Assembly (NCBI RefSeq): GCF_937951745.1
Contig: NZ_CALFBQ010000029.1
Location: forward strand, 1 to 64,000
Source of the DNA: an uncultured Chloroflexus sp.
Lineage (GTDB): Bacteria > Chloroflexota > Chloroflexia > Chloroflexales > Chloroflexaceae
Length of the DNA: 64,000 nucleotides
Reading direction: 5' to 3'
Part shown: piece by piece, positions 1 to 64,000 of the stretch
Numbering within the stretch: the first letter of the stretch is position 1
How the letters are laid out: every line of letters starts with the position of its first letter
The notes under the pieces: generated by a model
Database searches by the model: none
What the model was told of the DNA's origin: nothing
Seen by the model: the letters and a program-made list of their open reading frames with translations, nothing else
Position numbers and translations under genes: made by a program

Positions 1-210
1 GGCGGGACAGAGGAAGGCAACGCGGCGGGGCGGGGGCGGCGACGGGACAGAGGGAGGCGACGCGGCGGGGCGGGGACGGCGACGGGACAGAGGGAGGCGA
101 CGCGGCGGGGCGGGGGCGGCGACGGGACAGAGGGAGGCAACGCGGCGGGGCGGGGGCGGCGACGGGACAGAGGGAGGCAATGCGGCGGGGCGGGGGCGGC
201 GACGGGACAG
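1..210. repeat. GC-rich 40-bp tandem repeat array
   Basis: Five consecutive 40-bp units start at 1, 41, 81, 121 and 161, and a sixth partial unit starts at 201. The units differ by only a few G/A or C/T changes. The array begins at the window edge and probably continues upstream. Because 40 is not a multiple of three and no frame stays open usefully, it is unlikely to be coding. The strand bias is extreme: one strand is nearly all G, C and A with runs of G. Confidence 0.9.
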
Positions 211-236
211 CAGGTCAGAACGTAAGGCACCAGTAG

Positions 237-257
237 GGGCACAGCATCGCTGTGCCC
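237..257. terminator. Hairpin downstream of the lipoprotein gene
   Basis: A perfect 9-bp stem (GGGCACAGC / GCTGTGCCC) with a 3-nt loop lies about 80 bases beyond the stop codon of the minus-strand lipoprotein gene. No clear U-tract follows, so it may be a dispersed palindrome rather than a true intrinsic terminator. The rest of 258-339 shows nothing recognisable. Confidence 0.4.
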
Positions 258-339
258 TCGGTACCGGATTGAATCATTAAATCCACCGTCACACCGTGCG
301 TTGTTCCCAGGGGAACACAGCAAATGGCACCCTTGTTGT

Positions 340-1476
340 CTACGACGACGAGAGCAAAATGATGACCGTTGTCTTGTTATCAGCAGTCGAAATGGTAATC
401 GCTGCACTGCGTCCGTCTTTGGTGAATGAGAGTTGGAAGGTACCACCGTACTCCACTTCTTCCCCGGCCTTCCAGCCCTTAGCAGCCATTTCTGTTCTGT
501 AAAAGGCTGCTATATTCGCCGCCGATTCGGTTGTCTCAAAGCTGATCAGATTACCCATTCGCAACTGATTGCTGACATTAGGCGGTAGCGGAATGTCAGC
601 GCCGGTGGCTTGCTGTTGCGCACATACCTCGGGCAAGGTGATAGTGGCATTGCCGGGAAGCTTAGTGACGTTGTACTCCCAGCGCAGGTTGCTGAGCGCG
701 CCGGGCAACGGCAACGGTGCGCCGCTTTCGTCGAGCGCATTATCAGTAATAGTGCCGGTGAGTTCGCCGATGTGGCGCACAACCACTGCCGGATTGGATG
801 ATACCCAGATCTCACCGTTGGCTTGCCCCTGATAGCCAAGCGTTTGTTCAGTTAAATTGAAGGTGTAGCGATCAGTGGTAAAGCCGTTGACCTGTACGCC
901 GCGTTCAGCGAGCCGGGCATCGTTCAGGTCGCCAATCAGCGAATCAGGGGTCAAGATACTGCCGGCGAACATGTCGCTGCCGGTCATGTTTAGGCAGTTC
1001 CGATCAGTGCCGCTCTCGACATACTGGTATGCTTGGTCGCCTATTTGTATGTAGATGAGGCGCGAAAATCCTGTATCTGGTGAATCAGACTCAATGGTGA
1101 GGCTGCGATTGCCATTTTGCAGCCAGATTTCGAGGAAGGTCAGTTTGATCGGTTCATCGGCTTGGCCCTCGGTCTTCAGCAAACCGTTAATCTTCATCTC
1201 GACCTGCACATTGCCAAGCGCCGTAAAGTCGGTCTCAGTGCTGGTAACCGGCGGGCGTTCAGTTACACCTCCCGCAGCAGCGGTTGGCTCGGTTGCCGTC
1301 GTTGGCGCTGCGGTAGCTGCTGGATTTGCCGCTACCGTTGGGCGGGGTGTGCGGGTCGGCGGGGCTTCCGTGGTTGGTGTTGGTGAAGAATTGCTGGCTG
1401 TGCCGCCGCCACAGGCGGCGAGCAGCGCCACGAGGGCAATGCTGAGCAGAGTTAAGATGCTGCGGGTGGTGATCAT
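340..1476 (-). CDS. Secreted lipoprotein, possibly LppX/LolA-like
   Basis: This 378-residue protein begins with a classic lipoprotein signal peptide: a short basic start, a hydrophobic core and the lipobox LLAAC, so the mature N-terminal cysteine is near residue 22. A Thr/Pro/Ala-rich linker of about 50 residues follows, as is usual for lipoproteins held off the membrane. The remainder has beta-rich segments that recall the LppX/LprG or LolA fold, but I see no decisive motif. The start at 1476 is preceded by GGGGAG. It stands alone, with the GT4 gene upstream in the same orientation but 262 bases away. Its ligand is unknown. The lipoprotein call is firm and the fold call is tentative. Confidence 0.75.
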   Translation of the reverse strand: MITTRSILTLLSIALVALLAACGGGTASNSSPTPTTEAPPTRTPRPTVAANPAATAAPTTATEPTAAAGGVTERPPVTSTETDFTALGNVQVEMKINGLLKTEGQADEPIKLTFLEIWLQNGNRSLTIESDSPDTGFSRLIYIQIGDQAYQYVESGTDRNCLNMTGSDMFAGSILTPDSLIGDLNDARLAERGVQVNGFTTDRYTFNLTEQTLGYQGQANGEIWVSSNPAVVVRHIGELTGTITDNALDESGAPLPLPGALSNLRWEYNVTKLPGNATITLPEVCAQQQATGADIPLPPNVSNQLRMGNLISFETTESAANIAAFYRTEMAAKGWKAGEEVEYGGTFQLSFTKDGRSAAITISTADNKTTVIILLSSS

Positions 1477-1738
1477 CGGAAGTTGCTCCCCACTAATCGC
1501 GATCTGAAGCGTAGTTGACGTTTGTCACTGTAGCATGCGAGAGAGGGTCTCACAAGGGAGATTGGATGAAGATTTTGTCAGGTTTGGGTTGGAGCGATGC
1601 GGTGAAGTGAGATAGTGCTGGTCCGCTTATGTACCTAGTCTAGGCGGCTTGCAGGTCTTTCTATCAGTGTCGAAGGCTTCCTAGCAACTGACGCCAAGCG
1701 TTGCAAGAGGTATAAAGTGATAAGCAGCGGGTGACAAC

Positions 1739-2779
1739 TCATTGTCGGCAAGCCCATACCACCGCCTGCAACAATCGCTCCGCAGTATCATCCCAACACG
1801 GCAAGCCAGCAGCGTGTTGCCGAGCCGCGGCGCTGAGGCGCGCGCGCAGGGCAGGATCAGTGGTGATGGCGCGCAACGCTGCGGCTAGCGCCGCTTCATC
1901 GTCGGGCGGCACGAGCAGGCCGCCATTGCCTACCAGCGCTGGCACTGGCCCTACCGCGCCAGCAATCACTGGCAAGCCGCAGGCCAGCGCCTCGGCGAAG
2001 ACCAAGCCGTAGCCTTCAAAGCGTGAGGGAAGGGCAAAGACGCTGGCGCGCGCGTAGAGGTTTGCTAACGCATCGTCATCAAGCGTGCCGCGTACACTGA
2101 CTTGGGCCGGGCAGCTACGCACCGCTTGCCAAACTTCGGCGGCATAGGCTGGATCAGCATTAGTCTCGCCGATCAGGTCCAATCGCCAATCGTGAATCGC
2201 GGCTTGCCCCCATGCCCGCACCAAGTGAGCCAGATTCTTACGCGGGATCCATTGCCCAACCGCGATCACCAGCGGCTCGCGTGGCATACCTGCCGGCAAG
2301 CGAGCCAACAGACGGTCGTATCCACCCGATGCAACGAAGACCCGCGCCGGATCGGCGCCGCGGGCAATGAGCGTCGCAGCGCCGTCATCACTCACTGCGA
2401 CGAGCGCATCGGCATGCAGCAGGGCCTGTTCCCATTCCTGTTCTCGCGAATCGCTCGCCCCGGCTACTGCCGGCAATTCGTGGATCAGCGCAATCAGCGG
2501 ACGCTGCGCGCGCCACTGATCGAGCCATGGCGCAACCACGGCCCGTGCTAGGGCATCAACCAGCAGCGCGTCGTAGCGTTCAGCGACCACTCGTGTCCCG
2601 GCTAGCGGCGCAGCCGCCAATTGCCCGGCGACATCCGCCGGACCTAACGCGATTTCGTCAACACGGTGGCCCTGCGCGCGCCAGCGCCAGAAGACTTCGC
2701 GGTGGTAGAGGTAGCCGCCAGTGAGCCGGTTCGGATCGCCAACGGTGAGAAAGGCGAGGTGTAGGTTCATAGTGTCCAT
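1739..2779 (-). CDS. GT4-family glycosyltransferase
   Basis: A 346-residue GT-B glycosyltransferase. The C-terminal half carries the donor-binding signature of family GT4: VIAVGQWIPRKN at the start of the second Rossmann domain, then SRFEGYGLVFAEALACGLPVIA with the conserved E-x7-E, and GGLLVPPDDEAALA after it. The N-terminal half is the more variable acceptor domain. The start could be 2779 or the second Met at 2770. It lies 190 bases downstream of the PTPS-like gene on the same strand, and the gap carries dispersed repeats. Together with the pterin-like operon further upstream, it may glycosylate a pterin, as known for cyanobacterial and Chlorobium pterin glycosides, but that is inference. 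The substrate is not readable from sequence. Confidence 0.85.
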   Translation of the reverse strand: MDTMNLHLAFLTVGDPNRLTGGYLYHREVFWRWRAQGHRVDEIALGPADVAGQLAAAPLAGTRVVAERYDALLVDALARAVVAPWLDQWRAQRPLIALIHELPAVAGASDSREQEWEQALLHADALVAVSDDGAATLIARGADPARVFVASGGYDRLLARLPAGMPREPLVIAVGQWIPRKNLAHLVRAWGQAAIHDWRLDLIGETNADPAYAAEVWQAVRSCPAQVSVRGTLDDDALANLYARASVFALPSRFEGYGLVFAEALACGLPVIAGAVGPVPALVGNGGLLVPPDDEAALAAALRAITTDPALRARLSAAARQHAAGLPCWDDTAERLLQAVVWACRQ

Positions 2780-2783
2780 TTGT

Positions 2784-2960
2784 TAACCACAGAGGGTGCA
2801 GAGAACGCTAAGATCTTATCAGCCTCTCTCGCATCTACGAAGTGCGGGCCGCCGACCCGCATGCGATCGCAGCGCGTAAAGAGCGCAGGCCGCCAGCCCG
2901 CACGCGATCTCAGTGCATCAGGACGCGGGTCGCCGGCTCGTAGGCTATTTCCGCTGAGTA
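2784..2960. repeat. Dispersed intergenic repeat (family A and GC palindromes)
   Basis: The stretch between the GT4 and PTPS-like genes contains the motif CACAGAGGGTGCAGAGAACGC, which recurs in related form at 3501-3600 and 62488-62600. After it come several imperfect copies of a GCGGGCCGCCGACCCGC-like palindrome (about 2844-2945). The ORFs that run through it on both strands are translations of repeat sequence, not genes. Confidence 0.6.
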
Positions 2961-2969
2961 CGCCCCTCC

Positions 2970-3347
2970 TCATTCTAACGTACTGCTATACGCCGCATAC
3001 GCCTGCGGATTTTCCCAAATCCGAACCGTCAACGTGGTGAGACCGGTCCCGCGCAGCGCAGCGGCGATGCGTTCCCAACAGTAGTGAGCGACATTCTCGG
3101 CGGTCGTGTTCACGTCACGCAACCCTTCGATGGTGCCCAAATCACGGTAATGCAGATCGGCCACAATCGCGTTGACCGCCTCGTGCAGGCGGGTAATGTC
3201 GAAGAGTGTGCCGTCGGGTTGCAAGTGCGGGCCAGTCACGATCGCCTCCAGCCGGTAGGTGTGGCCATGCATCCGGGTGGCCGGCCCGAAGTTGCCTTCA
3301 AGCCGATGGGCAGCTTCAAATTGGGCATTGACGCCGATTTCGTACAT
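2970..3347 (-). CDS. 6-pyruvoyl-tetrahydropterin synthase / QueD-like protein without the catalytic Cys
   Basis: At 125 residues this has the length and fold signature of the PTPS/QueD (T-fold) family. The zinc ligands are present: His14 in FEAAHRLEG and His27 and His29 in MHGHTYRLE. The catalytic cysteine that QueD has four residues before HGH is alanine (A23) here, and the PTPS-I position six residues before is glycine. The C-terminal WENPQAYAAY segment matches the family's substrate-binding tail. PTPS enzymes act on dihydroneopterin triphosphate. Without the cysteine, the normal side-chain chemistry is doubtful and another reaction is likely. It stands apart from the FolB/RibD operon upstream but in the same orientation. 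Confidence 0.8.
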   Translation of the reverse strand: MYEIGVNAQFEAAHRLEGNFGPATRMHGHTYRLEAIVTGPHLQPDGTLFDITRLHEAVNAIVADLHYRDLGTIEGLRDVNTTAENVAHYCWERIAAALRGTGLTTLTVRIWENPQAYAAYSSTLE

Positions 3348-3500
3348 GGAGGTACTCCTGTCTTGGATAATGGCCAGTTGATGCGATAGCGTGCTGCTGC
3401 ATTTCGTTGTCGTGGAAAGTTAGCACCTTATCTCACAGCCTGCTTTATTTGTCAAGGTCTTGTCTATGTTTCGGGCAAGCGGAATGTGCGCTATCGTAGA

Positions 3501-3600
3501 CGCCGAGGGCGCACAGAGTTTTAACGAAAGGGCGCAGAGGTCGCATAAAACCCTTTGCGTCCTCTGCACCTTCACCCTCTGCATACTCGGCATTCGCTGC
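3501..3600. repeat. Dispersed intergenic repeat, family A
   Basis: The sequence is made of short alternating blocks such as GCGCACAGAG, GGGCGCAGAGG and CCTCTGCACC that can pair with each other. Similar blocks occur at about 2784-2830 and 62488-62600. These are typical non-coding interspersed elements seen between genes. Confidence 0.55.
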
Positions 3601-3683
3601 GGTAAACCGCTTGCCCCCCCCTTCCCTCAGCGGGGAGCGGCGGGAGAGGGGCAAGATGGTGTGTAGGCCAACGGGCTGATGTT

Positions 3684-3727
3684 ATTGCGAGGGTATGCAG
3701 CGTCCGCCGCAATCTCCTGCGCAAGCG
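3684..3727. repeat. Dispersed intergenic repeat, family B
   Basis: It opens with ATTGCGAGGGTATGCAGCG and matches 9783-9820 closely over about 37 bases, with around six differences. Related segments containing GATTGCTTCGC and CTCGCAATRACAA are found at 50818-50884 and 62427-62474. Confidence 0.6.
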
Positions 3728-3742
3728 CCTAGGATGTCTATT

Positions 3743-3751
3743 TGGTATAAT
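3743..3751 (+). promoter_or_regulatory. Extended -10 promoter for the GT-C gene
   Basis: TGG directly followed by TATAAT gives an extended -10 element. No good -35 box is seen 16-18 bases upstream, which extended -10 promoters tolerate. The start codon of the downstream gene is 60 bases away. Confidence 0.45.
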
Positions 3752-3810
3752 CGCTGCGTTGCGCCTAGCAATCAGTTAGGCAGTCTCGCATCTAGCACAA
3801 GGCTATTGCT

Positions 3811-5781
3811 ATGCGTCTCCTAGGCGCGATCTTTCTACTCTTCTGCGGTTTCTATCTGCTCACGATGAGCGGCCATACCTATTCAGCCGATGAAGAAACG
3901 ATGCTCGCGGTGACTCGCAGCCTTATTGAGCGGGGTGATGTGGCTGTATTAGTGGAAGACGGCGCTCCGGTTGCCGCGTTACGTCCCGGTCGCAATGAGC
4001 AACCCTATTCACCGTATGGCCTTCTCCCTTCTCTGCTCGCCATCCCGTTCCATCGCCTTGGCGAGTTGATTGCTCCTATCGGCCGCTCGGCTGACTTTGC
4101 AACCCGTTTCACTGTGACGATGCTCAATAGTTTCGTCACTGCTGCAACATGCGCTGTATTGGCTCGCTGGGCTTGGCAGCTTGGGGCATCAACGCTATGG
4201 GCTGCTATACTTGCGTTGCTCTATGGGTTGGCAACTTTCGCATGGCCGTATGCTCGTACTTTCTTTTCTGAACCACTGGCCGGATTGCTGATCCTGATCG
4301 CTGCCGAGCGTGCTTATGCGGCATGGCGGTATCTCAGACCGCCTGCCCGCTGGACTTCCTTCCTTATCTCTGGCTTAGCAGCAGGTTTCTTGCTAACGAC
4401 ACGGATCGCGGCCGGTGTCGTGCTGCCAATCATTAGTGGGTATGTCTTATGGGAAGCGTGGCGCCGTTCGTTAGACGAGACGAGTGCGTTGCAGTTCACC
4501 GGTTCTGCTCGCAGGATCAGGTGTGTTGTCAATACCGCCGGTGCTCTAACCCTGTGGATTATCGGCACAATTCCCGGTCTGTTGCTCTTTATGTGGTACA
4601 ACCTTGCTCGGTTTGACACACCGCTTGCTTCCGGCTATGCGAGTGAGGCATACACGTTCACTACACCGTTACAAGAGGGTCTCATCGGTCTGTTATTCAG
4701 TTCCGGCAAGAGTGTATTTCTCTTTGCGCCGCCGATCTTGTTGGCGCTACCGGGCGGGATCGCACTCTGGCGGCGGGGTGAACGGACGGTTGTGCTGTTT
4801 ATGCTTGGACTGTTCGGGTCACATGTAGTGTTGTATGCATGCTGGGGACAGTGGCCGGGTGGAGGTGTGTGGGGGCCACGTTTTCTGCTTCCCGTGGTAG
4901 CGCCGCTCGTTGTTCTCGGGGCCGGTGTGTTTCTACGTGAGGCGCTGCAACCGGCTGTCACGTACCGGCGTGTAGCGCTGGCCGTTCTCACCGGACTCCT
5001 CGGTTTTGCCGGCAATTTGGGTGGCGTGCTGTTGAATTTTGATACGTATGTTGTGCTGTATCCAGCCGAGGAGCAGTTCTACCAACCGGCTGCTTCTCCT
5101 CTTGTTGGCCATTGGCGGTTACTGGTCGAGCGCTGGCAGCGTTATGGTGCAGCGCCGCCGGTATGTCACTTAGGTGACGGCCTGTACGCCACCGAAGCAA
5201 CGGATGGAGCGATCTTTCCTCGGCGTACCGGTGCGCACGGTATCGTGAATTGTACCACGGTGGAGGGTGCTCGGCTCAGGTTTATCCTCGATGACCGACG
5301 TCCACACTCGGCGCCTACAAGCGGGGTACGGTTTCGTCTCAATGGGTATGATTTGGGGCGTCAGCCACAGGGGCAGCGACGGGTGTACAACATCCTTATC
5401 GAACCCGGGCACGTGCGTCTAGAGATTATCGCTCGGCCATGGAACCCGCTCACGGCAGGTTTTAGTGATCGGAATGATCCGCTCGGCCCGATCATCGTCT
5501 CGTTTCAAGGCGTTACGATTGGTGAAACGACGCTGAACGTGGTTGACACCGCAATTGCACCACTGCCCAAACATCCGTTGCCGCGTTGGGCATGGTATTA
5601 CGATCCGCCGAACCAACACCTTGTTGATCACTGGGCGTGGTACCTGCCCCGCTCTGAGTTGACTGACCTCGCTGCGCAGAGATTGGCAATGCTGGTTGTC
5701 TGCTTGGGAGTTGGCTCGGTAACCGGCGGTCTTGTGCTCATTGTTGGCGCTTTCAGACAGCAACCGACACGGGTTGCATAG
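3811..5781 (+). CDS. Polytopic membrane glycosyltransferase, GT39/ArnT-like (GT-C fold)
   Basis: A 656-residue integral membrane protein. The first hydrophobic segment (residues about 2-20) is followed by the acidic motif YSADEETML, in the position where GT-C enzymes carry the catalytic acidic residues of the first external loop. About ten further hydrophobic segments run to roughly residue 400. A long soluble, probably extracytoplasmic C-terminal domain follows, then a last hydrophobic helix near residue 630. This layout is typical of the Pmt/ArnT group, which transfers sugars from polyprenyl-phosphate carriers to proteins or lipids. Base use is less GC-rich than the neighbours, with more T and A at third positions. 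It lies with a broken methylase gene between two groups of minus-strand genes, so it may have been inserted there. Confidence 0.75.
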   Translation: MRLLGAIFLLFCGFYLLTMSGHTYSADEETMLAVTRSLIERGDVAVLVEDGAPVAALRPGRNEQPYSPYGLLPSLLAIPFHRLGELIAPIGRSADFATRFTVTMLNSFVTAATCAVLARWAWQLGASTLWAAILALLYGLATFAWPYARTFFSEPLAGLLILIAAERAYAAWRYLRPPARWTSFLISGLAAGFLLTTRIAAGVVLPIISGYVLWEAWRRSLDETSALQFTGSARRIRCVVNTAGALTLWIIGTIPGLLLFMWYNLARFDTPLASGYASEAYTFTTPLQEGLIGLLFSSGKSVFLFAPPILLALPGGIALWRRGERTVVLFMLGLFGSHVVLYACWGQWPGGGVWGPRFLLPVVAPLVVLGAGVFLREALQPAVTYRRVALAVLTGLLGFAGNLGGVLLNFDTYVVLYPAEEQFYQPAASPLVGHWRLLVERWQRYGAAPPVCHLGDGLYATEATDGAIFPRRTGAHGIVNCTTVEGARLRFILDDRRPHSAPTSGVRFRLNGYDLGRQPQGQRRVYNILIEPGHVRLEIIARPWNPLTAGFSDRNDPLGPIIVSFQGVTIGETTLNVVDTAIAPLPKHPLPRWAWYYDPPNQHLVDHWAWYLPRSELTDLAAQRLAMLVVCLGVGSVTGGLVLIVGAFRQQPTRVA

Positions 5782-5948
5782 GGCTATGAATTGATACGGT
5801 TGGCGGTGGATACGCGCTGAGCGAATACATTGACGTGCAGCGAGACGCTCCTCTTTACAAGCCATCTGATTGCACCCAATCATTGCCTCGTCCCTCGCGA
5901 ATGACCGGCAAGTTATCAAGCTATGCCAGAGAACGTCCAATCACTAAC
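5782..5948. other. Intergenic stretch after the GT-C gene
   Basis: I see no supported gene, promoter or hairpin here. The stretch lies between the GT-C stop codon and the C-terminal end of the methylase remnant. Confidence 0.4.
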
Positions 5949-6160
5949 TCATACATTGTCGCATGATGAGTGTTTTTTCATTGGCACGAGTCGCATCTTA
6001 AATCCATGCGCTCGGACCAGTTCTTTTACTTCTTCTTCATTGTACGTGAGCAACACATTGCCACGTACCTGCTGACAAAGATCAAACAGGCGCTGGTGTT
6101 CAATCTGATGATGGCGGTAGAGTCGTTTGCCGGCTCACTTGCCACCGGCTGTATAGGGTT
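5949..6160 (-). pseudogene. C-terminal remnant of a D12-class DNA adenine methyltransferase
   Basis: Read on the minus strand from about 6134 down to a stop at 5949-5951, the frame gives KRLYRHHQIEHQRLF, then NVLLTYNEEEVKELV, then RAHGFKMRLVPMKK. This is the characteristic C-terminal segment of Dam-like/D12-class N6-adenine methyltransferases (LY..HQ..H..LF, then TYN..EEV..L...HGF). In-frame stops occur immediately upstream at 6135-6137 and again further up. The usual downstream NTHHAKMTELLI tail is degraded to KHSSCDNV. The catalytic DPPY half is absent. It is therefore a decayed fragment, probably from a lost restriction-modification or phage-type methylase. A plus-strand ORF over the same bases is only its shadow. 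Confidence 0.65.
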
Positions 6161-6300
6161 ATAGGGCAAGATAGGGGTAACTGGTGGCGAATAGTAATCT
6201 ATCGGTTGCTGTGTAGTCTCAAGGGGGTGTTCGCAAAGATGACGCTTGCTGCGTTACGTGAATACTTCGACTGACCCCCCCATTGTATGTTTTTTACATC
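6161..6300. other. Intergenic stretch beyond the methylase remnant
   Basis: These 140 bases hold no supported gene. They lie between the methylase remnant and the convergent end of the dehydrogenase gene and contain two frame-disrupted, A/T-richer segments that may be further methylase debris. Confidence 0.4.
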
Positions 6301-7296
6301 TCAATCGTACTCAAACGCTATCTGGATCAATCCTGCCGGTGATATATCGAGCAACGCATAAGCATCTGCTGCTTGCGCGAGCCGGAAACGGTGACTGACC
6401 AACTCAGCGAGTCGAAGTTGGGGAAGCAACTCCATCACTGTCGCCGTTCGGCGGGCGTAGTCCCAACGGGGCAGGGTTTCCGGCGCTAGCCAGCCTACCT
6501 GCGATGAGCGCACGCGCACTCGCCCGCGGTGGAAATGGCCGCCGAGCGTGAGTGTGACCGGTTTTTGCCCATACCACGAGGCCACTACCACTAGCCCTTC
6601 AACGGCTACCGCGTCAATAGCCTGTTGCAACGCCGCTGGCGCGCCGCTCACCTCGATGGCGATGTCAGCTCCCTTTCCGCCGGTCAGTTCAACAATCGCT
6701 GCCGGGTCGGCGTGGGCCAGTGTGATCGCGCCAAAGCGTTCTGCCAGCTCGCGCCGGTACGGGTCGGGGTCAATCGCAATCACGCGCGCGCCGGTGCGGA
6801 GCAAGAGCTGCGTCACCAGCAACCCCACCACGCCTTGCCCCAGCACCGCCACCGTTTCGCCCAGCCGCGGCGCGGCGTCGTGGCAGATGGTGAGCGCCGT
6901 CTCGACATTAGCGTAAAATCCGCCCAATGCTGGATCGAGGTTGGCCGGCAGCCGCTTGACCAGATGTGCCGGCAGAGTAAAGACGCTCTGGTGAGGGTGT
7001 AAGGCGGCGACTGCATCGCCGATGTTGAGACCGTCTACGCCGGGGCCAACATCGATCACCCGTCCGGCAATCGCGTAGCCGTATTTGATCGGGAAGGCGA
7101 AGCTGCCGCTGAGCGTCGGCAGGTCAAGGGGCAATGTCGGGTCGATCTGACCGCGATACACTAGCCGTTCAGTTCCATGGCTGATCAACGAGGCAATGGC
7201 AGCTACCCGCACCTCGCCGGCTGCCGGCGGTGGTGCAGTTTCGCGGCGTACCACTACGGTGCGCGGTGCAGTAACCCAGATAGCATCGGCGGGCAT
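6301..7296 (-). CDS. Medium-chain (MDR) NAD(P)-dependent dehydrogenase, BchC-like branch
   Basis: I chose the ATG at 7294-7296, giving 331 residues, because it follows the RibD-like stop by 22 bases and opens directly into the conserved fold. The Rossmann dinucleotide motif VLGQGVVGLL is clear. The N-terminal catalytic domain has SHGTERLVYRG and KYGYAIAGRVIDVGPGV but lacks the cysteine and the GHE histidine-glutamate that bind catalytic zinc in alcohol dehydrogenases. It therefore belongs to the zinc-less group that also contains BchC, the 3-hydroxyethyl-bacteriochlorophyllide dehydrogenase. A BchC role cannot be excluded in this phototroph. However, it is the last gene of an operon with FolB-like and RibD-like enzymes, which points to a pterin-type substrate instead. 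Confidence 0.75.
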   Translation of the reverse strand: MPADAIWVTAPRTVVVRRETAPPPAAGEVRVAAIASLISHGTERLVYRGQIDPTLPLDLPTLSGSFAFPIKYGYAIAGRVIDVGPGVDGLNIGDAVAALHPHQSVFTLPAHLVKRLPANLDPALGGFYANVETALTICHDAAPRLGETVAVLGQGVVGLLVTQLLLRTGARVIAIDPDPYRRELAERFGAITLAHADPAAIVELTGGKGADIAIEVSGAPAALQQAIDAVAVEGLVVVASWYGQKPVTLTLGGHFHRGRVRVRSSQVGWLAPETLPRWDYARRTATVMELLPQLRLAELVSHRFRLAQAADAYALLDISPAGLIQIAFEYD

Positions 7297-7318
7297 TGAT
7301 GCGCTCGCTAAGGAGTGT

Positions 7319-7978
7319 TCAGTATTCAATCTGCCCCTCCACCACCACATCAGCGCCGTAGGTTGTCCACGTTGCGTTGCGCACCTTGATCGCCTGACCG
7401 AGCGCTGTAATGCCGAGATCGCCGATCGCTGCCGGCCCCGCGCCGAGAATCAGCGGTGCGATAGTGATGGCGACGGCATCGGCTAAACGTGCGCGCAACA
7501 GGCTGGTCAGCAGTCGTGCGCCGCCTTCAACCATCACGCTGGCAATGCCGCACTCACCAAGTGCGACCAGCAGCGCCGCCAGATCGACTCTGCCGTCTGG
7601 TGTTGCCGGGAAGCTCAGCACCGTCGCGCCACACGCCCGCAACGCTTCGCACCGTTTGGTTGGCGCTGCGTCAGTGCAGGCAATCACTGTGCCACGCGCT
7701 GCGCCATCACGGATCACCGCTGCGGTCGGCGGTGTGCGCAGCGTGCTATCGACGATCACCCGCAGTGGATTGCGCCCGTCCACTAGCCGTACTGTCAAAC
7801 GTGGGTCGTCGCGCAATACTGTGCCAATACCGACCATGATCGCGTCGTGGGCAGCGCGGACGCTATGGCAGAAGCGTAACGATTCGGATCCGCTGATCCA
7901 CTGCGAGCTGCCATCAACTGCCGCCACTCGTCCGTCGAGTGTTTGGGCAAAGCTGAGGGTGACTCGTGGTCGGTTCAT
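7319..7978 (-). CDS. RibD C-terminal-type reductase (dihydrofolate-reductase-like fold)
   Basis: The 219 residues correspond to the reductase half of RibD, without the deaminase domain. Family signatures are the N-terminal VTLSFAQTLDGRVA, then GIGTVLRDDPRLTVR for NADPH and substrate binding, and VEGGARLLTSLL in the second half. Stand-alone members reduce pyrimidine or pterin-like ring systems using NADPH. Its start overlaps the stop of the FolB-like gene by four bases (ATGA type), so the two are translationally coupled. With an aldolase of the dihydroneopterin type next door, a pterin reductase role is attractive. A riboflavin role is also possible, but no other rib gene is visible here. Confidence 0.85.
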   Translation of the reverse strand: MNRPRVTLSFAQTLDGRVAAVDGSSQWISGSESLRFCHSVRAAHDAIMVGIGTVLRDDPRLTVRLVDGRNPLRVIVDSTLRTPPTAAVIRDGAARGTVIACTDAAPTKRCEALRACGATVLSFPATPDGRVDLAALLVALGECGIASVMVEGGARLLTSLLRARLADAVAITIAPLILGAGPAAIGDLGITALGQAIKVRNATWTTYGADVVVEGQIEY

Positions 7979-8364
7979 CGTCGGCGTACAATCTCAACTA
8001 CTGATCCGGCGAGGATGGTATCGCCGAGCCGCACGCCCGGTTTCGTCACCCGCACCGCCACTGCGCGGATCTGTGGATGGTCATTGAGCACTGCTGTTGC
8101 AATCCGTTCGGCAACCGCTTCGGTCAATTGCAACGCCGGCCCGCAGACAATCTCGCGCACGCGCTCGTGAATCTGGCTGTAGTCAACCGTTTGACCAAGG
8201 TCATCGTTTGCACCGGCGGTACGCAGATCGAGTTCTACTGCCACGTCAACCACAAACCGCTGGCCAAGCCGGTTTTCTTCCGGGCGGGTGCCGTGATAGC
8301 CGATGAATTGCATCCCGCTCAAGATGATCCGGTCGTGGCCGATTCCCCAATCACTCATTATCAC
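7975..8364 (-). CDS. folB: Dihydroneopterin aldolase-like protein
   Basis: A 129-residue T-fold protein of the FolB family. It shows the N-terminal FIGYHGTRPEE with the substrate-anchoring glutamate, the TVDYSQIHERV segment, LTEAVAERIA, and the catalytic lysine in VRVTKPGVRLG near residue 100. FolB converts 7,8-dihydroneopterin to 6-hydroxymethyl-dihydropterin and glycolaldehyde, or epimerises it. The gene overlaps the methyltransferase upstream by 14 bases and the RibD-like gene downstream by four, so it is in the middle of a tightly packed operon. No folK or folP lies nearby. It may serve folate or a specialised pterin. The second Met (8358) is an alternative start. Confidence 0.85.
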   Translation of the reverse strand: MIMSDWGIGHDRIILSGMQFIGYHGTRPEENRLGQRFVVDVAVELDLRTAGANDDLGQTVDYSQIHERVREIVCGPALQLTEAVAERIATAVLNDHPQIRAVAVRVTKPGVRLGDTILAGSVVEIVRRR

Positions 8365-9217
8365 GATCCTTTTCTACCGCCAACCCATACATTAGCGGGA
8401 TCGCCGGCACATCGGGCGGCGCGTGCCACCGGCGGCCTTCTCCTTGTACCATCCGCTCGAATGGTCGTTCGCCATTGGTATAGGTGTATTCATGGAGTTC
8501 ACAGAGTCGTAGTCCGGCCTGTGCGAGGGCAGTGACAACCTCGCCAATTCCCCAGCGGTAGAGGATGCATGGCTCTGGGTTGGCAAAATCGCGTACACCG
8601 GGCAGGAATCCAGATGGCGACAACCCGCCTTCAGCCGTGCCGACGTAATCGCCGACTCCCGGCAGGGTTAATTGCTCGCCGCCTTGCGGGTAATTGTAAG
8701 CCAGCCGCCAATCGGCGCTAAACATATTCGAGGCCGGGTGAAACTCCATCAGCGCAAACCGCCCGCCGGGAGCGAGCATGCGGGCGATGCCGGCGGCGAA
8801 GGAATTGAGATCGCGCAGCCAGCAGATCACGCCGTAACCAGCGTAGATGCGATCAAAGTGCAGACCATCTGCTACCGCCGTCGCCAAGTATTCGTAGATA
8901 TCAGCCTGCACAAACGTGGCCGGAATGCCACTCGCCGCGCTCAGCTCCCGCGCATAGGCAATCGCGGCGTCGCTAAGGTCAACGCCGGTAACAATCGCTC
9001 CCTGCGCTGCCAGCGAGAGGCTATCGGCCCCGGTATTGCAGAGCAGGTGCAGCAGCCGGCAACCGCGAATCTCGCCAAGCAGCGCCATCTCTTCCGGGAA
9101 CAACGTCGAACCGCCATGACGCAAAAAGGCCGCCTCATCGGCGCGATGGCTGGTATGGGCCGGCACCACCGCATTCCACGAGCGGCGATTTTGTTCGGTG
9201 ATCGGGTCGGGTATCAT
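8351..9217 (-). CDS. Class I SAM-dependent methyltransferase
   Basis: The start is the ATG at 9215-9217 (288 residues), 10 bases after the NYN gene. The SAM-binding core is visible: LLHLLCNTGADSLSLA (motif I with a rare Cys-Asn in place of Gly-x-Gly), TGVDLSDAAIAYAREL (motif II with the acidic ribose ligand), and the later RMLAPGGRFALMEFHP strand. Such enzymes methylate small molecules or macromolecules. Its place directly upstream of folB and the reductase suggests it modifies the product of that pathway. The substrate cannot be read from sequence. Confidence 0.8.
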   Translation of the reverse strand: MIPDPITEQNRRSWNAVVPAHTSHRADEAAFLRHGGSTLFPEEMALLGEIRGCRLLHLLCNTGADSLSLAAQGAIVTGVDLSDAAIAYARELSAASGIPATFVQADIYEYLATAVADGLHFDRIYAGYGVICWLRDLNSFAAGIARMLAPGGRFALMEFHPASNMFSADWRLAYNYPQGGEQLTLPGVGDYVGTAEGGLSPSGFLPGVRDFANPEPCILYRWGIGEVVTALAQAGLRLCELHEYTYTNGERPFERMVQGEGRRWHAPPDVPAIPLMYGLAVEKDRDNE

Positions 9218-9227
9218 CGGTCTGTGC

Positions 9228-9722
9228 TCAATAATAGTGGGTATCTTCGTCTTCATCAACGCCGAAAAACTTCAACCATTCCTCAATCTCAGCCTTGCTC
9301 AGCGGGCGATCGGCGCGTTTATCGCGGGCATTGACGCGCGGCTGATCAAGAGCTTGCAAGCGACGGGCAAACTCTTGCGCCGAAATAACCGAAATGCCGC
9401 GCACTTGCGCTTCGCCGACGATAGCCCGGTCTGAGGAAACGACCAACCACTCTTCCCGCCGGCGAATAGCCCGAATCTGCCGGATAAGTTCGTGATCGGC
9501 GGTTTGCGGCGGTTTGGCGAAGCGCGTCTCAACCCCGTAGCCGTTCAGATTCTGCGGGTGGCCGTACACGCCCCCGTCGAAGACGACCACAAGCTTACGG
9601 CCACGCTTGCGCGCAGCGTAACGGCGAAGTTTGGCAACCAACTTCGCCTCGTCGTCGGGATCGCTCAATTCGATGTCGGGCATCTGGCCAATCAGGTTGT
9701 GACCGTCGATTAAAATAGGCAT
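9228..9722 (-). CDS. NYN-domain (YacP-like, PIN-fold) putative ribonuclease
   Basis: The ATG at 9720-9722 gives 164 residues. The longer frame upstream encodes dispersed-repeat sequence and is not part of the gene. The protein begins MPILIDGHNLIGQ, which is the signature of the NYN/YacP branch of PIN-like nucleases with the first catalytic aspartate at residue 6. Further acidic residues appear in VVVFDGG and in LVVSSDRAIVGEA, completing the metal site. YacP-type proteins cleave structured RNA. It opens the operon with the methyltransferase, folB-like and ribD-like genes and is divergent from the phosphatase gene. The acidic tail EDEDTHYY is unusual but not diagnostic. Confidence 0.8.
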   Translation of the reverse strand: MPILIDGHNLIGQMPDIELSDPDDEAKLVAKLRRYAARKRGRKLVVVFDGGVYGHPQNLNGYGVETRFAKPPQTADHELIRQIRAIRRREEWLVVSSDRAIVGEAQVRGISVISAQEFARRLQALDQPRVNARDKRADRPLSKAEIEEWLKFFGVDEDEDTHYY

Positions 9723-9782
9723 GTCTCTATTGTACCTGATATGTGGCTTGCGCTGCTGGTGTTTGATTGCGTGTCGGTTTGC

Positions 9783-9870
9783 ATTGCGAGGGTACGGAGC
9801 GCCCGCCGTAATCCCCTGCTCTAGCGAGAACGAACGCTGAGGAATTGGGTCGCTTCGCTCGCAATAACAA
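9783..9870. repeat. Dispersed intergenic repeat, family B
   Basis: The segment starts ATTGCGAGGGTACGGAGCG and ends TCGCTTCGCTCGCAATAACAA. The first 37 bases resemble 3684-3720, and the last part resembles 62427-62474 and 50818-50884. Because the ends are complementary (ATTGCGAG and CTCGCAAT), the whole element can form a long hairpin. Confidence 0.65.
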
Positions 9871-9910
9871 GCGGAGCACGATAGCATGCAATGACAAAGG
9901 GATACCATAC

Positions 9911-10432
9911 ATGCTGCCCCATCCTAACTCATATCTCGTTGCGCCGCGCTTCCTTGCCGGCGAATATCCTGCTCACACTGCGGCTGATGCTGCTCGTCTT
10001 GAGCGGTATGTCACGGTTGGCGTCACGTGCTTTATCGATCTGACAGAACCCGAAGAAGCGTGGGCTTACGCCGCTGCGCTGCCGTCTCTTGTGTGGCATC
10101 TTCGCTTTCCTATCCCCGATCTTGGTCTGCCGGAGTCGCCGGCCGTGATGAACGCGATCCTTGACGCGATTGACCAAGCGCGTGATCGCGGCGCGACCGT
10201 CTATCTTCATTGTCGCGGCGGGATTGGCCGCACTGGCATGGCAGTGGGGTGTTGGTTGGTGCGTCACGGCCACACCGGTGATTCGGCGTTGGCAACATTG
10301 GCGCGCCTGTGGCAAACTGTCGCTAAAGCCGCCGTTCATCCCCATAGTCCCGAGACGCCGGCGCAGGTCGCGTATGTGCGGAACTGGGCGACGTTGCAAC
10401 TCTCACTGCCGGCAAAGCGTCGGATGCAGTGA
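9911..10432 (+). CDS. Dual-specificity/tyrosine protein phosphatase
   Basis: The ATG at 9911 gives 173 residues. The upstream extension of the frame is repeat sequence. The catalytic loop HCRGGIGRTGMAVG matches the Cys-based phosphatase signature HCxxGxGRT, with the nucleophilic Cys and the phosphate-binding Arg. The general acid could be the Asp in PIPDLGLP, which sits about 35-40 residues before the loop as in dual-specificity phosphatases. It probably acts in the cytoplasm on phosphoproteins or a phosphorylated small molecule. It is divergent from the NYN operon and 26 bases upstream of the DUF4097 gene, with which it may be co-transcribed. Confidence 0.85.
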   Translation: MLPHPNSYLVAPRFLAGEYPAHTAADAARLERYVTVGVTCFIDLTEPEEAWAYAAALPSLVWHLRFPIPDLGLPESPAVMNAILDAIDQARDRGATVYLHCRGGIGRTGMAVGCWLVRHGHTGDSALATLARLWQTVAKAAVHPHSPETPAQVAYVRNWATLQLSLPAKRRMQ

Positions 10433-10458
10433 AGTGCATAACGCGAGGGGGATGAACG

Positions 10459-11535
10459 ATGCGTATAACTGATCTGCCGATCGGGCCGGAACGTCCGGTC
10501 GAGCGCCGCATCGGCCGGCGATTGTTGGGGATTGCTCTGATCCTCGGCGGGCTGAGCTGGTTGTTGTTTGAACTGTTGAGCCGGGGCACGATTGCTGGGA
10601 TTGATCTGAATCTTGCCCGTTCTGATAGCGCGCAAACCATTCCAGCGCAACGATTCACAGTGGCGCGAGTTGAAGTGAGCGGCATGAACGATCAGGTCAT
10701 AGTGAACGGTACGACCGGCGAAGAAGTGATCGTCAGTGGCTCGCGGCTGGGGTTTGGCTGGGCGGCGAACGCGGCTGCCGATGCTGCCGCCCAAATTGAT
10801 GTACATATCGAGCAGCGCGGCGATACCCTCTACATTAATGTCAATCATCAACCATGGGCGCCATGGAGCTTTGGCCGTAACCCGTATGCCCGCCTTGAGC
10901 TAGCCTTGCCGCCTGATGTGACGTTCAACATTTCACTTGTGTCGGGTGATGTGACGCTGCGCCAGACCGCAGCGAGCGGAACGATCAGCACAATGAGCGG
11001 TGATGTTATCGCCGACGGTGCGCGCGGCCAACTGACTATCAATACGACGAGCGGTGATCTCGATCTGCGCGATTATCGCGGCTTAGTGCGGGTGACGACC
11101 GTAAGTGGTGATCTCACCGCTACTGGCCAGCTTGATGATGTGAGAGTACAAACGACCAGCGGTGACGTAACGCTGCGCGGTGCGCTGGGCACAATCCAGA
11201 TCACGACTGTCTCTGGCAATGTCAATATCGAAACGGATGAGCCGGTTCGGTTGGAGGTGAGTACCACCAACGGTAAGATATCGTTTACCGGTCGTTTGTT
11301 GGCTGCACCGCAGCAGTTGAATACTATTTCCGGTGATATTGACCTTACCCTGCAATCATTGACCAATGCTCATCTGGTATTCAGCACCGTTAGCGGACGA
11401 ATCAATGTGCCTGATCCTCTTGCAGCGCAGGTTGTCAATCGACGTTCACTGACGATGAGGATCGGTGAGGGTGGGGCCGACCTGAATGTAACATCAACGT
11501 CGGGCGACATCACCGTGCGGTTTCGTTCACCATAG
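10459..11535 (+). CDS. Membrane-anchored DUF4097 beta-helical protein
   Basis: A 358-residue protein with a basic cytoplasmic start, one transmembrane helix at about residues 24-45 (LLGIALILGGLSWLLFELL) and a long outside domain built of repeated short beta strands. The repeats carry the recurring phrase VSGDVTL / TSGDLDL / TVSGNVNI, spaced about 20 residues apart. This is the pattern of the DUF4097 (putative adhesin) family, which forms a beta-solenoid. Such proteins often accompany regulators or adhesion systems, but no function can be assigned. RBS: the gene is preceded by CGAGGGGGATGAACG. A strong hairpin begins at its stop codon. Confidence 0.75.
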   Translation: MRITDLPIGPERPVERRIGRRLLGIALILGGLSWLLFELLSRGTIAGIDLNLARSDSAQTIPAQRFTVARVEVSGMNDQVIVNGTTGEEVIVSGSRLGFGWAANAAADAAAQIDVHIEQRGDTLYINVNHQPWAPWSFGRNPYARLELALPPDVTFNISLVSGDVTLRQTAASGTISTMSGDVIADGARGQLTINTTSGDLDLRDYRGLVRVTTVSGDLTATGQLDDVRVQTTSGDVTLRGALGTIQITTVSGNVNIETDEPVRLEVSTTNGKISFTGRLLAAPQQLNTISGDIDLTLQSLTNAHLVFSTVSGRINVPDPLAAQVVNRRSLTMRIGEGGADLNVTSTSGDITVRFRSP

Positions 11536-11563
11536 GAGAGACGTAGCAGTGCTACGTCTCTCC
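11535..11563. terminator. Terminator hairpin after the DUF4097 gene
   Basis: A perfect 13-bp stem (GGAGAGACGTAGC / GCTACGTCTCTCC) with a 3-base loop starts on the last base of the TAG stop. It is followed by TTGCAAAATC rather than a full T-tract, but its stability and position make it a likely terminator. Confidence 0.7.
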
Positions 11564-11658
11564 TTGCAAAATCTGTGCAAAATATATGCAAACGTGGTAT
11601 GCTGATGATGAGCAAACCACGTTTGTGTTATGCAGCACTTATCATGGAGTATTCATAG

Positions 11659-12549
11659 ATGGCAACTATGCACCCAAAGACAAGCGTACCGTCTACACGC
11701 CGATTTGAAATTCGCGAAGAATACCGCAACGGCCCTGACGGCCCAATGCGGGCATGGATCTCATCGCCCCAACAAGGCTTGCCAGTGTTGTTGATCCACG
11801 GCTACGGTGCGTTAATCGATCATTGGCGCCCGGTGATGCGGCCGATTGCCGGTGAACACACCCTCTACGCAATTGATCTCTACTACTTCGGCTATTCTGC
11901 CCGTCCTGAAGGGCGGCCCAGCCGCGAGCGATGGGCGGCGCAGGCGGCGGCGTTCATCCGCGATACTATTGGCCAGCCTGCCGTGGTGGTCGGCCACTCG
12001 ATGGGTGGCGTCGTTAGCGCCCAACTCGCCCGCTCCTACCCCGATCTAGTCAAGGCACTCATACTGGTCAATAGTTCAGGTGCCCAGTTGCAGGCCCGCC
12101 CGCTCAGTCCCATTGACCGGCTCATGCTTGATGCGATTGGCGCGCCTTTGATCGGTGAAGCGTTAGCCGGTGTCTTTGGTAATCGCTGGGGCGTGCGGCA
12201 AGGCTTGCTCTCAGCCTACCATCGCAAAGAGTGTGTGACGCCGGAGTTGGTGGAGACGTTTAGCGGCCCGTTGCGTCGCTATGGCGCCGGTTCGTACCTC
12301 AAGGTCAGTCGTGAATTTGCCAATCTCGTGCTCGATCTCACGCCGGGCGAAATTCAGATGCCCACGCTGCTGATCTGGGGGGCGGAAGACCAGTCGATTC
12401 CGCCGGCGCATGCCGAGATTATCAAGCAACGTATGATTCCGCATGCCGAGATCAAGATCATTTCCGATAGCGGTCATTGTCCCTTCGACGAGACCCCGCA
12501 GGAGTTTCTCGACATCTTGCTGCCGTGGTTACGGCAATTGCCCGCCTAA
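11659..12549 (+). CDS. Alpha/beta hydrolase
   Basis: A 296-residue alpha/beta hydrolase. The oxyanion strand LLIHGYGALIDHW is followed by the nucleophile elbow VVGHSMGGVVSAQ (G-x-S-x-G, Ser about residue 115). The acid is in LIWGAEDQSIPP and the catalytic His in SDSGHCPFDETP. The family includes haloperoxidase-like esterases, BchO-like proteins and meta-cleavage hydrolases. I cannot choose the substrate. It is convergent with the globin gene, and the two share a hairpin. Confidence 0.85.
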   Translation: MATMHPKTSVPSTRRFEIREEYRNGPDGPMRAWISSPQQGLPVLLIHGYGALIDHWRPVMRPIAGEHTLYAIDLYYFGYSARPEGRPSRERWAAQAAAFIRDTIGQPAVVVGHSMGGVVSAQLARSYPDLVKALILVNSSGAQLQARPLSPIDRLMLDAIGAPLIGEALAGVFGNRWGVRQGLLSAYHRKECVTPELVETFSGPLRRYGAGSYLKVSREFANLVLDLTPGEIQMPTLLIWGAEDQSIPPAHAEIIKQRMIPHAEIKIISDSGHCPFDETPQEFLDILLPWLRQLPA

Positions 12550-12553
12550 TGTT

Positions 12554-12588
12554 GGATCCGTCGTCGTTGTTACGGCGACGACGGATCC
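12554..12588. terminator. Bidirectional terminator overlapping the globin 3' end
   Basis: A 13-bp perfect stem (GGATCCGTCGTCG / CGACGACGGATCC) with a 9-base loop lies between two convergent genes. The right arm and loop lie inside the globin reading frame and encode its last six residues and stop. It can serve both transcripts. Confidence 0.7.
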
Positions 12589-12959
12589 CACTGGTTCATC
12601 ATCGCCTGCGCTGCATTGCGAAAATATTCGGCCATCACGCTGCGAGCCGGTTCCGGCACGCCAGCTTCATCGAGCGCAGCCAGCATATGTTCGAGCCACG
12701 CATCGCGTTCGGTTGGCCCAATTGGGAACGGCGCGTGCCGCATCCGCAATCGTGGGTGGCCGCGCCGTTCGCTATAGGTACGCGGGCCGCCAAAATATTG
12801 CATTAGAAAGAGCCGTTGGTGCTCTTTGCCCGGCTCAAGATCTGCTGGGAACATGGGGCGAAGGCGCGGGTCAGCCTCCACCCGCGCATAGAAGCTATCA
12901 ACAATCCGGCGGAAGGTGGGTTCGCCACCGATCTGCTCATAAATGGTTGGTGCGCTCAT
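12570..12959 (-). CDS. Group II truncated haemoglobin
   Basis: The 129 residues match 2/2 truncated haemoglobins of group II (trHbO). The protein starts with TIYEQIGGEPTFRRIVDSFYARVEAD, has the FMQYFGG-type stretch (LMQYFGGPRTYSERRGHPRLRMRHAPFPIG) with the proximal His in RMRHAPF, and ends with a helical segment typical of the G-H helices. The YFGGP(R/E) and RH.PF.IG signatures are characteristic. These globins bind O2 or NO and are thought to protect against nitrosative or oxidative stress. It is monocistronic and ends inside a terminator hairpin. Confidence 0.9.
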   Translation of the reverse strand: MSAPTIYEQIGGEPTFRRIVDSFYARVEADPRLRPMFPADLEPGKEHQRLFLMQYFGGPRTYSERRGHPRLRMRHAPFPIGPTERDAWLEHMLAALDEAGVPEPARSVMAEYFRNAAQAMMNQWDPSSP

Positions 12960-13160
12960 AGGAATGCCTGCACTACATGATCATCGCTGTTGCGCCGTCG
13001 CCGGCGCTGTTTTTATGCTACCATAAGTCCAGTGGTTCGTCCGTATTCTAGATCATTCTGGAGAGCCACAAACGACTGCCGGGGCGAACCCGGCCCGAAA
13101 GCGTTTCCCGATGAAGTGCGGCAGTCAAACTGCTGCACTCCATATCAGACACCAGCCGCT

Positions 13161-14036
13161 ATGACCTACCCCACCCTGTCTATCGCTACTGAACGTCTGC
13201 GGCTCACCGTGCTGGCCGCCGGCGGGCCGCGCATTCTCGGCTTACAGCTTGACGGCGGCCCCAACCTCTTGGCCGAAACACCGGCGGCGCGTTGGGCAAC
13301 ACCGTGGGGCGAGTTTGCCTTACTCGGTGGCCACCGGCTCTGGCATGCCCCTGAAGCCTTTCCGCGCAGCTATTGGCCCGATCTCGATGGCCCCGCCGCC
13401 GAGCCGGTAGCAGGCGGCATCGTCTTGCGCAGCGCCGTTGATCCGGGCGGGATTGCCAAAACGATTACAATCACACTTGATCCAGTGCAACCGCGCGTGC
13501 ATCTGTGCCACACCCTGACTAATCACGGCCTGTGGCCGGTGGAATTGGCACCGTGGGCAATCACCCAACTGGCGCCGGGCGGGGTAGCGATATTGCCGCT
13601 GCATAATGAACAGCCGCTGGCGAATCCACTCGTGCCTGATCGCCAGATTGCCCTATGGCCCTACACCCCGTTACCCGACCCGCGGCTCCACCTCACTGCC
13701 GACTACATCCTCATCAACACCTCGTTAAGCGGCCCACCGGCCAAGATCGGCGCGCATAGCCAAGCCGGTTGGTTAGCCTATCTGCATCACGGTGTGGTGT
13801 TTCTCAAGCAGGTTGCCTATCATCCTGATCAAACCTACCCTGATCGCAACAGTAACCTCGAAATCTACTATGACCAAGGCTGTACCGAATTAGAAACGCT
13901 TGCGCCATTGCAGCGCTTAGATCCCGGCGCTGTCGTCACGCACAATGAGGTATGGCTCGTAGCGCCATGGCCAAGCCACATAGATCGCGAAGATCTTTTC
14001 AAAACCCTCGCCAAAATGGCGGCGGAGCTGGTATAA
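13161..14036 (+). CDS. DUF4380 / galactose-mutarotase-like protein
   Basis: The ATG at 13161 gives 291 residues. The upstream frame has no conserved features. The protein is beta-rich, begins with TLSIATERLRLTVLAAGGPRILGLQL and contains the segments GGHRLWHAPE and KIGAHSQAGWLAY, resembling the supersandwich fold of the DUF4380 and aldose-1-epimerase-like families. Such folds bind sugars. No catalytic His-Glu pair can be assigned with confidence. It stands alone, with the chlorosome promoter region following. Confidence 0.65.
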   Translation: MTYPTLSIATERLRLTVLAAGGPRILGLQLDGGPNLLAETPAARWATPWGEFALLGGHRLWHAPEAFPRSYWPDLDGPAAEPVAGGIVLRSAVDPGGIAKTITITLDPVQPRVHLCHTLTNHGLWPVELAPWAITQLAPGGVAILPLHNEQPLANPLVPDRQIALWPYTPLPDPRLHLTADYILINTSLSGPPAKIGAHSQAGWLAYLHHGVVFLKQVAYHPDQTYPDRNSNLEIYYDQGCTELETLAPLQRLDPGAVVTHNEVWLVAPWPSHIDREDLFKTLAKMAAELV

Positions 14037-14303
14037 TAACGGCCACGGTACAGAGTAATAGCAGATATGAGATGGGCAGCCAGCCAGAGCGCGATGTTGT
14101 TTGTGGTGTGATGGCGATTGCTTCGTTGCAAATCATACCACGAGAAATATTGCTCTCCAGTGAGAAGAAACTGAGCGACTGAGCCGTTATATTGCAAGAA
14201 AGAGCTATGCTGCACTGCTCCAACACAAGCGCGATAAAGCGCTGTACATCATCAGAATGCGGTAAGGTTGTGATCTCTTTCTGATACATATGAGCAACAT
14301 TTG
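14037..14303. other. Intergenic region before the chlorosome promoter
   Basis: These bases show no supported gene. ORFs on the minus strand run through but have no family features. The promoter and leader of the chlorosome run begin at 14304. Confidence 0.5.
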
Positions 14304-14332
14304 TTGACACTTGCCGATATTCGTGCTACTAT
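14304..14332 (+). promoter_or_regulatory. Sigma-70-type promoter of the chlorosome gene run
   Basis: TTGACA at 14304-14309 and TACTAT at 14327-14332 are separated by exactly 17 bases, close to the vegetative consensus. Transcription would begin near 14339, leaving a leader of about 135 bases before the first ArsA-type ATPase gene. Confidence 0.75.
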
Positions 14333-14342
14333 TGCGGTACAG

Positions 14343-14379
14343 GCCAAAATCAGCCGAATAGTCGCAGGTTTTGGCTTTT
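14343..14379 (+). promoter_or_regulatory. Possible attenuator hairpin in the leader
   Basis: GCCAAAA (14343-14349) can pair with TTTTGGC (14369-14375), which is followed directly by TTTT. This is a weak intrinsic-terminator-like structure immediately after the predicted start. A second GC-rich hairpin (CGCCGC / GCGGCG) occurs at about 14420-14436. Their effect is unknown. Confidence 0.35.
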
Positions 14380-14475
14380 AAGCAAAAACTCCATGTGGTA
14401 TTCGATCGTAACCTCTGGACGCCGCCACGGCGGCGGTCGATGACAGCCGAGCAGTAAGCTCCTGGAAAGGCCCTG

Positions 14476-15675
14476 ATGCGCACTCTGATCTTCACCGGAA
14501 AAGGCGGCGTTGGCAAAACAAGCGTCGCGGCAGCAACGGCCCTCCGGGCTGCGGATCGTGGCTTAAAGACGTTGGTGATGAGCACCGATCCAGCCCACTC
14601 GCTGGCCGACTCGCTCGATCTCGAGGGGCCGCTCGGCCCTGAACCCGTTCGGATCACCAAGAACCTTGACGCGCTCGAAGTCAGCATTTACCACGACATC
14701 GAGAGCAATTGGGGCATCGTGCGCGAACACTTCGCTCAGCTCATGGCCGAGCAGGGCGTGCAGGGCATTTTAGCCGATGAGATGAGCGTCTTGCCGGGCA
14801 TGGAGGAGGCGTTCCCACTCATTCGGATCAAGAAGCACAAGGAGCGCGGTGATTACGATCTGCTCGTGATCGACTGCGCGCCGACCGGAGAGACGCTGCG
14901 GCTGCTCTCAGCGCCCGAAACGTTTAAGTGGGCGATTAATATGCTGCGTGGTGCCGAGCGGTTTGTGATCAAACCGATCCTCCGCCCGATGAGCAAGATT
15001 AATCCGACCCTCAATAAGATGGTTGCGCCGCCGGAGGTGTACGAGGCGGTTGATGATATGTTCCGCCAGTTGGAGGGCGTGACGGCGACGCTGGCGAATC
15101 CGCTTGAGACTTCGATCCGGCTGGTGATGAATCCCGAAAAGATGGTGATCAAAGAGAGCCAGCGAGCGTTGACCTACCTGTCGATGTATGGTATGACCGT
15201 CGATATGGTGGTGGTCAACAAGATCCTTCCGCTTGATCAAGACAGCGGCTATCTGAACCACTGGCGCGATGTGCAACAGCGCTACCTGCAAGATGTCGAG
15301 CACTCCTTTGTGCCGTTGCCCATCCGGCGGGTACCGTACTACCCCGAAGAGGTGGTGGGGCTTGAGAAGTTGCGCCAGATGGGTGACGATATCTATGGCG
15401 ACATGGATCCGACCGCTGTGCTCTACGATCGCGCGCCGCTCGATATTTCCAAGGTCGGCGATAAGTACTATCGAGTGAAGATCCGGTTGCCTTTCGCCGA
15501 CGTTTCCCAGCTCGATCTGTATCAGAACGGTGATGAGTTGGTGGTGCAGATCGGTGATTTCCGGCGGGTGTTGACGCTGCCGACTAGTCTAGCCGGCCTC
15601 GAAGCCGGTCAGGCGGAGATGGAGGGTGAGTGGTTGAGCGTACCCTTCATGGCGCCGCAGATGGCGTCGCGCTAA
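14476..15675 (+). CDS. ArsA/Get3-family ATPase with C-terminal alpha-crystallin-like domain (Get3d-like)
   Basis: A 399-residue ATPase. The deviant Walker A is intact: FTGKGGVGKTSVA, with both lysines K9 and K14. Switch I is MSTDPAHSLADSL and switch II/Walker B is LLVIDCAPTGETLRLL. The C-terminal 80 residues (about 315-395) form a beta-rich HSP20/alpha-crystallin-like domain containing IRLPFADVSQLDLYQNGDELVV. This domain order matches Get3d proteins, which to my knowledge are linked to photosynthetic lineages. Get3 relatives chaperone membrane proteins. It is first in the chlorosome run, 83 bases before csmA, and a promoter lies 140 bases upstream. Arsenite resistance is unlikely because no arsB or arsenite-binding cysteine cluster is visible. 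Confidence 0.9.
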   Translation: MRTLIFTGKGGVGKTSVAAATALRAADRGLKTLVMSTDPAHSLADSLDLEGPLGPEPVRITKNLDALEVSIYHDIESNWGIVREHFAQLMAEQGVQGILADEMSVLPGMEEAFPLIRIKKHKERGDYDLLVIDCAPTGETLRLLSAPETFKWAINMLRGAERFVIKPILRPMSKINPTLNKMVAPPEVYEAVDDMFRQLEGVTATLANPLETSIRLVMNPEKMVIKESQRALTYLSMYGMTVDMVVVNKILPLDQDSGYLNHWRDVQQRYLQDVEHSFVPLPIRRVPYYPEEVVGLEKLRQMGDDIYGDMDPTAVLYDRAPLDISKVGDKYYRVKIRLPFADVSQLDLYQNGDELVVQIGDFRRVLTLPTSLAGLEAGQAEMEGEWLSVPFMAPQMASR

Positions 15676-15699
15676 GGCAGCTTGATGGTGGGGTTTCTC

Positions 15700-15713
15700 G
15701 GAGGCATGCCTCC
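15700..15713. promoter_or_regulatory. Perfect 14-bp palindrome upstream of csmA
   Basis: GGAGGCATGCCTCC lies in the 83-base gap between the ATPase and csmA. It could be an operator or a small RNA processing hairpin. No good promoter is visible next to it, so read-through from the upstream promoter is expected. Confidence 0.4.
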
Positions 15714-15758
15714 GGTGACCTAAATATGGGGAGTTCGCATTGTTAAGGAGGTGTGTGC

Positions 15759-16001
15759 ATGGCGACGAGAGGCTGGTTCTCGGAGTCGTCGGCGCAAGTG
15801 GCGCAGATCGGCGACATTATGTTCCAAGGCCACTGGCAGTGGGTCTCGAATGCGCTGCAAGCCACCGCGGCCGCGGTTGACAACATCAACCGCAATGCTT
15901 ACCCGGGCGTGTCCCGGAGCGGCTCGGGCGAGAGCGGCTTCAGCAGCAGCTCGAGCAACGGCTTCCGTCCGAAGCGCATCCGCTCGCGCTTCAACCGCTA
16001 G
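15759..16001 (+). CDS. csmA: Chlorosome baseplate protein CsmA precursor
   Basis: The 80-residue precursor reads MATRGWFSESSAQVAQIGDI at the start and matches the C. aurantiacus CsmA as I remember it, apart from changes in the Ser-rich tail. His25 in MFQGHWQW is the proposed BChl a ligand of the paracrystalline baseplate. In C. aurantiacus the mature protein is 51 residues and a C-terminal extension of about 27 residues is removed. Here that tail is Ser-rich and ends with the basic RPKRIRSRFNR. The start at 15759 is preceded by AAGGAGG at ideal spacing, so translation should be very strong. A stem-loop follows the stop. CsmA connects BChl c aggregates to the membrane reaction centre. Confidence 0.97.
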   Translation: MATRGWFSESSAQVAQIGDIMFQGHWQWVSNALQATAAAVDNINRNAYPGVSRSGSGESGFSSSSSNGFRPKRIRSRFNR

Positions 16002-16012
16002 GTTGGCGGGCA

Positions 16013-16044
16013 GGCGTGAGGTGCGCTGCTCGCCACCTCACGCC
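16013..16044. terminator. Stem-loop after csmA
   Basis: An 11-bp perfect stem (GGCGTGAGGTG / CACCTCACGCC) with a 10-base loop begins 11 bases after the csmA stop. No T-tract follows, so it probably stabilises the 3' end or terminates partially. This would help explain an abundant short csmA message above a low level of downstream read-through. Confidence 0.6.
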
Positions 16045-16061
16045 GATCCCTTGGGAGCGTT

Positions 16062-17180
16062 ATGATTAACCTGCTCTATTACAGCCATACTACCGTTCCA
16101 GCTCACCTCGAAGAGATTACGCGGCTTGATGTGCTCGATCCTGATGAGCAGGTGCTAGTCGCGGTTGATGGCGTGCTGCTCGATCAGCAGGGGCGCCGGC
16201 TGAGCGGCCCCACGCTGCACGACTATTGCCTGATTACCGATTTGCGGGTGGTGTTGTGGGCCCGTGATTATGGGCGCCACCTGTGTTTTGCATTTCCGTT
16301 GAGCGAATTGACCTTGATCGATGGCCGGGGAATCGATCCGATTCACGGGATGGTGACGCTCGGCTTTAGCGCGCCTGATGCCGAAGCGCAAGTCTTCACG
16401 CTCACGCTGGTGCCGCAAGCGTATGTGCCGGCGTTGATGATCTTGTTGCGCACAGCGGCTGAAACAGCGCGTGCGGCGTTGGCTGCCGGCATGGATGCCC
16501 GCCAAGCGGCGCCTGAGGTGATGACAGCACTTGGTGCCGCAATTTATGGTTCCGAAGATGCGTTGCGTCCCGATGAAATGCCCTATCGTTGGCCCGGCGG
16601 TGCGCCACGCACGCCGGCGACGCCAAATGCGCCCTTTGTAGTTGACCCGGCAAATTTGCCGCCTAATCAAATCTTTACTGCCGGCCGTCTCGCCCGTTCA
16701 GCGTGGGATACCCTGCGCCGCACGTTGCGTGAGGCAGATTTACCGTTTGACTTGAGTCCGGCAAGTATCCGTGAATTGACCGAAGCCATCCGTGCTGTTA
16801 ATGACTTAGTCCAAACTGTCACCAGTAATCCTGCTGCCCAGCAGATGGCGATGGCGTTTTTAAACCGCCAAGCGGCTACGCGCCAAGCCCAAGCTGAACC
16901 AGCGGGGTCGCCGGTCGTCGAGCCACCGGTGACGGAGCCGTCTCCCGCGCCGCCGGCTGGGCCGCGTTATCACGAAATACCGTTGCGTCGACGTACTCCG
17001 GCGCCGCCAGAAACGCCAGCGTCGCAGCCGTCAGCGCCAATCCCGCTGACCAAGCGGGCGTCATCCATCGAGATGCCGGATCGGCGTGAAATTCCGCTCC
17101 GCCGCCGGAGCACGCCGGTTCGCCGCGCGCCACTCACAGCGTTGAGCGGTTCGGGTGATGCCGATCACGATCAAGCATAG
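16062..17180 (+). CDS. Chlorosome-island PH-like protein 1 with Arg-rich tail
   Basis: A 372-residue protein of unknown function. Residues about 15-130 form a beta-rich domain with LDPDEQVLVAVDGVLLDQQGRR, YCLITDLRVVLWARDYG and FPLSELTLIDGRG. This is the pattern of bacterial PH/YokE-like domains (short strands, 'ITDLRVVLWAR', then a helix). A predicted helical region spans about 220-270. The tail from about residue 285 is Pro-rich and carries the motif EIPLRRR twice (305-311 and 343-349) and then TPVRR. The next gene encodes a paralogue. Its place directly after csmA and in front of the ATPases suggests a chlorosome envelope or assembly role. Confidence 0.7.
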   Translation: MINLLYYSHTTVPAHLEEITRLDVLDPDEQVLVAVDGVLLDQQGRRLSGPTLHDYCLITDLRVVLWARDYGRHLCFAFPLSELTLIDGRGIDPIHGMVTLGFSAPDAEAQVFTLTLVPQAYVPALMILLRTAAETARAALAAGMDARQAAPEVMTALGAAIYGSEDALRPDEMPYRWPGGAPRTPATPNAPFVVDPANLPPNQIFTAGRLARSAWDTLRRTLREADLPFDLSPASIRELTEAIRAVNDLVQTVTSNPAAQQMAMAFLNRQAATRQAQAEPAGSPVVEPPVTEPSPAPPAGPRYHEIPLRRRTPAPPETPASQPSAPIPLTKRASSIEMPDRREIPLRRRSTPVRRAPLTALSGSGDADHDQA

Positions 17181-17223
17181 CTGTTGGTAGCATTGGCGGT
17201 CGCAACCGCCCTAAGGAGCAGGT

Positions 17224-18558
17224 ATGAGCCCATTTCTCGGTGTCAATGTGAGCATGGCGAGCGTCGAGGAATTGCGCCAGCGCGATTTGCTGGAGGAAGG
17301 CGAGACGCTGCTTGCTCTCTTCGATGGTACGTTGCTCGATGAGAATCGCCGCCGGGTTGGCGGTCTTGCGCTGGCTGATTTTGTCGCGTTGACCGACCGC
17401 CGGCTGATTCTGTGGGCGCGCGGCTTCTTTAACGATACCGTCGATGGTTTTCCTTGGAGCGATGTTGATGTGGTGCGCGCCGAGACATGGGATCCGTGGC
17501 ATGGTCGCGTCAGCCTTGCGCTGCGCATTCCGGCAACGCCACCACGCAAGCGCCGCGTTGCGCTCGGCGAGGTGCAAGACCCCGGCCAACCTGAGCGGGT
17601 GATTGTGAATACGCTCGATTACATGCCGGCGGAAGATGTTGATATGCTGGCCAAAATGGTGGCATGGGTCGGTGACCAAGTGTTGGCCGGTGTCAGCGGG
17701 GAAGAATTGGTGAAGGCCTTTGAGGCTGAGTTCCCAGCCGTGGAACGCAAGCCCCTGCCGCCGTTCTTTATGAGCGAACCGGCTCCGCCGCCGATGCCGG
17801 AACCAGAGCCGAAGAAGCCGGCCAAGAAGCCATGGTGGAAGTTTGGCGCTGCCAAGGAGGAAGAAGAGCCTGCTCCCGCTTCACCGAGCAATCTGATCGC
17901 TGCTTACGAGAGCCAGCGGGGCGGTGCTCCGGCTGGTGTGACGCCGGCGCCGGTCGGCCCATTGCCAACGTTACCCGAACAACCCAATATGTACGAGGTG
18001 AGTCGGTCGTTGCGCTTGATGCTTGAGGTGCCACGCGGGTTGGCGCGCGGTCTGCGGCGGGCGAGCGAGATCATGAGCGGCGCGACCGAGTTGCTGAACA
18101 ATATGCAAGATCCGCGCGTGCGCCGTAATGCGATGCGTGGCATCTATTATGCTGCTGCCCAGCAAGAGGCGGAGGGCGGGCCATTGGCTCCTGTGGGGCC
18201 GGTGGTGCGCGCTGCTGTCCGGTTTGCTGAACCAACCGAACCACAGTCAGGCGCCGAGCAGCCGGTGCAGCGCCGGATTGCGGTGCGAGCCACGGTACGG
18301 CAAGCAACGCCTTCGCCGGCGGCGGCTGAACCGGCGGCATCGCCGGCGCCTGAAACCGCCGGCCCGCAACCGGTGCGCCGCGCCATTAGTGTGCGCCGGG
18401 TCGAACCGCCGGTCGAGGAGACTGGCTCGTCGATGCCGGTGCGCCGCGTGGTGGTCAATCGCACCGACCGCCCTGCCGCAGTTAGTGGCAGCGGCGCCGG
18501 TACGTCGGCGCGTGAACCGCTCAATGGCCGATCGGATGATGAGCCGGAAGCGCAGTGA
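17224..18558 (+). CDS. Chlorosome-island PH-like protein 2 with Arg-rich tail
   Basis: A 444-residue paralogue of the preceding protein. The N-terminal domain aligns throughout: EGETLLALFDGTLLDENRRR, ALTDRRLILWARGFF and FPWSDVDVVRAET. A lysine/proline-rich linker follows at about residues 185-225. The helical region SRSLRLMLEVPRGLARGLRR begins at about residue 259. The tail has several copies of an Arg-rich motif: QRRIAVRATVR (349-359), VRRAISVRR (384-392) and MPVRRVVVNR (404-413). It probably arose by duplication of the upstream gene. RBS AAGGAG precedes the ATG. No enzymatic motif is visible. A scaffold or envelope-binding role is inferred from position and composition only. Confidence 0.7.
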   Translation: MSPFLGVNVSMASVEELRQRDLLEEGETLLALFDGTLLDENRRRVGGLALADFVALTDRRLILWARGFFNDTVDGFPWSDVDVVRAETWDPWHGRVSLALRIPATPPRKRRVALGEVQDPGQPERVIVNTLDYMPAEDVDMLAKMVAWVGDQVLAGVSGEELVKAFEAEFPAVERKPLPPFFMSEPAPPPMPEPEPKKPAKKPWWKFGAAKEEEEPAPASPSNLIAAYESQRGGAPAGVTPAPVGPLPTLPEQPNMYEVSRSLRLMLEVPRGLARGLRRASEIMSGATELLNNMQDPRVRRNAMRGIYYAAAQQEAEGGPLAPVGPVVRAAVRFAEPTEPQSGAEQPVQRRIAVRATVRQATPSPAAAEPAASPAPETAGPQPVRRAISVRRVEPPVEETGSSMPVRRVVVNRTDRPAAVSGSGAGTSAREPLNGRSDDEPEAQ

Positions 18559-18604
18559 TCGAACGTGGGCGGGGAATAAGGTTGCAGCAGGCGAATGAGG
18601 CACT

Positions 18605-19828
18605 ATGACGCGAGTCATTATCTATTCCGGTAAGGGCGGTACTGGTAAGACGACGCTCTCGGCGGCGACAGCAGTGATTCTGGCGCAGTCTGGCCGCCGC
18701 ACACTGGTGCTCTCGAGCGATCCGGCTCACTCGCTGGCCGATGTGATGGGGATACCGATCAGCCGCGATCGGCCAACACCGCTGGCTCCCCATCTCTATG
18801 GTCTCGAAGTGGATACGATCTATGAGTGGCGCCAGAATCTGGGTGGCTTTCAGCAGTTCGTGACAGCGACCTATTCGGCTCGTGGTATTGAACGCTCAAC
18901 GGCTGCTGAACTGGCCAATCAGCCCGGTCTTGATGAAATCCTCGCGTTGCAACGGGTGATGGATGAAGCGCAGAGCGGTCGTTGGGATGCGATTGTGCTT
19001 GATACCGCGCCGACCGGCAATACGTTGCGCTTGTTGGCCTACCCCGAAATGATCATCGGCGGTGAAGCTGGAAAGCGGTTATTCCGCGTCTATCGCGGGA
19101 TCGCGAATGTCGCCCGCCCGTTCCGGCGTGATTTGCCCGATGACCGCTTCTTTGAAGAGGTGGGCAAGCTGCTCGAACGGATGGATCAACTGGCCAACTT
19201 TTTGGTCAGTTCGGCGGTTTCGGTGCGGTTGGTGCTGAATCCGGAGCGCTTGCCGTTGCTTGAGACACGCCGTGCCTATACCTTCCTAAGCCTGTATGGC
19301 CTGCAACTCGATGCGGTGCTGGTGAATAAGATTTTGCCACACCGCACTGATCTTGGCCCGTACTTTGATTACTGGGTCAACCTCCAGCAGCAGTATCTGG
19401 CTGAGATTGAGGCGAGCTTTGCGCCGACGCCAATCTTCCGTACCGTGTTGCAAGGTGGTGAACCGATCGGAGTTGATGCGCTGTTGCACGTTGGCCGGCT
19501 GACCTTCGGCGATGTCGATCCGGGGGCGCTGCTCTACGATGAACGGCCGATCTGGCTCGAGCAGTGGAGCGAAGATGGCGAACCCGGCCAATATGATCTC
19601 TGTTTGCGGTTGCCGTTCCTTGATGTCGGTGAGTCGATCGAAGTAAGCCATAGCGGTCCCGATTTGACCATTACGGTCGGGCGGATCGAGCGCACAATTG
19701 CCTTGCCACGGGTGTTGTACGATTGTGTCCTCGGTGAACATCGCTATGAAGATGGCGTCTTGCGGCTGGCCTTCTACGAGGCTAGCGCTGCCCGCGCCAG
19801 CGGCAAACAGCAAGTTGAGGCGGCCTAA
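18605..19828 (+). CDS. ArsA/Get3-family ATPase with C-terminal alpha-crystallin-like domain, second copy
   Basis: The 407-residue protein keeps all nucleotide-handling motifs: YSGKGGTGKTTLSA (K10 and K15), SSDPAHSLADVMG as switch I, and VLDTAPTGNTLRLL as switch II. It has the C-terminal alpha-crystallin-like domain (from about residue 325, LRLPFLDVGESIEVSHSG). It is about one third identical by eye to the first copy and equally Get3d-like. It is likely a homo- or heterodimeric ATPase that handles hydrophobic clients. Upstream spacing to the PH-like gene is 46 bases. The closest neighbour downstream is a pseudo-ATPase homologue, with which it may pair. Confidence 0.9.
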   Translation: MTRVIIYSGKGGTGKTTLSAATAVILAQSGRRTLVLSSDPAHSLADVMGIPISRDRPTPLAPHLYGLEVDTIYEWRQNLGGFQQFVTATYSARGIERSTAAELANQPGLDEILALQRVMDEAQSGRWDAIVLDTAPTGNTLRLLAYPEMIIGGEAGKRLFRVYRGIANVARPFRRDLPDDRFFEEVGKLLERMDQLANFLVSSAVSVRLVLNPERLPLLETRRAYTFLSLYGLQLDAVLVNKILPHRTDLGPYFDYWVNLQQQYLAEIEASFAPTPIFRTVLQGGEPIGVDALLHVGRLTFGDVDPGALLYDERPIWLEQWSEDGEPGQYDLCLRLPFLDVGESIEVSHSGPDLTITVGRIERTIALPRVLYDCVLGEHRYEDGVLRLAFYEASAARASGKQQVEAA

Positions 19829-19894
19829 CGTGATTGCTACCGCCTCTCCGTTGTCTATTCCGGTTGCATTGTGCACCGGTTGCGAGCACTCTGC

Positions 19895-20998
19895 ATGCGC
19901 ACGCTGATCTTTACTGCCTATCATCAACTCCAACAGAGCGCGGCTGCGCTCGCGACGGCTTGCCACGCCGCTCGGCGTGGGTATCGTACCTTGGTGGCTT
20001 CGAGTGGCCCCAGCCATCTGCTCGGCCATCTGCTTTACCAAGTGCTTGGTTCACGCCCGCTGGAACTTGAGCCGAACCTCGCGGCGATGGAGATTCATCC
20101 CCACGAGGAGGTTGCCCGCCGTTGGGAGCAAGTGCGTCCGTCGCTGCGCAGCGGGCTGGTGGCCCGCCTGCGCGATCTTGGTCCTGATGAGCTGCCGGCC
20201 TTCCCCGGCATTGATGCGGTGGCGGTGATGTTGGTCGCCGAACGTGCCCGGCAATCTGGTCGGTTCGATCTGTTGATTCTCGATGGCCCGTCACCTGACG
20301 CTCTCATCCGGGCGTTGACGTTGCCTGATGTGCTGCGCTGGGCAGTGCGCCTGATCTTCGGCCTTGATCGCGGTCCCGGTAAGTCGCGTGCGTCGCAAGA
20401 GCAGGCAATGATTCCGGCAGCGATCGTGGCGCCTAGCGCGACTGCGCCCTTGCAAGAGTTACGAATTGAGCTTGAGCAACAACGCGCTCGCCTCGAAACC
20501 GAGAGCGGGGCGCGGGTGCGGATGGTGGCGTTGCCGCCAGAGTTGCGCTTGCCGCCGCTGCGTGCGGCGTTAACCGCCTTTGGTCTGTTCGGGTTAGCTA
20601 GCGATGAAGTGATTGTGAATGGCCAGCCCGACCAAGTCGATGACGAAAGCCGCCACGATTTCAGCCACGAGACCAGCCGGGCGCGTCCGTTGTTGCGGGT
20701 TGGTCAGCTTGAGCTGACGCCGGCTGATCGCGATACGTGGGCTTTGCGCGGAGCGGCGCTCTACCGTGATGGTGACATCTTCACTGTCGAACCGCCGCGT
20801 CCGGTGAGTAATGAGCGTGATCTGCGCCTGCTGATCCCTTTCCTCGATGCCAAATCGCTCGATATTGCAGTGGCAAGCGAAGAGGTTGTCGTCCAACTCG
20901 GCCAGTTGCGCCGGCATGTGTTATTGCCGGGGTTGGTTGATGGCGGTCGCTTACGGGCGCGGGTCGAGGGTGAATTGTTGCGGTTGTGGGTAGAGTAG
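19895..20998 (+). CDS. ArsA/Get3-family pseudo-ATPase (third copy, P-loop lost)
   Basis: The ATG at 19895 gives 367 residues and aligns with the starts of the other two copies. The same frame also opens at a GTG at 19871. The region equivalent to FTGKGGVGKTS is FTAYHQLQQSA, so the glycines and both P-loop lysines are gone. Switch I STDPAHS has become SSGPSHL, and the Walker B segment reads ILDGPSPDALIRAL with no threonine. The fold is otherwise kept, including the C-terminal alpha-crystallin-like domain (RLLIPFLDAKSLDIAVASEE). The loss is coordinated and the frame is intact, so this looks like a maintained pseudo-enzyme, perhaps a regulatory partner, not a decaying gene. Confidence 0.88.
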   Translation: MRTLIFTAYHQLQQSAAALATACHAARRGYRTLVASSGPSHLLGHLLYQVLGSRPLELEPNLAAMEIHPHEEVARRWEQVRPSLRSGLVARLRDLGPDELPAFPGIDAVAVMLVAERARQSGRFDLLILDGPSPDALIRALTLPDVLRWAVRLIFGLDRGPGKSRASQEQAMIPAAIVAPSATAPLQELRIELEQQRARLETESGARVRMVALPPELRLPPLRAALTAFGLFGLASDEVIVNGQPDQVDDESRHDFSHETSRARPLLRVGQLELTPADRDTWALRGAALYRDGDIFTVEPPRPVSNERDLRLLIPFLDAKSLDIAVASEEVVVQLGQLRRHVLLPGLVDGGRLRARVEGELLRLWVE

Positions 20999-21013
20999 CG
21001 AAGGGGGGCGCCT

Positions 21014-22021
21014 ATGTCAGTGCTTGCCCAGCCGATCCCGATCGATCGACCGCCGGCGCGACCGATCGATGCGCCGCCAACGGCCAAGTATATTGAGTAT
21101 GTCAATGAGGTGGCGACACGCCTTGCCGGCAAGTTGAGTGCCCGTGAACGGCGCCGGCTGGAAGGTGAACGCGCGCTCTTGGCCCGCGCCCGCTTTATCG
21201 AGCTGAACGGCGTTGTGCATCACTATCAAGATGTCGGGCCGCTCGATGGCGAACCGTTGCTGCTCATCCACGGCTGGGATTGTTCGTCGTTTTGGTGGCA
21301 TCACGTGATCGATCCACTAGCGCAAGCCGGTTACCGCGTGGTGAGCTACGATTTGAAAGGGCACGGCTTTTCTGATAGCGATCCGCGCCAAGATTATACC
21401 GTGGCCGGGTTTAGCGCCGATGTGCAGGCGTTGTCACGCGCACTGAATCTTGGTCCGGCCCACGTGGCTGCTTTCTCGCTCGGTGCGTTTATTGGGCTGC
21501 ACGTGGCAGCCCACCAACCCGAATTAGTGCGCTCGCTGATCTTCTTTAACTTTAGCTTGCTGCCGTACAATAAGTTTGCTTCGCAGTTTGTGCCGCGCTT
21601 GCTCGATACCGTGTTTAACAGGGTGTTGCGCCCGATCGAGCGGCGTAATCTGTGGTGGCTGCCCTTTATCTATGCCCGGCTAGTGATGGCGCAGAATACC
21701 CCATCCATTAGCGATATTCGGCTCGGCACGCTCGGTTTGCGCTATTGCGATCCGGCAGCAGTGCGGGTATCGGCGACCGAATTGTCGCGCCCCGAGATTT
21801 TGGCCGCCGTGGCCGAGCAAGCCAAGACGATCCAGCAGCCGCTCTTGTTGGTGGCCGGCGCCAACGACCCGATCATGCGTCCGGCCGATGGGCGCAAATT
21901 GGTGGCGCTCGCCCCCAATAGTTCATTTTTGGAAGTGCCGAAGTGCGGTCATCTAATTTTGTTTGAATTGCCCGAGCACGTCATTCAAATTATGCGCCTC
22001 TTCTTGAAAGGCGTTCGCTAG
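21014..22021 (+). CDS. Alpha/beta hydrolase of the chlorosome island
   Basis: A 335-residue alpha/beta hydrolase with a 60-residue N-terminal extension. Key elements are LLIHGWDCSSFWW (oxyanion region), the nucleophile elbow VAAFSLGAFIGLHVA with Ser at about residue 156, an acid candidate in VAGANDPIMRP, and the His in VPKCGHLILFELP. The F-S-L-G-A elbow departs from the canonical G-x-S-x-G at the first position. Translation is coupled to the pseudo-ATPase (15-base gap) and driven by GAAGGGGGG. Lipid, pigment-ester or thioester substrates are all possible. A BchO-like role is a weak alternative. Function is not known. Confidence 0.75.
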   Translation: MSVLAQPIPIDRPPARPIDAPPTAKYIEYVNEVATRLAGKLSARERRRLEGERALLARARFIELNGVVHHYQDVGPLDGEPLLLIHGWDCSSFWWHHVIDPLAQAGYRVVSYDLKGHGFSDSDPRQDYTVAGFSADVQALSRALNLGPAHVAAFSLGAFIGLHVAAHQPELVRSLIFFNFSLLPYNKFASQFVPRLLDTVFNRVLRPIERRNLWWLPFIYARLVMAQNTPSISDIRLGTLGLRYCDPAAVRVSATELSRPEILAAVAEQAKTIQQPLLLVAGANDPIMRPADGRKLVALAPNSSFLEVPKCGHLILFELPEHVIQIMRLFLKGVR

Positions 22022-22033
22022 GGAGGTCGGTGT

Positions 22034-22915
22034 ATGCAGTTGTTGCTTCGTTCTGGCGGCCAACAAATGATCATCGATATGGAGCGGGCTGATGACCGCC
22101 CGCTGTCGGTCGGCCAGTATACCTACCGGCCCCGCCGATTGGCCGGCAAGGTGCGCCGGCTGGTCGCTAAGATGTGGCCTGATATGCCCTCGTCAGTGCT
22201 CGATGAGCGCCTGACCTTCGAGGCGCTGGATAACGGGCGCGAGACGGCGTGGGGCGATAGCGGCAGCTTTTCACCGCGCTCTGGTTCGACCGTGCTGCTT
22301 GGGCGCTGGGATGAAGACGGAAGTGTGGGGATTGCATTGCACGAGTTGGCCCATGAAATGCACCTGCGCCACGGTGGCTACGATGATAGCGATGGTGTGG
22401 TGCGCGAGGCGCTCGCGATGCTGGCTGAACGCGAAGCCGGTCTGCGCCGCACGTTTGAGCGCGAACCGTACCATTCAGCATGCCAGTTGATCGAACAACT
22501 CGAAGAGTTGCCGGCCTTTAGCCGGATGGCGTTCAGCAAGCGGTGGGCCGAGGTGGTCAGCGTGACGTCGGCGGCTGGGTTAGCCGATCTGATTAATTAC
22601 TATCTGGATCGCAGCGAGCGGTTGGGGTTAGCGCGTTGGCTTGATCGCCTGACGAAAAATGTTGATGTGCGGGATCAATTGTTAGCCCGCTTGGCGAGCA
22701 CATCGCTGCGTTACAGCCTAGATCTGCGTCGCCACCTGATTAAAAAGTTGGTGCGGTGCAAACCGGAAACGCCGGTGGAGCAACTCATGTATGTCCTTGA
22801 TTCAATCGCTACGCTTGATCGGCGCTATCCAAATGATGATCTTGAGCGCATTATCAATTTCTGTTTCGCGCCGTATGTGCCGCAGCGTCGCCGTCTCTTC
22901 GCTTTTGGCTCGTGA
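22034..22915 (+). CDS. HExxH-motif putative metallopeptidase of the chlorosome island
   Basis: A 293-residue protein of no family that I recognise. Residues 103-113 read HELAHEMHLRH. This is an HExxH zinc motif with another His five residues later (HExxHxxxxxH), which has the spacing of metzincins but with His in place of the usual Gly. Around it the sequence is hydrophilic, with no signal peptide or transmembrane segment. The second half is helical (SKRWAEVVSVTSAAGLADLI and several similar stretches). In the chlorosome run, a candidate job is maturation of a chlorosome protein such as the CsmA tail. That is inference. RBS GGGAGG precedes the ATG. Confidence 0.6.
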   Translation: MQLLLRSGGQQMIIDMERADDRPLSVGQYTYRPRRLAGKVRRLVAKMWPDMPSSVLDERLTFEALDNGRETAWGDSGSFSPRSGSTVLLGRWDEDGSVGIALHELAHEMHLRHGGYDDSDGVVREALAMLAEREAGLRRTFEREPYHSACQLIEQLEELPAFSRMAFSKRWAEVVSVTSAAGLADLINYYLDRSERLGLARWLDRLTKNVDVRDQLLARLASTSLRYSLDLRRHLIKKLVRCKPETPVEQLMYVLDSIATLDRRYPNDDLERIINFCFAPYVPQRRRLFAFGS

Positions 22916-22930
22916 TAGAGAGGAGCGCGT

Positions 22931-23707
22931 ATGAATCGCTTCGAAGAAGAAAACCCGACTGTTCGTTGGATGCCCGGATTTGCGCGCCGGTGGTTTGGTC
23001 TGAGTAATGAAGACCCCCGTCGCAGTATCGATGCACGGTATCAGTGGATGCCCAATTGGTTGAAGCGTTTGTTGAATTTGGATGACACGCCAGTGCCGTA
23101 TGCTGGCGAAGCGGAGCCGGCTGCGCCGAGCCGGCCATCGTATGGCTATCCGCCGCCGTCGGGTTCGTATACGCCCGGTGCGGCATCATACACGCCCGGC
23201 ACGCCCTCGTTTACGCCGCGCAGCTTTGCTCCAGCAACCTATCGGCCGGCCAGCGAGGAGGTGCCTGCCACGCCAGCCCGCCTGAGCCTCGCCGGTGATG
23301 AGTTGCCGCCTGATGTGCAGCCAATCGGATATCTGCTGCGTTCGTATGCGCGCGGGGCCTTGCCGCCGCAGGGGCTTGAGGCCTTTACCCGCGAGGTGCG
23401 CACGACGACTGAGAAGGTGCTGAACTTCTACGGTCATTGGATTCGCTTCCAGACCGAGGAGCTGGTTCGCATCGGTTGTGACCTGTTTAATGCCGCAGTT
23501 GATGCCTTGCCCGGCGAGAAGACCAAGCAACAGCCGCAGACGATCCGGCGGATTAAGGTGGTCGCTGATAACGGCAATGGTAATGATGTCGCTTCTGCTG
23601 CGGTGGCGCCGGCCCAATCAATGCCATCGACGGTTCCTCCAGCCGCCGAAACGCCAGTGGCTACGGATGAGCCTAAGTCTCGTTCCGAAGACAAAGATAA
23701 AGAGTAG
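22931..23707 (+). CDS. Low-complexity chlorosome-island protein of unknown function
   Basis: A 258-residue protein with three parts. The start holds an internally duplicated motif, RWMPGFARRWFGLSNED and then QWMPNWLKRLLNLDD, about 35 residues apart. Both are amphipathic and rich in Trp and Arg, which suggests binding to a lipid surface. Residues about 70-115 are Pro/Thr/Tyr-rich with repeated YTPG / FTPR units. A helical region from about 135 to 205 follows, and the tail is Lys/Glu-rich. No homologous family is known to me. Operon context (15 bases after the HExxH gene) and the amphipathic Trp motifs fit an envelope-associated role. Confidence 0.65.
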   Translation: MNRFEEENPTVRWMPGFARRWFGLSNEDPRRSIDARYQWMPNWLKRLLNLDDTPVPYAGEAEPAAPSRPSYGYPPPSGSYTPGAASYTPGTPSFTPRSFAPATYRPASEEVPATPARLSLAGDELPPDVQPIGYLLRSYARGALPPQGLEAFTREVRTTTEKVLNFYGHWIRFQTEELVRIGCDLFNAAVDALPGEKTKQQPQTIRRIKVVADNGNGNDVASAAVAPAQSMPSTVPPAAETPVATDEPKSRSEDKDKE

Positions 23708-23710
23708 ACT

Positions 23711-24394
23711 ATGCCCCGTCCGGTAGTGATTATGGGCGGGTGGCTGTCGTCGCCCGCCGATTACTTCGGTATGGCGCGCGTGCTAGCCTCGCCGCCATAC
23801 AATCGGATCGTGTATGTGGTTGATTTCAGCCGGTTAGCGTGGGCACGCTTGCGCGATCCTGATTTCGGGCCGGCGCTTGATGCGCTCGCAGCGACGGTGC
23901 GGATTGCGCTTGAAGAAACCGGCGCTGATAAAGTTGATTTGATCGGCCATAGCGCCGGCGGTCGGATTGCGCGCGCCTATTTGTCCGATGAGCCGTATCA
24001 AGGGGTGCGTTATGCCGGCCATGAGGTGGTAGCAAGCTTAACCACGTTGGGGACGGCCCATGCCACGTCGGAGATCTGGGTGAAACAGTTTGCCGACTGG
24101 CTTGAGGCGCGGTATCCCGGCGCAGCTTTTCCTCACGTCAAGTATCGCGCTGTAGCAGGGCGGAGTGTGCGTGGCCGTCGTTTCGGCAATCCCGAAGAGA
24201 TGATTGCCTATCGTTCCTATGAGGTTTCGTTCGGCAATGGGAATTTGGTTGGCGATGGGATTGTGCCGACAGCAGCGTGCTATCTGGCCGGTGCCGACAA
24301 CTTGATCTTAGAGGGTGCGCGCCATGCACCGTATAACGCGCCGGCGACGTGGTACGGCGCACGGGATGTAGTGCCGCTGTGGTTTGAGGATTGA
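23711..24394 (+). CDS. Lipase-like alpha/beta hydrolase, tandem copy 1
   Basis: The 227 residues match class-2/PGAP1-like lipases. The opening PVVIMGGWLSSPADYFGMARVL has the oxyanion loop, and the nucleophile is in LIGHSAGGRIARAYLSD (G-H-S-A-G, Ser near residue 80). A candidate acid and His lie near NLVGDGIVPT and GARHAPYNAP at the end. No signal peptide is present, so it acts in the cytoplasm, where chlorosomes lie. The gene starts only three bases after the upstream stop. The following gene is its paralogue. Galactolipid or wax-ester remodelling at the chlorosome envelope is a plausible but unproven role. Confidence 0.8.
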   Translation: MPRPVVIMGGWLSSPADYFGMARVLASPPYNRIVYVVDFSRLAWARLRDPDFGPALDALAATVRIALEETGADKVDLIGHSAGGRIARAYLSDEPYQGVRYAGHEVVASLTTLGTAHATSEIWVKQFADWLEARYPGAAFPHVKYRAVAGRSVRGRRFGNPEEMIAYRSYEVSFGNGNLVGDGIVPTAACYLAGADNLILEGARHAPYNAPATWYGARDVVPLWFED

Positions 24395-24405
24395 TCAGGA
24401 GTGCT

Positions 24406-25119
24406 ATGGCCCGTCCGCTGGTGATTATTGGCGGTTATCTGACCAGTCCGAGCGATTTTGCGGCACTGGCGCGGACGCTCGAACAACCACCATTTAGTTT
24501 TCGCGTCTTCGTGACCCCAATCGGTCGTATGCGCTGGGCTTTAACCCGTGATTGGGATTTTCGGCCGGTGTTGCGGATTGTGCGCGACACGGTCGCTCGG
24601 GCCTTGCGCGAAACCGGCGCTGAAACCGTGACTCTTCTGGCCCATAGTGTCGGTGGCACGGTGGCGCGCATGTATCTCGGTGATCAGCCGTACAAAGGTG
24701 ACATCTATGGCGGCCACCGGTTCGTGCATCACTTGATCATGCTCGGTACGCCGCACCATAGCCAAGAGTTCTGGACGCGCCAGACCGTCGGGTTTACTAA
24801 TCGTTGTTATCCCGGCGCGTATTATGATCAGATCCGCTATACCTCGATTATTGGCCGCAGCATTCAGGCCAATCGGCGAGGACGCTGGGTTGAGCGGATG
24901 GCGTATAACAGCTACGTGCTGATCGACGGCCCTGCCGGCGCGCAGGCGTGGGGTGACGGGATTACAACGCTGACCTGCGCAGCGCTAGCTGGCGCCGAGT
25001 ATTTGGTCGTGCCCGGGTTGCATCACTCTCCTATCCACGGTCGTCCGTGGTATGGCGACCCGGAAGGGTTAAGATACTGGCAACGAGTGTTGTTGGGATC
25101 CTCATCAGTTGTTGTTTGA
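24406..25119 (+). CDS. Lipase-like alpha/beta hydrolase, tandem copy 2
   Basis: The ATG at 24406 (RBS TCAGGAG) gives 237 residues. It aligns with the upstream copy along its whole length: PLVIIGGYLTSPSDFAALARTL, then LLAHSVGGTVARMYLGD with the nucleophilic Ser, and a C-terminal LHHSPIHGRPWYGD with the His candidate. The two clearly come from a tandem duplication. The pair may have different substrates or act on different leaflets. A promoter for the next gene overlaps its stop codon. Confidence 0.8.
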   Translation: MARPLVIIGGYLTSPSDFAALARTLEQPPFSFRVFVTPIGRMRWALTRDWDFRPVLRIVRDTVARALRETGAETVTLLAHSVGGTVARMYLGDQPYKGDIYGGHRFVHHLIMLGTPHHSQEFWTRQTVGFTNRCYPGAYYDQIRYTSIIGRSIQANRRGRWVERMAYNSYVLIDGPAGAQAWGDGITTLTCAALAGAEYLVVPGLHHSPIHGRPWYGDPEGLRYWQRVLLGSSSVVV

Positions 25120-25143
25120 AATGTCGCTGATTTGTACTATAAT
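25116..25143 (+). promoter_or_regulatory. Promoter overlapping the lipase stop, before the small membrane protein
   Basis: TTGAAA at 25116-25121 and TATAAT at 25138-25143 are separated by 16 bases. Transcription would start around 25150, only a few bases before the ATG at 25153, so the message would be nearly leaderless. This promoter would allow bchU, bchK, csmM and csmN to be expressed apart from the upstream genes. Confidence 0.6.
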
Positions 25144-25152
25144 ACAAATTGC

Positions 25153-25656
25153 ATGAAATCATCGCACATTGACCGGTTTATTCTGTACGCTATGGCGGCT
25201 GTGTCGGGTGTATCGCTTGCGTGTTATACCGCAGTGCTCTATCTCTGCCGGCAAGAGGTGAATACGCATCATCCAGAGCGTGCAGCATTGCGCAATCGGT
25301 TAGCGAATATCGCGCATGCGCTCGATTGGCTGATGAACGTAATGGTCGCAGTGGTCGGGATTGGCCGGCTCTTTCGTGAAGAGCATTTTGGCGGGCAACA
25401 CCAACCACGCTGGTTGAAGATCTATTTCATGATTACTGGCCCGTTGCCAACCATCGGTATGGTTGGAGCGATGATCACCGGCCATCGCTGGGGCGAGTCG
25501 ATGCGTGATGATCCGCAGAAACGCCGGTTGCATCGCTTCTTTGCATGGCTAGGGTATGTCAGTTGGTGGCTGAGTTTTATTCCGATCTTCTTCCAGCCGT
25601 GGTTGAACCGGCAAGCAGCAGTATCTAAGCAGGGTTCAGAGTCGGTTATTTCTTAA
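25153..25656 (+). CDS. Small polytopic membrane protein of the chlorosome island
   Basis: The ATG at 25153 gives 167 residues; an upstream TTG in the same frame overlaps the promoter and is unlikely. Hydrophobic segments lie at about residues 10-33, 55-75, 90-110 and 135-155, so it is probably a four-helix membrane protein. A basic loop (NRLANIAHALDWL side and HRWGESMRDDPQKRR side) separates them. I do not recognise a family. It is directly upstream of bchU and downstream of the internal promoter. Confidence 0.65.
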   Translation: MKSSHIDRFILYAMAAVSGVSLACYTAVLYLCRQEVNTHHPERAALRNRLANIAHALDWLMNVMVAVVGIGRLFREEHFGGQHQPRWLKIYFMITGPLPTIGMVGAMITGHRWGESMRDDPQKRRLHRFFAWLGYVSWWLSFIPIFFQPWLNRQAAVSKQGSESVIS

Positions 25657-25688
25657 GTTACATCGCACTTGTGCGCGAGGGGGACCGC

Positions 25689-26753
25689 ATGACGACTTCA
25701 CCTTCGGTTGAACCAACCACGACGGGCACCGCGGCGCTTGAGCAACAAGAGCTATTTGCCGCAACCAACCGTGCCTATGATATGGTGTTTAAGGGCACGG
25801 TGGATTTCTTCGTGATTAAGGCGGCAAAAGATTTGGGGCTGTTTGATCTGTTGGCTGCCGAACCGCGCACGCTGGCTGATCTGGCAACCTTGACCGAGAC
25901 AGTGCCGTCGCGGCTAGAGAAGTTCTTGATTACGCTCGAGCAGGTAGGTCTGGCGGCGCGGAAAGATGATCGCTGGCAGCTCACCCCCTTCGCCGAGCAA
26001 TTCTTTGCCGATCCCGAACGCCATCGCAATATGACGATGGTGCCGTTCGTGGATTATATTTCCGATTTAATCGAGAATTACTACCTGCGGCTGGCTGATG
26101 TGGTGCGCGGGAAGGTTGATTTTACCAGCATTGTGCCGCATCCGCCGCGCACTCGCGAAGATAGCCTGTTTTACGAGACGTTGCACCGCTCGAATATCCA
26201 GCTCTTCGTCGAGTTGTTAGTCAAGCGGGCACGGCTGGCCGATGTGCAGATGCTGATCGATGTCGGCGGCGGCATTGGCGATATTGCGGCGGCCCTCTGT
26301 CAAGCCTTCCCCAATCTCAAGGTGAAGTTGATCAACTTGCCCAGCGCGCTCGATCTAGTGCGCGAGAATGTAGCGGCCAAAGGTCTGAGTGACCGGATTA
26401 CGCCGGTGGCGGTCGATATGTACCGCGAGCCGTATCCTCCCGGTGATGCAGTGCTCTTCTCGCGCATTCTCTACCCGATGAATGCGCAGTTCTGCTCGAT
26501 GTTGCTCAAGAAGGCCTACGATGCGTTGCCGAGTGGCGGGAAGGTGCTGATCCTCGATATGGTAATCAGCGATCCGCAGCATCCAAACTACGATTATCTG
26601 ACCCACTACCTGTGCGCGATTGGGATGGGCTTTTCGGTGCTTGAGTTCAAGGATCACGCGATCTACCCTGATCTGCTGCGCCAAATCGGGTTTACCGACG
26701 TGACCTTCGATGAGGGGTACGAACACGTTTTGTATCAGGCGGTAAAACCGTAA
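25689..26753 (+). CDS. bchU: Bacteriochlorophyllide c/d C-20 methyltransferase
   Basis: The ATG at 25689 (RBS GAGGGGG) gives 354 residues. The sequence follows Chlorobaculum BchU closely: MVFKGTVDFFVIKAAKDLGL near the start, the SAM motif MLIDVGGGIGDIAAAL, then SGGKVLILDMVISDP and NYDYLTHYL near the end. BchU methylates C-20 of the bacteriochlorophyllide macrocycle and so turns the BChl d type into BChl c, shifting the absorption of chlorosome aggregates. O-methyltransferases are the closest alternative, but the conserved HRSN and LTHYL segments support BchU. The gene precedes bchK, the next step acting on the pigment. Confidence 0.93.
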   Translation: MTTSPSVEPTTTGTAALEQQELFAATNRAYDMVFKGTVDFFVIKAAKDLGLFDLLAAEPRTLADLATLTETVPSRLEKFLITLEQVGLAARKDDRWQLTPFAEQFFADPERHRNMTMVPFVDYISDLIENYYLRLADVVRGKVDFTSIVPHPPRTREDSLFYETLHRSNIQLFVELLVKRARLADVQMLIDVGGGIGDIAAALCQAFPNLKVKLINLPSALDLVRENVAAKGLSDRITPVAVDMYREPYPPGDAVLFSRILYPMNAQFCSMLLKKAYDALPSGGKVLILDMVISDPQHPNYDYLTHYLCAIGMGFSVLEFKDHAIYPDLLRQIGFTDVTFDEGYEHVLYQAVKP

Positions 26754-26767
26754 ACGAAGGTTCAGCC

Positions 26768-26806
26768 ATGTGTGACCGGTGCAGCTTCTGCCCGGCAATG
26801 CGGTAA
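26768..26806 (+). CDS. Possible 12-codon Cys-rich leader peptide between bchU and bchK
   Basis: ATG TGT GAC CGG TGC AGC and so on encodes MCDRCSFCPAMR, which has the spacing Cys-x2-Cys-x2-Cys. GAAGG lies seven bases before its ATG, and its stop is six bases before the bchK start. It could be a translational coupling leader responding to cysteine or redox state, or it could be chance. No homologue is known to me. Confidence 0.3.
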   Translation: MCDRCSFCPAMR

Positions 26807-26812
26807 GCAACT

Positions 26813-27730
26813 ATGATTTCGACTGAACAGCACGTCTCGCTCAGCCGAAAAATCCGGGCCCATATCGAGCTTGCCGATCCGGTGACGTGGATTTCGCCGG
26901 TGCTGGTCTGTTTCTGTGGCGCACTGGCGTCAGGCTACGAGCGAGGTTTTGACTGGACGCGGCCCGATCACTGGTGGCTCATACTGTTGGGCGCGTTGAT
27001 GACCGGCCCGCTCGGTACCGGCTTCAGCCAGAGTATTAACGATTATTTCGATCGTGAACTGGATGCGATCAACGATCCACAACGCCCGATTCCGGCCGGC
27101 ATTGTGACGCTGAATGAGGCACGCTGGAATTGGATCGTACTCGGCACAGCAACCATGCTGGTGTCGCTGGTCTTTGGTCAGCCGTTGATCGTCTTCTTCG
27201 CCTTTGTCGGTATCGTGCTGTCGGTAATCTACAGCATGCCGCCGATCAAGCTGAAGAAACATTTCTGGTTGGGGCCGCCGGCAGTCGGGTTGGGTTACGT
27301 TAGTATGAGCTGGATGGCTGGCCATCTGATATTTGCGCCATTGACGTGGCAAAGCGTGGTGGTAGCGTTGATCAATGGCGGTTTAGCGGCCGGCTTGCTC
27401 TTTCTTAACGATATTAAGAGCGTTGAGGGTGATCGCAGGTTGGGCCTGAAATCACTCACGGTTGCGATTGGCGTGAAGCGCACGCTAATTGTGGCTTACG
27501 CAACGATTAACGGCTTCGAGGCAATGCTGATGATATTGGCGTTGGTGTGGGGGCAATACTGGGTGGCAGCGTTTATTCTGCTGGCATTGGTAGTGCCGAT
27601 CTATAATCAGATTAAGCTCTACCGTGAACCAAACCAGCAGAATTACGTGCGTTACCTGCTAGCCTCCAACCCATTTGTGGCCTTGATCCAGATTGTCTCG
27701 GGTTTTCTGGTGGGCGGCTATTTTGGCTGA
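26813..27730 (+). CDS. bchK: Bacteriochlorophyll c synthase (prenyltransferase)
   Basis: A 305-residue polytopic prenyltransferase of the UbiA/BchG/ChlG group. The first aspartate-rich motif is NDYFDRELDAINDPQRPI and the second is NDIKSVEGDRRLG, both needed for Mg-diphosphate binding. About eight hydrophobic segments fit the UbiA fold. BchK attaches the long-chain alcohol to the C-17 propionate of bacteriochlorophyllide c. The neighbours bchU, csmM and csmN in one run make BchK more likely than BchG (BChl a) or ChlG. It acts at the membrane, close to where chlorosomes grow. Confidence 0.93.
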   Translation: MISTEQHVSLSRKIRAHIELADPVTWISPVLVCFCGALASGYERGFDWTRPDHWWLILLGALMTGPLGTGFSQSINDYFDRELDAINDPQRPIPAGIVTLNEARWNWIVLGTATMLVSLVFGQPLIVFFAFVGIVLSVIYSMPPIKLKKHFWLGPPAVGLGYVSMSWMAGHLIFAPLTWQSVVVALINGGLAAGLLFLNDIKSVEGDRRLGLKSLTVAIGVKRTLIVAYATINGFEAMLMILALVWGQYWVAAFILLALVVPIYNQIKLYREPNQQNYVRYLLASNPFVALIQIVSGFLVGGYFG

Positions 27731-27749
27731 CCGTTAAGGAGGTGCGAAG

Positions 27750-28037
27750 ATGACGGAGACTGAAGGTGAGGTCCGAGTGCGCAGCGTCCCGGTGCGGCGC
27801 AGTGACAGCTTTGTCGAGTCGGCGATGGAGTTCGGCGGCGGCGTAGTTCGCCTTGGCATGTCGGTCTTTACGCTGCCCTTCGCGCTGCTGCCGCCAGAGT
27901 CGCGCCAGCACATGCGTAATGCGACCAAGGAGCTGATGTACGCCTTCGCCTCGTTGCCGCGTGATTTCGCCGAAATCGCTGGCAAGAGCATCGAGAAATG
28001 GGCGGCTGAGGGCGAAGAAAAGACTGAGGCGAAGTAA
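27750..28037 (+). CDS. csmM: Chlorosome envelope protein CsmM
   Basis: The 95 residues (about 10.5 kDa) match the 11-kDa envelope protein of C. aurantiacus in size, and it is adjacent to csmN as expected. Residues 8-17 hold the Arg-rich VRVRSVPVRR. A central segment, GGGVVRLGMSVFTLPFALLP, is amphipathic to hydrophobic and is repeated in CsmN. The C-terminal half is helical and acidic. CsmM and CsmN coat the chlorosome surface. A strong AAGGAGG lies before the ATG. Confidence 0.92.
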   Translation: MTETEGEVRVRSVPVRRSDSFVESAMEFGGGVVRLGMSVFTLPFALLPPESRQHMRNATKELMYAFASLPRDFAEIAGKSIEKWAAEGEEKTEAK

Positions 28038-28074
28038 CGCCGGTTGCTCTCTGTGAGCAGAGGAGGAGAGACGT

Positions 28075-28512
28075 ATGAGCAATGAGACGACCAACGAGCG
28101 TGATGGCTTGTTTGAGCTGGCGGCTAGTTTTGTCGGGGGGGCAACCCGGATTGGCCTGACAGTTGCTTCGGTGCCGCTGGTGCTGTTGCCGCGCAATTCG
28201 CGCCGCCGCGTGCGCCGGGCGATGGCCGAGGTAGCAATGGCGGTGGTGGCATTTCCGAAAGAGCTGGCCAATATTTCAGAGCGGGTAGTTGATGATATCG
28301 TCGCGGCTGAGCCACCGCAGATCTCGTTGCCGAGCCCGAAGCAGGTTGGCGAGCAGGTGCGCTCGTTTACCGAGCGGCTGTCGCGCGCGGCGGAAGAGCT
28401 TGGCACGAGCTTTAGCCGGGCTGCCGGACGGGCTGCCGACGCGGTTGAGCAGGGTGCAGCCAAGGTTGATGAGTGGGTTGAGACGCCGCCCAAGACGCCG
28501 CCGGCGCCGTGA
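28075..28512 (+). CDS. csmN: Chlorosome envelope protein CsmN
   Basis: The 145 residues (about 15.5 kDa) fit the 18-kDa-apparent envelope protein. The first 75 residues are homologous to CsmM: FVGGATRIGLTVASVPLVLLP aligns with FGGGVVRLGMSVFTLPFALLP, and AVVAFPKELANIS aligns with YAFASLPRDFAEIA. A further 65-residue tail is helical and Pro-rich at its end (PPKTPPAP). The two genes clearly arose by duplication. GAGGAGG precedes the ATG. A strong hairpin after the gene ends the chlorosome run. Confidence 0.92.
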   Translation: MSNETTNERDGLFELAASFVGGATRIGLTVASVPLVLLPRNSRRRVRRAMAEVAMAVVAFPKELANISERVVDDIVAAEPPQISLPSPKQVGEQVRSFTERLSRAAEELGTSFSRAAGRAADAVEQGAAKVDEWVETPPKTPPAP

Positions 28513-28533
28513 TCGCTCGGTGGAGTTGTGGCT

Positions 28534-28580
28534 GACGCAGAGGGGTGGGATGCGGCGAGACGCACCCATTCCTCTGCGTC
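28534..28580 (+). terminator. Terminator of the chlorosome run after csmN
   Basis: GACGCAGAGG at 28534 pairs with CCTCTGCGTC ending at 28580, and inside it GTGGG/CCCA-type and TGCG/CGCA pairs extend the stem around a short loop. TGTCTCTC follows. It lies 22 bases after the csmN stop and is the strongest hairpin in this region. Confidence 0.75.
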
Positions 28581-28624
28581 TGTCTCTCGCTGCCAAAGGT
28601 GTGTGATCTGCGCCTGTTGTGCGG

Positions 28625-28652
28625 TTGACCGGCAACCGAGCCGTGGTATTCT
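28625..28652 (+). promoter_or_regulatory. Promoter before the NDH-2-like gene
   Basis: TTGACC at 28625-28630 and TATTCT at 28647-28652 with a 16-base spacer. It is placed after the csmN terminator and about 65 bases before the NDH-2 start codon, so the flavoprotein is probably transcribed separately from csmN. Confidence 0.5.
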
Positions 28653-28717
28653 GTAAAGAGGGGATGTAGCGTGATCTACACCCGCCTGTCGTGACCAGTC
28701 CACGGAGCTTTGTGACC

Positions 28718-29887
28718 ATGCAGATCGTTATTCTCGGCGCCGGCTATGCCGGTTTGCGCACAGCGCTTGATCTGGCCCGTTTCCGCCGTGAACAAGGGCT
28801 TGATATTACCATCCGCTTAGTTGATCAACATCCGTATCACCAGTTAATCCAGTTGTTGCATTTGACCGCAACCGCCGGGATTGCCGATCAGAAGTCGATC
28901 TATCAACTCGATCATTTGTTGCAAGGCCGTGATATCGAGCGGGTGGAAGGGCGCGTGACGGCAATCCATCCGCTTGAGCGCACGGTGACGTTGGCCGACG
29001 GCCGGAGCTTGCCATACGATCGGCTGGTGTTGGCACTAGGCAGTGAGACCTCTTTCAATGTGCCCGGCGCCCGTGAGTATGCGCTGCCACTTCATACCTT
29101 CGCCCACGCCGTCGCGTTGCGTAAACACATCATCGCTCAATTTACTAAAGCGGCGTCGTTAACTGATCCGACCGAGTTGCGGATCACGATGACAACAGCG
29201 ATCGTTGGCGGTGGCTATACCGGTTGTGAGTTGGCCGGCGAGTTGGCGGCATGGGCCGATGATCTGTGCCAGCAAACCGGTGCGCCCCGTAAGGAAGTGC
29301 GCATTGCCCTGATTGAACGCGAAGATCATGTGCTGCCGCACCTCGGCAAGTGGGCAAGTCAGGAGGCTGTGCGCCGCTTGGAACGCCTCGGTGTGAATGT
29401 GTTTCTTAAAACGCCGGTAACGCAGGTCGAGCCGCAATGCTTGCGCTTTGCCGATGGCCGGATCTTACGCGCCGGAACGATTGTCTGGGGGGCTGGCGTG
29501 CGCGCGCCAGCCCTCTTGGCCGAGGCCGGCTTCCCAACCGATCGGATCGGGCGGGTGCTGGTTGACCGCTACTTGCGGGTCAATGGGCAAGCTGTCGTGT
29601 TTGCCATTGGCGATTGCGCCGCTGTGTCTGATGGTCGGGGAGGTGTCTTGCCGCCCGCCGCATCATACGCCATTCGGCAGGGTGCCCATTTGGCCGCAGA
29701 ACTGGCGGCTGAAGCGCGGGGAGAAGCGCCAAGGCCCTACGAGCCGGTCGAGCTCGGCGAAGTTGTTTCATTAGGGCCAAATGATGCTATCGGGAGCGCA
29801 TTAGGTGTGCCGGTGATGGGGTATCCGGCGCTCATGCTGAAACGGGGAATTGAAGAGTATTACCGCGCTACCATTGAAAGCGCCTGA
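28718..29887 (+). CDS. Type II NADH dehydrogenase-like FAD flavoprotein (NDH-2 family)
   Basis: The ATG at 28718 with GGAG upstream gives 389 residues. The FAD-binding start IVILGAGYAGLRTAL, the ATG motif VLALGSETSFNVPGA, the NADH-binding AIVGGGYTGCELAGELA and the second FAD segment VFAIGDCAA are all present. The C-terminus has the usual membrane-surface helix. NDH-2 passes electrons from NAD(P)H to quinone without proton pumping. Placed just after csmN, it may control the redox state of chlorosome or membrane quinone, which is known to quench chlorosome energy transfer in green bacteria. This is inference. Sulfide:quinone reductase is less likely because the paired catalytic cysteines are not seen. 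Confidence 0.88.
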   Translation: MQIVILGAGYAGLRTALDLARFRREQGLDITIRLVDQHPYHQLIQLLHLTATAGIADQKSIYQLDHLLQGRDIERVEGRVTAIHPLERTVTLADGRSLPYDRLVLALGSETSFNVPGAREYALPLHTFAHAVALRKHIIAQFTKAASLTDPTELRITMTTAIVGGGYTGCELAGELAAWADDLCQQTGAPRKEVRIALIEREDHVLPHLGKWASQEAVRRLERLGVNVFLKTPVTQVEPQCLRFADGRILRAGTIVWGAGVRAPALLAEAGFPTDRIGRVLVDRYLRVNGQAVVFAIGDCAAVSDGRGGVLPPAASYAIRQGAHLAAELAAEARGEAPRPYEPVELGEVVSLGPNDAIGSALGVPVMGYPALMLKRGIEEYYRATIESA

Positions 29888-29904
29888 GCGATAGGAGCAT
29901 GATT

Positions 29905-30363
29905 ATGATCGTGCAGGAACAGTTTGTTTCAATTAAAGCGCCACCTGCCACCGTCGAGCGTTACTTGACCGATCCCGAATTGATGGCCCAGTGGCGCTCG
30001 CCGTTGGTGGTGCTCGATCCGATTGAGGGTGACTTGATGGCGTTGGGCAGCAAGCATAAACTGCGCCTCAAGTCGCTGGCGCTAGCCGGTGCGACCTACA
30101 CTGTCACCGAACGCGATAGCGGCCATATCTTGCTGACGATCGATGGTCTGTGGTGCGGCAAAGAACTCTGGCGTTGGTTTGCTGATGGCGATCGCACGGT
30201 TGTGCAGAATCGGGTGGAGTACGAAGTGCCCGATCCTAGTCTGCGGGTGTTCGTCGTAGGCATCGGCCAGATCTTTGCCTCGCTCGATATGCGTATCCAG
30301 CTTGACCGCTTGCGCATGATTATCGAAGGCAGTGGCAAACCGGCAGCGGCCCAGTCGCGCTAG
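29905..30363 (+). CDS. SRPBCC/START-like ligand-binding protein
   Basis: The second ATG at 29905 is chosen because ATAGGAG lies seven bases before it, giving 152 residues. The protein starts QEQFVSIKAPPATVERYLTD and contains DPELMAQWRSPLVVLDP, the pattern of the SRPBCC (polyketide cyclase/START-like) superfamily, with a helix-grip fold and a C-terminal long helix (SLDMRIQLDRLRMIIEG). Such proteins bind hydrophobic ligands such as lipids or pigments. It directly follows the flavoprotein (17-base gap), so the two may work together. The ligand is unknown. Confidence 0.75.
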   Translation: MIVQEQFVSIKAPPATVERYLTDPELMAQWRSPLVVLDPIEGDLMALGSKHKLRLKSLALAGATYTVTERDSGHILLTIDGLWCGKELWRWFADGDRTVVQNRVEYEVPDPSLRVFVVGIGQIFASLDMRIQLDRLRMIIEGSGKPAAAQSR

Positions 30364-30431
30364 TGGCGGCGCGATCGCCTGTTAGTGATGGCGCGAGGTG
30401 GGAAGATTGGCAGAGTGGGTGCTCTGCATCG

Positions 30432-30466
30432 TAAGGGCGGGTTTCACACCCGCCCTTATCATTTTG
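30432..30466 (+). terminator. Terminator after the SRPBCC gene
   Basis: An 11-bp stem (TAAGGGCGGGT / ACCCGCCCTTA) with loop TTCAC at 30432-30458 is followed by TCATTTTG. It is a good rho-independent terminator 70 bases after the SRPBCC stop. Confidence 0.8.
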
Positions 30467-30597
30467 TGATTGATATTTGCATAAAAGCACAGATATTGCA
30501 CAAAAACTGCATCGTTTCATCTACTACAATGCAATCCAACCCTGTGCTAGCATACAGCTATCAGGATAGCAGGTTCGTCAGTGATGAGAGGTTGCGT

Positions 30598-30882
30598 ATG
30601 GCGCGACAGCAACGGTTTAGCCCGCGCGATGAGGTCTATCTTGCCAGCACCAGCTTTGAAGTGTATATGGTGGCCGGCGGGGTGTTCATCGGCCTATTTG
30701 GGCTGCTCTTTGCGATTAGCATTAAAATTAGCCTTGCTTGGTTGATGTGGCCAGCGTTGTTTGTCTCGATTTTAGCGGGCTACATCACCCTTAATCGGCT
30801 TGAGAAGCGTGAACGCCGGCGCAAGTTAGCCGAGCTTGAGGCCGAGTACGCGGCAAAAGAACGGCGTGTGAACGGCGATTAA
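30598..30882 (+). CDS. Small membrane protein of unknown function
   Basis: The ATG at 30598, with GAGAGG upstream, gives 94 residues. Two hydrophobic helices at about residues 20-40 and 45-65 are followed by a highly charged Lys/Arg/Glu helix (EKRERRRKLAELEAEY). A longer frame starting upstream runs through the terminator and promoter-like sequence, so I reject it. I do not recognise a family. A two-helix hairpin with a basic cytoplasmic tail is a common shape among small accessory membrane proteins. Confidence 0.55.
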   Translation: MARQQRFSPRDEVYLASTSFEVYMVAGGVFIGLFGLLFAISIKISLAWLMWPALFVSILAGYITLNRLEKRERRRKLAELEAEYAAKERRVNGD

Positions 30883-30967
30883 GCAGCATTTGTAGGCATC
30901 TTGTCATCTTGAGCGCAGCATGGTTGTGCTATCTTCCAACTAACTGTGTTGTGCCAAGAGGATTAAG

Positions 30968-31927
30968 ATGCAGACACTTCGCCAGCTTCGCCGCACTCGC
31001 GATTTGACCTTTGTTGATTTGGCGCTTCTAACCGGGATCCCGGCACGGGTTATTGCCGAAGCCGAATATGGGATGCGTCGCCTCAGCCGCGGTGAGGTTG
31101 AGGCGATTGCATTGGTGTTGGGCTTGTCACCCGCAGCTTTACTGCCGTCGCTACCGCGACCATCGCCACCAGCAAACGTCTGGCCGCTCGCATTAACGGC
31201 TGGGTTAGCTGCGACGCTGGCGGTGACACCGCTGGCGACAGACGTCGCTCCCACGTTCCAACGTCAATTGCAGGCTTCTCTGCTCAATCAGGTCGGCGCT
31301 CGTCTCATCGAAGCCATCCCTACAGCGGCCTTGCCGGCAGCAGCGCCAACGCAACTGGCAGTGAGTCGTGCGCGTCCCGTCGCGTTGGCGACCCCTACGC
31401 CCGATGCGCTGGCACCCTTCATCGCTCCCGCGCCGCCACTTGTGCTAACCCCTCCAGCGGTTCCCCAATTTTACCTCGATGAAGCTGGTCCCCACGGTTG
31501 CCCAGTGCAGCCTTCATCAGGCCAAGTTGTCATCACCCAAGGGTATGGCGTTGGCACCCACGCGCCGGCCCATATTTGGGGTGCGATCGATTTGGCAGTT
31601 GACGGCGACGGCGATGGGTTGGCCGAGCCGGGGCCGAGCTGGTATGCGCCGGTTGTTGCTACCCACGATGGGGTGGTGAGGGTGACCCTGAATAGCTATC
31701 CTGCTGGTCACCACGTCTGGGTATTGGCAGCGGACGGAGTTTGGCGCACCGGCTACTCGCACTTGGCGATTGTGACGGTGATTGATGGGCAGCAGGTGCG
31801 GGCCGGCGAAGTGATCGGCTTAATGGGCAGTACCGGTTTTGCTAGTGGCCCGCACCTTGATTATCAAGTCTGGCGCGGCGATGTCAATATTGATCCGACG
31901 ACATTGGTGGGGTGTGGGGGGAGATAA
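30968..31927 (+). CDS. Membrane-anchored HTH protein with degenerate M23 (LytM-like) domain
   Basis: The 319 residues combine a short XRE-like helix-turn-helix region (residues 1-55, TFVDLALLTGIPARVIAEAE), a single transmembrane helix at about 70-90, a Pro/Ala-rich spacer and an M23-type beta domain from about residue 175. In active LytM enzymes zinc is held by His-x3-Asp and by the second His of HxH. Here the equivalents read W-G-A-I-D (W204 in place of the first His) and GPHLDYQV (D298 in place of the last His). His265 in YSHLAIV remains. The domain is probably catalytically dead or uses another metal set. A divisome or cell-wall sensing role, like EnvC-type activators, is possible. Confidence 0.7.
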   Translation: MQTLRQLRRTRDLTFVDLALLTGIPARVIAEAEYGMRRLSRGEVEAIALVLGLSPAALLPSLPRPSPPANVWPLALTAGLAATLAVTPLATDVAPTFQRQLQASLLNQVGARLIEAIPTAALPAAAPTQLAVSRARPVALATPTPDALAPFIAPAPPLVLTPPAVPQFYLDEAGPHGCPVQPSSGQVVITQGYGVGTHAPAHIWGAIDLAVDGDGDGLAEPGPSWYAPVVATHDGVVRVTLNSYPAGHHVWVLAADGVWRTGYSHLAIVTVIDGQQVRAGEVIGLMGSTGFASGPHLDYQVWRGDVNIDPTTLVGCGGR

Positions 31928-32111
31928 TAGCCGCAAAAAGATGCAAACAGCACGAACATCGTTGGATGAACCAGTACCACTACACCACCATCTGGCTGCT
32001 GCTAGCGTTCGGTTTCAATGGGTGTTGCCATCAAAACAGTTACAGGCAAGCACCTTGTTCTGTGTTAAGCCGCAATCATTTGTGTTTTCTGTGTCTTTTC
32101 GCGGCTATTCT
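31928..32111. other. Convergent intergenic region after the M23 protein
   Basis: About 180 bases between convergent genes. It contains a T-rich segment (TTGTGTTTTCTGTGTCTTTTCGC, read on the plus strand at about 32076-32098) and no gene. ORFs through it lack family features. Confidence 0.5.
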
Positions 32112-32867
32112 TCACGCCCGCAACGAACGCTGGAAGAGCGACAGGGCGAAGGCCATGCTCGCAGCAGCAAAAACGGCCAGCACCAGACCGCTGGCCCACA
32201 GCGGCAGGGTGGCTTCCACCCCGAACGCCAAAGCGCGCACAGCGTCGATCAGATACGTTGCTGGATTGATGAGCACAATTACTTGCATCCATCCCGGCAA
32301 CACTGATAGCGGGTAGAGTGCATTCGAGGCAAACAACAGCGGCAGGTTAAAGAGAAAAATCATGCCGTGATAGCCGGCGATACTGCGCGAAATAGCCGCT
32401 ACACCGAGTGCCAGCCCGCTGAAGCCGATGGCAAAGATCGCGAGCAAAACGAGCGCACCTAACCAGCCAACTGGGTTGATCGCCAAGCGCGCCCCCATAA
32501 GCAACCCAATGATTAACATTAGCGTCGCTTGAAAGAGCGCCTTGGTTGCGGTACTCGCCGCACTACCCAACAAAATGCTCAAGCGTGGGATCGGTGCGGC
32601 CAGATACTCTTTCACAATCCCGCGCAGCCGCTCATCCAACAATACCATGCCGCCGCCAACTGCGCCGCCCAATGCGCTGAGGGCAATGATGCCCGGCAGA
32701 ATAAATGACATATAATCACTACCGCCAACATCGCTAATCATCCCGCGCATGCCGACCCCGAAGAGCACCACCCACAAGACAGATTGCAGCGCCAACCCAA
32801 CCAGCTCTTCGGTCTGCTGAACGAATTTGCGCATGTGCCGCGTCCAGATCACATACGTGGCGTACAT
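32112..32867 (-). CDS. ABC-2 type exporter permease
   Basis: The ATG at 32867 gives 251 residues with AGAGGAG upstream on the minus strand. Six hydrophobic segments and the typical ABC-2 phrase GGSDYMSFILPGIIALSALGG (from about residue 45) followed by DERLRGIVKEYLAAPIPR place it in the DrrB/NodJ-like permease family. It follows the ATPase gene by 28 bases. The pair exports a drug-like or lipid substrate that cannot be identified. Confidence 0.87.
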   Translation of the reverse strand: MYATYVIWTRHMRKFVQQTEELVGLALQSVLWVVLFGVGMRGMISDVGGSDYMSFILPGIIALSALGGAVGGGMVLLDERLRGIVKEYLAAPIPRLSILLGSAASTATKALFQATLMLIIGLLMGARLAINPVGWLGALVLLAIFAIGFSGLALGVAAISRSIAGYHGMIFLFNLPLLFASNALYPLSVLPGWMQVIVLINPATYLIDAVRALAFGVEATLPLWASGLVLAVFAAASMAFALSLFQRSLRA

Positions 32868-32895
32868 CGAGTGCTCCTCTCGCAGTATGAAAGCG

Positions 32896-33843
32896 TTAAT
32901 CACGCAGTGCAGTGCCGGTATAGTGCAAGAACACATCGCCGAGCGATGGGCGGGCAAGAGTGACATCTTCGATGGCGAAGCCGTTGTTGCTGATCGCATT
33001 CAGCACCGCCGGCAAACGACGACTACCGTTGTCGGTATAAATCAGGGCCAAGCCATCGGCTGGGTCAGTCTCGACCCGGTTCACGCCATCAATTGCAGTG
33101 GCAACCGTGGCCAGATGCTGAAAATCACCATTCCCGCGCACTCGGATGACATCAGAACCGAGCGAAGCGATCAGATCACCCGGCTTGCCTTCGACAATGA
33201 GGCGACCGTGGTCGATGATGCCTACGAGGTCGGCCAAAGCCTCGGCTTCATCCATCGCGTGGGTCGTAAGCAAGATGCTCATTCCACGGCGGCGGTTCAG
33301 ATCGCGCACATAGCTCCAGATATTAACCCGATTTTGCGGATCGAGGCCCTGCGTTGGTTCGTCAAGCACCAACACCTGCGGATCAGTCATTAGACCACGG
33401 GCCAATTCAAGCCGCCGTTTCATCCCGCCAGAATAGCTCTTGACCGGCCGATCGATGGCATCGGTCAATTGCACCAACTCAACCAATTCAGCAATCCGTT
33501 GCCGACGCACAGCGGCTGGCAGGCGATAGAGGCGACCGTGAAAATCGAGCGTCTCACGCCCAGTCAGCAGCGGATCGAGCACCATCTCTTGAAAAGTTAC
33601 CCCGATCCGGCAGCGAACTTCGGCTGCATCGCGCACGACATCATAACCGAGAATGCGCGCGCTGCCGGAAGTCGGTGGGAGTAAGGTGGTGAGAACACTG
33701 AGCAGGGTCGTTTTGCCCGCCCCGTTTGGGCCGAGCAAAGCGTAGATCCGCCCGGCCGGTGCTTGGAGATTGACGCGATCGAGCGCCGTTACCGTGCCGT
33801 ACCGTTTGACCAGCGTCTGTGTTTCAACAGCGTGTTCGTTCAT
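32896..33843 (-). CDS. ABC exporter ATP-binding subunit (DrrA-like)
   Basis: The start at 33843 gives 315 residues. All nucleotide-binding motifs are present: Walker A GPNGAGKTTLLS, the signature YSGGMKRRLELARG, and Walker B VLVLDEPTQGLD followed by the switch His in TTHAMDEAEALAD. The C-terminal 80 residues form the regulatory domain common in DrrA/NatA-type ATPases. It drives the downstream permease. The upstream plus-strand KimA-like gene is divergent, with a shared control region. Confidence 0.92.
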   Translation of the reverse strand: MNEHAVETQTLVKRYGTVTALDRVNLQAPAGRIYALLGPNGAGKTTLLSVLTTLLPPTSGSARILGYDVVRDAAEVRCRIGVTFQEMVLDPLLTGRETLDFHGRLYRLPAAVRRQRIAELVELVQLTDAIDRPVKSYSGGMKRRLELARGLMTDPQVLVLDEPTQGLDPQNRVNIWSYVRDLNRRRGMSILLTTHAMDEAEALADLVGIIDHGRLIVEGKPGDLIASLGSDVIRVRGNGDFQHLATVATAIDGVNRVETDPADGLALIYTDNGSRRLPAVLNAISNNGFAIEDVTLARPSLGDVFLHYTGTALRD

Positions 33844-33935
33844 CACCGTGCCTTGGTCATCAGGCTCCAACTCTTTCAGAGCATAACGCGCCTGTGCAGT
33901 GATGTCAAGCCCATCTGTGAGAACCGTCACAGGGA

Positions 33936-33964
33936 TTGACTTTCACTGATGATAGTGCTATGAT
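33936..33964 (+). promoter_or_regulatory. Promoter of the KimA-like transporter gene
   Basis: TTGACT at 33936-33941 and TATGAT at 33959-33964, spacer 17 bases. It lies 48 bases before the transporter start, in the gap from the divergent ABC gene. Confidence 0.7.
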
Positions 33965-34011
33965 CGCACGGCAAGCGTCAATGACGATGCGCAGGTTGAT
34001 TGTAATCGACC

Positions 34012-35967
34012 ATGCGTTCGACAGCCGACGGAACGCCGACTGCCGCGCGCAGATTGCGTTCCGTCTTTCTATGCCCAAAACTGTTGCGTTCGCACATTAG
34101 CAAGGAACCTGCGGCTATATTTGCCCAGATCAAGCGCATTCTGGTTGGCCGTCCGATTGCTACCGAACACCAACACCAAGAACGGCTCAGCAAAACGACA
34201 GCGTTGGCAGTCTTTTCATCAGATGCGCTCTCTTCAGTCTCGTATGCAACCGAAGCCATCCTCACTATTCTCATTCTTGGCGGGAGTGCGGCGCTTGGTC
34301 TCTCGTTGCCGATTGCTGGCGCGATTGCGTTGTTGTTGCTGATCGTTGGTTTTTCTTACCGGCAGACGATCAAAGCGTATCCGCAAGGCGGGGGCGGCTA
34401 CATCGTAACGCGCGATAATCTTGGTGATATGCCGGGTTTAGTAGCCGCCGGCGCGTTGCTCATCGATTATGTGTTGACCGTCGCGGTCAGCATCTCGGCT
34501 GGTGTCGCTGCAATCACGTCATTGGCAACGAACTGGGGCTTTCCGGCGCTCCGCGATCATGCAGTTGAGATTGCCCTCGTCTGCATTCTGATCGTCACCA
34601 TTACCAATTTGCGCGGCGCTAAAGAGAGCGGCGTGATCTTTTCCATCCCGACGTATGGGTTTATCACCGGCATTCTCTTGATGATCGTCGTCGGTGTCGG
34701 GCATGATCTCGTATTTGGCGCCGAGCCGGTGACGCATTCAATTGATCCGGACATTCCTCCCACCGGCGAGGCGCTCTCGCTGTGGTTGATTTTGCGTGCC
34801 TTTGCCGCCGGTTGTACTGCTCTGACTGGGATTGAGGCGATCAGCGATGGCGTGCAAGCGTTCAAACCGCCAGAGGCGCGCAATGCGGCGATCACCCTCA
34901 CGTGGATGATCTCGCTGTTAGTCACGATGTTTCTAGGTATCACGTGGCTGGCGTACACGCATCAAGCGGTACCGAATGAGTTTACTCACGAGACGATCGT
35001 CTCGCAGATTGCGCGTACAATCTTTGGCGTGGGGCCAGTGTACGTCTTCATTCAGGTAGCGACTGCCTTAATTTTGGTATTGGCTGCGAATACGGCCTTT
35101 GCTGACTTCCCGCGCCTCGCTTCCTTCCTCTCACGCGATCGCTTCTTACCGCGCCAGTTTGCCTCGCGAGGCGACCGGTTGGTCTTCTCAAATGGGATTC
35201 TGGTGCTGGGAATGTTTTCAGCCCTGCTGGTGGTTATCTTTCGAGCTAATGAGATTGCTATGCTGCCGTTATATGCGGTAGGTGTATTTACTTCCTTTAC
35301 CCTCTCGCAATCGGGCATGGTTCGCCGTCATTTGCGTTTGCGCCAACCGGGGTGGCTGCACAGTGCCATGATCAACGGTTTCGGCGCCTTCCTCACGGCG
35401 ATCGTGCTGGTGATCTTAATGGTCACGAAGTTTGTTCATGGCGCGTGGATGGTGATCACGGCCATCCCGATTCTGGTCTTGATGTTCCGCGCCATCAACC
35501 TGCACTATCGCCGCGTGGCCGAGCAATTGTCGTTGAGCGGCGCCATCTTGCCGCCCGAACTGCGCCGTCACACGGCGATTGTGCTGGTGAGCGGCATTCA
35601 TCGAGGGGTATTGCCGGCGTTACAGTACGCTCGCTCGATCGCGCCCGACAATGTTACCGCTGTATACGTCGATCTTGATCCTGATGCAACCGAGAAGTTA
35701 CGCACGCGCTGGCGTGATTGGGGGTGCGATATTCCGCTGGTCGTGCTCGAATCGCCATTCCGCTCGCTGATCAACCCGATTGTGCGCTACATCGAAGAGG
35801 TCGAGACGCGTTATGGTGATGATGTGATCACGGTGATCTTGCCCGAATTTGTGTCGGCGCGTTGGTGGGAACACCTGTTGCACAACCAGACCGGTTTGTT
35901 GATCAAAACTACCCTGCGATTACGCGGCAATGTCGTGACCAGTGTGCCGTATCGGTTAGAGCGGTGA
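34012..35967 (+). CDS. KimA-like potassium/amino-acid permease (APC superfamily)
   Basis: A 651-residue transporter with about twelve hydrophobic segments up to residue 495 and a soluble C-terminal domain (about 155 residues). The N-terminal block LSKTTALAVFSSDALSSVSYATEAIL is the hallmark of the KimA (YdaO) branch of high-affinity K+ importers. Further typical stretches are YPQGGGGYIVTRDNLGDMPG, FKPPEARNAAIT and RFLPRQFASRGDRLVFSNG. KimA proteins are K+/H+ symporters and are often controlled by c-di-AMP. I see no ydaO riboswitch upstream. The start may be at a later codon, as the first 30 residues are not conserved. Confidence 0.85.
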   Translation: MRSTADGTPTAARRLRSVFLCPKLLRSHISKEPAAIFAQIKRILVGRPIATEHQHQERLSKTTALAVFSSDALSSVSYATEAILTILILGGSAALGLSLPIAGAIALLLLIVGFSYRQTIKAYPQGGGGYIVTRDNLGDMPGLVAAGALLIDYVLTVAVSISAGVAAITSLATNWGFPALRDHAVEIALVCILIVTITNLRGAKESGVIFSIPTYGFITGILLMIVVGVGHDLVFGAEPVTHSIDPDIPPTGEALSLWLILRAFAAGCTALTGIEAISDGVQAFKPPEARNAAITLTWMISLLVTMFLGITWLAYTHQAVPNEFTHETIVSQIARTIFGVGPVYVFIQVATALILVLAANTAFADFPRLASFLSRDRFLPRQFASRGDRLVFSNGILVLGMFSALLVVIFRANEIAMLPLYAVGVFTSFTLSQSGMVRRHLRLRQPGWLHSAMINGFGAFLTAIVLVILMVTKFVHGAWMVITAIPILVLMFRAINLHYRRVAEQLSLSGAILPPELRRHTAIVLVSGIHRGVLPALQYARSIAPDNVTAVYVDLDPDATEKLRTRWRDWGCDIPLVVLESPFRSLINPIVRYIEEVETRYGDDVITVILPEFVSARWWEHLLHNQTGLLIKTTLRLRGNVVTSVPYRLER

Positions 35968-35977
35968 TTTTGTTGAG

Positions 35978-36000
35978 AGGGGCGCACAGTGTATGCCCCT
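35978..36000. terminator. Bidirectional hairpin between the convergent KimA-like and PfkB genes
   Basis: AGGGGC at 35978-35983 pairs with GCCCCT at 35995-36000 across an 11-base loop. It lies between two convergent stops and overlaps the end of the kinase gene. Confidence 0.5.
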
Positions 36001-36850
36001 ACGATCTTCTCGTGATATGATCAATTGCTCGGTTACCTCCAGCCATACGCTGGATGATCTGCGCCCGATCGGGCAATGCCGTATCACCGACCCCTTCTAC
36101 AGCACAGGCCGCAGCGGCGGCGGCGAATCGGGCTGCAGCAAAGGGATCGCCAGTTTCCCACAGCCGGATGAGGAAGGCGGTGGCAAAGACATCGCCGGCG
36201 CCGGTGGGATCGCACTCTTGGGCTTGGTAGGCGGGGATATGGTGAGGCTTGCCATGCAAGAACATCGTCGCGCCGCGTGCGCCGTAGGTGACAATGCCGA
36301 TCGGCGTGAGGCCGGCATAATAGGCGGCTAATTCATCATCGCCTCCCACATCTTCGCTGCTGAGACTGAGCACATGCAGGCGCTCCAGTTCTTTGGGCGC
36401 GGGTTGCCAGCGGCGCAGCCGAATAGGTGATGGCAAGTCATCGTTCCAGTCACGCAACCATCCTTGGGCTGTGGCGCCGATCAAGGCGCTCGGAAAAGCT
36501 GTAGCTAATGTCGGGGTGCATTCATGCACGACCGGGCCGAGCAAGACGATGGGGGCAGTGCGCCAGCCAAGTGGGATAGCGGTCGCGCTAATTGCCGGTG
36601 CCACTGCATGAAGCCACTGGCGTCGGCCAGTAGGCGTGTAGCGGTTTTCAAAGGTTGAACTAATGTGGGTCGCAATGTTTGCCCATGCCACCCCGACGGG
36701 GGCCGGTTCGGCGCTAGCGGTGACAATCGCCGGACGCAAGCCAAGCCGTTGTGCCAGCAGCGCAGCGAAGCGAGCGGTGCCGCCAGCGGCAGTTGCGTCA
36801 GCCGGCAGCAAATCGCGGGTCACGTGGCCGATAGCAACAAAATCAATCAT
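35999..36850 (-). CDS. PfkB-family (ribokinase-like) carbohydrate kinase
   Basis: The ATG at 36850 gives 283 residues. The start MIDFVAIGHVTRDLLPADAT has the glycine-rich N-terminal fold of PfkB kinases. Near the end, DPTGAGDVFATAFLIRLWE holds the catalytic Asp and the anion hole GAGD. The C-terminal signature is the standard PfkB motif 2. Substrates range from ribose and fructose to nucleosides; nothing in the sequence fixes it. The lid region is short, as in monomeric kinases. The gene is convergent with the transporter gene and separated from khpB by repeats and a terminator. Confidence 0.88.
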   Translation of the reverse strand: MIDFVAIGHVTRDLLPADATAAGGTARFAALLAQRLGLRPAIVTASAEPAPVGVAWANIATHISSTFENRYTPTGRRQWLHAVAPAISATAIPLGWRTAPIVLLGPVVHECTPTLATAFPSALIGATAQGWLRDWNDDLPSPIRLRRWQPAPKELERLHVLSLSSEDVGGDDELAAYYAGLTPIGIVTYGARGATMFLHGKPHHIPAYQAQECDPTGAGDVFATAFLIRLWETGDPFAAARFAAAAAACAVEGVGDTALPDRAQIIQRMAGGNRAIDHITRRS

Positions 36851-36873
36851 AGGGTGCCAGCGCAAACGTGAAG

Positions 36874-36970
36874 GCGAGATAGGTCGTAGACGAGAAACAA
36901 CAGTTTACGGCGACGACTCGCTCGTGGCGCGTTTGACGTAAAAGCGAGATAGGTCGTCAACGAGAAACAA
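36874..36970. repeat. Pair of 27-bp direct repeats between pfkB and khpB
   Basis: GCGAGATAGGTCGTAGACGAG at 36874 and the matching copy at 36944 run for 27 bases each, to 36900 and 36970, and differ at two positions. The copies are exactly 70 bases apart. The gap contains no gene. With two copies only, they are not a CRISPR array. Confidence 0.7.
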
Positions 36971-36972
36971 GC

Positions 36973-36997
36973 GGGGGCCAGTTAGCAACCAGCCCCC
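36973..36997 (-). terminator. Terminator of the rpmH-rnpA-yidC-khpB operon
   Basis: GGGGGC and GCCCCC pair across an inner GTT/AAC stem. Reading down the minus strand, the hairpin is followed by GCTTGTTTCTCG, a T-rich tract. It lies a few bases beyond the khpB stop. Confidence 0.75.
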
Positions 36998-37003
36998 TAC
37001 CGG

Positions 37004-37669
37004 TTACGATTTTGCCGGATAGATCACAATCTTACGATTCTCGCCCTCACCGGAACTCTCGGTATAAATCGTCTTGTCGTCGCGCAGGGCAAGGTGAACG
37101 ATCCGTCGCTCGTAGGCAGCCATGGGTTCCAACATAATCGGCCGGCCGGTCTGGCGCACCCGTTCCGCCATCCGGCGGGCAAGACTTTCGAGGGACTCTT
37201 GGCGGCGTTGGCGATAGTTGCCCACATCAACCACCAACTGCGGCCATGCATGCACGCGCCGGCTCACCAACAGATTTAGCAAAAACTGGAGCGAGCGCAG
37301 CGTCTCGCCGCGGCGTCCGATCAGTAGCCCCATCGCCTCTTCGTCGGCACCCTCAACGTGCAAGGTAATTGTATCTTCCGGTTCACCCTGCGGGCCGGGC
37401 ACCCGCGCGACAACAGCCGTCACATACGCATGGATATCCATGCGTTCGAGCAGATCTTCGAGGATACGTTGGGCAATAGCGCTCACCTTCTCGATGGACG
37501 GTCGCTCTTCTTCATCTTCGACAACGGTGACGCGCACCAATGCTTCGTCACCATTCTCGCCCGGATCAAGCACCTCAATTGCCACTTCATCGCGATCGCG
37601 GCCCAATTGGGCCAACGCCAGCTCGACAGCTTCGGCGACGGTGCGCGCGCTGATCTCGATGCGCTTCAT
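37004..37669 (-). CDS. khpB: KhpB/Jag RNA-binding protein
   Basis: The ATG at 37669 with GAGAGG gives 221 residues. A Jag_N domain (residues about 1-50, RIEISARTVAEAVELALAQL), a central KH domain (GRRGETLRSLQFLLNLL contains the GxxG-like loop GRRG) and a C-terminal R3H domain (residues about 155-215, ending GENRKIVIYP) define the family. KhpB forms a complex with KhpA and binds RNA. It influences cell division and elongation in Gram-positive bacteria. Its place after yidC is the standard bacterial order. Formerly jag or SpoIIIJ-associated protein. Confidence 0.93.
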   Translation of the reverse strand: MKRIEISARTVAEAVELALAQLGRDRDEVAIEVLDPGENGDEALVRVTVVEDEEERPSIEKVSAIAQRILEDLLERMDIHAYVTAVVARVPGPQGEPEDTITLHVEGADEEAMGLLIGRRGETLRSLQFLLNLLVSRRVHAWPQLVVDVGNYRQRRQESLESLARRMAERVRQTGRPIMLEPMAAYERRIVHLALRDDKTIYTESSGEGENRKIVIYPAKS

Positions 37670-37716
37670 AGACACCTCTCGGTCACTGTGACCGGTTGCT
37701 TAAACGTATCTTGTCC

Positions 37717-38661
37717 CTAGCGACGGCGACGCGGGTTTGGGTGCTGGCGCGCTGCGCGATGCTCTTCGCCAGCGGTCTCGCTCGGTTCTACCGGCGCTTC
37801 AGTCAACGGCCGCATCACCGACCAGAAATCAACCTTTGGAGTTTCAGGTTGCGCTTCAGCCGCCTGACCGGCAGGTGCCGGCGCAAACGATAATGCTGGG
37901 GCAGGGCGGTTATCGGGGGGCAGGAAGCGCAGGTAATTGGCCAACGATCCCCAACCCGAGGTGAAATACTGCTGGATGACGCCAATGACGCTGCTAATGA
38001 CCCAGTACAGAACTGCGCCAGTAGGGAAGGTAAAGGCAATGTAGCCGAAGACGAACGGCATAATCAACATTGCCTGCGTAAACGCCTTTTGTTGCGGATC
38101 TTGCACCCGCGGCGTCGCCATCAACTGTTGCATCAACTGCAAGACGATCGAGAGCACCGGCAAGATAAGATAGGCGAAGCCGGCGAACCCATTAGGGCCA
38201 AAGGCTGGAACGCCGAGATCCATGCCAAAGAAGGGGGCGGCAAGGATCTGGGCCAGCCGTTCGTCTTTCAGCATTTCAGCGGCGGCGGCGCTCAGGTTGA
38301 CCCGTTGTTCGGGCACCATCAGGTGATACACCGCTTGGTACACGCCGAAAAAGATCGGCAATTGCAGCAAGAGCGGCAAACATCCACCGACCGGATTAAT
38401 CTTATGTTCACGGTAGACACGCAGCGTCTCTTCTTGGAGGCGCTGGGGATCTTTGCCGTATTTGCGCTGGATCTCCTTCAAGATCGGCTGCACCTCTTGC
38501 ATACGGCGGCTCGAACGGAGCGAACTGAGCGTCAGGGGCAGAATAACGAGGCGCGCCGCGATTGTGAAGAGCACGATCCCTAGCGCCATGTTGCCAGTCA
38601 ATGATGAGAAGAAGAGCAGCAATTGTTCGAGCAAACCAACAAATGCCGACCAAATGTTCAT
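37717..38661 (-). CDS. yidC: Membrane protein insertase YidC/Oxa1
   Basis: A 314-residue insertase. It lacks the large periplasmic domain of Gram-negative YidC, so it is of the short Oxa1/SpoIIIJ type. Arg37 in TIAARLVILPLTL is the conserved groove arginine, and NPVGGCLPLLLQLPIFFGVYQ is the family signature (near residues 90-110). The last cytoplasmic part is Pro/Ala/Glu-rich and ends in the basic HPNPRRRR. The start overlaps the rnpA stop (ATGA). It inserts membrane proteins, alone or with SecYEG. In this phototroph that includes light-harvesting and reaction-centre subunits. yidD is not present between rnpA and yidC. Confidence 0.96.
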   Translation of the reverse strand: MNIWSAFVGLLEQLLLFFSSLTGNMALGIVLFTIAARLVILPLTLSSLRSSRRMQEVQPILKEIQRKYGKDPQRLQEETLRVYREHKINPVGGCLPLLLQLPIFFGVYQAVYHLMVPEQRVNLSAAAAEMLKDERLAQILAAPFFGMDLGVPAFGPNGFAGFAYLILPVLSIVLQLMQQLMATPRVQDPQQKAFTQAMLIMPFVFGYIAFTFPTGAVLYWVISSVIGVIQQYFTSGWGSLANYLRFLPPDNRPAPALSFAPAPAGQAAEAQPETPKVDFWSVMRPLTEAPVEPSETAGEEHRAARQHPNPRRRR

Positions 38662-39065
38662 GATGATCCCCGTTCGTATTGTGGATGTGAGGTTGCCGAT
38701 GTCGATGCAGTTGATTCGGGTTCCGGCGTGTTTAAGAGACCGGCCTGTCGCAGAAGTGCGGCAATATCAGCTTGTAACTGGCTAAAGGGCGCTTCAACCA
38801 CTTCAGGCGAGCGGATGATAACGACCAAATCGTAGCCGCGCTGCAATGATGGTAGCAACAGGCGAACTGCCTCACGGACGCGCCGGCGAGCCCGATTTCG
38901 TTGCACTGCGCCGCCGATCCGCCGGCCTGCGACGAACCCGCAGCGCACTGCATTGCGCCGGCCCGGTGCGGCAGTTAGGGCCAGCCACGGTGACGTAACG
39001 GTGCGACCTTCTTGCCGGACGCGGCGAAATTGTTCGGGCCGGCGGAGCCGATTTGCGCGTCGCAT
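38658..39065 (-). CDS. rnpA: Ribonuclease P protein component
   Basis: The frame also opens at a GTG at 39095, but MRRANRLRRPEQFRRV (ATG at 39065) is the usual start of the family, giving 135 residues. The RNR motif is seen in GAVQRNRARRRVREAVR, which contacts the catalytic RNA. The tail after residue 110 is low complexity (PEPESTASTSATS), longer than in most RnpA. It matures 5' ends of tRNA with the RNase P RNA. No good SD sequence is seen at either start. rpmH upstream and yidC downstream follow the standard order. Confidence 0.93.
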   Translation of the reverse strand: MRRANRLRRPEQFRRVRQEGRTVTSPWLALTAAPGRRNAVRCGFVAGRRIGGAVQRNRARRRVREAVRLLLPSLQRGYDLVVIIRSPEVVEAPFSQLQADIAALLRQAGLLNTPEPESTASTSATSHPQYERGSS

Positions 39066-39158
39066 AGGTAAAAAAACAAACGGGCTATCGGCCACAGATG
39101 GCGCAATGACCAGCCGCTGAGGGCGACTCTGTAGGCGATAACCCGTCCCATCCCGTCA

Positions 39159-39332
39159 TTAGCGGTGTCCGCGGCGCACCGCTCGCCGCTCATCACTCAC
39201 CGTCAGTTTCCAGCGCCCCTTGAGACGCCGGCGACGGAGCACTGCGCGCCCGTCTTTGGTCTCCATCCGCGCCCGAAAGCCGTGTTTGCGGCGGCGCGGG
39301 ATACGCTTCGGTTGCCATGTTCGCTTGGGCAT
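39159..39332 (-). CDS. rpmH: 50S ribosomal protein L34
   Basis: The 57-residue protein starts [20 protein letters not shown], then [21 protein letters not shown], and is extremely basic, as expected of L34. TGAGGAGT precedes the ATG on the minus strand. Most L34 proteins are 44-50 residues. This one has an extra C-terminal [17 protein letters not shown]. It lies first in the rpmH-rnpA-yidC-khpB operon, behind a consensus promoter. No dnaA is seen upstream, where an S1-domain gene stands instead. Confidence 0.96.
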
Positions 39333-39380
39333 TGTATGTACTCCTCAGAGATTATCTCTTTATTGACAAAAACTGTTGCC

Positions 39381-39410
39381 ATTATACTCGTCGCGCTGGA
39401 TGCATGTCAA
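39381..39410 (-). promoter_or_regulatory. Promoter of the rpmH operon
   Basis: On the minus strand TTGACA (39410-39405) is followed after 18 bases by TATAAT (39386-39381), both perfect to the vegetative consensus. It lies just downstream of the terminator of the S1 gene. Confidence 0.85.
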
Positions 39411-39417
39411 ATAGTCG

Positions 39418-39441
39418 CCTGCCGGCAACGTCGCCGGCAGG
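39418..39441 (-). terminator. Terminator of the S1-domain gene
   Basis: A 9-bp stem (CCTGCCGGC / GCCGGCAGG) with a 6-base loop lies 27 bases beyond the S1 gene's stop and directly upstream of the rpmH promoter. Confidence 0.65.
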
Positions 39442-39467
39442 CCAGTTAACATCCTCAAGCGGTGCGC

Positions 39468-41006
39468 TTATTCATCGTGACCAATTTGCTGGAGCGTGCG
39501 CCGGATCGCATCGCGCTGGCGGCGGTTCGATGGGCGCTCAATCTCGTCTTCATCATCATCGTGGTCGCGGCGGCGGCGATCACGGTCACGATCGCGGCGA
39601 TTGCTCGGCCCGCCGAACTTCGTCAACAGGTCTTCAATGGTAGCATTGCCCTCAAAGGTGTCTTCATCTTCCTCGCCGACGACATACATTTCAGGAGCCG
39701 GCTGGGCGCTGCGCCGTTCGCGGCGATCACGCCGCTCGCCGCGCTCGCTGCGTTCGCCGCGCTCGCTGCGTTCGCCGCGTTCACCCCGCTCACGGGCTGC
39801 CTGTGCGGCCGCGGTATAGCGCTCAAAGTTACTGCGGCCACCACGGGCAGGCGCGGCCTCTTCCGCCGGCTCACTTGCCTCAGCGCTCGCCGCTGCTTCC
39901 GGCTGCTCCTCTTCAAGGCGCATGGTCAGGCTGATCCGCTTGCTCTGCTGATCGACGCCGAGTACCTTCACCTTCACCTTATCGCCGACCTTGACCACAT
40001 CTTCAACCTTGGCCACGCGGTGCGGGGCGAGCGCCGAGATATGGACGAGGCCATCGCGGCCAACGCCGATATCAACGAAAGCGCCGAAGGTAGCGATACC
40101 GCTAACGGTGCCTTCGACAATCTGGCCCGGCTCAAGCTGCTGCATACGCTGGGTGCGCAGCGCCCGGCGCAGGCTCAGGCTGATGCGGGCAGCCTCGCCA
40201 TCAATCTCAAGCACCTTAAACTGATAGCGCTCACCGACCTTCACCGCATCTTCCGGCTTCTCAACCCGACCTTCGGCCAGTTCGCTGACGTGGATCAAGC
40301 CATCTTTGCCGACGCCGATATCGGCGAAGGCGCCGAAGGGGGCAAAGCCGGTAATCACACCTTCGACGACATCACCAACGCGCAGACTGGCCAGCTTCTC
40401 GCGGTCGATCTCTTGACGGCGCGGCTGCGATTGTTGCTGCGGTTGGCGCGCACGGCGCGGCGTTTCCGCCCGGGCAGGGTCGCGCATCGTCAAGCTGATC
40501 CGGCGCGCATCGGTATCAATACTCTTGACCCACACCTTTACCGTATCGCCGATCTGCACCAATTCCGAAGGCGTCTCTATCCGGCGATCGCTCATTTCTG
40601 AGATATGGACGAGACCGTCGCGGCCCACGCCAATATCGACGAAGACGCCGTACAACGCGATCGACGTAATCTTGCCTTCCAGTTCCATGCCGGGTTGCAA
40701 ATCCTTCAACCGGCGCGGTTTTTGCAGTTGTTGTTCACCCACCGGCGTAAAACTTGCGCCGGCCGGTTCCGCCGCGGAGGGCGCACCTTCATCTGCGGTG
40801 GCTGGAGCCATTGCCGCCGGAGCATCAGCAGCCTCCCCTGCGGCGGCGGGCTGGTCCGCCTCCTGCTCAGGGGTAGGCGCTACCGCCTCTGCCGGCTGAG
40901 TAAGCGCGGCGACGGCAGCCTCAGCCGCCGGAGCAGTAGCTGCCGCGAGAGGCGTGTCAGGCAGCTCGCCCGCAGCGACCTCATCCCTACGTACCTGATC
41001 CGTCAT
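39468..41006 (-). CDS. S1-domain RNA-binding protein with low-complexity ends
   Basis: The 512 residues have an Ala/Pro/Glu-rich N-terminal region (residues 1-90), three S1 domains (about 95-180, 200-280 and 285-365) each with the FVDIGVGRDGLVH(I/V)SE-type core (for example GVFVDIGVGRDGLVHIS), and a C-terminal charged region with repeated RGER/RSER units. The C-terminal repeats resemble RGG-type or arginine-serine-like RNA-binding tails. Such proteins are related to bacterial ribosomal protein S1 and are likely to bind mRNA during translation initiation or decay. The number of S1 domains is below the usual four to six of full-length S1. The gene is monocistronic. Confidence 0.85.
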   Translation of the reverse strand: MTDQVRRDEVAAGELPDTPLAAATAPAAEAAVAALTQPAEAVAPTPEQEADQPAAAGEAADAPAAMAPATADEGAPSAAEPAGASFTPVGEQQLQKPRRLKDLQPGMELEGKITSIALYGVFVDIGVGRDGLVHISEMSDRRIETPSELVQIGDTVKVWVKSIDTDARRISLTMRDPARAETPRRARQPQQQSQPRRQEIDREKLASLRVGDVVEGVITGFAPFGAFADIGVGKDGLIHVSELAEGRVEKPEDAVKVGERYQFKVLEIDGEAARISLSLRRALRTQRMQQLEPGQIVEGTVSGIATFGAFVDIGVGRDGLVHISALAPHRVAKVEDVVKVGDKVKVKVLGVDQQSKRISLTMRLEEEQPEAAASAEASEPAEEAAPARGGRSNFERYTAAAQAARERGERGERSERGERSERGERRDRRERRSAQPAPEMYVVGEEDEDTFEGNATIEDLLTKFGGPSNRRDRDRDRRRRDHDDDEDEIERPSNRRQRDAIRRTLQQIGHDE

Positions 41007-41093
41007 TTCCTACCTTCCTCCTCACGTAAACGATTACCGAAGCTATGGTTGTGGCATCAAGCAACCACGTTGCCGGACGCACACCGACGTATA

Positions 41094-43184
41094 TTACGAG
41101 CGCATTTGCTGCCGCACCGCACGGACAAGGCCGTCATCATGCAGATCTTCCAACCGATAGTACACACCGCGCAAACATTCGGCCAGCCGGCGCGAGAGGC
41201 CCCGATCGAAATTCGGGTGCTCGGTATCGATCACAATTGAATGGATCTGATGCGCGGCGATCATCTCTGCGATCCGGTACGCCTCTTGCTGGGGCGGCAA
41301 GTCCGACAGCGCCACATTTGCCTGCCCGTCTGTTAATAGTACCATCAGCGGTACCACTTCTGTATCACGCCGGCGAGCGCGTTCGAGCAACTCGAAGGCG
41401 GTAATCAAACCGCGTGACAACGGCGTCTTGCCACCGGTCGGCAGCGATTGCAAGCGGCGTTGCGCCAAATCGACGCTGTTGGTCAACGGCAATAGCACGC
41501 GGGCATAATCGCGCTGAAAGCTGACCAAACCCACCTGATCGCGGCGTTGATAAGCATCGCGCAGCAGCGAGAGGACAGCGGCTTTGGTGGCTTGCATTCG
41601 CTCTTCGGCGGCCATGCTCCAACTTGCATCAACCACGAAGCACACCGCATTGCGCGTGCGGCGGACCCGCACCTTTTGGCGGAGATCAGACCGCTTAATC
41701 AACACTTTTGGATGCCGGCGATGGGGCGAGCCAATGGTATGCATCAACTCAGTGCGACGCTTACGCTGATAGATCGCCGCTTCGCGCAAGGTGGCATCGA
41801 GCGCCAAATCGGTCACACGCGCGGCGCGACGGCTGGTAATGTAGCGCCCTTGCTTGCGCGTCGTGCGCGAGCGCGAGCGGCGACCGGGAGCGTGACGTTG
41901 ACGGCGATCAGGCGTCGCTTCGAGGCGGCGCGGCTTAAAGATGTCCCCAGCTTTGTATTCAGCACCGCCGGTTGATCGATCATCGGTTGGCGTGGTCGCT
42001 TCGGGCGTACCGGCCCCGCCAACCGAAACCGTGGCGCTGCCGCCGCCGCTCTCATTGCCGCCTTCATCGTTGCCATTGCTCACATCGGTGAGGTCAGGGT
42101 TTTTTTTTACTTCAGCCTGCGCACTGACCTCTTCGACCCGCTTGCCATATTGGTCAAGGATGCTGGCCATCCGTTGCTCGTCAAGCTTGACTTCGCCGAA
42201 CGGTTGGCGGCGCATACGGTGGGGCAGGGCCAGTTCGGCGGCCAGCCGGATATCTTCGGCGAGCAGCATGCGCCGGCCACTCCAAGCCGCGTGGGTACGG
42301 GCCGTTTCAAGGATGGTCAGATCGGCGCGGTGGCCATCAACCCCCATCTCAATGCAGAGACTGGCGACAACCGCCATGTCGGTGCGATCGATCCGCACTT
42401 GAGGCAGCAAGGCGCGGGCAGCGGCAATTCGTTGCGTCAATGATTCCTCAGCTTCGTGCCATTGCTGGATGAAGCCGAACGGATCGGCTTCGTAGGCCAT
42501 GCGCCGCTCGATAACGGCCACACGGTCATTCACATCGGTCAGGCCAACCACTTCCACCGCCAAGCCGAAACGGTCGAGCAACTGCGGGCGCAATTCACCT
42601 TCTTCGGGGTTCATCGTGCCGACGAGGATGAAGCGGGCCGGGTGCGACACGCTCACACCCTCGCGCTCGACGGTGTTCACGCCCATCGCTGCGGCGTCGA
42701 GCAGCAGATCGACGAGATGATCGTCAAGCAGATTGACCTCATCAACGTAGAGCACACCGCGATTGACTTGCGCCAGCAACCCCGGCTCAAAGCGGCGTTG
42801 ACCTTCGGTAATCGCGTGTTCGAGGTCGAGCGAGCCTACCACCCGGTCTTCCGAGGCTGAAACCGGCAATTCCACCAGTCGGATCGGGCGCACCATCGTT
42901 GGCAGCGGCCCTTGCGCGAGACGGGCTTGGCAAGAAGCGCACAGCGTCGCCGGCGTGTCGGGATCGCAACTGTAGGGGCAATCAACCACTACGTTGATCG
43001 ATGGCAACAAGCGCGTCAGCGCGCGCACCGCGGTTGATTTGGCCGTCCCCTTCTCGCCGCGAATCAGCACGCCACCAATGCGGGGGTTGATCGCATTGAG
43101 AATCAGAGCGCGTTTGAGCCGCTCTTGGCCGACAATGGCGGAGAATGGATAGACCGGTCGTTGCGGAAGGCTTGTGATATTCAC
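41094..43184 (-). CDS. Fused ChlI-ChlD-type metal chelatase ATPase (Mg or Co chelatase)
   Basis: A 696-residue AAA+ and von Willebrand A fusion. The N-terminal domain has Walker [10 protein letters not shown] (43-51) and [20 protein letters not shown] as Walker B. An insertion holds four cysteines, C69, C73, C82 and C85 ([17 protein letters not shown]), probably a zinc site. A Gly/Asn/Arg-rich acidic linker spans about 355-435. The C-terminal VWA domain has the MIDAS motif [10 protein letters not shown]. In magnesium chelatase the ChlI and ChlD subunits are separate. Fused forms occur with cobalt or nickel chelatases and in some BchD proteins. It could be the D/I component for BChl synthesis or for cobalamin. 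No H or CobN subunit is nearby. Confidence 0.85.
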
Positions 43185-43476
43185 GACAACAAAAATCTTC
43201 TAGCTCAATGCGAGCCAGAAGCCATAGCAGCAATGCCGCATAATGTTGGGATGTGGCATCTTCATCATCCGGCGAGCAAACTTGACCTACGGCAATGCTT
43301 ACAGCGAACACGTCCACGTGCTTGCAACGAAGCATCATAGCAATTGTGTCATAAAGCCGCCGAAAAGTCAAATGACGCTGTGCGTGATCAGGGGAGAATG
43401 GGAGACGGATGAACGCGGGTGGAGGAATGGGACGTAGATGGACACGGATCCGTGTCTGAATTACGGTGGGCCAGTA
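43185..43476. other. Divergent intergenic region between the chelatase and mreB genes
   Basis: About 290 bases without a gene. It contains a perfect 16-bp palindrome, GACACGGATCCGTGTC, at 43441-43456. This lies just before the mreB promoter and might be an operator or part of a dispersed palindrome. Confidence 0.55.
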
Positions 43477-43485
43477 TGCTATAAT
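43477..43485 (+). promoter_or_regulatory. Extended -10 promoter of the mreB operon
   Basis: TGC followed directly by TATAAT (43480-43485) is an extended -10 element. No clear -35 box is seen. The GTG start of mreB is 87 bases downstream. A 16-bp palindrome ends 21 bases upstream of the element. Confidence 0.6.
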
Positions 43486-43571
43486 ATAGCGATTCAATCC
43501 GGGCTTATCCCGGCGTTGAGTTTGGTGACGGCAGCAGCGGGCTGCCGGCGGGTAAGACGTGGAGTGTACTC

Positions 43572-44651
43572 GTGGGTTTCAACCCCTTCAATACGATTTT
43601 TGGCGCTTTTAGCCGCGATCTTGGCATTGATCTGGGCACTGCCAACACGTTAGTGCATGTGCGCGGCAAGGGCATTGTGATTAGCGAACCATCGGTGGTG
43701 GCCATCGATACGCGCACCAAGAAGGTTCATGCGGTCGGGGCGGAAGCCAAGGCGATGGTAGGCAAAACGCCGGCTAATATCGTGGCGGTGCGTCCATTGA
43801 AGGATGGCGTGATCGCCGATTTCGATGTGGTCGAGCAGATGCTAGCCTACTTTATCAAGAAAGCGCATGCCTATGCCGCATTGCCGTTAGTCGATCCCCG
43901 CCCGCGGGTGGTGGTCGGCGTGCCATCGGGTGTGACGGAAGTCGAGAAGCGCGCGGCGCGCGAAGCGGCGCTGAATGCCAAAGCGCGTGAAGCTTACGTG
44001 GTGGAAGAGCCGATGGCGGCTGCGATCGGGGCCGGGTTGCCGGTCGAAGAGCCAATTGGATCGATGATCGTTGATATTGGCGGCGGCACCACCGAGATTG
44101 CGGTGATTGCCCTTGGCGGCATTGTCATCAATCACTCGATCCGGATCGCCGGCGACGAGATTGACGAGGCGATCATTCAGTTTGCCCGCCGCGAATACAA
44201 CCTCTTGATTGGTGAACGGATGGCTGAAAAAGCGAAAATTGCCGCGGGTTCGGCCTATCCGCTTGATGAAGAGATTAAAGTGGTGTTGCGCGGGCGCGAT
44301 CTGCTAACCGGCTTGCCCAAAGCGATCGAGATCAGCTCGGTTGAGTTACGCGAGGGCATTGCCGGCCCGGTGAATGCGATTGTCGCCGAAGTGCGGGCCG
44401 CGCTCGAAGAGACGCCGCCGGAGCTGGTGGCCGATATTATGGAGCATGGGATCATGCTGGCCGGCGGCGGCTCGTTGCTGCATGGCCTTGATAAGCGGAT
44501 TGCAGCTGAGACGCGCATGCCGGTGCATATCGCGCAAGACCCGCTCTCGTGTGTGGCTCGCGGCGCCGGCAAGATGGTCGAACACTTCGATAATAGCGTC
44601 TATCAAGATATTCTGACGCGCGCGCAAACGAGCCGGCGGGTACGGAGATAG
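43572..44651 (+). CDS. mreB: Rod shape-determining protein MreB
   Basis: The 359-residue protein begins with a GTG. The actin-fold phosphate-binding motifs are DLGTANTLVHV (residues 18-28) and MIVDIGGGTTEIAVIAL, followed by AGDEIDEAI and a C-terminal MLAGGGSLLHGLD. The N-terminal VGFNPFNTIFGAFSRDLG contains the amphipathic membrane-binding stretch. MreB filaments guide peptidoglycan synthesis and set the rod or filament diameter. It is followed at once by a small duplicated segment and then mreC. Its last residues are RRVRR. Confidence 0.97.
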   Translation: MGFNPFNTIFGAFSRDLGIDLGTANTLVHVRGKGIVISEPSVVAIDTRTKKVHAVGAEAKAMVGKTPANIVAVRPLKDGVIADFDVVEQMLAYFIKKAHAYAALPLVDPRPRVVVGVPSGVTEVEKRAAREAALNAKAREAYVVEEPMAAAIGAGLPVEEPIGSMIVDIGGGTTEIAVIALGGIVINHSIRIAGDEIDEAIIQFARREYNLLIGERMAEKAKIAAGSAYPLDEEIKVVLRGRDLLTGLPKAIEISSVELREGIAGPVNAIVAEVRAALEETPPELVADIMEHGIMLAGGGSLLHGLDKRIAAETRMPVHIAQDPLSCVARGAGKMVEHFDNSVYQDILTRAQTSRRVRR

Positions 44652-44737
44652 CGCATGCGCGACTTTCTCGACAGCAGATTACCCTTGACTAGCAGGCGAA
44701 GGCGGGTACGGAGATAGCGCATGCGCGACTTTCTTGA
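44635..44737 (+). repeat. 66-bp tandem duplication at the mreB-mreC junction
   Basis: The 34 bases from 44635 to 44668 are identical to 44701-44734. They cover the end of mreB, its stop and the first codons of mreC. The copies are offset by 66 bases, which is 22 codons, so the mreC copy at 44721 is the real start and the first copy is the duplicated one. Confidence 0.92.
44655..44717 (+). pseudogene. 20-codon chimeric mini-ORF between mreB and mreC
   Basis: ATG CGC GAC and so on encodes MRDFLDSRLPLTSRRRRVRR. The first six residues are those of MreC and the last are those of MreB, so it was made by the tandem duplication. Its start context is the same as that of mreC. It may be translated as a small peptide, but I consider it a by-product. 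Confidence 0.75.
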
Positions 44738-45629
44738 TGATCGCCCACTGAAATTACGCCGTGATCGCAGCGGCGATCGTCATTATTGGCGAGTAGTCGC
44801 GCTAGCGGTTGGGTTGGCGTTGATCAGCGTACTGCTAATCATCCTCGACCGGCAAGGGATTGTGGCGCCGGCGCGGTTGGCAGTGCGCGAGGCGGTGCAA
44901 CCGCTAGCCGGCTGGTTGAGCGAGCGCCGTGCTATGATCGAGTCGTGGTGGGCGACACCGCGTGACGTGGCGGCGTTGCAAAACCGGATTGCTGAACTGG
45001 AAGCGGAAAATGCGCGCCTCAACAGTGAAGTGCTGCGACTTGAACAGGCGCGAGTTGAGAATATCTTTTTACGTCAGCAACTGGCCATTACCCGCACGTA
45101 CCCATGGAAAATCCTCGGCGCTGAGGTGATGGTGCGCGCGCCCGATGCGGCGCGGCGAGTGTTAACCATCGCGCGCGGCGCTGAGGATGGTGTGCGGGTA
45201 GGAATGGCAGTGATCGGGCAGCAACCGGGTAGCTCACCGGCCCTCATTGGTGTCGTAGAGGCTGTGGGGCCGCGCACCGCCGATGTGTTGATGATTACCG
45301 ATATCAGTAGCCAGCTCAGCGTGCGTTTGTTGCAGGCCGATGGCGCACCGTTAGGGTTGATGCAAGGTCAATGGCAGCGCGGCTCGCGTTTACGGGTGGA
45401 ATTAATCGATCGCAACGTAACGATGCGGGTGGGCGAGCGGGTGGTGACCGCCGGTTTGAGCGGGGCGCTTGATCTGCCACTCGATCTGGCGGCGATGCCG
45501 GCAGCCGTGCCGATCGGTGCGATCGAGACGGTACAGCAAGAGGGACAGCGCCAGATAGGTGCGATCAGGCCCTTTGTCGATCCGGATCAGGTGCGCTACG
45601 TGTGGGTGATTCTCAGCCAAGACGAATAG
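44721..45629 (+). CDS. mreC: Rod shape-determining protein MreC
   Basis: The 302 residues have a basic start (RDFLDDRPLKLRRDRSGDRHYW), one transmembrane helix at about residues 29-47, a coiled coil at about 75-120 (LQNRIAELEAENARLNSE) and the beta-barrel domain with the typical VLTIARGAEDGVRVGMAVIG and GLSGALDLPL segments. MreC bridges MreB/MreD with the peptidoglycan synthases outside the membrane. Overlap with mreD by 28 bases indicates coupled translation. Confidence 0.95.
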   Translation: MRDFLDDRPLKLRRDRSGDRHYWRVVALAVGLALISVLLIILDRQGIVAPARLAVREAVQPLAGWLSERRAMIESWWATPRDVAALQNRIAELEAENARLNSEVLRLEQARVENIFLRQQLAITRTYPWKILGAEVMVRAPDAARRVLTIARGAEDGVRVGMAVIGQQPGSSPALIGVVEAVGPRTADVLMITDISSQLSVRLLQADGAPLGLMQGQWQRGSRLRVELIDRNVTMRVGERVVTAGLSGALDLPLDLAAMPAAVPIGAIETVQQEGQRQIGAIRPFVDPDQVRYVWVILSQDE

Positions 45630-46135
45630 AAGAACGGCTGGCGCGCGAGCTGGGGCTGGCCTTGGTTTTGCTGGCGCTGGCGCTCGTGCAGGTAACGTTG
45701 CTGACGGGCCTCGCAGGCTTTAGTGTCCCGATCCTGCTGGTACTGGCAATTGCGCGCGCCTTGGTTGGCGCCGGCACTGCCGAACCGGTGCGCGGGTTGA
45801 TGCGCGGGGTGTGGTGGGCATTTTACGGTGGGTTGGCGCTTGATGTGTTGGGCACTATGCCGCTCGGCAGCCATGCCGTGGCCCAACTCCTAGCAGTGGT
45901 CATTGTCAGTTTAGCTGCCCGGCGGTTTGCCGTAGAACGTCCGCTCGTACCTTTGCTAGCCGTGGCTATTGGTACGGTTATCTACGAAGTAACGCTGGCC
46001 TTGATTACCTCACCGGTAATCGCAGATTGGCAGAGGTATGGGTTGGTGGTGGTGGCCCCATCGGTGCTGCTGGCTTTGATTCCAACCCTGCCGGCGGTGG
46101 CGATTGTTTACCGGTTGGTGCGAGCGGATGGGTAG
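45602..46135 (+). CDS. mreD: Rod shape-determining protein MreD
   Basis: A GTG start inside the 3' end of mreC gives 177 residues, with the frame shifted relative to mreC. The protein has about five hydrophobic segments (for example LGLALVLLALALVQVTLL, AFYGGLALDVLGTMPLGSHAVA) and is basic in its loops. It matches MreD in size, topology and position between mreC and the elongation PBP. An overlap of 28 bases is longer than usual. Confidence 0.9.
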   Translation: MGDSQPRRIEERLARELGLALVLLALALVQVTLLTGLAGFSVPILLVLAIARALVGAGTAEPVRGLMRGVWWAFYGGLALDVLGTMPLGSHAVAQLLAVVIVSLAARRFAVERPLVPLLAVAIGTVIYEVTLALITSPVIADWQRYGLVVVAPSVLLALIPTLPAVAIVYRLVRADG

Positions 46136-46160
46136 ATAAGCGAAAGGCTGATGCCCAGTT

Positions 46161-48461
46161 ATGGCGAGAATCATTGCGCTACGGAGTGTCTTATTGCTCG
46201 TGGTGGTTGTGCTGGTGGCGCGGCTGGCGCAACTGCAACTGGTGCAAACTGATGCGCAGCGGTTTGGCGCCGATATTGAAGTCACCACCCGTCGGTATCT
46301 GACCAACCAACCGCGGCGCGGCGAGATCTTCGATGCGCGCGGGGCATTACTTGCCGAGAGCGTGCCGATCTATAATCTGGCAGTGGTGCCGGGCCAATTG
46401 CCGTCAGCAAGCAGCGCGCCTGAGCAGCGGGCGTTGACGTTGGCCCGGCTGGCGCAGATTGCCGGGTTGCCGGCAACTCTCATTATTGATCCTGCCAGCG
46501 CAATTGAAACGACCCCCGGCTTGCGCACCGAGTTAGCAGTATTGGGGACACTGCCTTCGCTCACGTCAACTACGACCCTCACGCTTACCATTGCTCCGCC
46601 CGATATCTTGCGTGCACTAACGATTAGCCAAACCTATCGCGACGTCGCAATACTGGCCAATCCGGTCGAACAGCTTTTGCAACAGGCCAACGCTCGGAGT
46701 TACCAGCCGGTCGTGATTAAAGAGGATATTTCGCCGGAGTTGGTATTAGCATTGCGCGAAAACGCCAATTACTTGCCCGGCGCGCGAGTGATCGAAGGTT
46801 TCCGCCGGCGTTACCCGTTGAGCAGTGCCATTCCCTCGCTGTCGCACCTGCTCGGTTACGTGGGCCGGATCAATGCCTGCGAGCTAGTGGTCGTGAATCC
46901 GGCCAGTTCGTGGCTGCGAGGTTTGGTTGATATTACGGCCAACGCGCCAACGTGCGGACTGATGACCAAGCGCATTGATCCGGCCAGTGTTGGGTTGCCG
47001 CCCTATTTGCCGAGTGATCAGATTGGCAAAGATGGCCTTGAAGGCGCGTATGAGCAGGTGTTGCGCGGTCAGATGGGTATTGACTCATTGCTCGTTGATG
47101 CGTTGCAGCGCCCGGTCAGCGATGTTACTACGCTGCGCCCGGTCGCCAACGGTCATGATCTGGTGCTGACCATTGATGCTCGGTTTCAGGCCGAAGTTGA
47201 GCGCATCTTACAGCGCTGGATCAATGAAGGCGAGCAGCGGCGGCAAACGGTGCGCGAAGCGCACAAACGGGCATATGATCCCATCGTGGCTGGGGTTGCA
47301 GTTGCACTCGATCCGCGCAACGGACGAGTGCTGGCGATGGTCAGCCTGCCCGATTACGACAACAATATCTGGGTTGATCCGGCGCGGGCCAATGATCTGC
47401 GGGCATTGCTAGCACCGCCGAGCGCCGAAGCGCAACGCGAGTTGCAGCGGCTAGCGCCGTTTACCAATCGCGCTATTGCCGGTCAATATCCGCCCGGTTC
47501 AACACTAAAGCAGTTCGTGGGAGCGGTAGCGTTGCAGCAAGGGGTGATTGCTGCCGATACGAAACTCCGTGATCCCGGTCTGCTACGCCTGATTGAACGC
47601 AGTGGCGCTGAGTTTATTTTGCCCAACTCGGTGCGCAATCGTGACAATGGGCTGATTGATGTGCGTGATGCGCTGCGCCTCTCGTCAAACGTCTTTTTCG
47701 CCAGTATTGCTGGCGGCAACGATCAGGCGACCAACCTTGATCAGCGTGCCTTGCGGATCACTGGTCTCGGTATTGACCAACTAGTCGAGGGGTTGTCGTG
47801 GTTCAATTTTGGCCGGCCAAGCGGGATTGATCTAGTTGGTGAGGCTGGCGGGCGAGTGCCGACGCGGGCGTGGAAGGCGCAGGTCTTGCGTGAAGCGTGG
47901 ACGACCGGTGATACCTACAATACCGCGATCGGTCAGGGCTATCTCGAAGTGACGCCACTGCAACTGGCGGTGGCTGCCGGTGCAATAGCCACCGATGGCA
48001 CCCTCTATCGCCCGCACGTGGTTGACCGAATCGTTGATGAGAATGGCCAGCTTGTGCAGCAAATCCAAGCAGAGCCAATCGGAAAAGCACCGATCGATCC
48101 ACAACATCTGGTGACGATTCGGCAAGGTCTCTGGGCTTCGATCACTGACGGTTTGGGTGTTGCAGCACGGGAAGCCTGCTCGGGTTTGCGGATTGCCGGC
48201 AAGACGGGTACAGCCGAATTTGGGCCGTTGCTCACCACTGCCGATGGCCGGTTGGTACGGCAAAGTCATGCATGGTTTGTTGGATTTGCCCCCTACGAAA
48301 ACCCTGAGATCGTTGTGGTTGTGTTGGTGGAAGGTGTCGGTGACCTCAATGATGGTTCATCAACGATTGCCGTGCCGGCGGTGACGCAGATCATGCAGGC
48401 CTACTTCGGGATCACTCCGCCAGAAAATCCGCCGCCATTCTGTCCAGTGTTACCACGGTAG
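46161..48461 (+). CDS. mrdA: Penicillin-binding protein 2, elongation transpeptidase
   Basis: The 766 residues include an N-terminal transmembrane anchor (residues about 5-25, LRSVLLLVVVVLVARLAQL), the PBP dimerisation domain with LTNQPRRGEIFDARGALLAES, and the transpeptidase domain. Active-site motifs are STLK (Ser447 to Lys450), SSN in LRLSSNVFFAS and KTG in AGKTGTAEFG. PBP2 works with MreBCD and RodA to lengthen the lateral wall. It is the last gene of the mre operon. RodA is not in the window after it. Confidence 0.95.
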   Translation: MARIIALRSVLLLVVVVLVARLAQLQLVQTDAQRFGADIEVTTRRYLTNQPRRGEIFDARGALLAESVPIYNLAVVPGQLPSASSAPEQRALTLARLAQIAGLPATLIIDPASAIETTPGLRTELAVLGTLPSLTSTTTLTLTIAPPDILRALTISQTYRDVAILANPVEQLLQQANARSYQPVVIKEDISPELVLALRENANYLPGARVIEGFRRRYPLSSAIPSLSHLLGYVGRINACELVVVNPASSWLRGLVDITANAPTCGLMTKRIDPASVGLPPYLPSDQIGKDGLEGAYEQVLRGQMGIDSLLVDALQRPVSDVTTLRPVANGHDLVLTIDARFQAEVERILQRWINEGEQRRQTVREAHKRAYDPIVAGVAVALDPRNGRVLAMVSLPDYDNNIWVDPARANDLRALLAPPSAEAQRELQRLAPFTNRAIAGQYPPGSTLKQFVGAVALQQGVIAADTKLRDPGLLRLIERSGAEFILPNSVRNRDNGLIDVRDALRLSSNVFFASIAGGNDQATNLDQRALRITGLGIDQLVEGLSWFNFGRPSGIDLVGEAGGRVPTRAWKAQVLREAWTTGDTYNTAIGQGYLEVTPLQLAVAAGAIATDGTLYRPHVVDRIVDENGQLVQQIQAEPIGKAPIDPQHLVTIRQGLWASITDGLGVAAREACSGLRIAGKTGTAEFGPLLTTADGRLVRQSHAWFVGFAPYENPEIVVVVLVEGVGDLNDGSSTIAVPAVTQIMQAYFGITPPENPPPFCPVLPR

Positions 48462-48626
48462 AGCAAACACGTATCCATTCTGGTGGAGCCAGACAGAGCG
48501 ATGTTAGCACTGCTAACCGTTGTTGTTTGGTGATGGTCGCATCTCCCTCGCTCTCGCCAAGCCTTAGGTGAGGCTTTGATTCTCCATCTCTTCGCTCGTG
48601 ATGGCAGGCGTGATGCATACCTTACG

Positions 48627-49727
48627 TTACCCCTCTGATCCTCGTGGCAACGTGACGGTGAAGGTACTTCCCTTACCAAGACCGGCGCTGGCGGCGCTGA
48701 TGTCGCCGCCCATGGCCCATGCAAGATGGCGGGCGATGGTGAGGCCGATGCCGCTGCCGCCACTGGCCCGCGAGCGCGACGGGTCAGCTCGGTAAAAGCG
48801 CTCGAAGATGTAAGGTAAGTGTTCGGGGGCGATGCCGATGCCGGTGTCGGTCACGCTAACCTGTACTTGTTCGTCGGCGATGGTAGAGCGGATGGTAATG
48901 CAACCACCTTCGGGAGTGTAGCGTATCGCGTTGCCGATAAGGTTAAGCAAGATTTGAGCGACGCGGTCGGGGTCAGCGTAGGTAAGAAGTGGCCATTCAT
49001 TATATTCGTAGACGATCCGTAGACAGCCGTCGAGCACTTGTGGTTTCAGTTGAGCGACGACGCGCCTAATGACATCGTTGATGTCGAACGTAGTGAAATG
49101 CAAGGATATTTGGCCAGCTTCGACCCGCGATAGTGTCTGCAAATCGTCAACTAGGCGGCGCAAGCGGCGCACTTCGTGTTGCATGTCGATGAAGGTTTCG
49201 GGGGCATTGGGCAATACGCCGTCGATTAAGCCTTCGAGGTAGCCTTCGATGCCGGCCAGCGGGGTACGTAGTTCGTGGGCGACGTTGCCGATCATGGCAA
49301 CGCGGCGCTGTTCGATCTGTTCGAGCGCTTCAGCCATCTGGTTGAAGCTTTCGGCGACGGCGCGCAGTTCGTCGCTGGCCGGCACGTGTACGCGCTCGTC
49401 GTAACGACCGGCGGCGATGCGCTGGCTGCTGCGGGCAATGCTGCGCAGCGAGCGCAAAATGACTTGCACGAGCAGGATGCTGGTGGTGAGGCCAGCGATG
49501 GTAGCGGCGATCGCTGCGACAGTAAGGGCTTGTATGACGGTTGCGCGCACGGTGGCAAGTTGATCGGGAGAGACAGTCTGTTCGAGTAGGGCGTTGGCGG
49601 TGAGGCTGAGTGCCACCACGCCAACGACAACGACCAGCATTTGGGCGCCGATGATTTGCCAGCGGAGTTGTCGCCAGAAGTGAGTCATTTTGGCATGCCG
49701 ATCAATAACTAAATTGGGTAATGACAT
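48627..49727 (-). CDS. Sensor histidine kinase (HAMP, HisKA, HATPase)
   Basis: A 366-residue kinase with two transmembrane helices (about 22-46 and 66-90), a HAMP domain (about 90-140), and the HisKA box NVAHELRTPLAGIEGYLEGL with the phospho-acceptor His151. The N, D and G boxes of the ATPase are clear (LLNLIGNAIRYT, VTDTGIGIAPEHL, GGSGIGLTIAR). The extracytoplasmic sensor loop is short, at about 20 residues. The cognate response regulator lies 113 bases upstream, with two hairpins in the gap. The signal is not known. Confidence 0.93.
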   Translation of the reverse strand: MSLPNLVIDRHAKMTHFWRQLRWQIIGAQMLVVVVGVVALSLTANALLEQTVSPDQLATVRATVIQALTVAAIAATIAGLTTSILLVQVILRSLRSIARSSQRIAAGRYDERVHVPASDELRAVAESFNQMAEALEQIEQRRVAMIGNVAHELRTPLAGIEGYLEGLIDGVLPNAPETFIDMQHEVRRLRRLVDDLQTLSRVEAGQISLHFTTFDINDVIRRVVAQLKPQVLDGCLRIVYEYNEWPLLTYADPDRVAQILLNLIGNAIRYTPEGGCITIRSTIADEQVQVSVTDTGIGIAPEHLPYIFERFYRADPSRSRASGGSGIGLTIARHLAWAMGGDISAASAGLGKGSTFTVTLPRGSEG

Positions 49728-49788
49728 CGTTCTGCAGCGCCGTATGGCTGTGCAGCTCCTACCCCATTGCTAACGATCCGTTCCATAA

Positions 49789-49838
49789 AGCCGCACGTCC
49801 GTGCGGCTCCCCTAGGGATTGGCAACCTAAGGGTTGCC
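49789..49838. terminator. Two hairpins between the response regulator and kinase genes
   Basis: AGCCGCACG / CGTGCGGCT (49789-49808) and GGCAACC / GGTTGCC (49821-49838) form two adjacent stems in the 113-base gap. They could reduce transcription of the kinase relative to the regulator or protect the mRNA. Confidence 0.5.
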
Positions 49839-49840
49839 TC

Positions 49841-50527
49841 CTACGCCGGCGTATCAACGAATCGGTAGCCGACGCCGCGGGCGGTACGGATGAGGTTTTC
49901 GCCGGTAAGGGCTTCGATTTTGCGCCGGACTTGACTGACGTAGACATCAACAACTCGGTCGGTGCCGTAAAAGTCAGCACCCCATACTTTTTCAATTAGG
50001 TCTTCGCGACTGAGAACGCGGTTGTGGTTGCGAGCGAGCGCCAGCAGCAGGTCGAATTCGGTGGGGGTGAGTTCGAGCAATTGGCCGGCGGCACGCGCTT
50101 CGCGGGTGTCGGGGTCGATTTCGACGTGGGTGAAGCGCATAATCGAACTCTTGGCCGGTTTGCCGCGGCGCCGGCGCAAGATGGCTTCCACGCGGGCAAC
50201 TAACTCGCGTGGGCTGAATGGTTTAGTTAAATAATCGTCAGCGCCGACGCGCAAACCGGCGACGCGATCCATCTCGTCGCTGCGCGCGGTGAGCATCAAA
50301 ATGAAGACGTCGGAACGTTCGCGCAGGCGGGCAGCGAGTTCCATCCCGTCCATGCCGGGCAGCATTAAGTCGAGCACGATCAGATCGGGCTGATCTTCGA
50401 GCGCCATCTGCAAGCCTTCGGGGCCGGTGGTAGCGCATAAGACACGATACCCAGCGTGTTCGAGGTAGGCTTTGGCGACGTTGCGAATGCTGGCTTCGTC
50501 ATCGACGACGAGGATGGTCGGTTGCAT
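49841..50527 (-). CDS. OmpR-family response regulator
   Basis: The ATG at 50527 gives 228 residues. A receiver domain with acidic D9, D10 and phospho-acceptor Asp53 (LIVLDLMLPGMDG) and Lys in YLTKPFSPRELVARV is joined to a winged-helix DNA-binding domain (ELTPTEFDLLLALARN and GVGYRFV at the end). It is upstream of the sensor kinase gene and probably co-transcribed. The long 420-base region upstream contains no other gene. Confidence 0.95.
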   Translation of the reverse strand: MQPTILVVDDEASIRNVAKAYLEHAGYRVLCATTGPEGLQMALEDQPDLIVLDLMLPGMDGMELAARLRERSDVFILMLTARSDEMDRVAGLRVGADDYLTKPFSPRELVARVEAILRRRRGKPAKSSIMRFTHVEIDPDTREARAAGQLLELTPTEFDLLLALARNHNRVLSREDLIEKVWGADFYGTDRVVDVYVSQVRRKIEALTGENLIRTARGVGYRFVDTPA

Positions 50528-50947
50528 AGATCCCTCACCGTTGGCGACAAGGTGGTCTACCGGATGGGCTATATCGCGCGGCTTGACTGCTCTTGGGTCG
50601 TTGCGAGGAAATGATGGAGGTACACAATAGCGTGGTGTACCCTGTCCCCGCAGCAAATTCTTCTGTTAAAGCGCATTATACCGGAGCGGACTGATTCCGT
50701 GATCGGGGGCAATGTCGCTATGGCGAGGGAGCGGCGGCGTCTAGCCGCGCTGGGTGTTGCTCGACCGCAGTCAGCCCCCTTTAGCGAAGCGCATGCCTGA
50801 GCAGGCTGGTTCTGCGCTTGCAAGAGATTGCTTCGCTGCAGGGCGCTGGCCCCATGCTGCCCCTCTGTGCGGCTCGCAATGACAAGTGGGAAAGGGGAGT
50901 GATTGCTGTGCCGCATAGGGTATAGCACTGCTATGCCACTGCTATGG
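50528..50947. other. Intergenic region upstream of the response regulator
   Basis: Four hundred and twenty bases without a gene. It contains a family B repeat at about 50818-50884 and a minus-strand TATAAT (50675-50680) with no matching -35. A short palindromic GTATAGCACTGCTATGCC-type element is at about 50920-50940. Confidence 0.5.
50818..50884. repeat. Dispersed intergenic repeat, family B (divergent copy)
   Basis: The blocks GAGATTGCTTCGC and GGCTCGCAATGACAA match the ends of the element at 9783-9870 and 62427-62474, with a diverged middle. Confidence 0.5.
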
Positions 50948-51595
50948 TCACGTCCGCGCGTTGCTGAGAACGACGCCGAGCAGGTTGGCTTTGACCTTCT
51001 CAAGCTTTTGGCGCGCCTCGCGCACGCGGTCGCGGCGCGAGCGACCGGCTTGCACCACGAGCAAGACGCCATCGACGCGAGTAGACAGAACAAGTGCGTC
51101 GGTGTAGCTTTGCACCGGCGGCGTATCGAAGATCACGATGTCGGCGGTTTGGCGCAGGCGGGCCAGCAGCCCTTCCATACGGCGTGAGCCAAGCAGATCG
51201 GCGGGACGGGGAGGCAGCGGCCCGCTGGGCAACAAGCTCAATCCCGGCACTTCGGTCGGCTGGATGGCGAGCGGCGCATCTTGATCGAGAATCGAACTGG
51301 TGAGACCCTGTTCGTTCGAGATGCCGAAGATGGTGTGTAGGGCCGGCTGGCGTAGATCGCAATCGACCAGCAAGACTCGCTGTTCGGCTTGGGCCATGGT
51401 AACGGCCAGATTCGCGGCGGTCAGACTCTTTTCCGGCGTTGGCTCGGCGGCGGTCAGCAGCAACGTATGGATCGGCTTATCGAGACTCGAAAAGAGAATA
51501 TTGGTGCGCAGCGTGCGATACGCTTCGGCGGCGGCGGAGGCCGGTTCGCGCAGCGTGATCAACATCTGCTCGGGCGACGATGTCACGAGCATCAC
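50948..51595 (-). CDS. BY-kinase/CpsD-like ATPase for polysaccharide export, altered Walker A
   Basis: The 215 residues are homologous to the cytoplasmic tyrosine-kinase (BY-kinase) domain of polysaccharide copolymerases. The frame reads EAYRTLRTNILF, then the P-loop segment LTAAEPTPEKSLTAANLAV, then Walker A' VLLVDCDLRQPALH and a Walker B-like DIVIFDTPPVQSYTDA. The normal sequence is TSA-x-PGEGKST. Here two glycines are replaced by Thr53 and Glu55 while Lys56 and Ser57 remain. The C-terminal tyrosine cluster is also missing. It may be a weak kinase or a regulatory partner of the two Wzz-like proteins encoded next to it. Confidence 0.8.
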   Translation of the reverse strand: MMLVTSSPEQMLITLREPASAAAEAYRTLRTNILFSSLDKPIHTLLLTAAEPTPEKSLTAANLAVTMAQAEQRVLLVDCDLRQPALHTIFGISNEQGLTSSILDQDAPLAIQPTEVPGLSLLPSGPLPPRPADLLGSRRMEGLLARLRQTADIVIFDTPPVQSYTDALVLSTRVDGVLLVVQAGRSRRDRVREARQKLEKVKANLLGVVLSNART

Positions 51596-51678
51596 TCCTG
51601 CCTGTCTTTACAATAAGCGTGAAGGCGTGAAGCGGTGGGCGGCGCAGCAGTAGCGTTGCCGCCCTTCATCTGAAAAAC

Positions 51679-52332
51679 TCACTTCTCGGCCAGCGGAATC
51701 GCCCCTAGGGTTGGCAGGCCGACAAAGCGTTCCACATCCTCCGGCGTTTTGAGCGTGTCGTCGAGGTATTCGAGCACAAACGCCAGCAATACGCCTACCA
51801 CCAAGCCAAGGATCGCGCCGGCCAGCATGTTGATCCGGGTATTAGGCCGGATCTCGACCAGCCGGGCCGGTTGGATGCGAGTAACGTTGATCCGAGCGGT
51901 GCCTTCGAGGGTGGCGTTGATTCGGTTGACTTCGGCAACAATCCGTTCGCCGACCGCATCGGCCAGCGCCTGTGATTGATCGAGGCGTGGCAGATCGACT
52001 TCGATCACAATCTTCTGCTCATCGGGGCGCGGTTGGATGTTCACATCACGCATGAGGCGTTCGCCGCTGATGTCGAGGCCGATCTGCTGGCTGATCTGGT
52101 CGAGCACGCTCGGTTGCATCACCAGCTCGCGGTAGCTGTTCATCGAGTTGCGCAGCACAATGTTGAGGCCGTTGTCAGCTTGATTGGCCAGCGCTAGATA
52201 GACTGCCTGCGAGCGGAAGGTTTGCGGCAGTAGCTTACTGATCGCATACGCGCCGACCACTGCCGCGATTGCAGTGAGGGCAATCACCCACCAGCGCTTG
52301 ATCAGCACATTCACATAGTCGCGGATTTCCAT
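51679..52332 (-). CDS. Wzz-type polysaccharide chain-length determinant protein, copy 2
   Basis: A 217-residue protein with two transmembrane helices, one near the start (WWVIALTAIAAVVGAYAIS, about residues 14-32) and one near the end (ILGLVVGVLLAFVLEYLDD, about residues 168-186), around an extracytoplasmic region. The C-terminal KTPEDVERFVGLPTLG is the typical Wzz/CapA tail that contacts the BY-kinase. It overlaps the first Wzz gene by 22 bases. Polysaccharide length control is the known family role. Confidence 0.85.
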   Translation of the reverse strand: MEIRDYVNVLIKRWWVIALTAIAAVVGAYAISKLLPQTFRSQAVYLALANQADNGLNIVLRNSMNSYRELVMQPSVLDQISQQIGLDISGERLMRDVNIQPRPDEQKIVIEVDLPRLDQSQALADAVGERIVAEVNRINATLEGTARINVTRIQPARLVEIRPNTRINMLAGAILGLVVGVLLAFVLEYLDDTLKTPEDVERFVGLPTLGAIPLAEK

Positions 52333-52943
52333 AAGCGTTCCCCTTGGGCCGGGCGCAGCACAGCGGCGACGACCGCGAGCGCAAACCCGGCAACGAAGCC
52401 CAACGCAGCGCGGAGGGCGGCATCGAACAACGTCGTGCGCAATGAAGCGATCGGTTGTGGCTCGCTAGCCCCATCGAGTACCACCACATTCAACTGAGCG
52501 TTGGTGCGGCCCCAAAAGGTGAGACCGTCGCTTTGCAACAGCGTAATTGCCGCTTCGACCAATGCTTGGGCCGCTTGCGGTGAGGCAGCCTCGCCACGTA
52601 GATCAACGGTGCGGTGTAGTAGGGTTACGCGCAGCCCCTGCTGAATTTCAGCCGTCGTCAAGGGGACGTTGCGCGCAGCAAGTAGTGGCTGTAGCTTGTT
52701 GGCAAACGCGGCACTGCTCAAGACTTGCGGCAAGTCATCGAGCAAGAACTCAGTGATCTGCCAGTTATCAACCGTGTCTTCTGCCCCAACAATCGGATAA
52801 GTGATCAACAACCGGGATGTTGCGGCATAACGCGGTGGTTTTTGCAGATCGAACCAGAGACTCAACCCGCCGGCAATCAGTGCCGGCAGCAGTATAAGCA
52901 GCCAAAACCGGCGGGCAATGCGAATAAGCGTGATGAGTTCCAT
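52311..52943 (-). CDS. Wzz-type polysaccharide chain-length determinant protein, copy 1
   Basis: A 210-residue relative with two transmembrane helices, near the start (FWLLILLPALIAGGLSLWFD) and near the end (AALGFVAGFALAVVAAVLRP). It lacks the extended C-terminal kinase-contacting motif of the next gene. Both proteins, the kinase-like protein and the glycosyltransferase at 53053 form a polysaccharide export group. The pair suggests a hetero-oligomeric copolymerase. Confidence 0.8.
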   Translation of the reverse strand: MELITLIRIARRFWLLILLPALIAGGLSLWFDLQKPPRYAATSRLLITYPIVGAEDTVDNWQITEFLLDDLPQVLSSAAFANKLQPLLAARNVPLTTAEIQQGLRVTLLHRTVDLRGEAASPQAAQALVEAAITLLQSDGLTFWGRTNAQLNVVVLDGASEPQPIASLRTTLFDAALRAALGFVAGFALAVVAAVLRPAQGERLWKSATM

Positions 52944-53052
52944 AGTGTAGATAATAGCGTCTTATGCAAGATTGCGGGGTCGGATAGCGACAGTGATCAG
53001 CGACGTTGCCGCTCTCGCTCATCTTACTATACTTTAGCCATTGCGTTGCTGA

Positions 53053-54198
53053 TCATCCTGCTGCAACCGATTGGCGATACAGACTCTGCTCAAACTCAAG
53101 CAGGCGTCCAGCGCGTTGGGCAGCCAACGCCTCATCGAGAAAAGATCGCATAGCGGTAAGGAAGCGTTCACGACTGAACTGTTCGGCGTGGTGGCGCAGG
53201 GTGAGCGAATCGACTGGATCGGTGCGAGAGAGGGCAACGGCGGCGGCCAGCGCGGCGGCGGTCGGCTGGTAGAAGAAGCGTCCGGTTACGCCTTCAACGA
53301 GCGTTTCGAGTGCGCCGCCAGCAGCATAGGCGATGACGGGCCGGCCAACCGCCAATACTTCCAGCGGGGTAATGCCAAAATCCTCTTCGCCGGGAAAGAT
53401 AAAGGCGCGGCAGCGGGCGAACAGATCGAGCCGGGTTGCTTCATCAACCCAGCCGAGAAACTCGATATGGGGGCCGGCCATCCGCTCGAGCCGCGCGCGA
53501 TCACGGCCATCACCAAAAATCTTGAGCGGCAGGCGCAGATGGTTAAACGCCTCGATCGCCAATTCCAGCCGCTTGTAGGGGATCAACCGCCCACCTGCGA
53601 GGTAAAAGTCTTCGGGCTGGCGTGGCTCATAGGGTGGCAGATCGACCGGCGGCGGGATCACCATCGCCGGGCGGCGGTAGTAGCGGGCAATCCGTCCGGC
53701 GACCTCGCGTGAATTGGCCACAAAGAGATCGACCCGATTAGTGCTGACAGCATCCCACATACGCAGATAATTGAGTAGCAACGGCAACAATCGTGCTTGG
53801 AGGCCGCTAATCTGTTCACGAGCGACATAATCGCCGGTGCGCCAAGCGAAGCGCATCGGTGTGTGGCAATAGCAAATATGCAACGCTCCCGGTCGGGGAA
53901 TGATTCCTTTAGCGAAGGCGCTCGAGCTACTGATAATGAGATCATAGGCTCGCAGATCAAACTGCTCGAAGGCAGTGGGATACAGCGGCACGTAGCGGCG
54001 AAACTGGGTGCGCCATGCCGGCAAGCGCTGCATAAACGAGGTGCGAATATCCCAGTGTTGGTAAGCAGCCGGCATGGTTGCCGGATCGAAAATCGAGGTA
54101 TAGACCGGCGCTACCGGGAACAGCTCGTGGAGGGCTTCGAGCACGCGCTCGGCGCCGCCGTATTGGTTCAGATAGTCGTGTACCAGTGCGACCTGCAT
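53053..54198 (-). CDS. GT4-family glycosyltransferase for polysaccharide
   Basis: The ATG at 54198 gives 381 residues. The acceptor-side half opens with QVALVHDYLNQYGGAERV and contains ICYCHTPMRFAWR. The C-terminal half has the GT4 donor signature: YLAGGRLIPYKRLELAIEAF, then FPGEEDFGITPLEVLAVGRPVIAYAAGG with E-x7-E. It probably adds a sugar on the polyprenyl-linked repeat unit made by this cluster. It is upstream of the Wzz genes in the same orientation. Confidence 0.88.
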   Translation of the reverse strand: MQVALVHDYLNQYGGAERVLEALHELFPVAPVYTSIFDPATMPAAYQHWDIRTSFMQRLPAWRTQFRRYVPLYPTAFEQFDLRAYDLIISSSSAFAKGIIPRPGALHICYCHTPMRFAWRTGDYVAREQISGLQARLLPLLLNYLRMWDAVSTNRVDLFVANSREVAGRIARYYRRPAMVIPPPVDLPPYEPRQPEDFYLAGGRLIPYKRLELAIEAFNHLRLPLKIFGDGRDRARLERMAGPHIEFLGWVDEATRLDLFARCRAFIFPGEEDFGITPLEVLAVGRPVIAYAAGGALETLVEGVTGRFFYQPTAAALAAAVALSRTDPVDSLTLRHHAEQFSRERFLTAMRSFLDEALAAQRAGRLLEFEQSLYRQSVAAG

Positions 54199-54207
54199 AG
54201 CCAACAC

Positions 54208-54246
54208 CTATCCTATCCGGCCGGTTGCCGTTGCCGGATAGGATAG
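54208..54246 (-). terminator. Long hairpin between the MFS exporter and glycosyltransferase genes
   Basis: CTATCCTATCCGGC pairs with GCCGGATAGGATAG over 14 bp with an 11-base loop. It lies 20 bases beyond the exporter stop and 10 bases before the glycosyltransferase start, both on the minus strand, so it separates them and may also affect translation of the latter. Confidence 0.65.
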
Positions 54247-54265
54247 CACATTCCTGCGGTTGCGT

Positions 54266-55618
54266 TTACCTGCTGTATTGGCGGCGGAGAGCGAAGCTCA
54301 TCGCTGTCATCAGCGCCATCGCGCCAGCGCAGACAAGGTAAGCGGTTGGGAAGTCAAAACTGTCGGCGATGCTGGCCATTAGCGCCACGGCGATCAGCGT
54401 GCCGATACTAATCGTGATATTGATGACGCTCTGGGCGACACCGCGATCAGAGGCGGCCACCTCTTCCAGTACCAATGCGCGCAACGCGCCGCCGACCACA
54501 ATGCCCAAGCCGCTACCCATAATGAGCGTTGCGACGACAAAGAGCCAGAACGGCGCTTCGGGCAGACCCAACAGGGCAGTGCCGACCGTCAATTGGCTGT
54601 AGCCGGTCACCATCGTCATCCGCCCACCGATGCGCGGCAACCACCGTCCGGCGATCACCGATGTCACCGAGGCAAGGAAGACTAGCGGCAGCAGGAAGAA
54701 GCCGGCTTGGCTAATTGGCACGCCGAAATTCACCGCGACCGAAGTAATGAAGATAATGCTGCCCATCGAGATGCCGGAACCGACGGCCAGCAGATAGACC
54801 ACTTGCAATTGGCGGTTCGTAAAGAGCCGTGGTGGCAACAGGGGTGCCGGCGCGCGCGTTTCGCGCCATGCGAGCAAAGGGGTCAGCACTGCGACCAAGA
54901 GGAAGAGCCACGGCCAAATGGTCATCCCAAAGATGCGATCGAGCAATTGGTTAATGCCGAGCGTGGTGCTGACCAAGATCAGCACCAGCAGCACCAGCCC
55001 TTGCCAATCGAAAGCGCCATTGGCCGCTTCGTGATGGGCAGCCGAGCGGGGCAAGGCGCGCCACCCGAGAAAAATGACCACTGCGGCGACCGGCAAATTG
55101 AGTAAAAAGATCCAGTGCCAATCGGCAACGGCCAGTATCAATGAAGCCATTACCGGCCCGACCAGAAAAGCCATCCCCGAAGTCGCGCCAATTAAGCCCA
55201 GCGCCTTCGCCCGTTCCGCCGAGGGCAGCACATCGCCGATCACGGCGCTAGCGGTGGGGGTAATGCCACCGGCGCAGACACCTTGCACGGCGCGCCCCAG
55301 CAACACCATCGTCAGATCGGATGCCAGCGCGATCATCAGCGAACCGATAGCAAAGCCAAAGACATTGAGCAGGTAGACATTGCGGCGCCCGTAGCGATCG
55401 CTTAGACTGGCCATCAACGTTGTGCTGCTCAGCGAACAGAGGGTAAAGATAATCGAGACCAACACCACTTGCGTGTTGTCAATCGCAAATGCAGCCCGCA
55501 ACGCTGGCACGATTGGGCCAATGATTGCCGAGTCGAGCGCTGACATAAAGACACCCACGAACAACACGGTCATAATCGCGCGGCGGGTATCGGTTTCGGG
55601 CACGGCCACCGAAGTCAT
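54266..55618 (-). CDS. MFS transporter, DHA1/DHA2-like multidrug exporter
   Basis: The start at 55618, after AAGGAGGT on the minus strand, gives 450 residues with 12 to 14 hydrophobic segments. The MFS motif between helices 2 and 3 is LSDRYGRRNVYLL, and motif C, GATSGMAFLVGPVMASL, marks drug-proton antiporters. It has the N-terminal DSAIIGPIVPALRAAF segment shared by EmrB/QacA-type proteins. The exported compound is not known. Confidence 0.88.
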   Translation of the reverse strand: MTSVAVPETDTRRAIMTVLFVGVFMSALDSAIIGPIVPALRAAFAIDNTQVVLVSIIFTLCSLSSTTLMASLSDRYGRRNVYLLNVFGFAIGSLMIALASDLTMVLLGRAVQGVCAGGITPTASAVIGDVLPSAERAKALGLIGATSGMAFLVGPVMASLILAVADWHWIFLLNLPVAAVVIFLGWRALPRSAAHHEAANGAFDWQGLVLLVLILVSTTLGINQLLDRIFGMTIWPWLFLLVAVLTPLLAWRETRAPAPLLPPRLFTNRQLQVVYLLAVGSGISMGSIIFITSVAVNFGVPISQAGFFLLPLVFLASVTSVIAGRWLPRIGGRMTMVTGYSQLTVGTALLGLPEAPFWLFVVATLIMGSGLGIVVGGALRALVLEEVAASDRGVAQSVINITISIGTLIAVALMASIADSFDFPTAYLVCAGAMALMTAMSFALRRQYSR

Positions 55619-55705
55619 GCGACCTCCTTCATCGCTAATCAAGGGATAGCAGATAAAGAATGGAAGGGAACCGCCTTTATAGCAATGCCTGCTCTGAACC
55701 CATCG

Positions 55706-56956
55706 TTATTCGATCACGTGCAATTGCGTTTGCCGGCCATGCAACCATACCATAGTGCCCCCGATCAGCGCAGCATCTTCTTCGAGGGCAATGCGTACCG
55801 GTTGATGACCCCATTCGGGCACGGGCGCCACATTATTTAACTCGATGGCGTAAACAGTCTCGTCGTACAGAGGATAATCGCCGGCGCCGGGCACACCTTC
55901 TTGGTGATCCCACAATCCAATCGCCGGCCCGGCAGCATGGCCGTGATAACCAAGCGGATGCGAATAAATCGAAGGTTGCAAACCTTCGGCCAGCGCGCGC
56001 GCACGGGTTGCCGCTAACACCTGATTGCCGGTACGCCCAACACGCATCTCGGCTAACAAGATATCTTGCAACCGGTTTGCTTGGGCTAACGCGGCGATCA
56101 GCCCTGCAGGCGGTGCGGTTTCATCGCGCGCTAATACATACGCATGCTGTTGTTGGTCGGTACATAGGCCAAGGTGGCAAAATCCAACATCACAATGGAT
56201 CAAATCGCCGGGCCAGATTCGGTTGCGGGTTGGCGGGGCGTCAAATGGCATGCCACGAGCTTGAAGGTTGACCGTTGGTTGGAACCAAGCTTGCACACCG
56301 GCCTCGTGCATCGTTTGGCGCAGCCACCAAACGACATCATCGGTTGTGGTGACGCCGGGTGTAATCACGGCGCGCGAAAATGCGGTAGCGATGATCCGAT
56401 GACCAAGCGCAACTAATTCCGGGTAGACTGCTAATTCGGCTGGAATACGGCGTTCGAGCCAACCGATGACAATCGTTTCGGCGCTTACGCAACGTTCAGC
56501 GTAGCGAGGGCCAAGGGTGGCGCAGAGACGTTGGTATTCAGTGTAGGTCAGACCATCAGCAAAAGCAAAGGTTGGAGACATATTGATCCCGATCCGTTGC
56601 GGATCATACTCGGCAACGAGGCGGGCTAAGCAGTCATCTTGTGATTCGGTGTCAGGATCCCAAGCCTGCCGGTAGAGATCGCCATAACCGTAGCGATCAA
56701 GCGTCAGTCGCTCGACCGTGCCATCAGGGCGACGGGCAAAGAGCAGAATTGTACGGCGACGGGCATTCATCACCGGCGCTGGAAGCAACGTCATAATGAC
56801 TGGGTCTTCATTGTATTCACGCGCAGTCACCATCCACAAATCGATTTTGGCGCGTTCCATTAGTTCGGGTAACAGCAGCGTCAAGCGTTCAGCTAGCCAT
56901 TGCGCGCGCAGATCGCTCTGCATACGGAGCGAAGTCACAACGGGGGTGATGATCAT
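55706..56956 (-). CDS. M24-family metallopeptidase (Xaa-Pro aminopeptidase-like)
   Basis: The ATG at 56956 gives 416 residues. The creatinase/aminopeptidase-P N-terminal domain (residues about 1-170) precedes the pita-bread catalytic domain. Metal ligands are visible: the Asp in GDLIHCDVGF, the Asp/Gln-rich LGLCTDQQQHAY, the His in HPLGYHGHAAGP, the Glu in YAIELNNVAPVPEW and the Glu in IALEEDAALIGG. The second Asp of the usual metal pair is C-T-D here. Typical enzymes remove N-terminal residues before proline. The order of ligands is right, so activity is likely. Confidence 0.87.
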   Translation of the reverse strand: MIITPVVTSLRMQSDLRAQWLAERLTLLLPELMERAKIDLWMVTAREYNEDPVIMTLLPAPVMNARRRTILLFARRPDGTVERLTLDRYGYGDLYRQAWDPDTESQDDCLARLVAEYDPQRIGINMSPTFAFADGLTYTEYQRLCATLGPRYAERCVSAETIVIGWLERRIPAELAVYPELVALGHRIIATAFSRAVITPGVTTTDDVVWWLRQTMHEAGVQAWFQPTVNLQARGMPFDAPPTRNRIWPGDLIHCDVGFCHLGLCTDQQQHAYVLARDETAPPAGLIAALAQANRLQDILLAEMRVGRTGNQVLAATRARALAEGLQPSIYSHPLGYHGHAAGPAIGLWDHQEGVPGAGDYPLYDETVYAIELNNVAPVPEWGHQPVRIALEEDAALIGGTMVWLHGRQTQLHVIE

Positions 56957-57019
56957 AGCGTGAGATCGTCTTTCTACACAGCGCTGGGTTGGGTCATCGT
57001 TCAACCTGAATCTCGACTA

Positions 57020-57430
57020 TTATAACGCATGCGATGAAAGAGCTGCTGTTACTGTCGTAGTGAGTGAGCTTAACGTAAACGGCTTAGCCAAAAAAGAGAC
57101 CATACCGCTCGCTCGCAAATGTGCCGGTAATTCTTGTTGTGAGAAGCCACTCATCAGAACGATCCGCAAGGATGGGTAGCGACTGAGGATTTCGGTCGCC
57201 AGCTCATCACCCGTTTGGCCCGGCATCGTCAAGTCGATGAGGGCGAGCGCTAATTGGTAGCCATGCTGGTCGAGCACTTGGTGCGCCTCGGTGCCACTAG
57301 CGGCTTCGTAGACGGTGAATCCTAGCCGGCGCAACATCCGTTGCGCCACCACACGCACGTCAGGCTCATCATCAACGACCAATGCCAATCGTTCGATTTG
57401 AGCCAACGGTTGTTCAATCACTGCTTGCAT
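57020..57430 (-). CDS. Stand-alone response-regulator receiver protein
   Basis: A 136-residue single receiver domain. The acidic pocket Asp20 and Asp21 (VVDDEPDVR), phospho-acceptor Asp66 (LALIDLTMPGQTG), and Lys in FLAKPFTLSSL are in order. It has no output domain and overlaps the end of the upstream kinase gene by 13 bases, so the two are coupled. It may act as a phosphate shuttle or bind a partner. Confidence 0.93.
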   Translation of the reverse strand: MQAVIEQPLAQIERLALVVDDEPDVRVVAQRMLRRLGFTVYEAASGTEAHQVLDQHGYQLALALIDLTMPGQTGDELATEILSRYPSLRIVLMSGFSQQELPAHLRASGMVSFLAKPFTLSSLTTTVTAALSSHAL

Positions 57431-59484
57431 CGGTTGCGACTCTTGAGGGGGGTTGAGATAGTATCAGAAAGGGTTGTCATTGGCCAAAAGACGGTAAACG
57501 TTGTGCCATGATCCGGTTCGGTTTCAATATGCAGCGCGCCGTGGTGGGCGCGCACAATTCCATTCACCGCCGCTAAGCCAAGGCCGCGACCGGTAAATTT
57601 GGTGCTGAAAAACGGATCGAAAATGCGCGCTTTGGTGATTTCGTCCATCCCATGGCCGGTATCTTTGACAATCAGCGCTGCGTAACATCCGGGTGGCTGG
57701 TCAGCGCCGATCTGCATCGTGGCCATCTCATCGGCGCTGACCTCACGCGCCTCAGTCATAATGGTTACGGTGCCGTTACCGGTAATGGCTTCTGCGCCGT
57801 TAATGGCCAGATTCATCAACACCTGCTGGATCTGGGCAATATTGCCTTCGATTGGTAATGGAGTTGGGGAGGGTTGGATGATCAGATCAACCCGTCTGGG
57901 TAAGATACTGCGCAGCAATGTTTGCATCTCTTCCACGGCCCGGCTCAGGTCAAGCCGTTGCATTTCGGGTTGGTGGCGGCCAGTGTACGTGAATAATTGA
58001 TTAGTCAGCTCGGTGGCGCGTAACGCAGCTTGTTCGATTTGCACCAGTAATGGATAAGCAGGGTGATCGTCTGGTAGTTCGTTGAGGGCGAGCGATACGT
58101 TGCCTAACACGCCGACGAGCAGATTATTGAAATCGTGGGCAATCCCGCCGGCCATAACCCCTAAACTCTCAAGACGCTGAGTCTCGCGCAGTTGCTGCTC
58201 GATCCGTTCTCGTTCGCGCTCCATCCGGCGCCGTTCGGTGACGTCGATTGCAATGCCGGCGATGCCGTAGATCTTCCCTTCGTGATCGAATAGCGGAAAT
58301 TTGATGGTGGTAAACGCCGTCAACCCATTAGCCGTCCAGCGATCGTCATCGCGTTGGATCGGGCGGCGATGACGCATGACTTCACGGTCGAACGAGCGGT
58401 AGTAATCGGCGAGTGCCGGCGGAAACAGATCTTCATCACGCTTGCCGATCATTGCCGGCGGTTCGTAGCCAGAAAATTTAGCCAATCGTTCGTTGACCAT
58501 CAGATAGCGCCCTTCGGCATCTTTGACAAAGATCAGAGCCGGTATCTGATTGATAATGTCTTGCAACAACCGGCGGCTGGTTTCAACCGCAGCTTCGGCA
58601 GCGCGTTGGGCGGAAATATCTTCGATCAAGCGGACAAGAAACGTAATCTTGCCCTCTTCGTCACGCACCGCCGAACAGGTCATGCGACCGTAAACAATAT
58701 GACCGTCTTTGTGCAGGTAACGTTTTTCGATCGTATAGCTATCGCGGTTGCCGTTGAGTAATTCTTCCCACAGCAGCAAATCGGTGTTGCGATCATCGGG
58801 ATGGGTGCGATGCAAGATCATCTTGCCGATCAGCTCTTCGCGCTCAAACCCCAACAGCGTCGCGATGGCTCGGTTGCAGTCGATAATCCGGCCACTCTCT
58901 TCAATGACCACAATCCCAATGTTCAATTGATCAAACAGTGCGGCAAAGCGCCGTTCGCGTTCGTGCAGTTCGGCGGCAAGGCGTTGTTCTTCTTCGCGGA
59001 TCCGCACCCAATCGGTCACGTCACGGTTCATTTCACCGATGAGCACTAGCCGGTGCATGTGATCGTAGATCGGAAAATAGGTTGTTTCTGACCAAAATTG
59101 TTGATCAATAGTTCGACCTTCGATCTCGGCTTCGGCGGTATCGTAGGGAGTTGGCGGCATAGCAGCGATTTGGCCGCGGCGAGCAGCCTCGAAGGCAGCG
59201 ACGAAGCCGCGCTTCTGGGCTGCCGGATCGTGGTAGATGTTGTAGCGCCCAACAATCTGATCAATGGGGGTCGCCACCAATTGTTCATTGGCCCGATTCA
59301 TTGCCACTGACAGCCCATCAGGTGCAAACAACACCATTGGGATGGGCAATTGATGAAAGACCATATCGAACGGCAACTCTTGAGCGGCCAAACTCGCGGT
59401 AAACTGTGCGCGGAGGATTGAGAGCTGTTGACGTAAGATGGCATTTTCGCGTTCAAGAGATCGCAATCGCTCGTGTATATCCAT
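57418..59484 (-). CDS. PAS-domain sensor histidine kinase
   Basis: The 688 residues start with a coiled coil (residues 1-30, ERLRSLERENAILRQQL), then three PAS modules (at about 40-150, 175-290 and 305-425) with PAC segments, and then a HisKA box AGGIAHDFNNLLVGVLG, where His450 is the phospho-acceptor. The ATPase core has MNLAINGAEAI and VKDTGHGMDEITK, and the FSTKFTGRGLGLAAVNG G box. No transmembrane helix is seen, so it senses cytoplasmic signals such as redox or light through PAS. It overlaps the receiver gene downstream, forming a two-component pair. Confidence 0.94.
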   Translation of the reverse strand: MDIHERLRSLERENAILRQQLSILRAQFTASLAAQELPFDMVFHQLPIPMVLFAPDGLSVAMNRANEQLVATPIDQIVGRYNIYHDPAAQKRGFVAAFEAARRGQIAAMPPTPYDTAEAEIEGRTIDQQFWSETTYFPIYDHMHRLVLIGEMNRDVTDWVRIREEEQRLAAELHERERRFAALFDQLNIGIVVIEESGRIIDCNRAIATLLGFEREELIGKMILHRTHPDDRNTDLLLWEELLNGNRDSYTIEKRYLHKDGHIVYGRMTCSAVRDEEGKITFLVRLIEDISAQRAAEAAVETSRRLLQDIINQIPALIFVKDAEGRYLMVNERLAKFSGYEPPAMIGKRDEDLFPPALADYYRSFDREVMRHRRPIQRDDDRWTANGLTAFTTIKFPLFDHEGKIYGIAGIAIDVTERRRMERERERIEQQLRETQRLESLGVMAGGIAHDFNNLLVGVLGNVSLALNELPDDHPAYPLLVQIEQAALRATELTNQLFTYTGRHQPEMQRLDLSRAVEEMQTLLRSILPRRVDLIIQPSPTPLPIEGNIAQIQQVLMNLAINGAEAITGNGTVTIMTEAREVSADEMATMQIGADQPPGCYAALIVKDTGHGMDEITKARIFDPFFSTKFTGRGLGLAAVNGIVRAHHGALHIETEPDHGTTFTVFWPMTTLSDTISTPLKSRNRCKQ

Positions 59485-59544
59485 AACTGTGTCCTCTGAG
59501 CATTGCGGAAGGTTTGATCCGGTTGGTTGGTCGCTCTAACATAG

Positions 59545-60321
59545 TTACCGCCCGCTAAAGTTGGGGGCACGTTTTTCGATAAAGGCGCGCATGCCCTCTT
59601 TCTGATCTTCGCTGGCGAAGAGGAGGTAGAAATTGCGCAACTCAATGGCCAACCCTTCGCGCACGGTCGTTTCAGCGGCGGCGCGCACCGCTTCTTTGGC
59701 CAATTGCACGGCAAGCGGCGATTTAGCGGCGATCGTCTGCGCCACTCGGCGCGCTTCGTCAAGCAGGGTTTCCGGCGGGCAGACCCGGTTCACTAACCCA
59801 TGCGCGTAGGCTTCTTGGGCGCTGATCGTCGCGCCAGTCAAGACCATCTCCATGGCGCGATAGGGGCCAAGGGCGCGGGTGAGGCGTTGGGTGCCGCCGG
59901 CGCCCGGAATGATGCCAATGTTGATTTCAGGCTGGCCAAATTGGGCCGTCTCGCTGGCCAAAATAATGTCGCACATCATTGCCAGCTCACAGCCGCCGCC
60001 GAGCGCGTAGCCATTGATAGCGGCAATCATCGGTTTGCGGATGGCCGCAATTTTGGCCCAGCGGGCAATCATACCGCTGGTAAGCATCTCTATTGGTGTG
60101 GCGTTGGCCATTGCTTTGATGTCAGCGCCGGCAGCGAAAGCCCGTCCGGCCCCAGTGATGATGATGACCCGGATCGAGTCATCGGCGTCATACATCTCGA
60201 GATGGCGAATAAGATCATCGATGAGTGCTGGGCTGAGGGCGTTGAGCGCCTGTGGCCGGTTGAGAGTTACGATCGCGATTGGGCCTTCGATTGTACTGAT
60301 GATCAATGGTTCGTCGCTCAT
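59545..60321 (-). CDS. Enoyl-CoA hydratase/isomerase (crotonase) family enzyme
   Basis: The 258 residues show the crotonase signatures: GAGRAFAAGADIKAM forming the oxyanion hole, ALGGGCELAMMCD with the first catalytic Glu, and GQPEINIGIIPGAGGTQRL with the second. It hydrates trans-2-enoyl-CoA thioesters. In this genus such enzymes may serve fatty-acid oxidation or the 3-hydroxypropionate pathway's neighbours. The gene is monocistronic and divergent from the DtxR-type gene. Confidence 0.94.
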   Translation of the reverse strand: MSDEPLIISTIEGPIAIVTLNRPQALNALSPALIDDLIRHLEMYDADDSIRVIIITGAGRAFAAGADIKAMANATPIEMLTSGMIARWAKIAAIRKPMIAAINGYALGGGCELAMMCDIILASETAQFGQPEINIGIIPGAGGTQRLTRALGPYRAMEMVLTGATISAQEAYAHGLVNRVCPPETLLDEARRVAQTIAAKSPLAVQLAKEAVRAAAETTVREGLAIELRNFYLLFASEDQKEGMRAFIEKRAPNFSGR

Positions 60322-60491
60322 GACAGTTGCTCCTTCATATACGGCGGTAAATGCGCAACGATATTACAATGCAGCATCATTACGTTAGTTGTCGTAACCC
60401 GATTGTACCACGCCCGTTGCAGGAAGTAGCTGCTCTATGGTACATTGAAGCCAGCAAAACCGGGTTTTGCGCCGCCAGAAGGAGACGCGCC

Positions 60492-61199
60492 TTGACCCCT
60501 GTCGAAGATGCCAATCTGTCCAACCGGATTACGCCGGCCATTGAAGATTATCTGAAAGCGATCTATCTGCTACAACAACAGGTCGGTGCGGTGACGACAA
60601 CGATGCTCGGCGAGCAGCGCGGGTCGCGCCCAGCTTCGGTTACTGGGATGATTAAGAAGCTGGCCGAGATGAATCTGGTGCAGCATACGCCCTATCAAGG
60701 CGTGGTGCTGACGCCCGCTGGCGAGCGAATTGCATTGGAGGTGATCCGGCATCATCGCTTGCTCGAACTCTACCTTGTCGAAGCGCTCGGTTATAGTTGG
60801 GATGAGGTGCATGAAGAGGCCGAGCGGCTCGAACACCACATCAGCGAGAAGCTCGAGGCGCGGATTGCCGAACGACTGGGTTACCCGGATTTTGACCCGC
60901 ACGGTGACCCGATCCCCGGCGTTGATGGGGCGTTGCCTGCCACCCGCGCCATCCGGCTGGCCGATCTGCCGCTCCACCAACCGGCGCGGATTGCGCGGGT
61001 GCGTGATCAGGCGGCTGAACGGCTGCGCTATCTGGCCGATCTCGGTCTTGTGCCCGGGGCGCGGGTGGTGGTAATGGCCAGTGCGCCATTTGACGGGCCG
61101 TTGACGGTGCAGATTTGCGATACCGCCCCGGTGCCGCTTGATCGACGCTTGGCCCGCACGATCGAAGTTGAGACTGAGGAGCCGGCAGTTACGTCGTAG
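60492..61199 (+). CDS. DtxR/MntR-family metal-dependent transcription regulator
   Basis: The TTG at 60492 is chosen because AAGGAG lies seven bases upstream and the protein then begins just before the conserved ITPAIEDYLKAIYLLQQQ. This gives 235 residues. An N-terminal winged-helix domain (SVTGMIKKLAEMNLVQHTPYQ) is followed by the metal-binding and dimerisation domain with HHRLLELYLVEALGYSWDEVHEEAERLEHHIS. The latter contains the usual Glu and His metal ligands. A C-terminal SH3/FeoA-like domain begins near residue 160. It represses iron or manganese genes when metal is bound. Its stop overlaps the convergent PHP gene by 11 bases. Confidence 0.9.
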   Translation: MTPVEDANLSNRITPAIEDYLKAIYLLQQQVGAVTTTMLGEQRGSRPASVTGMIKKLAEMNLVQHTPYQGVVLTPAGERIALEVIRHHRLLELYLVEALGYSWDEVHEEAERLEHHISEKLEARIAERLGYPDFDPHGDPIPGVDGALPATRAIRLADLPLHQPARIARVRDQAAERLRYLADLGLVPGARVVVMASAPFDGPLTVQICDTAPVPLDRRLARTIEVETEEPAVTS

Positions 61200-62241
61200 C
61201 GGTCACGAAGATCGGGTTGGTAAAGAGCCACGGTTTGCCGCCCCAATACGCTTCGACGCGGTAGATGCCGTCGTCGTCAACCGTTTGGCGGATGCGGCGA
61301 ATGCCGCTGGTCATCACTTCGCCGTTCACAATTAAACGCGCATACGCATCGACGCCAACATCAACTTCTACCAGCAACGGTCCGCCGGCGAGGCTGATCG
61401 TGTCGCCCATTTCCGCTGTTTCACCGGGCCGGCTGAGACGGAAGATGATCGATGGCGCTTCGCCATCAAGCCGGTTGGCAAAGTAACAACGTCCGGCGGT
61501 TAACGCAGCATAGACCTGATTGGTGGCCTCTTTCGCATCACTGCTGAGCGGTTCGGCAAGTAGAAGGTAGTTGGTAAGGGTGCGGAAGATCCACGGGTAG
61601 GGAAAGACCTCGATCTCGCCCCATGGCGCTTGGCGTTTGAATCCGTGGGCATCGACGCCACCGATACCGAAGGTGCGCCGACCGGCCATATTCAGCCGAT
61701 CCCACCACCACAAAGTCGCCAGCGTCGGCCCGCTCAGGCCCAAGCGCGGGTTGAGCACCAGCGCCAGTTTGTTGCGCTCGGTTAGGTGCTCGCCCCAATC
61801 ACTCATCAAATTCCACAACTCTAGCCCAACGACGCGCCCTTCGCGCTGGCTTGGTCCATCAATCGTCCAGTCATCCCAACGGTAGATGTCTTTAAACGAA
61901 TTGCGGATTCGCTCGTCGGGATGGGCAATAATGCCGAAGCCGCCGCGATTGTACACTTCATCAATGAATTGTTGCGGTGGCAGTTGGTTGCTAATCACCG
62001 TGTCAACGTTGAGGGCGAGGAAGTGGTTGTGATTAGGGGTGATTTCATGGCCGACGATGACTAATACATCGTCGTGCCAGCCGGCAAAGGGCAAGCCTTC
62101 GAGGGTGTCGTGGTCGGTGACAATCACCCAGCGCAGGCCAGCCTCACGGGCAGCGGCAATGAGTTGCGGAAAGGTAGCCGATCCGTCCGAGTAGGTGGTA
62201 TGCATGTGGATTGCGCCGGGGTAGATGAAGGGATAGTTCAT
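61189..62241 (-). CDS. PHP-domain metal-dependent phosphoesterase
   Basis: The ATG at 62241 gives 350 residues. The amino-terminal AIHMHTTYSDGSATFPQL contains the HxH motif, followed by WVIVTDHDTLEG and further His/Asp residues near VIVGHEITPNHNHF that make up the trinuclear metal site of PHP enzymes. The C-terminal third is a beta domain of unknown role (from about residue 240). PHP proteins hydrolyse phosphoesters of sugars, nucleotides or phosphonates. The substrate is not known. Confidence 0.85.
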   Translation of the reverse strand: MNYPFIYPGAIHMHTTYSDGSATFPQLIAAAREAGLRWVIVTDHDTLEGLPFAGWHDDVLVIVGHEITPNHNHFLALNVDTVISNQLPPQQFIDEVYNRGGFGIIAHPDERIRNSFKDIYRWDDWTIDGPSQREGRVVGLELWNLMSDWGEHLTERNKLALVLNPRLGLSGPTLATLWWWDRLNMAGRRTFGIGGVDAHGFKRQAPWGEIEVFPYPWIFRTLTNYLLLAEPLSSDAKEATNQVYAALTAGRCYFANRLDGEAPSIIFRLSRPGETAEMGDTISLAGGPLLVEVDVGVDAYARLIVNGEVMTSGIRRIRQTVDDDGIYRVEAYWGGKPWLFTNPIFVTATT

Positions 62242-62426
62242 AGCGTTCTCCGCTAGTAACATCGATACGCGGTTGTTATAGATAGTATAGCCGCAAAGCG
62301 ACACTAGCGATGCGTGGATGTCAAGTGTTAGGCAGGGCCGTGTGCTGGCTGTGATTATGCGGGGCGGATTGGCCGCAGCCAGCTCCTGCTCTCGCACACA
62401 CCAATGCGTGTAGGGATGGATCTCGC

Positions 62427-62474
62427 TCTCGTGGGGATTGCTTCGCCGCGCTACGCGCAGCTCGCAATAACAAA
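62427..62474. repeat. Dispersed intergenic repeat, family B
   Basis: GGGGATTGCTTCGCCGCG followed by GCAGCTCGCAATAACAAA matches the 3' part of the element at 9783-9870. It differs in the middle. Confidence 0.6.
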
Positions 62475-62487
62475 CGGGGAGCAGCTT

Positions 62488-62600
62488 TCCAAAAAACCTT
62501 TGCGTGGGTCGGCGCGGAGAACGGGCAGTTTATCAGCGCCCGTGCGTCCTAAAAAACCTTTGCGCTCTCGGCGCCCGCTGCGCCTTTGCGTTTACTAAGA
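62488..62600. repeat. Dispersed intergenic repeat, family A
   Basis: The segment has two copies of AAAAAACCTTTGCG 60 bases apart and GC-rich connecting blocks, similar in kind to 2784-2830 and 3501-3600. ORFs through it are repeat-derived. Confidence 0.55.
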
Positions 62601-62620
62601 TATGCTACTATACCCACGTT

Positions 62621-63724
62621 ATGATCACCATTGACATCGATGCCAGCCGGGCGACGGTTGCTCAGCGCACTGGTACCGAACGCTACAGCTATGAGGTGAT
62701 TGCGGCCTTAGACCGGATCGCGCCGGCGGAGGTGCAATTTCGCCTTTATATCAACGGTGGGCACGATCGGTTACCGCCGCTGAGCCAGCGAGTGCAGGTG
62801 CGCGATATTCGCTGGCCGCGACTGTGGACGCATCTGCGCCTTGGGCCGGCCAGTTGGCGCGCACGCCCGCAGGTGTTGTTTGTGCCGGCGCATGTCGTGC
62901 CGCTGCTCCATCCGCCTACGGTAGTGACCATTCACGATGTAGGCTATCGGGTCTTTCCCGAGGCGCATACCGCTCGCCGTCGGCTCGAACTCGAGGTGAC
63001 GACGCGATGGAGTTTACGCGCGGCCCGGCGCGTGCTGGCCGTTTCCCATGCCACCAAGCGCGATCTGGTCAATTGGTATGGGATCGATCCCGACCGGATT
63101 ATGGTCACGCACCTTGGCTTGAGCGCGGAAGTTAGACCGCCGGACGATCCGCAGTGTGTTGCGGCTGTGCGCGCGCGCTACGGCTTGGCGCAACGTCCAT
63201 ATCTTTTGTATATCGGTACGGTGCAGCCGCGCAAGAATCTGGCGCGGCTGATTGAGGCGCTGGCGACCGTATTGGCTGCCGGTTACGATCTTGATCTGGT
63301 GCTGGCTGGCAAGCGCGGCTGGCTGAGCGAACCGATCGAACGGCGGGCCAACGAGTTAGGCGTTGTCGATCGGGTTCGTTTTACTGGCTATGTAGCCGAT
63401 GCCGATCTGCCCGCGCTACTGGCCGGTGCGTTGGCGTTTGTCTTTCCTTCGCTCTACGAAGGCTTTGGCTTACCAGTTCTAGAGGCGATGGCATGCGGTG
63501 CGCCGGTCATTACCAGCACGATCTCGTCGCTGCCGGAAGTGGCCGGCGATGCGGCGTTGCTGGTTGACCCGCTCGATACGAATGCTATTGCCGCCGCGAT
63601 CGTGCGCATGCATGATGATACGGCCTTGCGCACTGATCTGCGGCAACGCGGTTTGGCGCGTGCGCGCCAGTTCACGTGGGAAGCGTGTGCGCGGCGGACG
63701 CTTGAGGCATTGATAATGGATTGA
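62621..63724 (+). CDS. GT4-family glycosyltransferase (mannosyltransferase-like)
   Basis: The ATG at 62621 gives 367 residues; the upstream frame is repeat sequence. It opens MITIDIDASRATVAQRTGTE, a form found in GT4 mannosyl- or rhamnosyltransferases that recognise a short Gly-Thr-Glu loop. The donor site has YLLYIGTVQPRKNLARLIEAL and LYEGFGLPVLEAMACGAPVITS with E-x7-E. It follows repeats and is four bases upstream of the DUF309 gene. The sugar and acceptor are unknown. Confidence 0.9.
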   Translation: MITIDIDASRATVAQRTGTERYSYEVIAALDRIAPAEVQFRLYINGGHDRLPPLSQRVQVRDIRWPRLWTHLRLGPASWRARPQVLFVPAHVVPLLHPPTVVTIHDVGYRVFPEAHTARRRLELEVTTRWSLRAARRVLAVSHATKRDLVNWYGIDPDRIMVTHLGLSAEVRPPDDPQCVAAVRARYGLAQRPYLLYIGTVQPRKNLARLIEALATVLAAGYDLDLVLAGKRGWLSEPIERRANELGVVDRVRFTGYVADADLPALLAGALAFVFPSLYEGFGLPVLEAMACGAPVITSTISSLPEVAGDAALLVDPLDTNAIAAAIVRMHDDTALRTDLRQRGLARARQFTWEACARRTLEALIMD

Positions 63725-63728
63725 AACG

Positions 63729-64000
63729 ATGGAACATACGACCGAACCAACCCTTGTGTCCGATCCCTTTCTGGCTGGTATGCAGCTCTTCAACGCCGGC
63801 GAGTATTGGCATGCCCACGAGCAATGGGAAATCTGCTGGCGCGCGGCGCAGGGGGAAGAGGCCGAGTTTTACAAGGCTTTGATCCAGACCGCAGCGGCGT
63901 TAGTAAAGTGGCGGCAGGGCAATCTGCGCGGTTTGCGGCTCAATTGGGCCAAAGCGCAGCGCCGGCTAGCGCAATTGCCGGCAGTCTATCGCGGAGTCGA
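63729..64000 (+). CDS. DUF309-family protein (5' part only)
   Basis: The frame opens with an ATG at 63729, four bases after the glycosyltransferase stop, and is cut off by the window end after 90 codons. The translated start reads MEHTTEPTLVSDPFLAGMQL, then FNAGEYWHAHEQWEICWR, matching the DUF309 motif FNxGxYWxAHExWE. The family is about 120-160 residues, so perhaps one third is missing. Function is unknown. Two conserved Glu/His pairs in the motif hint at a metal or catalytic site. Confidence 0.85.
   Translation, partial: MEHTTEPTLVSDPFLAGMQLFNAGEYWHAHEQWEICWRAAQGEEAEFYKALIQTAAALVKWRQGNLRGLRLNWAKAQRRLAQLPAVYRGV

Follow-up and report, generated by a model that had tools for sequence, protein, structure and literature searches.

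Gene content of the csmA-csmN region

The analyzed sequence is a 64,000-nucleotide stretch of a contig from an uncultured Chloroflexus sp. (the window), in which the gene for the chlorosome baseplate protein CsmA is followed by a compact set of genes ending with csmN. The original prediction described about fifteen closely spaced plus-strand genes in this interval, and 15 open reading frames, all on the plus strand, were counted between positions 15759 and 28512. The reported gaps of 3-83 bases held as to close spacing, which is 3 to about 66 bases within the interval, but the 83-base gap lies upstream, between the ATPase gene at 14476-15675 and csmA. The genes of the initial inventory are real, and Pfam matches support bchU, bchK, the pseudo-ATPase (a degenerate ArsA), the hydrolase and the two lipases; however, an intact ArsA/Get3-type ATPase at 18605-19828 had been omitted, and the gene at 14476-15675 also belongs to the island by conservation. 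No RNA families were found in the window with Rfam. The genes of the island and its downstream flank are as follows:

14476..15675, +, Get3A: ArsA/Get3 ATPase with a C-terminal HSP20 (alpha-crystallin) domain, Get3d architecture, intact P-loop (PF02374, E 2e-92; PF17886, E 8e-22)
15759..16001, +, csmA: chlorosome baseplate protein, precursor of 80 aa, conserved C-terminal tail FRPKRIRSRFNR (PF02043, E 8e-31)
16062..17180, +, PH1: PH-type domain at the N-terminus, then a helical segment and a disordered tail bearing I-P-L-R-R motifs
17224..18558, +, PH2: paralogue of PH1, predicted PH fold, R-R-I-x-V motifs in the tail (AlphaFold2 model, PDB matches, motif count)
18605..19828, +, Get3B: ArsA/Get3 ATPase with HSP20 domain, intact P-loop (PF02374, E 2e-66; PF17886, E 5e-17)
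19895..20998, +, psGet3C: ArsA/Get3-like protein with HSP20 domain, P-loop lost (PF02374, E 3e-23; PF17886, E 2e-7)
21014..22021, +, ABH1: alpha/beta hydrolase, BchO-like yet under the BchO cut-off (PF00561, E 6e-30; TIGR03056)
22034..22915, +, HExxH protein: putative zinc metallohydrolase, HELAHEMH with a conserved E further downstream, outside known families
22931..23707, +, LC: low-complexity protein with a conserved PPQG/FY..W.RFQ segment and an R-R-I-K-V motif
23711..24394, +, lipA: lipase-like alpha/beta hydrolase, GHSAGG (PF00561, alignment, profile)
24406..25119, +, lipB: paralogue of lipA, AHSVGG (PF07819)
25132..25656, +, small membrane protein, a variable member of the island (10/26 loci)
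25671..26753, +, bchU: bacteriochlorophyllide C-20 methyltransferase (PF00891, Methyltransf_2; position of Caur_0137)
26813..27730, +, bchK: bacteriochlorophyll c synthase (PF01040, UbiA; position of Caur_0138)
27750..28037, +, csmM (position of Caur_0139; 26/26 loci)
28075..28512, +, csmN (position of Caur_0140; 26/26 loci)
28691..29887, +, NDH-2-type FAD oxidoreductase, downstream flank (PF07992; 25/26 loci)
29899..30363, +, SRPBCC-fold protein where csmP (Caur_0142) is expected, its identity given by position only (PF10604, E 3e-15)

The locus corresponds to the Caur_0125-0142 region of Chloroflexus aurantiacus. In the published csmA-csmP region of this organism, csmA, bchU, bchK, csmM, csmN and csmP are named and the genes between them are drawn as uncharacterised (PMC3150298). 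Gene order and gene count of Caur_0126 to Caur_0142 match the island described here, and no tie to Get3d, the PH fold or Chlorobi was found in the text of that paper on these genes. The csmA-csmM interval comprises 12 genes both in C. aurantiacus (Caur_0126 to 0139) and in C. aggregans (Cagg_1222 to 1209), which fits the island.

Conservation of the island in Chloroflexota

Synteny was counted in Chloroflexaceae at the 26 csmA loci whose downstream sequence reaches 11.8 kb or more. Get3A, csmA, PH1, PH2, Get3B, psGet3C, ABH1, the HExxH protein, LC, lipA, csmM and csmN are present at every one of these loci, so that the island genes cluster far above chance; the variable members are lipB (16/26) and the membrane protein gene (10/26). 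Four of the 26 loci were scored with another gene order, a result most likely produced spuriously by a second alpha/beta hydrolase match, weaker and located upstream.

The PH family was found in all 35 csmA-positive Chloroflexia genomes and, outside this set, only in G025, a fragmentary genome carrying the island. Among 400 sampled Chloroflexota genomes it occurs in 22, all of them csmA-positive. The HExxH family, which is present in csmA-positive Chloroflexia including both Chloroheliales, likewise follows csmA: both families are missing from the sampled csmA-negative Chloroflexia except G025 and G020, fragmentary genomes that bear island fragments themselves. In a profile search, the lipase family nearly follows csmA too. 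The proposed link of the region to the chlorosome, for which phylogenetic profiling had been suggested as a check, is strongly supported by the PH and HExxH families.

A Get3d-csmA-PH core shared with green sulfur bacteria

The original prediction framed the gene set as specific to Chloroflexus, which does not hold for its core. The order Get3-csmA-PH-PH recurs in both examined Chloroheliales, which have a type-I reaction centre. At the testable csmA loci of Chlorobi, a Get3 gene lies upstream (62/62), a PH gene downstream (68/68) and a second Get3 gene is present (65/65); the core was also found at six deep-branching Chlorobi loci, one of which ends at a contig edge. The synteny spans three orders in two phyla. 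The csmC-csmA locus of green sulfur bacteria resembles that of Chloroflexota in having Get3d upstream and a PH protein and a second Get3d downstream, but it has a single PH gene where Chloroflexota have a pair, CsmC occupies a spot without a gene in Chloroflexota, and the hydrolases, the HExxH protein and LC do not adjoin it. The PH families of the two phyla are homologous (hhalign probability 99.2%, E 1.8e-19). Within Chlorobia, 89 of 98 genomes have the PH family, and neither of the two genomes lacking PF02043 does; a draw of 394 Bacteroidota genomes gave 89 PH matches, all in genomes already found among Chlorobia.

CsmA has been called the sole chlorosome protein common to the phyla (PMC9316378). 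The PH protein and the csmA-linked Get3d are conserved gene-cluster partners of CsmA across phyla, and this distribution is new. The presence of the Get3d-csmA-PH core around csmA in green sulfur bacteria as well points to a shared, previously unlabelled chlorosome-building machine. An open-library literature search, in which absence does not mean absence from the literature, returned no paper joining Get3d with the chlorosome, and none on the chlorosome with pleckstrin or tail-anchored proteins among the top matches listed.

Get3d-type ATPases

Get3A, Get3B and psGet3C combine the ArsA/Get3 ATPase domain (PF02374) with a C-terminal HSP20/alpha-crystallin domain (PF17886). The same architecture characterizes Get3d of plants and cyanobacteria (PMC10248533), and the structure of this system, All4481/8egk, matched residues 3-392 of Get3B; the island differs in holding two intact copies and one degenerate copy, all csmA-linked. 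The deviant Walker A P-loop GKGGxGKT is kept in Get3A and Get3B. It is gone from psGet3C and from every orthologue read, and psGet3C is therefore classified only as Get3d-like. In the Get3 tree, built without long branches and without one mis-framed sequence (L193), Get3B is monophyletic over Chloroflexales, Chloroheliales and Chlorobi (support 100/100), and the test of whether Get3A and the upstream copy of Chlorobi form one clade gave a p-AU of 0.33; the position of Get3A directly upstream of csmA is kept in Chloroflexaceae, Chloroheliales and all 62 Chlorobi loci. Since Get3d is also found in many non-phototrophs, the family as such is not chlorosome-specific; only its csmA-linked copies are.

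PH-fold proteins and CsmA

Of the two PH-like proteins noted originally, the second is supported by a predicted fold, but neither matches a Pfam or NCBIfam family, and PH1 and PH2 are accordingly assigned to the PH fold and not to a named PH family. The AlphaFold2 model of the N-terminal domain of PH2 (pLDDT 73.9, pTM 0.75) is predicted to adopt the PH superfold, a seven-stranded beta sandwich capped by a C-terminal helix. Its best PDB matches, with Z up to 11.9, are almost all PH or PH-like structures, the bacterial 3hsa and 3dcx among them. With these bacterial PH domains (DUF1696) PH2 shares the fold at Z of about 10, whereas PH1 and PH2 have their own signature, FDG...R.G....D...LT....LWAR, and long, motif-bearing tails. 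A basic I-x-I motif is enriched in the tails 12-35 times over shuffled tails, the shuffles ignoring relatedness; PH proteins alone reach at least four tail motifs, and the motif occurs in 58 of the 68 Chlorobi PH tails.

The csmA gene is present in a single copy in the genome and encodes a Bac_chlorC domain. Across the Chloroflexaceae loci, the C-terminal tail of CsmA is 88.5% identical, versus 23% in the preceding linker. Residues are cleaved from the C-terminus of CsmA (PMC4992139); no dedicated paper on processing of the precursor was found in the open-library search. CsmM and CsmN have been stated to be distantly related to CsmC/CsmD (PMC9316378), and comparison of their profiles with CsmC gave an hhalign probability of 0.5%.

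Proposed role in chlorosome biogenesis

To regard the island genes as assembly factors, as was originally suggested, is a reasonable reading; the lipid remodelling that was also suggested would be a conjecture from the hydrolase folds. We tentatively propose, at a probability of about 45%, that these genes form an operon for chlorosome biogenesis with the ancient core Get3d - csmA - PH-domain protein, in which Get3d would deliver CsmA to a PH-marked monolayer. After translation, Get3A and Get3B would keep small amphipathic or hydrophobic proteins soluble; the chief client would be the CsmA precursor, with CsmM and CsmN as probable further ones. PH1 and PH2 may be bound through the PH domain to the cytoplasmic side of the membrane or nascent monolayer, while the basic I-x-I motifs of their disordered tails would catch Get3d-client complexes. 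These motifs would either enter the I-x-I groove of the alpha-crystallin domain or make the tail a basic docking element like that of Get2. Once ATP is hydrolysed, CsmA would be released onto the growing baseplate and would then lose its conserved C-terminal tail. psGet3C may be catalytically inactive and serve as a regulatory partner or as one half of a heterodimer, and the hydrolases, the HExxH protein, bchU and bchK may furnish the same site with pigment and envelope components.

The proposed likeness to the GET pathway (Get3 with the Get1/Get2 receptor) consists in a cytosolic ATPase carrier and a membrane-side receptor with a basic tail; no Get1/Get2 homologue is claimed, the would-be receptor being the PH protein, and the would-be client is the amphipathic CsmA instead of a tail-anchored protein. 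Tail-anchored clients are bound in vitro by the Get3d of other phototrophs (PMC10248533). CsmA does not belong to the tail-anchored transmembrane proteins, which speaks against the proposal. Furthermore, the alpha-crystallin domain of Get3d was described as dispensable for client binding and without oligomerisation features (PMC10248533), so that the I-x-I groove may not be intact.

Among the alternatives, it is unlikely that PH1, PH2 and LC are structural envelope or baseplate-attachment proteins, akin to further Csm proteins, and that the Get3d are ordinary co-expressed chaperones. Long disordered tails and fast-evolving sequences, resembling other envelope proteins, and the strict co-occurrence with csmA would agree with such a role. 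It leaves unexplained, however, both the Get3d genes flanking csmA at every testable Chlorobi locus and a CsmA tail that is conserved yet cleaved, and the named chlorosome proteins, CsmA, M, N, O, P and Y, include none from the island interior (PMC3150298, PMC9316378).

Hydrolases, the HExxH protein and pigment synthesis

It is rather unlikely that the uncharacterised genes serve mainly bacteriochlorophyll synthesis or pigment loading, with the hydrolases and the HExxH protein as enzymes or pigment handlers and Get3d carrying hydrophobic pigment or tetrapyrrole enzymes instead of Csm proteins. The location of bchU and bchK inside the island and the BchO-like character of ABH1 are consistent with this assignment. 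ABH1 was rejected as BchO itself, as it scored 94.2 bits with TIGR03056 against a cut-off of 172.55. Some gene neighbours point the same way: in one Chloroheliales genome, 27 bases separate the HExxH gene from a BchH-like gene downstream of it, the Get3 pair of another genome adjoins a bchF-like gene, and at L204 a BchH-like gene is followed by a third lipase paralogue and a Get3d. Nevertheless, it is Get3d and PH, not pigment enzymes, whose conserved place beside csmA is oldest, and the HExxH protein was not found in 13 Chlorobi genomes.

An improbable role for the HExxH protein is that of the protease trimming the C-terminal tail of CsmA in Chloroflexota. Every aligned orthologue carries HELAHEMH or HELAHEIH, followed downstream by a conserved glutamate, a gluzincin-type pattern, and the presence of the family in csmA-positive Chloroflexia, both Chloroheliales included, and the cleaved (PMC4992139), strongly conserved CsmA tail would suit such an activity. 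On the other hand, the 13 Chlorobi genomes gave no credible match (two were sub-threshold, at E 0.01) although Chlorobi cleave CsmA too, and the protein was rejected as a universal CsmA protease. Its gene lies away from csmA in Chloroheliales, and the single-sequence structure model (pLDDT 46) is too poor for a fold call. The HExxH protein had no sequence match in Pfam, NCBIfam or PDB, a PDB profile search gave chance matches only, and no relatives were found on viral contigs.

Finally, slow decay of gene order in one lineage, with no shared function, could be suspected from most loci belonging to one family but is very hard to credit, being contradicted by the same core in Chloroheliales and a second phylum and by the absence of the families from chlorosome-less relatives.

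Implications for chlorosome assembly

Both budding and aggregation models of chlorosome assembly have been discussed (PMC9316378). That Chlorobi and Chloroflexota build their chlorosomes with one shared, dedicated targeting system of the Get3 type, in which csmA-linked Get3d would deliver CsmA by way of its conserved, later-removed tail to PH receptors that dock the alpha-crystallin domain with their I-x-I tails, is a possible but doubtful extension of the proposed biogenesis operon. If true, it would represent a GET-like pathway serving a monolayer-bounded bacterial organelle. The linkage to csmA suggests a role for Get3d in phototrophs, and the Get3d-csmA-PH unit provides a short list of candidate assembly factors for a genetically tractable green sulfur bacterium. 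The unit also lends support to the view that Chlorobi and the Chloroflexota with either type of reaction centre owe chlorosome assembly to a common origin.

The csmA island and its published counterparts

The original prediction of a plus-strand island of about fifteen genes spanning csmA to csmN describes a real rather than a chance arrangement of fifteen genes, most of which recur in 26 of 26 long Chloroflexaceae loci. The main features are:

14476-15675, directly upstream of the island: Get3A, intact ArsA/Get3 ATPase
15759-28512, plus strand: island, csmA to csmN
16062 and 17224, plus strand: PH1 and PH2, PH-type proteins
18605, plus strand: Get3B, intact ArsA/Get3 ATPase
19895, plus strand: psGet3C, P-loop-less relative
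22034-22915, plus strand: HExxH protein, putative zinc metallohydrolase
25132-25656, plus strand: membrane gene

The window's Chloroflexus-type genome has a single csmA. In order and gene count, the island matches Caur_0126 (csmA) to Caur_0140 (csmN) of C. aurantiacus, where bchU and bchK are Caur_0137 and Caur_0138 (PMC3150298), and Cagg_1222 to 1208 of C. aggregans (PMC8004040). The locus itself is already published; its genes are largely uncharacterised, and the ten between csmA and bchU were left unnamed in PMC3150298 and PMC8004040. According to Pfam, the proteins encoded at 14476, 18605 and, with weak scores, 19895 combine an ArsA ATPase with an HSP20 domain, and three island proteins are alpha/beta hydrolases; neither PH-like protein had a Pfam match, nor did the HExxH protein or the low-complexity protein (LC). 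At the csmP position (29899-30363) lies an SRPBCC-fold (Polyketide_cyc2) protein, a fold that serves lipid or pigment transfer.

Among 32 Chloroflexaceae csmA loci, the 26 that extend 11.8 kb downstream form the basis of the counts. All contain Get3A, csmA, PH1, PH2, Get3B, psGet3C, ABH1 (an alpha/beta hydrolase), HExxH, LC, lipA, csmM and csmN, the variable genes being lipB (16/26) and the membrane gene (10/26).

A Get3d-csmA-PH module in two phyla

Originally framed as a Chloroflexus matter, the island proved older and broader, since the Get3d-csmA-PH order is also found in Chloroheliales and Chlorobi; no report of this cross-phylum module was found in the open literature searched. In two Chloroheliales genomes, Get3A (61-62% identical) lies beside csmA, which is followed by two PH proteins; a third PH-family protein lies away from csmA in one genome (L083:8351-10294). 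One of these genomes is probably the RCI phototroph of PMC10972752, as the csmA type agrees. For that organism, just two further proteins homologous to chlorosome proteins of C. aurantiacus were described and unknown ones were expected (PMC10972752), for which the Chloroheliales PH proteins are candidates.

The core of Chlorobi CsmA, used as a query, matched 73 loci, almost all of them from Chlorobi. Where the Chlorobi loci extend far enough, Get3 was upstream of csmA in 62/62, a PH protein directly downstream in 68/68, and a second Get3 past the PH gene in 65/65, as in the order Get3, csmC-like, csmA, 770-aa PH protein, Get3. Six deep-branching loci keep this order, one ending before the second Get3. 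The PH profiles of Chlorobi and Chloroflexota match each other with a probability of 99.2% (E 1.8e-19). An ABH1-like hydrolase (39%, E 2e-64) adjoins a deep Chlorobi Get3-csmC-csmA locus on the opposite strand (L174:3-854), and one Chlorobi csmA locus is on a probably mis-binned contig that is assigned to a Latescibacterota genome (L136).

Co-occurrence with csmA

Phylogenetic profiling, proposed with the original prediction, shows that the PH family tracks csmA. Among 158 Chloroflexia genomes, the PH N-terminal domain profile matches 35 of the 35 with csmA, plus G025, an incomplete genome with island fragments from a csmA-bearing genus; all 22 matches among 400 sampled Chloroflexota genomes are csmA-positive. 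Within Chlorobia (98 genomes), PF02043 occurs in 96 and the PH family in 89, the two genomes without PF02043 also being without PH, and the 89 PH matches in a 394-genome draw from this phylum are all those Chlorobia genomes.

The HExxH family is present in 33 csmA-positive Chloroflexaceae, both Chloroheliales and G020, a fragmentary genome carrying the island; the sole csmA-positive genome of the family without a match, G031, has an island running off the contig end. Strong lipase matches (E < 1e-40) occur in csmA-positive genomes, G004, G020, G025 and Chloroheliales, and elsewhere matches are weak. The ArsA_HSP20 domain itself is widespread and not confined to csmA-positive genomes; within the family, however, those genomes mostly encode 6-9 such proteins (five in one), versus 2-4 in csmA-negative ones.

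PH proteins and Get3 phylogeny

The PH2 N-terminal domain, modelled by AlphaFold2 with eleven other sequences as input (pLDDT 73.9, pTM 0.75), best matches PH and GLUE domains and further PH-like folds, among them the bacterial PH domains 3hsa and 3dcx, with Z scores of up to 11.9. An extra helical segment of PH1 is common to Chloroheliales proteins (98%, E 4e-14), with a weaker match in Chlorobi (70%, E 4e-5). Motifs of the form [RK][RK][ILV]x[ILV] or [ILV]x[ILV][RK][RK] are 12-35 times more frequent in PH1, PH2 and Chlorobi PH tails, and 19 times in LC, than in shuffled sequences, which ignore shared descent. PH2 alone among 52 window proteins has at least four, and all listed proteins with at least four in Chlorobi and diverse Chloroflexia samples are PH proteins.

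In a Get3 tree computed with long branches removed, Get3B, Chloroheliales and Chlorobi copies form one clade (100/100) that holds no sampled copy from csmA-negative genomes. Get3A clusters with the csmA-adjacent Chloroheliales copies (91/84), and these join the copies upstream of csmA in Chlorobi, along with some further ones from that phylum, in a chlorosome-bearer group (88/90). The tree neither establishes nor excludes that the csmA-adjacent copies form a clade strictly of their own (p-AU 0.33). The P-loop is gone in every psGet3C orthologue read, and no psGet3C was seen in one deep lineage, L060.

Links to pigment synthesis and the CsmA tail

Some island families have links to pigment synthesis: in other genomes they adjoin genes that we take to be BchH-like and bchF-like. 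In Chloroheliales, an HExxH gene lies 27 bases upstream of a same-strand, presumably BchH-like neighbour (L082:3618-8491), and a Get3 pair with one member in the Get3B clade (L089:5434-11077) is adjoined by presumed bchF-like and PucC-like genes. A third lipA/lipB-type hydrolase adjoins another Get3d in many csmA-positive Chloroflexaceae, as at L204:5935-12041, where a presumably BchH-like 1313-aa gene precedes both.

Gene content, co-occurrence, synteny, predicted folds and motifs are demonstrated by the analysis. Beyond these we infer that Get3d would bind clients, that docking would use I-x-I motifs, a mode well known from the alpha-crystallin domains in small heat-shock proteins, and that the PH proteins would be positioned at the membrane; an order of CsmA tail cleavage may likewise be proposed. 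The HExxH protein retains HELAHEMH and a downstream glutamate, and this putative metallohydrolase could be the cutter of the CsmA tail in Chloroflexota, but it was not found among 13 Chlorobi genomes. The last 12 residues of Chloroflexaceae CsmA are on average 88.5% identical, like the core (88%), whereas the ten preceding residues are only 23% identical; the C-terminal ends are ESKFAK-like in Chlorobi and SRFTKLG in Chloroheliales. That the tail is strongly conserved yet later removed suggests that it may be a recognition signal during assembly.

Follow-up and report, generated by a model that had tools for sequence, protein, structure and literature searches.

The candidate peptidase gene and its surroundings

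The window, a stretch of 64,000 nucleotides from an uncultured Chloroflexus sp., carries a run of plus-strand genes that includes csmA, bchU and a bchK-type synthase, with csmM and csmN assigned by their order (Table 1). As the initial annotation had stated, this run also holds the open reading frame of a candidate peptidase, a protein of 293 residues (P0001) that is soluble by sequence. The gene is single-copy in the genome and tightly packed, starting 12 bases after the stop codon of the upstream alpha/beta hydrolase and followed by the next gene after 15 bases, and scans for promoters and terminators gave no usable operon boundary. Compared with other Chloroflexus loci, the identity of the window protein reaches up to 100%. 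The gene order of the window, including the succession of bchU and bchK, is that of C. aurantiacus as given in PMC3150298, where csmA is Caur_0126, bchU 0137, bchK 0138, csmM 0139 and csmN 0140. By counting genes along this shared order, we infer that the peptidase gene corresponds to about Caur_0132, a tag of which no mention was found in the literature searched.

Several neighbouring genes encode proteins with basic tails. VRRxIxV-like motifs were counted 55 times in 27 sequences of protein d (mean of 2.4 in shuffles) and 27 times in 27 sequences of protein i (mean of 0.5), and IPLRR[RK] was present in 22 of 26 protein c sequences, in locus sets to which paralogous genes contribute some cross-hits. 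The low-confidence C-terminus of the candidate peptidase is QRRRLFAFG-like. Possibly, these basic tail motifs represent a short motif for targeting to the chlorosome.

Table 1 Features of the chlorosome gene cluster in the window
Feature	Position	Strand	Basis
ArsA-type ATPase, just upstream of csmA, likewise in Chloroheliaceae	14476-15675	+	PF02374; synteny (L126, L127)
csmA, chlorosome baseplate protein, proposed substrate	15759-16001	+	PF02043 at 15765-15995; AAGGAGG before ATG 15759
CsmA residues 69-80 (FRPKRIRSRFNR), conserved terminal part of the removed tail	15963-15998	+	Conservation; synonymous codon variation
Cluster protein c, no family; IPLRRR-repeat tail	16062-17180	+	
Cluster protein d, no family above cut-off; VRRxIxV-repeat tail	17224-18558	+	
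Second ArsA-type ATPase	18605-19828	+	PF02374; synteny
Alpha/beta hydrolase 1, rival candidate	21014-22021	+	PF00561; 36-genome distribution
Candidate chlorosome gluzincin peptidase	22034-22915	+	Open reading frame (from ATG at 22034 to a stop codon with last base 22915) and translation; 36/158 class genomes; structure models
Putative HExxH zinc-site motif HELAH, residues 103-107	22340-22354	+	H103, E104 and H107 identical in orthologues; model helix 94-113
Y116	22379-22381	+	Invariant, 34/34
E125, proposed third zinc ligand (gluzincin Glu)	22406-22408	+	34/34; helix 121-134 in models
Fast-evolving cluster protein i, without a family; none found in Chloroheliaceae	22931-23707	+	
Alpha/beta hydrolase 2; homologues in both Chloroheliaceae	23711-24394	+	
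Alpha/beta hydrolase 3, paralogue of hydrolase 2	24409-25119	+	
bchU	25671-26753	+	TIGR02716, 585 bits
bchK-type (bacterio)chlorophyll synthase	26813-27730	+	TIGR01476 over cut-off
csmM	27750-28037	+	Gene order after bchK (PMC3150298); synteny
csmN	28075-28512	+	Gene order after bchK (PMC3150298); synteny

Conservation of the putative zinc site

Residues 103-113 of the translation read HELAHEMHLRH, as noted in the initial annotation, which had taken the third histidine at metzincin spacing as a mark of the protein. To follow these positions, 61 full-length orthologous loci were collapsed to 34 distinct sequences, with the partial loci L056 and L062 excluded. Pairwise identity among the 34 falls to 28%, and the invariant columns number 40, including H103, E104, H107, E108, H110, G114, Y116, E125, E132 and E134. 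An HExxH motif is uncommon by composition, arising in 147 of 20,000 shuffles of the candidate peptidase, yet the invariance of H103, E104 and H107 in all 34 sequences is the more telling sign that the motif stands above chance. Of the earlier reading, the conserved zinc-protease-like protein thus stands and the metzincin type does not. While H103 and H107 are kept throughout, residue 113 is a histidine in just 8 distinct orthologues and otherwise serine (8), arginine (8), alanine (4), glutamine (2), asparagine (2), cysteine (1) or aspartate (1). The metzincin glycine is absent as well, as residue 110 is a histidine in 34/34. Although the window protein does display HExxHxxxxxH, a metzincin-type protease with three histidine ligands is ruled out by the variability of H113 among the orthologues, and we consider this reading virtually excluded.

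The HExxH motif is instead followed by the invariant E125, located 18 residues after H107 and in the next helix of the models, which is the layout of a gluzincin. Judged from sequence and predicted helix position, E125 is most likely the third zinc ligand, rather than H113. The invariant H110 was also considered as third ligand (HExxHxxH), but it lies on the same helix only three residues past H107, and E125 was judged the better candidate; H110 may still have a role at the zinc site. The nine residues separating Y116 from E125 presumably match the spacing between Tyr157 of thermolysin and its glutamate ligand. Overall, the candidate is quite likely a gluzincin-type peptidase, with zinc binding and catalysis predicted from these features.

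Predicted fold and relation to known families

AlphaFold produced confident models for both the window protein (pLDDT 92.4, pTM 0.88) and the orthologue of Ca. Chloroheliaceae L227-5C, 34% identical (pLDDT 89.2, pTM 0.85), and the order of structural elements is much alike in the two. In the VIA-align comparisons, which hardly cover residues beyond about 234 in either model, the best match of the window model was the M4 vibriolysin 3nqx (Z 9.0, rmsd 3.3, 168 residues aligned), and thermolysin 5fxn aligned over 184 residues (Z 8.2, rmsd 3.8). M4 enzymes also came first for the L227-5C model (Z 8.8, rmsd 3.4, 168 residues aligned); families outside the VIA-align lists may match as well. HExxH and E125 lie within successive helices of the window-protein model (Table 1). 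Foldseek returned no match for the window model at E ≤ 0.001, with ACE2 chains as the first rows. As Z scores around 9 are only moderate, the predicted fold is described as gluzincin-like and best resembling thermolysin-fold enzymes, and not as proven. In both models, residue 2 already opens strand 1 of the domain, leaving no extra N-terminal region in the 293 residues. Such a start, lacking a signal or propeptide, fits a cytosolic enzyme, and the candidate peptidase is apparently cytosolic, to judge from sequence and models.

Family searches did not connect the protein to a described group. Pfam gave no family at E ≤ 1 for the window protein, and the same search with 26 members at E ≤ 1 gave sub-threshold rows only, M4 not being among them. 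These rows included the putative metallopeptidase families DUF6782 (two members, best E 0.13) and Peptidase_M90 (one member, best E 0.067). NCBIfam held no family for the candidate, with one chance row at E 0.048, and PDB sequence searches with the single protein and with a profile gave chance-level rows only; among plasmids and phages, there was no match. The candidate appears to be a hitherto undescribed kind of cytosolic zinc protease.

Co-occurrence with csmA

Among the 158 genomes of the class, low-completeness genomes included, the candidate gene was found in 36 and csmA (PF02043) in 35; both occur together in 34, csmA alone in one (G031), the candidate gene alone in two (G020 and G025), and neither in 121. 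Thus, 34 of the 35 csmA genomes carry the gene, the sole exception falling at a contig break, and all three mismatches sit at assembly breaks. The association is judged from these counts, and no weight is given to a Fisher value, which disregards common ancestry of the genomes. In G031, the csmA contig (L128) ends inside the next gene and another contig begins ~240 bases before hydrolase 2; as hydrolase 1 and protein i are also missing, the block in between was probably not assembled. The G025 contig, 4,052 bases long, breaks off shortly after hydrolase 1, while in G020 the csmA side falls off a contig (L056) of 4,203 bases. For G044, a weak row for csmA (E 0.002, with one internal stop) was left uncounted, since it was absent from the Pfam PF02043 search. 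Hydrolase 1 is found in exactly the same 36 genomes as the candidate peptidase and is a second chlorosome-linked enzyme.

The reaction centre II family (PF00124) is present in 63 of the 158 genomes, 31 of which are devoid of csmA. The candidate gene occurs in two of these 31, the broken assemblies G020 and G025, and the remaining 29 have neither gene, which indicates an association of the gene with the chlorosome rather than with phototrophy as such. We hold with high confidence that it is dedicated to chlorosomes. Six genomes of the window's own family (G004, G005, G018, G019, G021 and G022) encode reaction centre II and carry none of csmA, the peptidase and hydrolase 1; apparently, these are chlorosome-free members. 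One of them, G004, keeps a 39% identical relative of hydrolase 2.

Beyond the class, 400 genomes from across the phylum were searched with a profile, at most six candidates being scored per genome; the gene was found in 22, all belonging to the two chlorosome families. A scan with exact 8-residue patterns across 84,980 species gave 27 loci, with relatives only in Chloroflexota. Their titles name Chloroflexota, Chloroflexales, Chloroflexaceae or genera thereof, except for L056, which is labelled Gracilibacteria and whose coordinates are those of G020:C6 in family f1. The scan is insensitive, as it found L227-5C and no locus of the second Chloroheliaceae genome, G085 (which may be outside that collection), and so its silence on Chlorobi and Chloracidobacterium means little. 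Going by this insensitive scan, Chlorobi may use another enzyme for CsmA processing, and if they indeed have no relative, the processing would differ between phyla.

The second lineage, Chloroheliaceae

Two genomes of Chloroheliaceae keep the candidate gene, namely G086 (Ca. Chloroheliaceae L227-5C) and G085, probably Ca. Chlorohelix. The authors of the Chloroheliaceae genomes report csmA and describe a chlorosome physiology with a type I reaction centre for strain L227-S17 (PMC10972752). The peptidase gene lies ~2.1 Mb from csmA on the same contig in G085 and on a different contig from csmA in G086, and its retention away from csmA is an argument for a functional connection between the two rather than simple proximity. 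Yet, the same argument applies to hydrolases 1 and 2, which are also retained, with identities of 40 and 39% for hydrolase 1 and 42 and 35% for hydrolase 2. In L227-5C, 27 bases separate the candidate gene from bchH downstream of it (TIGR02025 with 1407.9 bits, cut-off 829), a neighbour that could point to a role in pigment synthesis, and in G085 it is directly followed by a methyltransferase gene. At the Chloroheliaceae loci L126:8406-12700 and L127:8636-13200 (approximate), csmA is grouped with an ArsA-type ATPase and with relatives of proteins c and d, as in Chloroflexaceae. Being grouped in both lineages, these genes may be the most ancient section of the phylum's chlorosome cluster.

CsmA and its removed tail

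CsmA is the one protein of the chlorosome common to the three chlorosome-bearing phyla (PMC9316378). Proteolysis removes its C-terminal residues in Cba. tepidum and in most homologues (PMC4992139), and a mature protein of 5.7 kDa is reported for Chloroflexus and Oscillochloris (PMC3175400). The 80 residues of the window CsmA have a calculated mass of 8.7 kDa, while 51-53 residues give 5.6-5.8 kDa. In C. aurantiacus, the cut presumably falls after residue 51. The mature form solved for Chlorobi has 59 residues (2k37/5lcb). No protease for CsmA was named in the literature searched, a set that most subscription papers fell outside.

Conservation across 26 distinct CsmA sequences, expressed as mean majority fraction, is 0.87 over residues 1-51 and 0.86 over residues 52-59, drops to 0.41 over residues 60-68 and rises to 0.91 over residues 69-80. 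R70, K72, S76, R77 and F78 of the tail are invariant (loci L065-L130), including in Chloroheliaceae, which keep these tail residues despite a CsmA identity of about 30%. Codons vary synonymously within the tail end (21 tails, one of them shifted by one residue in the comparison). For a segment that is cut off and yet conserved like the mature part, the best explanation is a processing or assembly signal, and this conservation favours a dedicated protease over unspecific trimming.

Proposed function and alternative explanations

The candidate gene would accordingly encode a chlorosome-dedicated cytosolic gluzincin that most likely acts as a maturation peptidase, with E104 as the putative general base and E125 as the putative third ligand. 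It could be envisaged that pre-CsmA carries a C-terminal tail ending in a conserved 12-residue recognition or assembly signal, that CsmA is placed in the nascent baseplate before the tail is cut, and that the peptidase then cuts near residue 51-53 to leave the mature CsmA of 5.7 kDa. We give slightly less than an even chance to the CsmA tail being the main substrate, with substrate and timing both inferred, and the gene, suggested as maturation enzyme by the initial annotation, is a good but unproven candidate for the CsmA-trimming enzyme.

The co-occurrence with csmA would fit equally well if a chlorosome-dedicated gluzincin had another main substrate, trimming or turning over proteins c, d or i, CsmM/CsmN, or a bacteriochlorophyll enzyme such as BchH. 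The proximity of bchH in L227-5C and the long tails with repeated basic motifs on proteins c, d and i speak for such a role, which we regard as possible, if somewhat doubtful, given that protein i was not found in Chloroheliaceae where the peptidase is present and that the G085 neighbour is a methyltransferase gene and not bchH. Removal of the CsmA tail might also fall to one of the alpha/beta hydrolases, the initial annotation having named the adjacent serine hydrolases as an alternative, or to a general protease of the cytosol that trims a disordered end, with the candidate acting otherwise in the chlorosome. As hydrolases 1 and 2 are distributed alike or similarly to the peptidase, association alone does not single out the peptidase gene, and the differing ends of mature CsmA (59 residues in Chlorobi, about 51-53 in Chloroflexus from the 5.7 kDa) would suit trimming. 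However, alpha/beta hydrolases of this Pfam family (PF00561) mostly act on small molecules, the HExxH protein is the one with an endopeptidase-like predicted fold, and the tail end is too conserved for a merely disordered remnant, making this explanation rather unlikely. Finally, some HExxH proteins are not peptidases, and the candidate could bind zinc and the CsmA tail as a structural or assembly factor that does not cut. An inert site would need neither E104 nor a tyrosine at the Tyr157 spacing, both of which are invariant in 34/34, and a non-cutting role is therefore very improbable.

Under the preferred reading of a CsmA-trimming gluzincin, it could be speculated that chlorosomes of Chloroflexota mature in a procapsid-like manner, in which a conserved, removable assembly tag on CsmA is cut by a dedicated gluzincin to lock the baseplate. 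This extension is tentative and less likely than not; if true, the gluzincin would found a new peptidase family, occurring in this phylum only with chlorosomes, and the recurrent basic motifs on the tails of nearby cluster proteins would belong to the tagging system too. The candidate gene offers a testable entry to how chlorosomes, the large organelles with which green bacteria harvest light, are assembled, for which the conserved CsmA tail provides a ready peptide substrate.

Comparison with known peptidases

The closest resemblance is to the M4 peptidases, including vibriolysin, thermolysin and aureolysin. Like these, the candidate combines an HExxH helix with a glutamate in the next helix and a tyrosine nine residues earlier, and its models place strands ahead of the active-site helix and a helical part at the C-terminus, with M4 enzymes as best structural matches of both. 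In contrast, identity is only 5-14% in the M4 rows of VIA-align for the window model, there is no Pfam M4 match, and the glutamate lies 18 residues after the second histidine, where that of thermolysin lies 20 residues past it. M4 peptidases are moreover secreted, with a signal and propeptide for which the candidate has no room. Lugdulysin of family M30 (7bb8/7bb9), a secreted staphylococcal enzyme, represents the other type of zincin that scored near the top; it covers most of the model, with Z scores of 8.5-8.6 for the window model and 8.1-8.2 for the L227-5C model but an identity of just 11-13%. With metzincins, the Chloroflexus protein has the HExxHxxxxxH string in common, whereas in its family the third histidine is variable and the glycine lacking. 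In terms of role, the nearest analogue would be CtpA, the C-terminal processing protease of D1, which likewise removes a C-terminal extension from a photosynthetic protein. CtpA is an extracytoplasmic serine protease of family S41, and the likeness to the candidate peptidase is one of function, with no relation in sequence claimed.
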